From a virus, in the IMG/VR virus record IMGVR_UViG_3300021964_000553, positions 1 through 23,455 of that record: 23,455 nt of DNA. One strand, written 5' to 3'. A program made the position numbers and the translations under genes. The notes beneath the pieces are model-generated. The model saw only the letters and a program-made list of their open reading frames with translations. It searched no databases and was not told the DNA's origin. This document shows, one piece after another, positions 1 to 23,455 of the stretch. Each line of letters begins with the position of its first letter. Positions within the stretch are counted from its first letter, which is position 1.

Positions 1-2
1 CA

Positions 3-1904
3 AGAATCGACGATGACACTTACACAATTCCTTTAGATTTAACTAATGGAGAAACAACCAACCTTCCATTAGAGGGTACTGGTGAGCGGGCAGTGACACA
101 GACCTTTACAGCTACTGCAGCTGGTGCTGGTATTTACATCACACCTGTAACTCCATCAACAACTTTTGTTGTAGAAACTTCTACTTCTAGTAACGAAAAA
201 GTTTTGTATCATTTTCAAAATGAAATTACAGTTTCTGGTAGACTGCCTGTTTCGTGTAAAGATGGTTATGTAGTTAACATTATTAACAGTGAAGATGTTA
301 CTGCAGATGATACTTGGGTTAAATTCAGTGCTTCTGGTAGTTATACTTATGGTGAAGGTGTTTGGCAAGAAACAGTTGCACCTGGACTTCCTTATCAAAT
401 AGATAACACTACCATGCCTCATCAATTGATTAGGCAAGCTGATGGTTCATTTAAATATGAACCCGTTACGTGGATTAATCGAGAAGTTGGTGACGATGAT
501 ACAAACCCTATTCCTAGTTTTATTGGGGAAAAGATTAACAGCATTTTTTTCCATAGGAACAGGTTGGGATTCCTTTCTAACGAATCATTGATCCTAAGTA
601 AGTCTGGTGACTTTTTTAACTTCTTTGGTACTACTGCACAAGACATTACAGATGATGATCCGATCGACATCCAAGCAACAGCGGTTAGACCAGTTACACT
701 GAATTATGTTTTGGAAGCACCGATTGGTCTAGTTTTGTTTGGACCAAACGAACAGTTTGTGATGTCTACCAATGAAGATATTTTAAGTCCTAAGACGGCA
801 CGTATTAGTACGTTAAGTAATTATGAGTGTGATAGTCAGGTAAACGCTGTACCACTTGGTACTAGCCTAGCCTTCGTTACTAAGTCAACTCTGTACACAA
901 AACTACTAGAAATTCTTAACGTACAACGAGAGACCAGTGCTATTATTGATGAGTCTACACAAATTGTACCAGAATACATTCCCAGCAGTGTAGACAGCAT
1001 GGTTTCATCTCCTGCACTTTCAATGGTTTCTATTGGAAAATCAGGATCTTCTACGTTGTATCAATACCGTTTCTTTGTACAAGGTCAAGCTAGACAACAG
1101 ACTTGGTATAAGTGGGAGTTGACTGGAAACCTGTTGACTCAGTTCTTTGATAAAACTACGTTTTATGCAGTAACTTATTCTGGATCTAATGTATACTTGA
1201 CATCTTATGACTTGACGCAATCCAGTGAACAAGGCTATTTGACCTTGCCTACGGGTGAAAAGACAGACGTGTGTCTTGATATGTTCGTGATTAACCCTTA
1301 CCGAACATATAATGGAACCGACGATGAAACTACAATTACACTTCCTTTTGATCATATTACTGGTAAAACACTTTCAGTAATTGTCCTTGGTAATTATATT
1401 GGTGATCCTGTGACACCAACTGAACAGGCAGAAGGTTCTGTTTTATATCCAACTGTATCTGGAAACCAAGTTACTATTGATGGAGATTTTCGTGGAAAAG
1501 ATATTATCTTAGGTTACATTTACGACATGACCATTGAAATGCCTGTGTTCTATGCTACACAGCAGGATGGTCAAATAAGTAGAAGTGACATTAACGCTGA
1601 TCTAATTCTTCACAGGGCTAAAATATCAACAGGTCTTAGTGGTCCTGTTAAGTATCAAGTTGATGTATTGGGCAAGGATTCTGTTTTACTAGCTACTAGG
1701 TCTGACACTGTTAACGTAACGTTACCTAATACTTATGTATTGAATAACGTTAACTTGTCTGCCAGTGCTGTACATGATGTACCAATCCATCAACGAAACA
1801 CAAGCGTTAAATTTAAAATTATTGGTGACACTCCTTTCCCAGTCAGCTTGTTGAGCATGGAATGGGAAGGTAATTATAACCGTCGTTTCTATCGCCAAAC
1901 ATGA
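3..1904 (+). CDS. Tail tubular protein B (T7 gp12-like), 5' end missing
   Basis: The reading frame is open to the left edge, so the gene begins outside the window; 633 codons are visible against about 794 residues for T7 gp12. The protein is rich in Ser, Thr, Val and aromatic residues with beta-strand-like alternation and no membrane segment. Visible stretches such as SFIGEKINSIFFHRNRLGFL and GPNEQFVMSTNEDILSPKTA resemble the podovirus nozzle protein as I remember it. In the family this protein forms the tail nozzle below the tail tubular A ring and carries the fibres. The stop overlaps the next start in an ATGA. The position directly before the ejection-protein genes fits T7 order. Identification is from remembered family resemblance plus gene order. 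Confidence 0.87.
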   Translation, partial: RIDDDTYTIPLDLTNGETTNLPLEGTGERAVTQTFTATAAGAGIYITPVTPSTTFVVETSTSSNEKVLYHFQNEITVSGRLPVSCKDGYVVNIINSEDVTADDTWVKFSASGSYTYGEGVWQETVAPGLPYQIDNTTMPHQLIRQADGSFKYEPVTWINREVGDDDTNPIPSFIGEKINSIFFHRNRLGFLSNESLILSKSGDFFNFFGTTAQDITDDDPIDIQATAVRPVTLNYVLEAPIGLVLFGPNEQFVMSTNEDILSPKTARISTLSNYECDSQVNAVPLGTSLAFVTKSTLYTKLLEILNVQRETSAIIDESTQIVPEYIPSSVDSMVSSPALSMVSIGKSGSSTLYQYRFFVQGQARQQTWYKWELTGNLLTQFFDKTTFYAVTYSGSNVYLTSYDLTQSSEQGYLTLPTGEKTDVCLDMFVINPYRTYNGTDDETTITLPFDHITGKTLSVIVLGNYIGDPVTPTEQAEGSVLYPTVSGNQVTIDGDFRGKDIILGYIYDMTIEMPVFYATQQDGQISRSDINADLILHRAKISTGLSGPVKYQVDVLGKDSVLLATRSDTVNVTLPNTYVLNNVNLSASAVHDVPIHQRNTSVKFKIIGDTPFPVSLLSMEWEGNYNRRFYRQT

Positions 1905-2329
1905 CCTACAGAGCACACCGCCGAACACTGACATCTACATTTAAAGTTGGGAAACATGTATGTAAAGTGTTTCTAGAACCTTGGGATGAAGAAGAAGGTA
2001 TCAGTGGTGTGCTTTGGAATGTTGGTTTTGCTGTTGGCAGATCACGTCGTCAAGTAAACGATTGGTATCACTATAGACGTAATAAACGTTTCCGTAGCTT
2101 AAATAAACAGATGACAGGTACGGAAGGATTGAAACCTATTTCTAAAGGATTTAAAGAAGTATTACGCCTTAGATGGTTGATACCAGAAGGTGATACAATC
2201 GTAATACATTGCTCAAGTTCTGACTCACAAAAACAATATAAAACTTTTTCTAGATGGCGTCGATGGAACCCAGACTGGTTTGTAGATGAGATCTGCGAAG
2301 AGTTTTATTGGACAAAACCAACTATTTAA
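1901..2329 (+). CDS. Small protein in the T7 gene 13 position
   Basis: This 142-residue basic protein starts in an ATGA overlap with the tail tubular B stop, so the two are probably translationally coupled. It has clusters of Arg and Trp (for example VGRSRRQVNDWYHYRRNKRF near residues 46-65) and no signal peptide or membrane span. In T7 the same slot holds gp13 (about 138 residues), which assists virion assembly without being a major structural part. Length and position match, but I see no convincing residue similarity to gp13, so the call is positional. The reading frame is certain; the function is not known from the sequence. Confidence 0.75.
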   Translation: MTYRAHRRTLTSTFKVGKHVCKVFLEPWDEEEGISGVLWNVGFAVGRSRRQVNDWYHYRRNKRFRSLNKQMTGTEGLKPISKGFKEVLRLRWLIPEGDTIVIHCSSSDSQKQYKTFSRWRRWNPDWFVDEICEEFYWTKPTI

Positions 2330-2331
2330 TT

Positions 2332-3021
2332 ATGGACGCAATTAGTATCGGACTTGGAGTAGGTCAAGCTGCACTAAGTTTTTTTGGTGATCAACAAGAC
2401 ATTGGTGCTATTTCAGCAGGAGCCTACCAAACAAAACTAGCTCAACGTCAAGCTGAAATTGTAAATGCTGCTCAAAACCGTGCTTATGCACGCCTTTTGC
2501 AGAACGCAACTCGTCAGTTTGGTGAAAATTTTGCTGAAGCTAATTCAACTTCTTCAGTAAATCAAGCTAAATTTCAAGAACAATTACTTTCGTTTGCATT
2601 TGCCAAAGAAAGTATGTTACGCAACGCACAAAGAGTAGAAGGTGCAGCCAACGCTACAGAGTCTTACGGCAAGACTAAAGACAGAATGAAAGCCATTAAA
2701 GCTTTAGGTGATGCAGGACGGCAACAAGCCAAGTATGCTGAATCAGTTGCTAGTGCTTATGGTGAAACTGAACGTACTAACCAAAGGTTGTTTAATAACC
2801 AGCTACGGCAGGCTAATCAAGGTATCATTGAACAAGTAGGTAATAGACCTATGCCACAGTTTGTACCTGGTGACTATCAAGCACCACAACCTTCAGGTAA
2901 TGCGTTATTGAAGATCGGTAATGCACTTCTGGGTGGCATTGAAACTGCACAACGGTTTGACCCGTTATTTGACTTTAGTACACCAAAACCACTACCAACA
3001 CAACCACTTCCTACGGGATAA
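2332..3021 (+). CDS. Internal virion / ejection protein (T7 gp14-like)
   Basis: This 229-residue protein opens with a short hydrophobic, glycine-rich stretch (MDAISIGLGVGQAALSFFGD). A long Ala/Gln/Asn-rich, probably helical region follows, with few prolines until about residue 180. T7 gp14 (196 residues) has the same make-up and is ejected first to form a pore in the host outer membrane. I chose the ATG at 2332, which lies 2 nt after the previous stop, over an in-frame ATG at 2308 that would add eight residues and overlap the upstream gene. The Pro/Gln tail (residues 185-229) is less ordered. It is the first of three consecutive ejection-protein genes. Confidence 0.8.
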   Translation: MDAISIGLGVGQAALSFFGDQQDIGAISAGAYQTKLAQRQAEIVNAAQNRAYARLLQNATRQFGENFAEANSTSSVNQAKFQEQLLSFAFAKESMLRNAQRVEGAANATESYGKTKDRMKAIKALGDAGRQQAKYAESVASAYGETERTNQRLFNNQLRQANQGIIEQVGNRPMPQFVPGDYQAPQPSGNALLKIGNALLGGIETAQRFDPLFDFSTPKPLPTQPLPTG

Positions 3022-3024
3022 TAA

Positions 3025-5763
3025 ATGGAACTTCCTCAACTTCCTGAGGTTCAGTATCAGTCATACGCACAAGGGCAAGCCTTTGATCCTGTTAAACTGC
3101 CTGATCCTAACCCACAACTTTCTCAAAATTTAAGTACGATTCAATCTAACTTTGCACAAATGTCAAAGTTTGGATCGCAAAACATAAGAAATCAGTATGC
3201 TGGAAAACTGAGTACAATGCAACAGCTTGCTCAGTTTAGTAAAACTGCTCTTGACATTACAGAAATTGCAGCAAAGGAAAATAAAAAATTTCAAGAAGCT
3301 CAAGCTGAACAGCAATTCTTTGAACTGCTTTCTCAAGGAAAACTGTCGCCTGAAGACTACACTGCACCTTTGTCAGCTATTGACGAACAAGGTAATGTTA
3401 TTGAATCTGAAGTAGCTGATTCAGTTAGGTCTGGAAAAACTGATTTTGAAGTTGGTGATTGGATTCGCCGTAACTTATCTGGTCATAGATTTACCAAGTT
3501 TTCAGAACTGTATTCTGAATACATGACACGAGTATATTATGAACCTTGGATTAGAACTCAACGGCTAGAAAACACTGGCACTGTTGTAATTAAAGACGAA
3601 GAAGGTAACGATAAAGAAGTAGTTATTAACGATCAAAAGCTACCTCCTTTTCAAGCTAGACAAGTTAGAGCTAGGCTTCAGCAAGCATTTTTTCAGCTTG
3701 ATGGTTATCAAACTGTCAGCCCTGCTGTAAAAATGAAAAGTGGTAGCTACGAAAATATCATTAAAGCTGACATAGCTATTGAAAAAGATGAGACAGCTAG
3801 GTGGTCAGATTGGCGTTCTGAAAACTTAGTAGCAGAATCACTTCAAGATCTTCGTGTAAATTATACTGATCCAAGTTCTTTTACTAAAGCTTTGAATACA
3901 ATTGCTTCGACTACTTCCGGCGGTAAAGTCATTGGTATGTCAGGTGCTTGGAAGATTATTGAAGAGGAGTTTTTATCTGCTGCACAACTTGGTAAAGGTT
4001 ATAATTTAGAAGAGTTTGCACAAGCTCCATCACACCTTCCTGGTAAAACAATTGGACAGGCTTACCCAAGATTCCAAAGTTTACAAGCAAAAGTTTCTAA
4101 AGCGCTTAGTGTTAAACGTGAAGAAAATGAAAAGTATAGGACACAAGAATTAAAAACTAAAGTAAACTCTTTTATTGCAGAAGCTGTTGAGCGTACAGGT
4201 GACCGTGCTTTTAGTATTGCTGACTTTGACGCTGCTAATAAAGATTTTAGACGAGAAGCTGATAGACTTGGTATTCCTTACGAATCAATCGGTATTGGAA
4301 GGCTAGAAGAACTAAAAACGATCTATAGTTATACAGGTCAACGTTTGGCTGATGCTAGAGCACAGCTTCAAGATAAAGTTGAAACACGTACTTTGACTAC
4401 AAATGATCCGCTTTTGCAACATCCAATCCTTCGTGAAGAGTTCTTTTCAAAAGCAGAAGAAATTGAAAAAACTACTCTTGGACCTGAATTTAAAGAAAGG
4501 GTTAAAAGTCTAACAGGTTATATTGCTGGATTGGCTGGTGTTGAAACTGATGTTCGTGGTGAGTTGAGAGGTGATCTCAATGACATGAACATTGAGCTGC
4601 GTCGTGAAATGGAACGGACCTTTTTGTCACTTACTTTAGGACCACAAAAGCTTTCCCCTGAAAAGGCTGCAGAACAAGCTTATCTTTTGGTTCGTGATAA
4701 ATTTAAAGATGGGTTTAACACTCCAACAAGCGTTTATTATCCTGGACCAAAAGGTGATTTTGCTAATTGGCAAAAAGAGCTTGACTCTAGAATGAGCAAT
4801 GTTGATGCGTACAAAAAGCGTTCTAATGCTTTGGTACGTTTAGGTTCAAAAGCTTCTGACATAATTGGTAGTGTTACTGAAAATCCTACAGTAATTGGTA
4901 GCTACCAAGACGTACAAAGAATGTACAATCTTTGGAATCAATCGGTATCTTTAGATCCATGGATTAGACAAGCTGCTAAAGAAATCAACGCCAGAAACGG
5001 TAGAATTGTCATTGATTCTCCAATTCAACTGTTGATGGCTGCTGCTAAAGGGCATGGTATTATTAAAGAAATTCCTGCTTATGCTGAGTTTATTGAAAGG
5101 TCTAGACAGCTTACACCAGACGGACGTAGAATTTTACAGGACTTGTTAGACGGCAACCTTGAAGGTGTACAAGGTCGAATTTTGACTACTGATGCTTTGC
5201 CACGTATCTCACTTTCTAGCCCTGACGGTACGCCATTTACAAGTAATGATCCAATGATTTGTGCTATCGGTATTAACGAAGGCACACGCACTGCTGACTG
5301 TGGTAAAACTAAAGCTTATGGTGGTCATAGGGATCCTGGTGATGGTAAACGTAATCGTGGTACGTTTAGTTACGCACCGGGAAGGTTTGGAACTGATCCT
5401 AACATGAGTCCTGAAGAAGCAGACCGTGCTTACATGCCTAAACTTGTAGAAGCGCGACGCAAGTATTCAGGTAAACTGGTTGAGTTTGGTTACCCTGTAG
5501 GTTCCCGTGAATATAACATTCTTTTGTTTAACATCCTTGATCTTGCCGTACAAGCACCTCTTGCTTTACCAGACTTTGTTAATTCTATTGCCAACTTACC
5601 GGAGATAAATGCTCAAACAATTGGTAATGCAAGGGCTTATGCTTTCTTTAATCCAGTCACTGGAGCTTTAGAAGCAAGTGGCTTTAACAACGATTTTGAA
5701 CGATTACGACAAGACCAAACAGACCGTGCTATGACACTTGAAACAAAAAGGAGGGGACAATGA
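3025..5763 (+). CDS. Internal virion protein (T7 gp15-like) with C-terminal cyanobacterial-type domain
   Basis: This 912-residue protein starts 3 nt after the gp14-like stop. Most of it is charged, helical and Gln/Ala/Glu-rich, as expected for the inner core protein that lines the ejection channel; T7 gp15 is 747 residues. Residues about 745-870 differ: a compact block contains INEGTRTADCGKT (Glu752), GGHRDPGDGKRNRGTFSYAP (His768, Asp770) and LLFNILDLAVQAPLALPDFV. I remember this pattern (EGTR, then GHxDPG, then N-GT-S, then FN-LDL-VQAP) from marine cyanobacterial and cyanophage proteins. A lysozyme-like, peptidoglycan-cleaving fold is possible, with Glu752 as catalytic candidate, but that is unproven. 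The stop overlaps the next start (ATGA). Confidence 0.8.
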   Translation: MELPQLPEVQYQSYAQGQAFDPVKLPDPNPQLSQNLSTIQSNFAQMSKFGSQNIRNQYAGKLSTMQQLAQFSKTALDITEIAAKENKKFQEAQAEQQFFELLSQGKLSPEDYTAPLSAIDEQGNVIESEVADSVRSGKTDFEVGDWIRRNLSGHRFTKFSELYSEYMTRVYYEPWIRTQRLENTGTVVIKDEEGNDKEVVINDQKLPPFQARQVRARLQQAFFQLDGYQTVSPAVKMKSGSYENIIKADIAIEKDETARWSDWRSENLVAESLQDLRVNYTDPSSFTKALNTIASTTSGGKVIGMSGAWKIIEEEFLSAAQLGKGYNLEEFAQAPSHLPGKTIGQAYPRFQSLQAKVSKALSVKREENEKYRTQELKTKVNSFIAEAVERTGDRAFSIADFDAANKDFRREADRLGIPYESIGIGRLEELKTIYSYTGQRLADARAQLQDKVETRTLTTNDPLLQHPILREEFFSKAEEIEKTTLGPEFKERVKSLTGYIAGLAGVETDVRGELRGDLNDMNIELRREMERTFLSLTLGPQKLSPEKAAEQAYLLVRDKFKDGFNTPTSVYYPGPKGDFANWQKELDSRMSNVDAYKKRSNALVRLGSKASDIIGSVTENPTVIGSYQDVQRMYNLWNQSVSLDPWIRQAAKEINARNGRIVIDSPIQLLMAAAKGHGIIKEIPAYAEFIERSRQLTPDGRRILQDLLDGNLEGVQGRILTTDALPRISLSSPDGTPFTSNDPMICAIGINEGTRTADCGKTKAYGGHRDPGDGKRNRGTFSYAPGRFGTDPNMSPEEADRAYMPKLVEARRKYSGKLVEFGYPVGSREYNILLFNILDLAVQAPLALPDFVNSIANLPEINAQTIGNARAYAFFNPVTGALEASGFNNDFERLRQDQTDRAMTLETKRRGQ
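5748..5756 (+). promoter_or_regulatory. Strong ribosome binding site for the gp16-like gene
   Basis: AAGGAGGGG lies inside the end of the gp15-like gene, with its GGAGG core 5 nt before the ATG at 5760. It is the best Shine-Dalgarno match I found in the window, where most starts have weak or no match. It supports the ATG at 5760 and suggests strong independent initiation of this large core protein. Confidence 0.7.
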
Positions 5764-8700
5764 ACTCGTACGATCCATTCCAACCTATACAGATGCCTCC
5801 TGAAATAGAGGAAGCTATAGATAACGAATCAACCACTGCTCCTATCCCTTACCCTGAAGTAGAAGAAAAACCAGCTTCAGCAGCTCAACCACAACCACAA
5901 CCTCAGCCTACAGCTCAACCACAACCTGAAGAAAAACAAGAACCTAAACCTGAAACAAAAAGTAGTTACCAAAAATACTTAGAAAGTGGTAACATCATGG
6001 ATTTGTTTGTAGGGGAAGATTCCTATTTTTTAGGAAAAGATTCACTGTTAGGTACAATTATGGACAACCCTATTACCAGGGGCGTCGAGGACTTTACAGT
6101 AGATTTGATCAACAACAGTCCTTTAAAAAACTTTTCTTCAGCAAAAAAAGCACCAAAATACGAAGATGAGCTTAGCCAAAGTGTACGTCAAATCTCTTCT
6201 GTTGTAGCACCTTTTGTTATTCTTAGAGGTGCTGCTCGTGGAGCTGCTGGTAGACTCAACACTAGAATTGCCCATCCTTTGGGTAAAAACAGAGCTGTTA
6301 AATTTCTCAGTGAAGTTGGTCTTGATACTGCAGTTGGCGCTTTTGTTGACGCTACTGTTGAGACAAGTAAAACCGATGATAACCTTCAAGGTTATTTAAA
6401 AAAGAATTGGCCTCAAACTTATCGATTTATTCCTAGCGACTGGGCTACTACTGATAGTGATTCACCAGACCTTAAACGTATGAAAAACGTTAACGAAGGT
6501 ATTGGTCTTGGTATGTTTAGTAGTTTTATTGAAGGTTCTGTGAAGCTACTACGTGCTATCCGTGGGACACGTCGTGTTACAAACTATGTGTTTGAATCTG
6601 AATCTGCACAAACAGCTTTCGCTAAACAAGCTAAGGATTTAGATGATGATGTTGACATGGCAGCTAATCTCACTGACTCAGTTTCTAACTATGAAAAAGC
6701 GTTGGATGAGATGGGTGAACTTAACTTGTCTAAAACACCTACACCTACTAAGCCTTTGCTAGGTGTACATGAGACTGTAAGTGCTGGAGGGGTACGCTCA
6801 TTAGATGATATGGGTGTTGTAGCAGCTTCTGTAGACCAGGTACGTATTGACCGTAACATTGGTACCGTACATGGTCGCCTCAGTAACATTGTCTCTGACG
6901 CTGCTCTTAAATATGGTCTAGAAGCTGACCGTCTTCCTAAACGAGAAATTGTTGAGCTGATTGCTGATCAAATTAGAACTGCTGGTAAGTATTCAGCTGA
7001 TCTTCCTAGTGGTGTTAACATTTCATTTAAAGAAATTGATGATGCAGGTCTTCGTCTTTCCGAATATCTTTTAGACCCACAAGCTGATGTAGGCTGGCTT
7101 AAAGAAATCCTTAACGAGTATAAAGATGAAACAACTCGTCTTGGACAAAAAGTACGTAGTTTAAGCTCTGAAGGACATAACGCAGCGATGCGTGCTGTCA
7201 AAGGCTATCTAGATGAAGTTGTTAACATGGATAAGCTAAAAGCACAGGCTTATCTAACTACTTCTTTGTCAGGTCAAGTAGCTGATCTTGCGGAAGGTGC
7301 ACGTTACATGGAAGGCACTGAAGCTGTTGAACGTGCTAACGAAATGATTTTTGACCGGCTTGAATACCTAATGACAGAAACAGCTTTGTCAGGTAAAATC
7401 AAAGGTCAAAGTTTGAATTTCCTTAATACTTGGAAAAGAAACCCTAAAAATCCTGATGCCATTAAAGAGGCAGCACAAGAAGCTTCTAGGAGTGCAACTG
7501 AGATTGCACGAGAATCAGCTGAAAACGCTAAGGTCACTGTAAATTCTTTGCGTGAAATAGCTAGAGAACGTCCAGATTTCTTTAAACCACTTGCTTTGGC
7601 TTGGGAAATGTCGGACGGTGATATTAATACCATGGGTAAATTGAACAGATATGTTCAAGAAAGCCTTCCTGCTATTCAAAAAGCTTTTTTTGATAAAGCC
7701 CCTGAAATTCCTAATGTGATTGTTCAAGGTGCTTATTCAAACGTTTATAACTCAATGCTGTCTGCATTTGCTACTCCAATCAAAGCATCAGTCGGTAACA
7801 CTGTTTTGCTTATGGCAAAACCTATTGCACATATGGGTGGTGCTTTACTTGGAGGTAATATCAATCAATTTAAACGTGGTTGGTATGCTTATTCTTCTGT
7901 GCTAGATTCTACCATTAAAGGTACTAAGCACATGGGTCGTGTGTTTACTATGGCTTCTAAAGATCCGTCTTCTGTCAGCTATGTTGTACGTGAAGATCTG
8001 CGTAACCAAAATGCTGCTTCAATGGAAGTACTGAAAAAGTTTGCAGAAGCTGCTCAAAAGGAAGGTGAAGACGGTCCTATGGCTTTGTATTTGATCGCTG
8101 AAACGCTTGAAGACATTGGTAACAATCCTGTTCTTAGGTTTGGTACTAATGCTATGACAGCTTTTGACGGGTTTACTAAAGCTGTTTTAGCTAATTCCCG
8201 TGCTCGAATGGAAGCATATGACAAGTTTATTGACAGTGGTGTAGAGTTGTCACCAAAAGCACTGAAACGGGCTGAAGAAGAGATCTATCAAAATATGTTT
8301 GACTCTAACGGTCTTATCAAAAATGAATGGGTTGACTACGCTACAGGTGAGATTGCTTTGAACCTTGACACTCCTCGTGTACGTTCATTTACTAACCTTA
8401 TCAAATCAAATCCTTGGATGCGTCCTTTTGTGATGTTCCCAAAAACATCTGCAAATGTTGTAGCTAGGTTCGGTGATTATAGTCCTATAACTTTGTTTAT
8501 GGACGATTACTCTAAACTTGTACAAAACGTGCCTCCTACTGGGTTTACTTTTGAAGAAATTCAAGAGATCATGGTTGCTCGTGGATTAAATCCTACACGT
8601 GCTGAATTTGAAGGGTTACGTGCAGAACTACGTGGACGAAAAGCTATTGGTTCTCTTGCCGTTATGTCTGCATTTAGCTTGTGGATGAGTGGTCGTCTGC

Positions 8701-9689
8701 ATGGTAATGGTCATTATGATAATGCACGTCAAAGAACACGCAAACAACTTGGTTGGAAACCGAAACATTATAAAGGGACAGATGGTAACTGGTACAGCTA
8801 TGAATGGTTAGGTCCGATAGGTGATTGGCTTGCATTTACTGCAGATGTTATGGACAACTTTAACAGTGTTGATCCTTATACAATCGAAACCACGCTTGCT
8901 AGACTTACATATATTTTAGGTGCTAGCTTGACTAACCGTTCAATGATGGCTGGACTTGAACCTATGTTTGACGTAACCCAAGGCAATGCTTCTGCAATGA
9001 ATCGTTGGGCTGCTTCGTTTACAAGTTCATTTGCACCTCTTTCTGGACTCCGTGCAGAAATGGGTCGTCTTATGTTCCCTGCTTTGCGTGAAATGGACGA
9101 AGACTTTGGGTCTGCAATACGTAATCGTAACAAGTATTTAGATGCTATTGACCCTGAAGGTGCACTACCTAATGCTTATGACTGGCTTGATGGTACAAAA
9201 GTAGGTTATTCTGAAAACCCCTTTATTCGTGCTTGGAATACGTATTCTCCGATGAAAATTGCAGATCAACCTGTATCACCTGAACGTCAATTTTTGCTAG
9301 ATATTGAATACGACGCACGTCCTGTATTTAGCAAAGGTGACAACGGTGTTGAGTATACTCCTGAAGAACGTTCAGCTCTTTACAGGATTATCGGTCAAAC
9401 AGGTTATCTAAAAAAAGAGATTGCAAAAATTATGCAGTCTAAATCAGCTAAAGAATGGCGTCAAGAAATTTTTAAACAGCGTTCAGAAGGTGCAAGTATT
9501 GATCCTAAACTTTGGGATAATCTTTATACTAAAATTGATAGCGCTGCTTATCGTGCCAAAAAACTTGCAGTTAGGCAGCTTGAAGCAGAAATGGCTGATG
9601 AAATTAAAATCCGTGAATATCAAGAAGGTGTTAACATCAATAAACAACGTAGAGCAGAATCTCCTTCTTTTCCGTTGATTAACAAATAA
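5760..9689 (+). CDS. Large internal core / ejection protein (T7 gp16-like)
   Basis: At 1309 residues the length nearly equals T7 gp16 (1318), and the gene follows the gp14- and gp15-like genes as in T7. Residues about 30-65 form a low-complexity Pro/Gln/Glu stretch (PQPQPQPTAQPQPEEKQEPK). The remainder is a long, mostly helical protein with short hydrophobic segments near residues 140-160 (VVAPFVILRGAARGAAG) and about 970 (AVMSAFSLWMSG). T7 gp16 carries a lytic transglycosylase at its N-terminus; I see no matching motif here, and the candidate wall-cleaving domain lies instead at the end of the gp15-like protein. The expected role is crossing the inner membrane and helping DNA entry. The start overlaps the upstream stop and has a strong ribosome site. 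Confidence 0.82.
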   Translation: MNSYDPFQPIQMPPEIEEAIDNESTTAPIPYPEVEEKPASAAQPQPQPQPTAQPQPEEKQEPKPETKSSYQKYLESGNIMDLFVGEDSYFLGKDSLLGTIMDNPITRGVEDFTVDLINNSPLKNFSSAKKAPKYEDELSQSVRQISSVVAPFVILRGAARGAAGRLNTRIAHPLGKNRAVKFLSEVGLDTAVGAFVDATVETSKTDDNLQGYLKKNWPQTYRFIPSDWATTDSDSPDLKRMKNVNEGIGLGMFSSFIEGSVKLLRAIRGTRRVTNYVFESESAQTAFAKQAKDLDDDVDMAANLTDSVSNYEKALDEMGELNLSKTPTPTKPLLGVHETVSAGGVRSLDDMGVVAASVDQVRIDRNIGTVHGRLSNIVSDAALKYGLEADRLPKREIVELIADQIRTAGKYSADLPSGVNISFKEIDDAGLRLSEYLLDPQADVGWLKEILNEYKDETTRLGQKVRSLSSEGHNAAMRAVKGYLDEVVNMDKLKAQAYLTTSLSGQVADLAEGARYMEGTEAVERANEMIFDRLEYLMTETALSGKIKGQSLNFLNTWKRNPKNPDAIKEAAQEASRSATEIARESAENAKVTVNSLREIARERPDFFKPLALAWEMSDGDINTMGKLNRYVQESLPAIQKAFFDKAPEIPNVIVQGAYSNVYNSMLSAFATPIKASVGNTVLLMAKPIAHMGGALLGGNINQFKRGWYAYSSVLDSTIKGTKHMGRVFTMASKDPSSVSYVVREDLRNQNAASMEVLKKFAEAAQKEGEDGPMALYLIAETLEDIGNNPVLRFGTNAMTAFDGFTKAVLANSRARMEAYDKFIDSGVELSPKALKRAEEEIYQNMFDSNGLIKNEWVDYATGEIALNLDTPRVRSFTNLIKSNPWMRPFVMFPKTSANVVARFGDYSPITLFMDDYSKLVQNVPPTGFTFEEIQEIMVARGLNPTRAEFEGLRAELRGRKAIGSLAVMSAFSLWMSGRLHGNGHYDNARQRTRKQLGWKPKHYKGTDGNWYSYEWLGPIGDWLAFTADVMDNFNSVDPYTIETTLARLTYILGASLTNRSMMAGLEPMFDVTQGNASAMNRWAASFTSSFAPLSGLRAEMGRLMFPALREMDEDFGSAIRNRNKYLDAIDPEGALPNAYDWLDGTKVGYSENPFIRAWNTYSPMKIADQPVSPERQFLLDIEYDARPVFSKGDNGVEYTPEERSALYRIIGQTGYLKKEIAKIMQSKSAKEWRQEIFKQRSEGASIDPKLWDNLYTKIDSAAYRAKKLAVRQLEAEMADEIKIREYQEGVNINKQRRAESPSFPLINK

Positions 9690-9719
9690 TCCACCGTTCC
9701 CTTTTTACAATAACATGTA

Positions 9720-12700
9720 ATGGCTATTACTGAAAATAATTATACAGGTAACGGTTCAAAAGTTACCTTTGATATTACATTTGAATACTTAAAAGAATCT
9801 GACATCAAAGTTTCTATTGATGGTACAGATCAAGCCACAACTGCATATTCTTTTACTAGCATTACAACTATTACGTTCAATACTGCACCAACTAACGGTG
9901 CAGCTGTTCGTATTTATAGGGACACTAACATCGACAGCCTGCGGAATGAATTTTTTGCAGGCTCTGCTATTCGTGCTCAAGACCTAAACGAAGACTTTAA
10001 ACAAACTCTTTTTGTTGTACAAGAGCTTGACAATAATACTTGGGATAACGAAACAAATACCATTCATAGTGATGAACCTTGGGTAAGTTCTGATGATCAG
10101 ATTGCTACAACTGCTGCTTTAGATGCACGGTTTCAAGACGAAGCAAATGAAACCATTACAAGCTCTGAAACTTGGGTAGCAGATGACGATCATATTGCTA
10201 CTACTCAAGCAATTGAAAATCGTATTGATGATGTCATTACTAATGATATTGGTGGGTCTGATGGAATTAGCATTACTGACGATGGTGATGGTACTATTAC
10301 TGTTGGAATTAGTGCTAATTCTGTTGACTTTGATCGTATCAAAAATGACGACATTATTACTTACACAGAACAAAATGCTGGATCAGCCAGTCCTGCAGAT
10401 TCTAATGTATTTACCGCACTAGCTGCTGCACGTCGTTTTGACACACTTGTACAAACTAGTACACCAAGCGGCAGTGATTGGGAAGTAGGAAAAACTTGGT
10501 TTCAAAATGACGCAGATAAAACTGTTTCTATTTGGAACGGTAGCTCTTGGGAAGGTGTAGTTTCTGGTGGTACGTTTACAAAATTAGATAAAGTTATTTA
10601 TGTTGATAGTGTAAATGGATTAGACACTAATGATGGTCATCGTATCAGTACTCCAAAGAAAACTATTGGAGCAGCTTTGGATGACATTAATTCTGACTCA
10701 ATTTATGGTGACGGAGCAACTATTTTAGTTTCACCTGGTGTGTACCAAGAAACAGCACCACTAGACATTCAAAAAAAAGATGTGTCTATTATTGGTGCAT
10801 CTATCCGTAACGTAATTGTACATCCAACTTCTGCTACCGAAACTAACAGTTTGTTCCGTGTAAACAGCGGTACTTACCTCCAAAACATGACCTTTACTGG
10901 TGTTAAAGCGAGTGGCACTCGTGGTGATACTGGTTCGTTGTGGGAAGACGCTACTTACGGTTTACCACCTACTCAAGGTTGGAACGTTTCGTTCTATCCT
11001 GATGCGATGATTTATAAATCACCGTATATCCAAAACTGTACTAACTTCTCTGACTCTGAGATTGATAACGATAATCTTGAGTTTTTTGCAGGAACTGAGG
11101 ACAAAGGTCGAGCTGGTGACCTTGATTCTGCACCTACTGGTGGTGGTCTGCTTGTAGATGGTTCTACCGTACATGACGATTCTCCACTACGTTCAATGGT
11201 GGCTGATAGTTACACACACGTTGGTTTAGATGGTCCTGGTATTTTTGTAACTAACAATGGTTACACACAGATTACAAGTTCTTACGCTTTCTTTAACCAC
11301 TTTCACATCGCTTGTATTAATGGTGGTCAAGCTAACCTTGCTGCGTCTACCACTGACTTTGGACGTTATTCACTGATTGCTGATGGTAAGTCTGTTGACG
11401 CTGTTATTACTGCGTCTATTAATGGTACTCCATCTCAAAACGATATTACGTTTGATATTGATAATGTAACTGCTGGTACTAATTGGCATGGATCAGCAAC
11501 TCGACCACAAGATAACATGCTTGTTGTTGTAGATGGAGTTACATACCCTGTAATCAGTGCTACTGCTATTACTGGCGGTTGGCGGGTTACAATTAGCCGT
11601 CCAGATACTAGTGACCGTACTGTAAACCTTGGTCTTAGTGCAGCAATTGCAGATGATACAGCTGTGTCATTCTATCTTCGTTCTATGATTGCCTCTAGTG
11701 GTCATACCATGGAATATGTAGGAAGCGGTACTGACTATACTGCATTGCCTGAAAACGGAGGTGTACCAAATAATGACAATCAACAAGTAGAACTAAATAA
11801 CGGAAAGATTTGGACTGCTATTACAGACCATCGTGGTACGTTTAAAGTTGGTGATACATTTGAAGTAAACCAACAAACAGGTTTTGTTAACATTCCAGCA
11901 GGTGCACTTTCTGTTAGTAAATTGCTAGAAAACTTAGACGTTAACGGTAATGAAATTGTTAGTTCTTCTAACGGTAACATTGTTGTTAATCCTAATGGTA
12001 CTGGCACAATTCAGCTTAGTGCAGATACTGCAGTTACTGGTGACATTTCTGTAACTGGAACTGTAGATGGACGTGATGTTTCATCTGATGGTACAAAGGT
12101 TGATGATCTAATTACACTTACTGGTGTTGCAGGAAACACTACGGATCTTGGTACTTTTACGGGGGAAACACTTACTGACAACATTACCATTAAATCAGCT
12201 TTACAAGAACTGGAAACTGCCATTGAAGGGCATATACCTGTCCTTGTTGATGTACACAACAACACTGGCTCAACCATTACTAAAGGTCAAGCGGTTTATG
12301 TTTCAGGCACACACACTTCTGGTAAACCTACTGTTGCCTTAGCTGATTCAAATGGAACCAATACTTATCCGGCTATTGGTTTGGCAAATGAAGACATCAG
12401 TGATGGAGTTGAAGGTTTTGTAGTAATTTCTGGTTATTTGGACCTTGTTGATACATCTTTATATTCAGCTGGTGATGCGCTTTATCTAAGTGAAACTGCA
12501 GGTGATGTTACAACAAGCCGTCCAAGTGCAGCAACTTCAGAAGTTCAAAAACTAGGTATTGTTACTCGTTCACATGCCACTAACGGATCGATTCTTGTTA
12601 TTGGCGCCGGTCGTACTAATGATGTACCAAATCAAATCACAACTAATAGTGACTTTACTGTTAATGCCGATATTATTGTTACAGGTACTGTAGATGGACG

Positions 12701-14876
12701 TGATGTTGCAACTGATGGTACAAAGCTAGATGGTATTGAAACTGGTGCAACTGCAGATCAGACTGCTTCTGAAATTTTAACTGCAATCAAAACAGTTGAT
12801 GGCTCTGGGTCTGGATTAGATGCTGATTTACTTGATGGTCAGCAAGGTTCTTATTACTTAGATTATAATAATTTTAGTAACACACCAACCATCCCAACTA
12901 CTACAGATAACCTCACTGAAGGTACAACCAATCTTTACAGTCAATGGGATGACGTAACTGGTGGGATTAATTATGCGAGTGGCAACGTCGGGATTGGTTT
13001 AACACCAACTGCTAAGTTCCATGTTGCTGGAACGATTCAATCATCAGTCGGTTCTCATACCGCTCAGATGTATTCCGATGGCGGTGCTTCGTTTTTTACG
13101 TCTGTTGGTGCGTATCCAAGCGTTTTTTATACCAATGGCAGTGAAAGACTCCGCATCGATTCATCAGGACGTGTGGGTATCGGGAACTCAAGCCCGACCC
13201 AGGAGCTATGCGTTCGTTCGACCGCTGGAACAGAATCAGACATCCTTATTGAAGGGGACAACGGCGCAAGTGGTGGTCTAACTGTTTTTCATAATGCCTC
13301 CGATTGCGGCTTGTGGAACAGTTCAAACACAAGCATGAAGTTTGCGACAAACGGAACTGAACGCGCCCGCCTCGACAGCTCTGGCAGGCTGTTGGTTAAC
13401 ACGTCTAGTAGCTCTGTTTCAACGGCACTCGTCGTACAAGGAAACAGCACTGGCTCTGCAAGTGGGCAAATATATGTGCAGCGGGACAATGACACCCCGA
13501 CTTCTGGAAACAAACTGGCAGATTTTAACTTTGCAGATTCTTCCGGTAACCGGGGCGCTGCAATCAGTGCTTTGTGTGATGGCACTTGGACCGCTGGAAG
13601 CTTCCATCCCGGCGCATTAACGTTCAATACGACGGCGGATGGTGCGTCTTCTCCGACTACGAGAATGACCATCAAAAATGATGGCAAGGTTGGGATTGGC
13701 ACTGCGATTCCTAGTAGTTTACTTGATTGCGAAGGATCAAGCACTGGAGACGGCGTAGGACTTCATCTTAATAACACAAGTGGATCAAATACGATTCTTG
13801 TTTCAACAGGCAGTGCTTACAGTTTTAGCGGAGTAGGGGCAAGTACAGCGTGGCTAACAAGCGCAGGAACAAAGGTTGCTATTGGTCCGTACACGGCTGG
13901 CGACATTCAATTTATTAACGGAGGAGAAAAAGCCCGCATCGACAGCTCGGGCAGGCTGTTGGTTGGCGCATCTAGTACGGTTAGCGTTGCTGGATCCAGT
14001 GCTTTTATCCAGCAGCACGGAAATAAAACAACTTGCAACTTAGCTCTCGCTGGTTACGCAAATAACTTAGGCGGACCCATCCTTGCTTTTGGCGCATCTC
14101 GTTCAACTACAGTTGGCACCGCTGGAACTATTGTTAGCTCCGGTGACATTCTTGGTGATATTCGTTTTGCTGGAGATGACGGCACAGATTTAAACACATC
14201 GGCTGCAACCATTCGAGGAGAAGTAGACGGCACACCTGGCGCTAACGACATGCCGGGCAGGTTGGTGTTCAGCACTACGGCGGATGGTGCGTCTTCTCCG
14301 ACGGAAAGATTGCGCATCTCATCCGCTGGTGCCATCGGTCTTAGCGGTGCAAACTACGGAACCTCTGGACAAGTCCTAACTTCAAACGGCTCTGCGAGTG
14401 CTCCTACTTGGCAAACACCAAGTGGTGGGGGTGGTGGCGGTGGTTTATTTGATAGCTACGCAATCTTCCAACACACAACATCTAGCGGCACAGGCGGTGG
14501 AGCGACTTCATCAAGCACGTGGAATACACGCCCAATTAACACCACAGCTGTTAGTCAAACGTGGGCATCTATCTCTTCAAACCAAATTACGTTAAGTGCC
14601 GGAACGTATTCAATTGAGTGGCAAGAAACTATTTATCGTTCTGATGCTACTCAAAGCAGATTCCGAAATGTGACTGACAGCACAACAGCTGCCTTGGGCT
14701 TGGCTTACCGCAGTGATGGCGTTGGTGGAGGATTTGGTAAAACAACCATCGCAAGCTCAAAAACATTTGAACTTCAGCATTACACCCAAAGCAACGACTC
14801 TAACGGTCTTGGCAACGATACAAGCTCTGGGGAAGACAACGTATTTGCAACAATTAAAATCACTAAACACGCTTAA
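9720..14876 (+). CDS. Mosaic tail fibre with T7 gp17-type N-terminus
   Basis: At 1718 residues this is far longer than T7 gp17 (553). Residues 1-110 match the T7-type fibre anchor (NNYTGNGSKVTFDITFEYL; AGSAIRAQDLNEDFKQTLF), which attaches to the tail. Two short repeats (WV-DD-IATT) follow near 118-180. Residues about 290-560 look like a right-handed beta-helix of the pectin-lyase type (IYVDSVNGLDTNDG, ATILVSPGVYQE), possibly with surface-polysaccharide activity. GTVDGRDV-type repeats occur near 780 and 990, around a domain at about 840-970 (NNTGSTITKGQAVYVSG). Residues 1140-1540 hold five SSGRVGIG-like units; a glycine run at about 1568-1574 leads to a C-terminal beta-rich head. G+C and codon use change near 12960, suggesting an acquired distal part. 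Role: host recognition. Confidence 0.9.
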   Translation: MAITENNYTGNGSKVTFDITFEYLKESDIKVSIDGTDQATTAYSFTSITTITFNTAPTNGAAVRIYRDTNIDSLRNEFFAGSAIRAQDLNEDFKQTLFVVQELDNNTWDNETNTIHSDEPWVSSDDQIATTAALDARFQDEANETITSSETWVADDDHIATTQAIENRIDDVITNDIGGSDGISITDDGDGTITVGISANSVDFDRIKNDDIITYTEQNAGSASPADSNVFTALAAARRFDTLVQTSTPSGSDWEVGKTWFQNDADKTVSIWNGSSWEGVVSGGTFTKLDKVIYVDSVNGLDTNDGHRISTPKKTIGAALDDINSDSIYGDGATILVSPGVYQETAPLDIQKKDVSIIGASIRNVIVHPTSATETNSLFRVNSGTYLQNMTFTGVKASGTRGDTGSLWEDATYGLPPTQGWNVSFYPDAMIYKSPYIQNCTNFSDSEIDNDNLEFFAGTEDKGRAGDLDSAPTGGGLLVDGSTVHDDSPLRSMVADSYTHVGLDGPGIFVTNNGYTQITSSYAFFNHFHIACINGGQANLAASTTDFGRYSLIADGKSVDAVITASINGTPSQNDITFDIDNVTAGTNWHGSATRPQDNMLVVVDGVTYPVISATAITGGWRVTISRPDTSDRTVNLGLSAAIADDTAVSFYLRSMIASSGHTMEYVGSGTDYTALPENGGVPNNDNQQVELNNGKIWTAITDHRGTFKVGDTFEVNQQTGFVNIPAGALSVSKLLENLDVNGNEIVSSSNGNIVVNPNGTGTIQLSADTAVTGDISVTGTVDGRDVSSDGTKVDDLITLTGVAGNTTDLGTFTGETLTDNITIKSALQELETAIEGHIPVLVDVHNNTGSTITKGQAVYVSGTHTSGKPTVALADSNGTNTYPAIGLANEDISDGVEGFVVISGYLDLVDTSLYSAGDALYLSETAGDVTTSRPSAATSEVQKLGIVTRSHATNGSILVIGAGRTNDVPNQITTNSDFTVNADIIVTGTVDGRDVATDGTKLDGIETGATADQTASEILTAIKTVDGSGSGLDADLLDGQQGSYYLDYNNFSNTPTIPTTTDNLTEGTTNLYSQWDDVTGGINYASGNVGIGLTPTAKFHVAGTIQSSVGSHTAQMYSDGGASFFTSVGAYPSVFYTNGSERLRIDSSGRVGIGNSSPTQELCVRSTAGTESDILIEGDNGASGGLTVFHNASDCGLWNSSNTSMKFATNGTERARLDSSGRLLVNTSSSSVSTALVVQGNSTGSASGQIYVQRDNDTPTSGNKLADFNFADSSGNRGAAISALCDGTWTAGSFHPGALTFNTTADGASSPTTRMTIKNDGKVGIGTAIPSSLLDCEGSSTGDGVGLHLNNTSGSNTILVSTGSAYSFSGVGASTAWLTSAGTKVAIGPYTAGDIQFINGGEKARIDSSGRLLVGASSTVSVAGSSAFIQQHGNKTTCNLALAGYANNLGGPILAFGASRSTTVGTAGTIVSSGDILGDIRFAGDDGTDLNTSAATIRGEVDGTPGANDMPGRLVFSTTADGASSPTERLRISSAGAIGLSGANYGTSGQVLTSNGSASAPTWQTPSGGGGGGGLFDSYAIFQHTTSSGTGGGATSSSTWNTRPINTTAVSQTWASISSNQITLSAGTYSIEWQETIYRSDATQSRFRNVTDSTTAALGLAYRSDGVGGGFGKTTIASSKTFELQHYTQSNDSNGLGNDTSSGEDNVFATIKITKHA
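13365..13397 (+). repeat. 33-bp repeat in the fibre gene, copy 1 (copy 2 at 13932-13964)
   Basis: The two 33-bp copies differ at two positions (the 7th and 18th bases) and lie in the same reading frame, encoding ARLDSSGRLLV and ARIDSSGRLLV. A second pair of exact 26-bp repeats lies at 13632-13657 and 14277-14302, starting ACGGCGGATGG. These repeats occur in the G+C-rich distal part of the fibre and could promote recombination between fibre genes. Confidence 0.9.
13932..13964 (+). repeat. 33-bp repeat in the fibre gene, copy 2
   Basis: This is the partner of the repeat at 13365-13397, with 31 of 33 bases identical by eye. The spacing of 567 bp keeps frame (189 codons). Confidence 0.9.
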
Positions 14877-14901
14877 CTTTTTAAATTTATTCAAATAACT
14901 G

Positions 14902-15219
14902 ATGACTACTTTCACCTGGAACATTGCTAACCTTGAGCGCAACACTGCTGATGGTATTGTTTTTACTGCTCATTATACAGTAAATGCCTCTGACGATACG
15001 TATTCTAGTGGTGCGTATGGTTCGATTGGTCTTGAAGCACCTGCTGAAGGCGATACTGTTATCCCGTTTGCTGATCTTACGTCTGACGTAGTGGTTGGCT
15101 GGGTTAAAGAAAAACTTGGTGGCGCTGAAAAGGTTGCAGAAATCGAAGCTGCACTTCAAGCACAACTTGATGAGCAACGTACTCCCACTAAGGCAACAGG
15201 TTTGCCCTGGACTGTCTGA
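14902..15219 (+). CDS. Small conserved cyanophage-type protein downstream of the fibre
   Basis: This 105-residue acidic protein has a beta-rich N-terminal half (TFTWNIANLERNTADGIVFT) and a helical Glu/Ala/Gln-rich C-terminal half (residues about 70-95), ending in a TGLPWTV tail. There is no signal peptide or membrane span, so a cytoplasmic or virion location is likely. I remember short proteins with this opening directly after tail-fibre genes in cyanophages, annotated only as a domain of unknown function. The position suggests a fibre-associated protein or assembly helper, but nothing in the sequence proves it. The start lies 25 nt after the fibre stop. Confidence 0.75.
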   Translation: MTTFTWNIANLERNTADGIVFTAHYTVNASDDTYSSGAYGSIGLEAPAEGDTVIPFADLTSDVVVGWVKEKLGGAEKVAEIEAALQAQLDEQRTPTKATGLPWTV

Positions 15220-15245
15220 TTTAAACTATTTATTGGAAATTAACA

Positions 15246-15407
15246 ATGATCACCCTTATTCGTCCAATTCTTTTTTCTTTCCTTCAATCTGAAAAAGTTA
15301 AACTCCTTATTGTTGATTTGCTAGCTAAACTAGCTGAGTCTACTGATAATGATATTGACGACAAAGCAGTTGAATTTGTTCGTAACGGTCTTTTCCCGAA
15401 TAAGTAA
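15246..15407 (+). CDS. Small hypothetical protein, 53 residues
   Basis: An ATG at 15246 opens a 53-residue frame (starting MITLIRPILFSFLQSEKVKL) that ends in a TAATG overlap with the next gene. The N-terminal half is hydrophobic and amphipathic (PILFSFL, LLIVDLLAKL); the second half has an acidic cluster (TDNDIDDKA) and ends FPNK. There is no true transmembrane span. The close stop-start overlap on one side and the 26-nt gap on the other support a real gene in the operon. I do not recognise its function. Confidence 0.7.
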   Translation: MITLIRPILFSFLQSEKVKLLIVDLLAKLAESTDNDIDDKAVEFVRNGLFPNK

Positions 15408-15907
15408 TGGACTTAGGTGAGCCACCGGTATTCCCGTCTATAAGGCTCCCTGAGCCCCTTCAATTACCTGTTCCGGTACTGGAGGTGCCAAGGGCTGATT
15501 TGCCCTCTTACAAGCCCCTTGTGGTGCCTCCTAGCGACCTTAGACCACCACCGGGGATTGAACCAAAACAAAAGGACGAACCTCCTAAACAAACATTACC
15601 ACCTACTCCACCAATACCTATACCACAAATACCTCAACCTCCTGAGGTAACTACAATTGATATACCTGGTACTGATGTTGAAGTACCTGTACCTAGTGGA
15701 GAAATATTGGTTACAGCTGCTACAACAGCTTTTGTTTCAGTTGCTGCCACCCTAACCGCTACTTCACTGTTTAAACATTGTGTATCTTTATTTAAACCAG
15801 TATTTAAACAGGCATGGAACAAGATCACAAGAAAGACGGACTCATCAAATTCATTGTCCTTGTCTGGTCTGCCGGACTCCTCACCGCATCATACGCAGGA
15901 TGGATGA
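15407..15907 (+). CDS. Proline-rich single-span membrane protein
   Basis: This 166-residue protein has an extremely proline-rich N-terminal part (residues 1-98, with runs such as LPPTPPIPIPQIPQPPE), one clear transmembrane segment at about 100-122 (LVTAATTAFVSVAATLTATS within it), and a short basic tail. The layout, an extended rod anchored by one span, suits a protein reaching across the periplasm or a membrane-bound lysis/assembly factor. The first 120-150 nt are conspicuously G+C-rich compared with the rest of the gene. Its 3' end overlaps the next gene by 94 nt in another frame. It starts in a TAATG overlap. Function is not recognised; a lysis-module role is inferred from its neighbours. 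Confidence 0.8.
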   Translation: MDLGEPPVFPSIRLPEPLQLPVPVLEVPRADLPSYKPLVVPPSDLRPPPGIEPKQKDEPPKQTLPPTPPIPIPQIPQPPEVTTIDIPGTDVEVPVPSGEILVTAATTAFVSVAATLTATSLFKHCVSLFKPVFKQAWNKITRKTDSSNSLSLSGLPDSSPHHTQDG

Positions 15908-15990
15908 GTAAGATGGATCCTACTTATGTCGCTTCTATTTTAAGTGGCACTTTAGCAACATTTTCAATCACTCGTGAAAAGAACAAATGA
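15814..15990 (+). CDS. Holin-like small membrane protein, nested start
   Basis: This 58-residue protein starts inside the proline-rich gene (94-nt overlap in a different frame) and ends in an ATGA overlap with the next gene. A charged N-terminus (MEQDHKKDG) precedes a hydrophobic span at about 11-30 (IKFIVLVWSAGLLTASYAGW); a second weaker hydrophobic stretch lies at 38-53, and the tail is basic (TREKNK). This fits a small class II-type holin. T7 has its holin, 17.5 (67 residues), in the same place after the fibre. Holins make the inner-membrane lesion that starts lysis. No endolysin gene is visible nearby, so the function rests on size, topology and position. Confidence 0.7.
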   Translation: MEQDHKKDGLIKFIVLVWSAGLLTASYAGWMSKMDPTYVASILSGTLATFSITREKNK

Positions 15991-16337
15991 AGAAACTTCT
16001 TCTATGTTTGCTGCTTGCAGCACCTGTATCGGCTCAGACCGTTACACCTAATTTTACACAAGGTAGTATGCAATCTACCTCAACCACTACTATTGATATT
16101 GACCGTACTATTGCAACTGAAGTGTACGGAGGAGATTACAAATCATGGTCTGGAACCAACGTAACACCCAGTGGTTCAATCGAAGACGCATCTACAACTT
16201 TTTCAGTAACCACTGCTGGAGATCCATTTCAACTGGAAATTATCAACAGGGTAGCAGGGATTGTCGAAACAACCGACATCACCGAAACCATCCAACAGGT
16301 TACCTCTACTACCTCCTTGTCAGTCTTCTCACAATAA
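15987..16337 (+). CDS. Secreted protein with signal peptide, 116 residues
   Basis: A textbook signal peptide opens the protein (MKKLLLCLLLAAPVSA, cleavage expected after VSA). The mature part of about 100 residues is rich in Thr and Ser (NFTQGSMQSTSTTTIDIDRT, VTSTTSLSVFSQ) and looks beta-structured, with no cysteine. The start shares an ATGA with the holin-like gene. The last 193 nt are also read in another frame by the following gene. I have a memory of similar short secreted proteins in cyanophage genomes between fibre and terminase genes, without known function. An envelope-modifying, superinfection-exclusion or lysis-related role is possible but not shown. Confidence 0.78.
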   Translation: MKKLLLCLLLAAPVSAQTVTPNFTQGSMQSTSTTTIDIDRTIATEVYGGDYKSWSGTNVTPSGSIEDASTTFSVTTAGDPFQLEIINRVAGIVETTDITETIQQVTSTTSLSVFSQ

Positions 16338-16783
16338 GCCCAGCTTACGCAGAAGACCCAAAGGTACAAAACACTTCATCACCTGTAGCTGCTGCTACGG
16401 GTAATGTAACCAATCAAGCTGTGCAATTTCAAAACAACGGTGCACCTTCAAGACAATACTTTACAAATGGTAATTCTTGTAATGGTACAACAATGACATT
16501 CCAACCATTTTATATGGGTGGTGACGTACATACTGATACATATCAACGTACTAGTAATTTTGGGTTGCAGGTTGGTTTTTCTGTACCTTTAGATGGGGGT
16601 ATGGTTGAGACTTGTAAACAGATTGCACGTCGTCATGAGCAAAAAATGCGTCTAGATTACGAACTAGTTCGAGCATTAAAATGCACCGAAATTATGAAGG
16701 CTGGTTTTACATTCCGACCTGGTAGTCGTGTAGAAGTGTTGTGCCACGATATAGTCCCTATTGTTGCCCTTAAAAATGATTGA
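16145..16783 (+). CDS. Secreted cysteine-containing protein with uncertain start
   Basis: From about codon 53 this frame looks real: a hydrophobic core (YLYYLLVSLLTI) ending in SPAYA, then a mature domain of about 144 residues beginning EDPKVQNTSSPVAAATGNV. Four cysteines (SCNG, ETCK, LKCT, VLCH) could form two disulphides after export. The C-terminal part is helical (RRHEQKMRLDYELVRALKCT). The first 52 codons lie wholly inside the previous gene and have an Asn/Arg/His-rich composition typical of a shadow frame. Between the ATG at 16145 and the signal peptide there is no in-frame ATG, GTG or TTG. Translation therefore starts at 16145, uses a rare start codon, or depends on a -1 shift from the upstream frame. 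The last 8 nt overlap the next start. Confidence 0.72.
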   Translation: MVWNQRNTQWFNRRRIYNFFSNHCWRSISTGNYQQGSRDCRNNRHHRNHPTGYLYYLLVSLLTISPAYAEDPKVQNTSSPVAAATGNVTNQAVQFQNNGAPSRQYFTNGNSCNGTTMTFQPFYMGGDVHTDTYQRTSNFGLQVGFSVPLDGGMVETCKQIARRHEQKMRLDYELVRALKCTEIMKAGFTFRPGSRVEVLCHDIVPIVALKND

Positions 16784-17012
16784 AGCAGTAGTATCTGCTA
16801 CCGTAGCTGCATTAGCAGCGGGCGCAGCACTTACAAATAGACTACACAACAGAATAACAGAATTAGATCGACGTGTTGACGCATTTGAACTACGTGTTGC
16901 CACTCAATATGTTCCTCAAGAGCAATTTGGTGAAGCAATAAGTAAAATGGAAGCTCACATGATCCGTATTGAAAACAAGCTTGACCAAATGATTCTTAAG
17001 AGTAATCAGTAA
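16776..17012 (+). CDS. Membrane-anchored coiled-coil protein, 78 residues
   Basis: I chose the ATG at 16776 (MIEAVVSATVAALAAGAALT), which overlaps the previous stop by 8 nt; an in-frame ATG at 16761 would only add five residues. Residues 1-21 form a small-residue membrane span. The rest is helical with heptad spacing (NRITELDRRVDAFELRVATQ, then MIRIENKLDQMIL), so a coiled coil is likely. An N-terminal anchor followed by a coiled coil is the plan of inner-membrane spanins such as Rz/T7 18.5, and the gene lies in the region before the terminases, but no partner lipoprotein is visible. Spanin is therefore only one option; a phage structural or membrane adaptor is another. Confidence 0.77.
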   Translation: MIEAVVSATVAALAAGAALTNRLHNRITELDRRVDAFELRVATQYVPQEQFGEAISKMEAHMIRIENKLDQMILKSNQ

Positions 17013-17191
17013 TGAAAAAGAAAAATAAACAAGTTGCTCAGGCAGGTCCGGGTTACAGACCACGTCCTGGTAGTGATTCTGGTGGTAATCAGGAACGTAT
17101 GGGTACTAAAAAAGTATGGGATTCTCATATGAAAATGTGGGTACCAGTTAGACGTGCTAAGCGTGCTAACCTTAAAATAAACAAAGCATGA
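17012..17191 (+). CDS. Very basic small protein, 59 residues
   Basis: The frame opens at 17012, sharing the final base of the preceding stop codon, and closes in an ATGA overlap with the small terminase gene. The protein is strongly basic (MKKKNKQVAQ at the start, RRAKRANLKINKA at the end) with a Gly/Pro/Ser-rich middle (AGPGYRPRPGSDSGGN) and a short aromatic patch (KVWDSHMKMWVPV). Nucleic-acid binding is a reasonable guess from its charge. Its coupling to TerS suggests a packaging accessory role. I do not recognise a family. Confidence 0.7.
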   Translation: MKKKNKQVAQAGPGYRPRPGSDSGGNQERMGTKKVWDSHMKMWVPVRRAKRANLKINKA

Positions 17192-17430
17192 AAAAGAAAG
17201 CAACCGAAAACCAGTTTAACGAGTTGCATAATCTAGTTACAAGGGAGTTCCTTGCCCGTATTAAATCGGGTGAGGCAACTACCCAAGACTTAAAAGCAGC
17301 TTGTGACTGGCTAAAAACTAATGACATCAGTGGTGTTGCATATGAAGGCAATCCACTTTCTAAACTTGCTAATGTTATGCCGCAAGTTGACCCTGAACTT
17401 GTACAAAGTAGGCTTTATGGCAAAAAGTAA
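17188..17430 (+). CDS. Small terminase subunit (T7 gp18-like, TerS)
   Basis: This 80-residue helical protein compares with 89 residues for T7 gp18. It includes FNELHNLVTREFLARIKSGE and ATTQDLKAACDWLKTNDI, a helix-turn-helix-like arrangement that I associate with cyanophage TerS proteins, and ends PELVQSRLYGKK. TerS recognises the phage DNA and stimulates the large subunit during packaging. It starts in an ATGA overlap and its end overlaps the next gene by 14 nt. Unlike T7, six short genes lie between it and the fibre gene and three between it and the large subunit. The call rests on size, position and remembered family resemblance. Confidence 0.75.
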   Translation: MKKKATENQFNELHNLVTREFLARIKSGEATTQDLKAACDWLKTNDISGVAYEGNPLSKLANVMPQVDPELVQSRLYGKK

Positions 17431-17674
17431 AACAGCTCAGTACTATTTGCAAAACCCGGATGCTGCTAAACGTCGCCGTAAACAGCAGCGTGATTATAAT
17501 AAAACTTCTAAAGGTCTCAAAATCCGAGTTGAAGCTAACAAATTAAACCGTAAACTTGGTACTTACGGTAACGGTGATAATAAAGATGCGTCACATACAG
17601 GTTCAAATAAAGGTAAGTTAGAAAAACCTTCAACAAACCGTAAACGACCTCGTATGAAAATTAAATACGCATAA
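17417..17674 (+). CDS. Small basic protein with GTYGNGD/DASH motif
   Basis: I chose the ATG at 17417 (MAKSKTAQYYLQNPDAAKRR); a longer frame from 17321 would run through most of the TerS gene. The 85-residue product is highly basic, with the central motif NRKLGTYGNGDNKDASH and a tail NRKRPRMKIKYA. I remember proteins of this pattern as a common small family in cyanophages and other large aquatic viruses, of unknown function. The order Asp-x-x-His, spacer, Asn-Arg resembles a stripped-down HNH-type core, and the next gene is a true HNH nuclease, but this similarity is only suggestive. DNA binding is likely from charge. It overlaps TerS by 14 nt and the HNH gene in TAATG. Confidence 0.75.
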   Translation: MAKSKTAQYYLQNPDAAKRRRKQQRDYNKTSKGLKIRVEANKLNRKLGTYGNGDNKDASHTGSNKGKLEKPSTNRKRPRMKIKYA

Positions 17675-18003
17675 TGACGCCACTATTTCCTACTCCTGAT
17701 CACTATTTACAAAACCTAATAACCATGACATCACCTGAAGCTAAACGTCTTTGGAGACGTGCAATAAAGGAACATTTTGGATGCACATGTGTTTATTGTG
17801 GAGAAACTTATGAATTACACGAACTTACTTTGGATCACGTTTATCCTCGCACCTTTGGCGGGGAAGATATTACAAGCAATTTGGTACCAGCCTGTGTTAA
17901 GTGTAATCAGGATAAAGGAAGTAGAAATTGGCTTACATGGATGAGGGACAAGTTTGGAGTCAATCGACTCCGCGAAAATCTTATTATGGAGTACATTAAT
18001 TAA
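17674..18003 (+). CDS. HNH endonuclease
   Basis: This 109-residue protein carries a complete HNH core: Cys39-x-x-Cys42 (CVYC), LTLDHVYPR with Asp54-His55, GG at 62-63, Asn69, then CVKC (74-77) with Asn78 and Lys81-Gly82. The four cysteines would bind a structural zinc, His55 is the expected general base, and Asn69/Asn78 fit the remaining HNH positions. Free-standing HNH nucleases next to terminase genes in many phages support DNA packaging; homing is the other common role. There is no sign of a split host gene here, which favours a packaging role. An alternative start at 17725 (MTSPEAKR) would remove 17 residues without touching the core. Confidence 0.9.
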   Translation: MTPLFPTPDHYLQNLITMTSPEAKRLWRRAIKEHFGCTCVYCGETYELHELTLDHVYPRTFGGEDITSNLVPACVKCNQDKGSRNWLTWMRDKFGVNRLRENLIMEYIN

Positions 18004-18005
18004 TC

Positions 18006-18491
18006 ATGGCTTATTCTAAAAAGACTCAAAAACAAAAAGACGAAGAACAACTTAAGCGGGATCGTGCACGTAGTGATGCACAATATCGGGCATCTGGTGG
18101 ACGCACTGGTGTAGGACGCCGTGGAAGGGGGGCAAAAGGAGCTACGCAAGGAAGAACGTCTGCAACTGCTGCTGACATTGCACGTAGCGATGCTCAATAT
18201 CGGGCATCTGGTGGACGCACTGGTGTAGGACGCCGTACTAGCACGTCTTCTACAAGTTCTACACGCACTTCTACTCCAACCCGTAGACCTACTACACCTA
18301 CTGCAAAGACTAACCCCACTTCTAAGCCCACTTCTAAGCCCAAAGGTACTCCAATGGAACAGTGGGCACGTGCTAATCCTAAACTGGCTGCTAAAGTAAA
18401 GCCAGGGCAATCCGGTTATGCCGCTGCTCAAAAAGTGTTGCGAGAAATGAAAGCTAAAAAAGTAAAGATTAACAAAGGTAAAACTGCTTGA
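18006..18491 (+). CDS. Basic low-complexity protein with internal duplication
   Basis: This 161-residue protein is rich in Arg, Lys, Ser, Thr and Pro. The unit ARSDAQYRASGGRTGVGRR occurs twice, at residues 21-39 and 59-77, separated by a glycine/alanine linker. A disordered Ser/Thr/Arg/Pro stretch (about 78-115) follows, then a more ordered tail (GTPMEQWARANPKLAAKVKP, then GYAAAQKVLREMKAKKVKIN). The charge suggests nucleic-acid binding. The gene lies between the HNH and terminase genes, so a packaging accessory is possible. I recognise the MEQWARANPKLA-type ending from other phage proteins but know no function. Confidence 0.75.
   Translation: MAYSKKTQKQKDEEQLKRDRARSDAQYRASGGRTGVGRRGRGAKGATQGRTSATAADIARSDAQYRASGGRTGVGRRTSTSSTSSTRTSTPTRRPTTPTAKTNPTSKPTSKPKGTPMEQWARANPKLAAKVKPGQSGYAAAQKVLREMKAKKVKINKGKTA
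18066..18122 (+). repeat. 57-bp in-frame direct repeat, copy 1
   Basis: This segment matches 18180-18236 at 55 of 57 bases, with two synonymous changes, and both copies encode ARSDAQYRASGGRTGVGRR. The 114-bp period (38 codons) preserves frame. The near identity, with only silent differences, points to a fairly recent duplication or ongoing conversion between the copies. Confidence 0.95.
18180..18236 (+). repeat. 57-bp in-frame direct repeat, copy 2
   Basis: This is the partner of the copy at 18066-18122. Both differences fall at third codon positions (GAT preceded by AGC rather than AGT, and GCT rather than GCA). Confidence 0.95.
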
Positions 18492-18499
18492 AGTAATTT

Positions 18500-19393
18500 A
18501 TGACTGTCGCAGAATGGATTGAAGCCGCCAATAAACTGTTAAAAGCTAACCCTAATTTAACTTATAAACAATCTGAACAACAGCTAGCTGCCGATGGTCA
18601 TAAAAGACCTCCTGGTATTACTCAAAAGGGTGACTCTAAAGGCTTGCGTTGGGGTCCAAAATCAAAACGCACTCCTAAACAAAATGTTCGTCGAAGAAAT
18701 CAAGAACAAACATCTACTAAATTAGCTGATGAAGCAAACAAACTTTTAGCAAAACAAAGGGCAGCATTACAAGGAATTGCTGAGTTTGCTGGAATGCCTG
18801 CTCCACACAGAGAACATCTATATAGCCAAGATGTTTCTGGTTTGCTTCAGGCAGGCGCACCTAGTGATTTTATAGAAAATGTACCTTCTAATCTTGCTGC
18901 TACTAAAACAGCTTTAGAACAAAGAATTAGAACTAGATATAACAATCGTTATGCTGTTGGAATAGGTGTTAACGGTTTACGTGTTATTCCTGTAGAATTT
19001 TTTGATGAGTTAGTTAATCCAGACGATTTACCTGGTATTGACATCGATGAAACAGTTCCTATTGATGATCAAATAAATGTTTTAAAAAGCATTTATACAC
19101 CTGAACCACCTAGGCAATTGGGAGGATTTCAAACACACACACCTAGTATAACAACTACAGCTGGTACTGTTAAATATAAACCTAAACAAGTACTATCTTT
19201 TCCTAAACAAAACCAACTTCCCCAAACATTACCACCAGAACCTAAACAAGATTTAACTCAACAAGTTTACGAAGCCTCTAAAGTTGTAACTGATAATGCT
19301 GCTACCGTTGTTGGAGTTGGTTTAGCAGTTGGATCAGGGCTTTTACAAGGCATTGGAGGTACAATTAAATTTGTGACTGGTGGTGGCTTTTAA
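18500..19393 (+). CDS. Hypothetical protein upstream of the large terminase
   Basis: This 297-residue protein has three visible parts. Residues 1-95 are basic and helical (TVAEWIEAANKLLKANPNLT; KSKRTPKQNVRRRNQEQ). Residues about 100-200 are a compact domain (PHREHLYSQDVSGLLQAGAP, NVPSNLAATKTALEQRI, RVIPVEFFDELVNPDDLPGI). Residues 200-297 are Pro/Gln/Thr-rich and end in a small-residue hydrophobic stretch at about 266-292 that could insert in a membrane. Glu105-His106 followed by Asn131 and Lys136 recalls a worn HNH layout, but cysteines are absent and spacing is poor, so I do not call it a nuclease. It ends 3 nt before the terminase ATG. Confidence 0.8.
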   Translation: MTVAEWIEAANKLLKANPNLTYKQSEQQLAADGHKRPPGITQKGDSKGLRWGPKSKRTPKQNVRRRNQEQTSTKLADEANKLLAKQRAALQGIAEFAGMPAPHREHLYSQDVSGLLQAGAPSDFIENVPSNLAATKTALEQRIRTRYNNRYAVGIGVNGLRVIPVEFFDELVNPDDLPGIDIDETVPIDDQINVLKSIYTPEPPRQLGGFQTHTPSITTTAGTVKYKPKQVLSFPKQNQLPQTLPPEPKQDLTQQVYEASKVVTDNAATVVGVGLAVGSGLLQGIGGTIKFVTGGGF

Positions 19394-19396
19394 TTT

Positions 19397-21124
19397 ATGA
19401 ACACCCTAGAACTACTTAAAGATGATTTCAAGCTGTTCCTGCAGGCTCTGTGGGCGCAGCTTGATCTGCCTGAACCTACACGTGCTCAATATGCTATCGC
19501 AGACTATCTTCAATATGGACCTAAACGTCTTCAAATACAAGCTTTCCGTGGTGTTGGAAAATCCTGGATCACTGGAGCATTCGTTTTGTGGACGCTTTTC
19601 AATAACGCTGAAAAAAAGATAATGATCATATCGGCATCAAAAGAACGTGCCGACAACATGTCTATTTTTCTTCAAAAACTTATTATTGAAACACCGTGGC
19701 TAACACATCTTCGTCCTAAGTCTGATGATGCACGTTGGTCACGTATTTCTTTTGACGTTCAGTGTAGTCCTCACCAGGCACCTTCAGTTAAGTCAGTTGG
19801 AATCACGGGTCAGCTTACGGGTAGCCGGGCTGACCTTATGATCCTTGACGATATTGAAGTTCCTGGTAATAGTATGACAGAATTTATGAGGGAAAAGTTG
19901 CTTCAACTCTGTACAGAAGCTGAATCAATTCTTACTCCTAAAGATGACAGTCGTATTATGTACCTTGGTACACCACAAACAGTTTTTACTGTGTACCGTA
20001 AACTGGCTGAACGAAATTATCGTCCCTTTATTTGGCCAGCTCGTTACCCACGGTCAATGTCTAACTATGAAGGTTTGATAGCACCTCAACTTCAAGAAGA
20101 CATTGATATGGGTGCTGATAAATGGGACGTAACTGACCCTGACAGATTTGATAACGATGACTTACTTGAACGTGAAGCAGCTATGGGACGAAGCAACTTT
20201 ATGCTTCAGTTCATGCTTGACACCAGCCTTAGTGACGCTGAAAAATTCCCACTTAAAATGGCTGACCTTATCGTTACTGCTGTTAACCCTTCAACTGCTC
20301 CTGATTCCGTCATCTGGTGCTCAGACCCAAGAAACGTCATTAAAGACGCTCCCACTGTTGGCTTACCTGGAGATTATTTCTACAGTCCAATGCAGTTACA
20401 AGGAGAGTGGCTTCCCTACCAAGAAACAATCTGCAGTGTTGACCCGTCGGGTCGTGGCTCGGATGAAACGGCAGCAGCTTTTATTAGCCAACGAAACGGT
20501 TTCTTGTACTTGCACGAAATGCGTGCTTATAGAGACGGATACTCAGACAACACACTCTTGGATATTTTAAGAGGATGTAAAAAATATAACGTTACTAAAT
20601 TAGTTATTGAAACTAACTTTGGTGATGGTATTGTTGCAGAATTATTTAAAAAACATTTAGCTCAAACAAAACAAGGTATAGACGTTGAAGAAGTCAGAGC
20701 AACTGTACGGAAAGAACAAAGGATCATTGACGCTCTTGAACCCATTCTTAATCAGCATAGGCTTGTTGTGGATCGCGGTGTTATTGATTGGGATTACACC
20801 TCCAACAGAGATGAAGCTCCTGAAAAACGACTCCTCTACATGCTATTCTATCAAATGAGTCGTATGTGCCGTGAAAAAGGTGCTGTACGACATGACGACA
20901 GAATTGATGCCCTTGCTCAAGGTGTCCAATACTTTACAGATGCTATGGGTATTTCTGCCCAAGAAGCAGTAAACCAACGTAAACGTGAAGAATGGAATGA
21001 TCTGCTATTGTCAACAATTGATGACCCTCAAAGTAGTGCTAATCACCTTGTCTTAGGGTTGAATTTAGACCAAAGACGAGCTGCTAGAGGTAAATCTAAA
21101 AACTCAGTCCCCAACTGGGTTTAA
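19397..21124 (+). CDS. Large terminase subunit (T7 gp19-like, TerL)
   Basis: At 575 residues this is near the T7 gp19 length (586). The ATPase domain has a Walker A-like loop at 50-57 (FRGVGKSW, Lys55) and a Walker B segment (LMILDD, 147-152). The C-terminal RNase H-like nuclease has its acidic residues in SVDPSGRG (Asp349), LVIETNFGDG (Glu405) and RHDDRIDALAQG (Asp500/501 and Asp504). It is the packaging motor that translocates DNA into the prohead and cuts concatemers. The missing glycine in the usual GxxGxGK loop (RGVGKS here) agrees with the relaxed Walker A of T7-type terminases. Three hairpins follow the stop. Confidence 0.96.
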   Translation: MNTLELLKDDFKLFLQALWAQLDLPEPTRAQYAIADYLQYGPKRLQIQAFRGVGKSWITGAFVLWTLFNNAEKKIMIISASKERADNMSIFLQKLIIETPWLTHLRPKSDDARWSRISFDVQCSPHQAPSVKSVGITGQLTGSRADLMILDDIEVPGNSMTEFMREKLLQLCTEAESILTPKDDSRIMYLGTPQTVFTVYRKLAERNYRPFIWPARYPRSMSNYEGLIAPQLQEDIDMGADKWDVTDPDRFDNDDLLEREAAMGRSNFMLQFMLDTSLSDAEKFPLKMADLIVTAVNPSTAPDSVIWCSDPRNVIKDAPTVGLPGDYFYSPMQLQGEWLPYQETICSVDPSGRGSDETAAAFISQRNGFLYLHEMRAYRDGYSDNTLLDILRGCKKYNVTKLVIETNFGDGIVAELFKKHLAQTKQGIDVEEVRATVRKEQRIIDALEPILNQHRLVVDRGVIDWDYTSNRDEAPEKRLLYMLFYQMSRMCREKGAVRHDDRIDALAQGVQYFTDAMGISAQEAVNQRKREEWNDLLLSTIDDPQSSANHLVLGLNLDQRRAARGKSKNSVPNWV

Positions 21125-21141
21125 GTTGATGTCCCATGTAT

Positions 21142-21166
21142 ACAGGGAGAAGGGTGGACTCCCTGT
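21142..21166 (+). terminator. Hairpin 1 after the terminase gene
   Basis: ACAGGGAG (21142-21149) pairs fully with CTCCCTGT (21159-21166) around a 9-nt loop. No T-run follows, so it may act with the next hairpin as a transcription end, or be a processing/3'-end stability element. Confidence 0.6.
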
Positions 21167-21170
21167 GATC

Positions 21171-21190
21171 GGGGAAGGTAAAACTTCCCC
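21171..21190 (+). terminator. Hairpin 2 after the terminase gene
   Basis: GGGGAAG pairs fully with CTTCCCC around the loop GTAAAA. Only a short CCTTT follows, so as a rho-independent terminator it is imperfect. It is the strongest candidate for the end of late transcription in this stretch. Confidence 0.55.
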
Positions 21191-21227
21191 CTTTACTGTA
21201 ATAACAATGAGAGTTATAGCAGTAAAG
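21191..21227 (+). other. Hairpin 3, long imperfect stem before thyX
   Basis: CTTTACTG (21191-21198) pairs with CAGTAAAG (21220-21227). Inside, ATAAC (21201-21205) pairs with GTTAT (21213-21217), with a T-G wobble and one mismatch between the two segments. It follows hairpin 2 without a gap, giving three stacked hairpins in 86 nt between TerL and the thyX promoter. Confidence 0.6.
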
Positions 21228-21264
21228 TACAGAACCTCCACCGACAAACATTTTATTGATTTCT

Positions 21265-21294
21265 TTGATTACTGGACATTATTTTTAATATAAT
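21265..21294 (+). promoter_or_regulatory. Sigma70-type promoter for thyX, flanked by repeats
   Basis: TTGATT (21265-21270) and a perfect TATAAT (21289-21294) are separated by 18 nt, so transcription should begin near 21301, about 35 nt before the thyX ATG. ACTGGACAT occurs twice (21271-21279 in the spacer and 21296-21304 at the start site). GATTACTG (21267-21274) and CAGTAATC (21305-21312) form an 8-bp inverted repeat around the core. This arrangement would suit a binding protein or an RNA hairpin at the 5' end. A host-type promoter implies expression by the host RNA polymerase. Confidence 0.65.
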
Positions 21295-21335
21295 AACTGG
21301 ACATCAGTAATCAATTCTACCACCACCACCTTTAC

Positions 21336-21959
21336 ATGAATAACGTTAAGTTAATACACTATACACCTAATGGTGATGATCTCATTGCTTATATGGCACG
21401 TGTATCAAATCCAAACAATCAAAACAACACTGAGACCAGTGCTAAGTTAATTAAATACCTTATCAAACATCGACATTGGTCACCGTTTGAAATGGTAAAT
21501 ATGTGTGTAGAAATTAACACTACACGGTCAGTCGCTGCTCAAATTCTGCGACACCGCTCGTTTAGCTTCCAAGAGTTTAGTCAACGTTATGCTCAAGTAA
21601 CAGAATTACCACAAACTCCTGACTTACGTAAACAAGATCTTAAAAATCGTCAAAATAGTACAGATGATCTAAACCCAACTGATAAACAATATTATCAAGT
21701 GTTAATGCAACAACACTTTGAACAAAGTATGCGTATCTATAATGATATGCTTCAGGCAGGCGTCGCTAAAGAATGCGCTAGAGAGGTTTTACCGCTTTGT
21801 ACTCCTACTCGTATGTATATGAACGGGTCTTTACGTAGTTGGATCCATTATACTGACTTAAGGTGCGATAACGGGACTCAACTTGAACATAAACTGATCG
21901 CTCAACAGTGTAAACAGCTTATTGCTGAGGCTTTCCCGATGGTTTATAGCTGTCTATAA
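21336..21959 (+). CDS. thyX: Flavin-dependent thymidylate synthase ThyX
   Basis: This 207-residue protein contains the full ThyX signature RHRxxSxQxxSxR at residues 72-84 (RHRSFSFQEFSQR). The later dUMP-binding and structural residues are also visible: KECAREVLPLCTPTRMYMNG and SWIHYTDLRC with TQLEH. It makes dTMP from dUMP using methylene-tetrahydrofolate, FAD and NADPH, working as a homotetramer in the cytoplasm, and would feed phage DNA synthesis. Length is typical (about 200-250). It is separated from the terminase by hairpins and has its own host-type promoter, so it is probably expressed earlier than the late genes. Nucleotide-metabolism genes of this kind are common in cyanophages. Confidence 0.96.
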   Translation: MNNVKLIHYTPNGDDLIAYMARVSNPNNQNNTETSAKLIKYLIKHRHWSPFEMVNMCVEINTTRSVAAQILRHRSFSFQEFSQRYAQVTELPQTPDLRKQDLKNRQNSTDDLNPTDKQYYQVLMQQHFEQSMRIYNDMLQAGVAKECAREVLPLCTPTRMYMNGSLRSWIHYTDLRCDNGTQLEHKLIAQQCKQLIAEAFPMVYSCL

Positions 21960-21962
21960 ATT

Positions 21963-21990
21963 TTGGTAAAAATTTGTCTACCCATATAAC
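21963..21990 (+). promoter_or_regulatory. Possible promoter reading into the structured region
   Basis: TTGGTA (21963-21968), a 16-nt spacer and TATAAC (21985-21990) form a fair sigma70-type promoter. It overlaps an AT-rich inverted repeat (AAATTTT at 21958-21964 and AAAATTT at 21969-21975) that begins at the thyX stop. It would start RNA near 21997, just before the hairpin series. Short matches of this quality occur by chance, so confidence is low. Confidence 0.35.
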
Positions 21991-22010
21991 GCTGTAGCGT
22001 GGACGCACAA

Positions 22011-22024
22011 ACCCCCGTGGGGGT
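22011..22024 (+). other. C-run/G-run hairpin
   Basis: ACCCCC (22011-22016) faces GGGGGT (22019-22024). The two-base gap is too small for a loop, so four or five pairs would actually form. It is the first G+C-rich hairpin after the possible promoter. No T-run follows. Confidence 0.5.
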
Positions 22025-22036
22025 GCCTGCCCGTAG

Positions 22037-22117
22037 AACCCAGTAAAAAGCGGTTAAACCCAGTGATACCAAGCGGTTTAGCCCAGTATTTTTCTACACT
22101 TTGCTGGGTTACACCGC
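22037..22117 (+). repeat. Short repeats of AGCGGTTwArCCCAGT with an inverted copy
   Basis: AGCGGTTAAACCCAGT (22049-22064) and AGCGGTTTAGCCCAGT (22072-22087) are direct repeats with a 23-nt period. A partial copy, AACCCAGT, lies at 22037-22044. The complementary form GCTGGGTTACACCGC (22103-22117) can fold back on the second copy to give a 14-position stem with one mismatch and one G-T pair, enclosing a 17-nt loop. A further AGCCCAGC lies at 22186-22193. The pattern fits protein-binding iterons or a structured RNA. Confidence 0.7.
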
Positions 22118-22135
22118 GCAAACCAACTACCGCGC

Positions 22136-22309
22136 GCAGGTCACACGCCTGCATTACACATGCGCGATCTGTCTGCGACAGTTAAGCCCAGCTTATGTCA
22201 CCGATAAGAACGGCTAATGACAGCTAAGATCCGTTGGTATGACTGGGATCTGCCCATGAGTTGTGACAGTTTGTCCGACTGTCCACCGTCAAACGGGTAG
22301 TTGGTGGGC
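22136..22309 (+). other. Series of small hairpins
   Basis: Successive inverted repeats are GCAGG/CCTGC (22136-22152), CTGTC/GACAG (22169-22181), TAAGC/GCTTA (22183-22195), AGATCC/GGATCT (22227-22251), GACAGT/ACTGTC (22265-22283) and CCACC/GGTGG (22283-22307, sharing its first base with the previous stem). Each is short, and several could form by chance, but six in 174 nt with little space between them is notable. No protein frame runs through the segment convincingly. Confidence 0.5.
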
Positions 22310-22321
22310 TAATGTCTAACC

Positions 22322-22403
22322 GAGATGACTGATTTGAAGGTCTTGATCTCGACTCTCCCTGTTAAGGGGGAGGAGAGTCTCGATCTTCAACCATCAGTCA
22401 CTC
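22322..22403 (+). other. Large irregular hairpin, possible RNase III site
   Basis: Pairs run GAG/CTC (22322-22324 with 22401-22403), TGACTGAT/ATCAGTCA (22326-22333 with 22393-22400), TTGAAG/CTTCAA (22334-22339 with 22385-22390), ATC/GAT (22346-22348 with 22382-22384) and GACTCTCC/GGAGAGTC (22351-22358 with 22372-22379), about 28 pairs in all. Between them lie a 2-nt bulge, a 6-nt bulge and a 2x2 internal loop; the end loop is 13 nt. Length and asymmetric interruptions resemble the T7 RNase III processing hairpins that lie between early genes. Processing is inferred; the pairing is seen directly. Confidence 0.75.
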
Positions 22404-22555
22404 CCACCGAACCTCGACAACTTCATAAGCAGCTCGCTAAGTGGTGGCGACCAAGCCCGTGGGTTCCTGGGCTGAGAGCTGGTAGATTACGTTTTGTTAC
22501 AGCTTACGCTGTCAGCGCCGAGTCACAGGCGCTTCACAAGTATGCTCATGACACC
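22404..22555 (+). other. Non-coding stretch with three short hairpins
   Basis: AGCCC/GGGCT (22454-22473), ACAGC/GCTGT with a 4-nt loop (22499-22512) and GCGCC/GGCGC with an 8-nt loop (22515-22532) occur in sequence. TCCTGGGCTG at 22465-22474 is repeated exactly at 22590-22599 inside the tRNA-like element. I see no gene in this part. Confidence 0.5.
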
Positions 22556-22603
22556 GGCCAGCATGCATCGGCGTGCACCCAGGTTCGAGTCCTGGGCTGG
22601 TCA
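22556..22603 (+). ncRNA. 48-nt tRNA-like element (acceptor stem plus T-arm)
   Basis: GGCCAGC (22556-22562) pairs with GCTGGTC (22596-22602) over all 7 positions, with one G-T wobble. The T-stem CCAGG/CCTGG (22579-22583 with 22591-22595) is perfect and closes the canonical 7-nt loop TTCGAGT. The T-stem runs directly into the acceptor strand without a gap, as in true tRNA, and A22603 sits at the discriminator position. Only 16 nt remain between the 5' acceptor strand and the T-arm, enough for one small hairpin (TGCA/TGCA) but not for D and anticodon arms. No CCA is encoded. It could be a tRNA mimic, a processing signal, or a tRNA-derived attachment sequence. Confidence 0.6.
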
Positions 22604-22604
22604 T

Positions 22605-22622
22605 TGCGTCATCAAGGACGCA
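22605..22622 (+). other. Hairpin after the tRNA-like element
   Basis: TGCGTC (22605-22610) pairs fully with GACGCA (22617-22622) around a 6-nt loop. It starts 1 nt after the tRNA-like element and its 3' arm contains AAGGA, a possible ribosome site 24 nt before the next ATG, which would be hidden or presented by the fold. Confidence 0.5.
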
Positions 22623-22646
22623 TTGTTCACTTTCATCCATCCAATT

Positions 22647-22895
22647 ATGTTCAATCTTTCTACCCTTTGTGTTCGCACCTCGGACGCAGTTGATTACCTG
22701 ACTGTTAATCCATTCACTGGTGTTGTTGATGTATGCTTCCGCAATGGTTATGCTTACACATACACTAATGTATCACGTCGTGCTATCATGAACCTCATGA
22801 TGAATGATAACATGTCGCTTGGTTTCTGGATCAATGAGAATTGTGTCAAGTCCAAGCGTGCAAAGGTTGCACACAAGTATGTGTACGCTGTCTGA
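22647..22895 (+). CDS. KTSC-type small protein
   Basis: The start at 22647 (MFNLSTLCVRTSDAVDYLTV) gives 82 residues; the upstream extension of the frame runs through structured non-coding DNA and is not believable. The pattern RTSDAVDYL, then VDVCFRNGYAYTYTNVS, then NMSLGFWINENCV follows the KTSC fold as I know it (S-x2-I-x-Y, a beta-hairpin with F-x-NG-x-Y-x-Y, then S-x-G-x-F/W-x-N). These small proteins occur in phages and bacteria, and some act on nucleic acids or RNA polymerase-related proteins, but no general function is established. It is the first gene after the structured region, where T7-like phages place early host-takeover genes. Confidence 0.82.
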   Translation: MFNLSTLCVRTSDAVDYLTVNPFTGVVDVCFRNGYAYTYTNVSRRAIMNLMMNDNMSLGFWINENCVKSKRAKVAHKYVYAV

Positions 22896-22905
22896 TGTTT
22901 ACACT

Positions 22906-22921
22906 GAGGCATTCGTGCCTC
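22906..22921 (+). terminator. UUCG-loop hairpin with GAGGCA/TGCCTC stem
   Basis: GAGGCA (22906-22911) and TGCCTC (22916-22921) close the loop TTCG, a form known for exceptional RNA stability. It lies 10 nt after the KTSC-type stop. The same stem recurs after the next gene (23267-23281). No T-run follows here, so RNA stabilisation or processing is as likely as termination. Confidence 0.6.
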
Positions 22922-22923
22922 TC

Positions 22924-22945
22924 TGTAAGCTTCACAATGCTTACG
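22924..22945 (+). other. Second intergenic hairpin
   Basis: GTAAGC (22925-22930) pairs with GCTTAC (22939-22944) around an 8-nt loop, with an outer T-G wobble. It follows the TTCG hairpin by 3 nt, so two hairpins fill most of the 76-nt gap between the flanking genes. Confidence 0.55.
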
Positions 22946-22971
22946 ATTGTCCACTTTATTTCCATTTAATC

Positions 22972-23268
22972 ATGACTATTTCTGCCACTCAATCTGCTGC
23001 TATTGCAGACATTCTTGATACCTATGACGCATCAGAGCGTGAAGACATTGCCAACTATGGTTGTGCCTCAGGTTCTGCACATGCTCACATTTACTATCAA
23101 CAAACTTGGGAGTATTTCCTCAAGTTTGAAGACGAGATTGAAGATTATTTCTATGATCTTTTCGATGACAATTATATCCACGATCTTACTGCTGATCAGA
23201 CCAGTATTCGTGGGATTGTCAACAAACTTGTCTGGTCTTTTGTTGAGTCTGTATGTTCTAACTATTGA
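22972..23268 (+). CDS. Small strongly acidic protein, early-region position
   Basis: The start at 22972 (MTISATQSAAIADILDTYDA) gives 98 residues. Longer in-frame starts from 22804 would cross the previous gene and the hairpins. I count 18 Asp/Glu against 4 Lys/Arg, with a dense acidic centre (FEDEIEDYFYDLFDDNYIHD). An N-terminal helix is followed by a conserved-looking patch (YGCASGSAHAHIYYQQTWEY). I have a weak memory of a family of unknown function with a similar GC-SG and YY pattern. The strong negative charge, small size and early position recall DNA-mimic inhibitors such as T7 Ocr, but no residue similarity to Ocr is claimed. No clear ribosome site is seen. Confidence 0.75.
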   Translation: MTISATQSAAIADILDTYDASEREDIANYGCASGSAHAHIYYQQTWEYFLKFEDEIEDYFYDLFDDNYIHDLTADQTSIRGIVNKLVWSFVESVCSNY

Positions 23269-23284
23269 GGCAATCTGCCTCTTT
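23267..23284 (+). terminator. Hairpin with the same GAGGCA/TGCCTC stem, at a stop codon
   Basis: GAGGCA (23267-23272) and TGCCTC (23276-23281) close a 3-nt loop, followed by TTT. The stem begins inside the TGA stop of the acidic protein gene. It repeats the stem at 22906-22921, which suggests the same processing or stabilising factor acts on both messages. Confidence 0.6.
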
Positions 23285-23330
23285 AGTTAACAACAATTAT
23301 TCACAATCATCTCAAGGACGCAGAATCAAA

Positions 23331-23447
23331 ATGCTTTGGTCTGAATCTACAATCATCCTGGCCATTGTCGGTATGGTAGGATTGTTCAGCACTGCCATCA
23401 TTTGGCAACGTGCAAACCGTATCACCTCTAACTACTACAAGAAATGA
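23331..23447 (+). CDS. Small single-span membrane peptide, 38 residues
   Basis: AAGGA (23314-23318) lies 12 nt before the ATG at 23331, supporting this start. The product begins MLWSESTIILAIVGMVGLFS, spans the membrane once at about residues 6-25, and ends in a basic cytoplasmic-type tail (WQRANRITSNYYKK). A longer frame from 23265 would begin inside the preceding hairpin and is less likely. Short membrane peptides are common among early genes of cyanophages and have no assigned role. Confidence 0.65.
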   Translation: MLWSESTIILAIVGMVGLFSTAIIWQRANRITSNYYKK

Positions 23448-23455
23448 AGTACAAC

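Follow-up and report, generated by a model that had tools for sequence, protein, structure and literature searches.

A tRNA-like element without an anticodon arm at the 3′ end of a structured cyanophage leader RNA, and its probable role in transcript punctuation

Bacteriophage T7 uses long hairpins that are cut by RNase III. In eukaryotes, RNase P and RNase Z both cut mascRNA, and the cyanophage P-SSP7 carries a fragment of a host tRNA. The mascRNA is an RNase P substrate, and RNase P measures the stack formed by the acceptor and the T-arm by a ruler (PMC4919913). Both RNase P and RNase Z are present throughout the cyanobacteria (PMC10989914). The tRNA-like structures of plant viruses end RNA genomes and are aminoacylated (PMC4810235). 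The locus analyzed here contains a tRNA-like element without an anticodon arm (mini-tRNA), and no description of it was found in the open-licence literature on cyanophages, phage mini-tRNAs, tRNA punctuation, and phage RNase P or RNase Z processing.

The mini-tRNA and its conservation

The window, which is the whole 23,455-base stretch that was analyzed, is the record of a T7-like cyanophage related to the Synechococcus phages S-RIP2 and KBS-P-1A (78% identity over 74% for its last 3.4 kb). The gene order runs from the tail genes to terminase, thyX (ending at 21959), the genome-end region and the first early genes. The mini-tRNA is located downstream of a putative terminal repeat and upstream of the first early gene. 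The terminal repeat in the S-SBP1 record is 180 bp long, starts with TATACGCTGTAGCCGG and ends in ..CGCGCG. The features of the locus are as follows.

21985 to 22165 (approximate), + strand: probable homologue of the terminal direct repeat that forms the left genome end of related phages, from similarity to the S-SBP1 repeat
22310 to 22315, + strand: -10-like TAATGT before the 5′ hairpin, a predicted early host promoter with a start near 22321-22323; relatives have TATACT, TATGAT or TATCAT at the same site
22322 to 22403, + strand: 5′ hairpin of the leader, with a fold z of -6.0 over 22320-22402; the outer stem covaries and the core is invariant in relatives
22404 to 22513, + strand: middle domain of the leader with the conserved motif GAACCTYGACAA (alignment A4); its pairing is less certain
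22514 to 22533, + strand: pseudoknot hairpin H1 (AGCGCC / GGCGCU, loop GAGUCACA), with compensatory stem differences between relatives
22522 to 22552, + strand: pseudoknot of the loop GUCA (22522-22525) with UGAC (22549-22552), complementary in 41 of 41 distinct sequences
22556 to 22603, + strand: mini-tRNA, from covariation in 22 homologues and covariance-model hits
22604 to 22622, + strand: U22604 and the hairpin UGCGUC-AUCAAG-GACGCA (22605-22622) directly after the predicted cut site, from folding and compensatory differences in KBS-P-1A
22647 to 22895, + strand: first early gene downstream, encoding a small protein that we take to be KTSC-like, from the open reading frame list and alignment with the KBS-P-1A and MedDCM-C4 homologues

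An open frame runs through the element into the downstream gene, and a coding function for this region was rejected because a stop codon in MedDCM-C4 breaks the frame. Small hairpins without a tRNA-like part (GAGGCA..TGCCUC and GUAAGC..GCUUAC) are found at 22900-22960 and 23268-23290, directly 3′ of the stop codons of the first two early genes.

The mini-tRNA consists of GGCCAGC (22556-22562), 16 nucleotides, the T-arm CCAGG-TTCGAGT-CCTGG (22579-22595), GCTGGTC (22596-22602) and A22603. An earlier sequence-only reading had described this acceptor/T-arm sequence and its pairing, and both were confirmed, with pair 2 of the seven acceptor pairs being G-U. It had also proposed that there is no room for a D arm, which proved incorrect, as the 16 nucleotides between acceptor and T-arm are filled by a conserved D-arm-like hairpin, GCAUGC-AUCG-GCGUGC, at the position of the D arm. 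The helix partition common to the family, taken from the homologues, is 6 (acceptor) + 5-6 (hairpin) + 6 (T-arm). In the window, this partition places the acceptor at 22556-22561/22597-22602, the D-arm-like hairpin at 22562-22575 and the T-arm at 22578-22596, with the loop UUCGAGU at 22584-22590 and A22603 as the discriminator. The mini-tRNA is a three-way junction, in other words a tRNA without the anticodon arm, and the GG of its D-arm-like hairpin could touch the T-loop as G18 and G19 do in tRNA. The 48-mer folds with -24.8 kcal/mol (z -3.3), and 1 of 200 shuffles was equally stable.

When the window was searched for a T-arm combined with an acceptor, the mini-tRNA was the only strong match on the sense strand, and the same search of shuffled windows gave 0 matches in five trials. 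Relaxed scans of 14800-19500, 21960-22540 and 22620-23455 revealed no further convincing element. KBS-P-1A, like the window, has a single mini-tRNA; an antisense match in the terminase gene of both is conserved coding sequence. Comparison with tRNA (RF00005) showed that the 7-bp acceptor and the 5-bp T-arm with a TTCRA loop are present, although the split is mostly 6+6 with a sum of 12, and that the anticodon arm is absent, with one 14-nucleotide hairpin between acceptor and T-arm. The mini-tRNA was not reported by ARAGORN or by the Rfam tRNA model (RF00005), no family in Rfam 15 matches it at the gathering score, and CCA is not encoded after it. In contig L190 (6436-6528, - strand), a tRNA-Met called by ARAGORN is really a mini-tRNA plus upstream sequence, so the family may be hidden by automatic annotation.

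Pattern scans and protein-anchored scans of viral contigs yielded 22 distinct homologues from T7-like cyanophages, which aligned almost gap-free (alignment A3). Compensatory changes were observed in 8 of the 17 pairs, across the acceptor stem, the T-arm and the middle hairpin. Paired cells amounted to 96.3% (83.5% shuffled), double-change cells to 57 (19 shuffled), and the covariation score to 0.415 (0.157 shuffled), with none of 500 shuffles scoring as high. Registers slid along the alignment were 23-41% paired, and RNAalifold independently recovered the same fold. Acceptor pair 2 is G-U, C-G or U-G among the homologues, pair 4 is U-A, C-G or A-U, and pair 5 is A-U or G-C; the first pair of the D-arm-like hairpin is C-G, U-A or A-U, and T-stem pairs 1, 3 and 4 have changed on both sides. 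The motifs UGCAYCGGCGU and GGUUCGAGUCC do not vary, whereas the stem positions that flank them change in a concerted manner. The mini-tRNA at 22556-22603 is thus a real, conserved structure. The earlier proposal of a tRNA mimic is upheld, as a mimic of the top half under selection, by the compensatory changes in the 22 homologues, and neither an absence of such changes nor a loss of the T-loop or of acceptor pairing in close phages was found.

The leader RNA and the wider family of elements

The mini-tRNA of the window is the 3′ domain of a structured early leader RNA of about 280 nucleotides (22322-22603), the start of which is predicted. That the element belongs to a larger structured RNA and to a family had been missed by the sequence-only reading. 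Between the window and KBS-P-1A, 22328-22603 is 97-100% identical compared to about 60% in the flanks, and this block of near-identity begins at the large hairpin and ends at the discriminator. The leader and its flank fold with -130 kcal/mol (z -5.3). A scan of the leader for consensus sigma-70 promoters and for terminators gave nothing above chance.

The plan of the leader is kept in related phages, in which a -10-like box is followed by a 5′ hairpin, a middle domain with GAACCUYGACAA, the pseudoknot hairpin and the mini-tRNA. Five different pairing combinations occur among the 41 sequences with a complementary pseudoknot, which ends only three bases upstream of 22556. The T-arm and UUG signature was found in 52 of 63 distinct leaders; the other 11 lack it as tested, although visual inspection reveals a tRNA-like T-arm in at least two of them (L099 and L114). 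A second subtype of the mini-tRNA, with the T-stem GCCCG/CGGGC, occupies the same leader position in other relatives. The S-CBP4-like leaders among the 11 (L212, which is S-CBP4, at 296-800, L105 at 2600-3100, L173, L130, L061, L067 and L108) seem to have a different structured domain after the pseudoknot. This domain (CATGCRTYYG..., with nested hairpins) seems to stand in place of the mini-tRNA, had no match in an Rfam search, and could be another kind of processing element or a ribozyme. The leader RNA is a candidate for a new class of non-coding RNA that is absent from Rfam.

Additional elements are found elsewhere in the genomes of relatives. Covariance model R1 also picks up diverged copies, up to a fourth, within the same genomes at spacings of a few hundred bases, as in contig L195 (9756, 9271, 8837 and 8472). 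A scan of 13 cyanopodovirus genomes with a grammar that requires the T-loop T[TG]CRA and a minimum stem length of 5 gave 30 sense matches and 1 antisense match (strand bias P = 1.5e-8), compared to 1-5 matches on both strands combined in each of ten shuffled sets of all 13 genomes. The same scan gave 0 elements in T7, SP6, pelagiphage HTVC011P and roseophage SIO1. By annotation, about 23 of the 30 sense matches are intergenic or on a stop codon, two are in doubtful small ORFs of P-SSP2, and five are in coding sequence, which is the chance level. The coding-sequence matches in S-CBP3 (thyX, 7767), P-SSP7 (41053), S-CBP4 (41703), S-TIP37 (32582) and P60 (30849) were not counted as elements. Several sense-strand tRNA-like elements per genome therefore lie between genes in the family, and the window shows one. 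By eye, the middle part is of two types, either a D-loop-like GG piece accompanied by a TTC T-loop, or a hairpin whose loop ends in AAG or UAG, accompanied by a TGC T-loop.

Of the 13 genomes, 11 have a tRNA-like element upstream of the major capsid gene, ten by the strict scan and P60 by the relaxed scan. In NATL1A-7 this element is an annotated full tRNA-Gly directly upstream of the gene, and perhaps it serves as punctuation and not as a translation aid. Contigs of the Prochlorococcus-phage type have a full tRNA-Asp(GUC) among their mini-tRNAs. Annotated or predicted tRNA-Gly(TCC) genes at 3479-3549 of L216 (NATL1A-7) and 6111-6181 of L147 have the 3′ flank TTTGGC, as the mini-tRNAs do, and contigs L191, L195, L196, L200, L201, L203, L147, L165 and L170 each have a tRNA-Asp(GUC), in many cases irregular, with TTG and a hairpin 3′ of it. 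A Glutamine-II riboswitch match was also observed in KBS-P-1A (L205, 42416-42470) and P-SSP7 (L211, 20522-20575), where it lies between psbA and the major capsid gene; in P-SSP7 the mini-tRNA at 20632 follows it directly.

The 3′ boundary, stop codons and the proposed cut

The acceptor and T-arm stack totals 12 for 31 of the 53 short elements, split as 7+5, 6+6 or 5+7, a statistic that comes from a scan with stack lengths of 11 to 15 and in which the cases are not independent, as many elements are homologous. Chance structures in shuffled DNA have stacks spread from 10 to 16. With the T-loop as the anchor in 44 cluster representatives, the discriminator falls at position 13 (A in 41%), and positions 14-16 are T in 82%, T in 77% and G in 73%. 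The T-loop is thus at a constant distance from a conserved 3′ boundary, as indicated by the register of the discriminator and TTG and by the stack of 12. A hairpin starts within four bases after the TTG in 84%, compared to 45% with shuffled flanks, and in 57% the hairpin adjoining the UUG is more stable than 95% of the shuffles. In KBS-P-1A, the counterpart of the hairpin at 22605-22622 has other, compensating bases (GGGUC/GACCC).

The element is probably a cis punctuation mark in phage transcripts at which host tRNA-processing enzymes, above all RNase Z, would cut after the discriminator. Enzymes that measure the stack are suspected because of the constant distance from the T-loop to the boundary, the many intergenic copies, and the ordinary tRNAs at equivalent places. 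The upstream gene's stop codon lies inside the element in six annotated cases (two in MedDCM-C4, one in S-SBP1, two in S-TIP37 and one in Syn5), and likewise in P60. The 3′ cut by RNase Z is favored because these stop codons would be lost by a 5′ cut and kept by a 3′ cut. Among the roles listed in the sequence-only reading, that of an RNase P processing or 3′-end signal fits best.

The proposed sequence of events would begin with the tRNA-like structure, in which the acceptor is stacked on the T-arm over 12 base pairs and a small hairpin replaces the D and anticodon arms. Host enzymes that measure this stack, chiefly RNase Z, would cut 3′ of the discriminator, which is A22603 in the window. 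The upstream product would receive a tRNA-like 3′ end, possibly with CCA added, and the downstream mRNA would begin with one or two U followed by a hairpin. Such a hairpin-capped 5′ end should protect from RNase E and RNase J, and the downstream mRNA may thus be shielded from 5′-end-dependent decay. In the window, the cut would separate the leader RNA of about 280 nucleotides (22322-22603) from the first early mRNA; other cuts of this kind would fall between early genes and upstream of the major capsid gene. A broader model, to which we give an even chance, is that T7-like cyanophages punctuate their polycistronic mRNAs with anticodon-less tRNAs cut by RNase Z and not, as T7 does, with RNase III sites, that the first of these frees the leader RNA, and that the full-length tRNA-Asp and tRNA-Gly also serve as punctuation.

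A variant that is compatible with RNase Z punctuation, although somewhat unlikely, is that both ends are cut, by RNase P at 22556 and by RNase Z at 22603, and that a free 48-nucleotide mini-tRNA results, as happens with mitochondrial tRNAs and mascRNA. The element has the stack that RNase P measures (PMC4919913), and elements such as that of the window, with no stop codon nearby upstream, present no conflict; an RNase P cut, at 22556 in the window, may occur in elements far from a stop codon. However, at least seven elements have stop codons in their 5′ part, and only three bases separate the upstream pseudoknot from 22556. It is unlikely that the element acts in cis uncut, with neither RNase Z nor RNase P cleavage, as a stabilizer of a 3′ end or 5′ leader, as an exonuclease block, or through an effect on translation of the next gene (capsid). 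Its steady location at the ends of genes and ahead of the highly expressed capsid gene agrees with such a role, and the 5′ pseudoknot and three-way junction would also suit an exonuclease block. Nevertheless, the register of the discriminator and UUG from the T-loop and the adjacent hairpin are more simply explained by cutting, and full-length tRNAs occupy the equivalent places in relatives.

Less probable still is a small RNA acting in trans, in which the leader or the excised mini-tRNA would be a decoy for EF-Tu, RNase P, the CCA enzyme or a synthetase, or would serve host takeover in another way. The leader has a strong structure and is almost the same in two phages that differ in the flanks, as such an RNA might be, but several different elements per genome at gene junctions, overlapping stop codons, fit a cis role better. 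The identity of the acceptor and the discriminator is not conserved across elements, and this argues against a synthetase target. Finally, a relic or attachment-site fragment of a host tRNA gene, suggested earlier by analogy with the tRNA fragment of P-SSP7, can be dismissed together with that parallel and with a chance match, because both sides of the stems have changed in a compensatory manner in 22 homologues with the shape kept, relatives carry several intergenic copies of differing sequence, the shuffles gave few matches, the core pattern is absent from the cyanobacterial genomes of the collection searched, and no integrase adjoins the element.

Relation to known tRNA-like systems

If RNase Z punctuation holds, abundant DNA viruses of the ocean would use tRNA punctuation in the style of mitochondria, with tRNAs reduced to the part that the enzymes read. 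It would explain how cyanophages shape their mRNA ends during infection, when the host RNase E is induced (PMC10989914). The usual view that small phages carry tRNA genes to supplement codons would be put in question, and the elements would form a natural gradation from full tRNA down to a minimal substrate, on which the requirements of RNase Z and RNase P could be studied.

Among described systems, the phage element resembles the armless mitochondrial tRNAs, in which the tRNA shape is also reduced to about 45-50 nucleotides; unlike these, it has no anticodon at all. With the tRNA-like domain of tmRNA it shares an acceptor and T-arm, a reduced D arm and a pseudoknot in the same RNA. However, tmRNA was rejected as an identity since the acceptor strands are adjacent, with no tag reading frame or mRNA-like part between the halves of the tRNA-like domain, and ARAGORN finds no tmRNA. 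The 3′ tRNA-like structures of plant viruses are likewise viral tRNA mimics with a pseudoknot nearby, but the phage elements are intergenic and have neither a conserved acceptor identity nor CCA. The RNase III sites of the T7 early mRNA resemble the elements as repeated intergenic structures in the early region and before late genes of a T7-like phage, although they are long hairpins cut by RNase III, and T7 and SP6 have no mini-tRNA. MALAT1 mascRNA and related tRNA-like 3′ ends also place a tRNA-like fold 3′ in a longer RNA, where it is expected to define the end; the phage element is likened to mascRNA by its fold, while the processing of mascRNA by both enzymes belongs to eukaryotes.

A further likeness is to mitochondrial tRNA punctuation, in which tRNA shapes between genes are read by tRNA-processing enzymes to separate mRNAs, as is proposed for the phage. 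The phage elements differ in belonging to a DNA phage. Most of them lack an anticodon arm and are unable to decode, they can contain stop codons, and their cleavage is a predicted step. In summary, the mini-tRNA, which is not a tRNA by two tested criteria and is not a tmRNA, is an element that probably works like tRNA punctuation, with its cleavage predicted from the conserved boundary.
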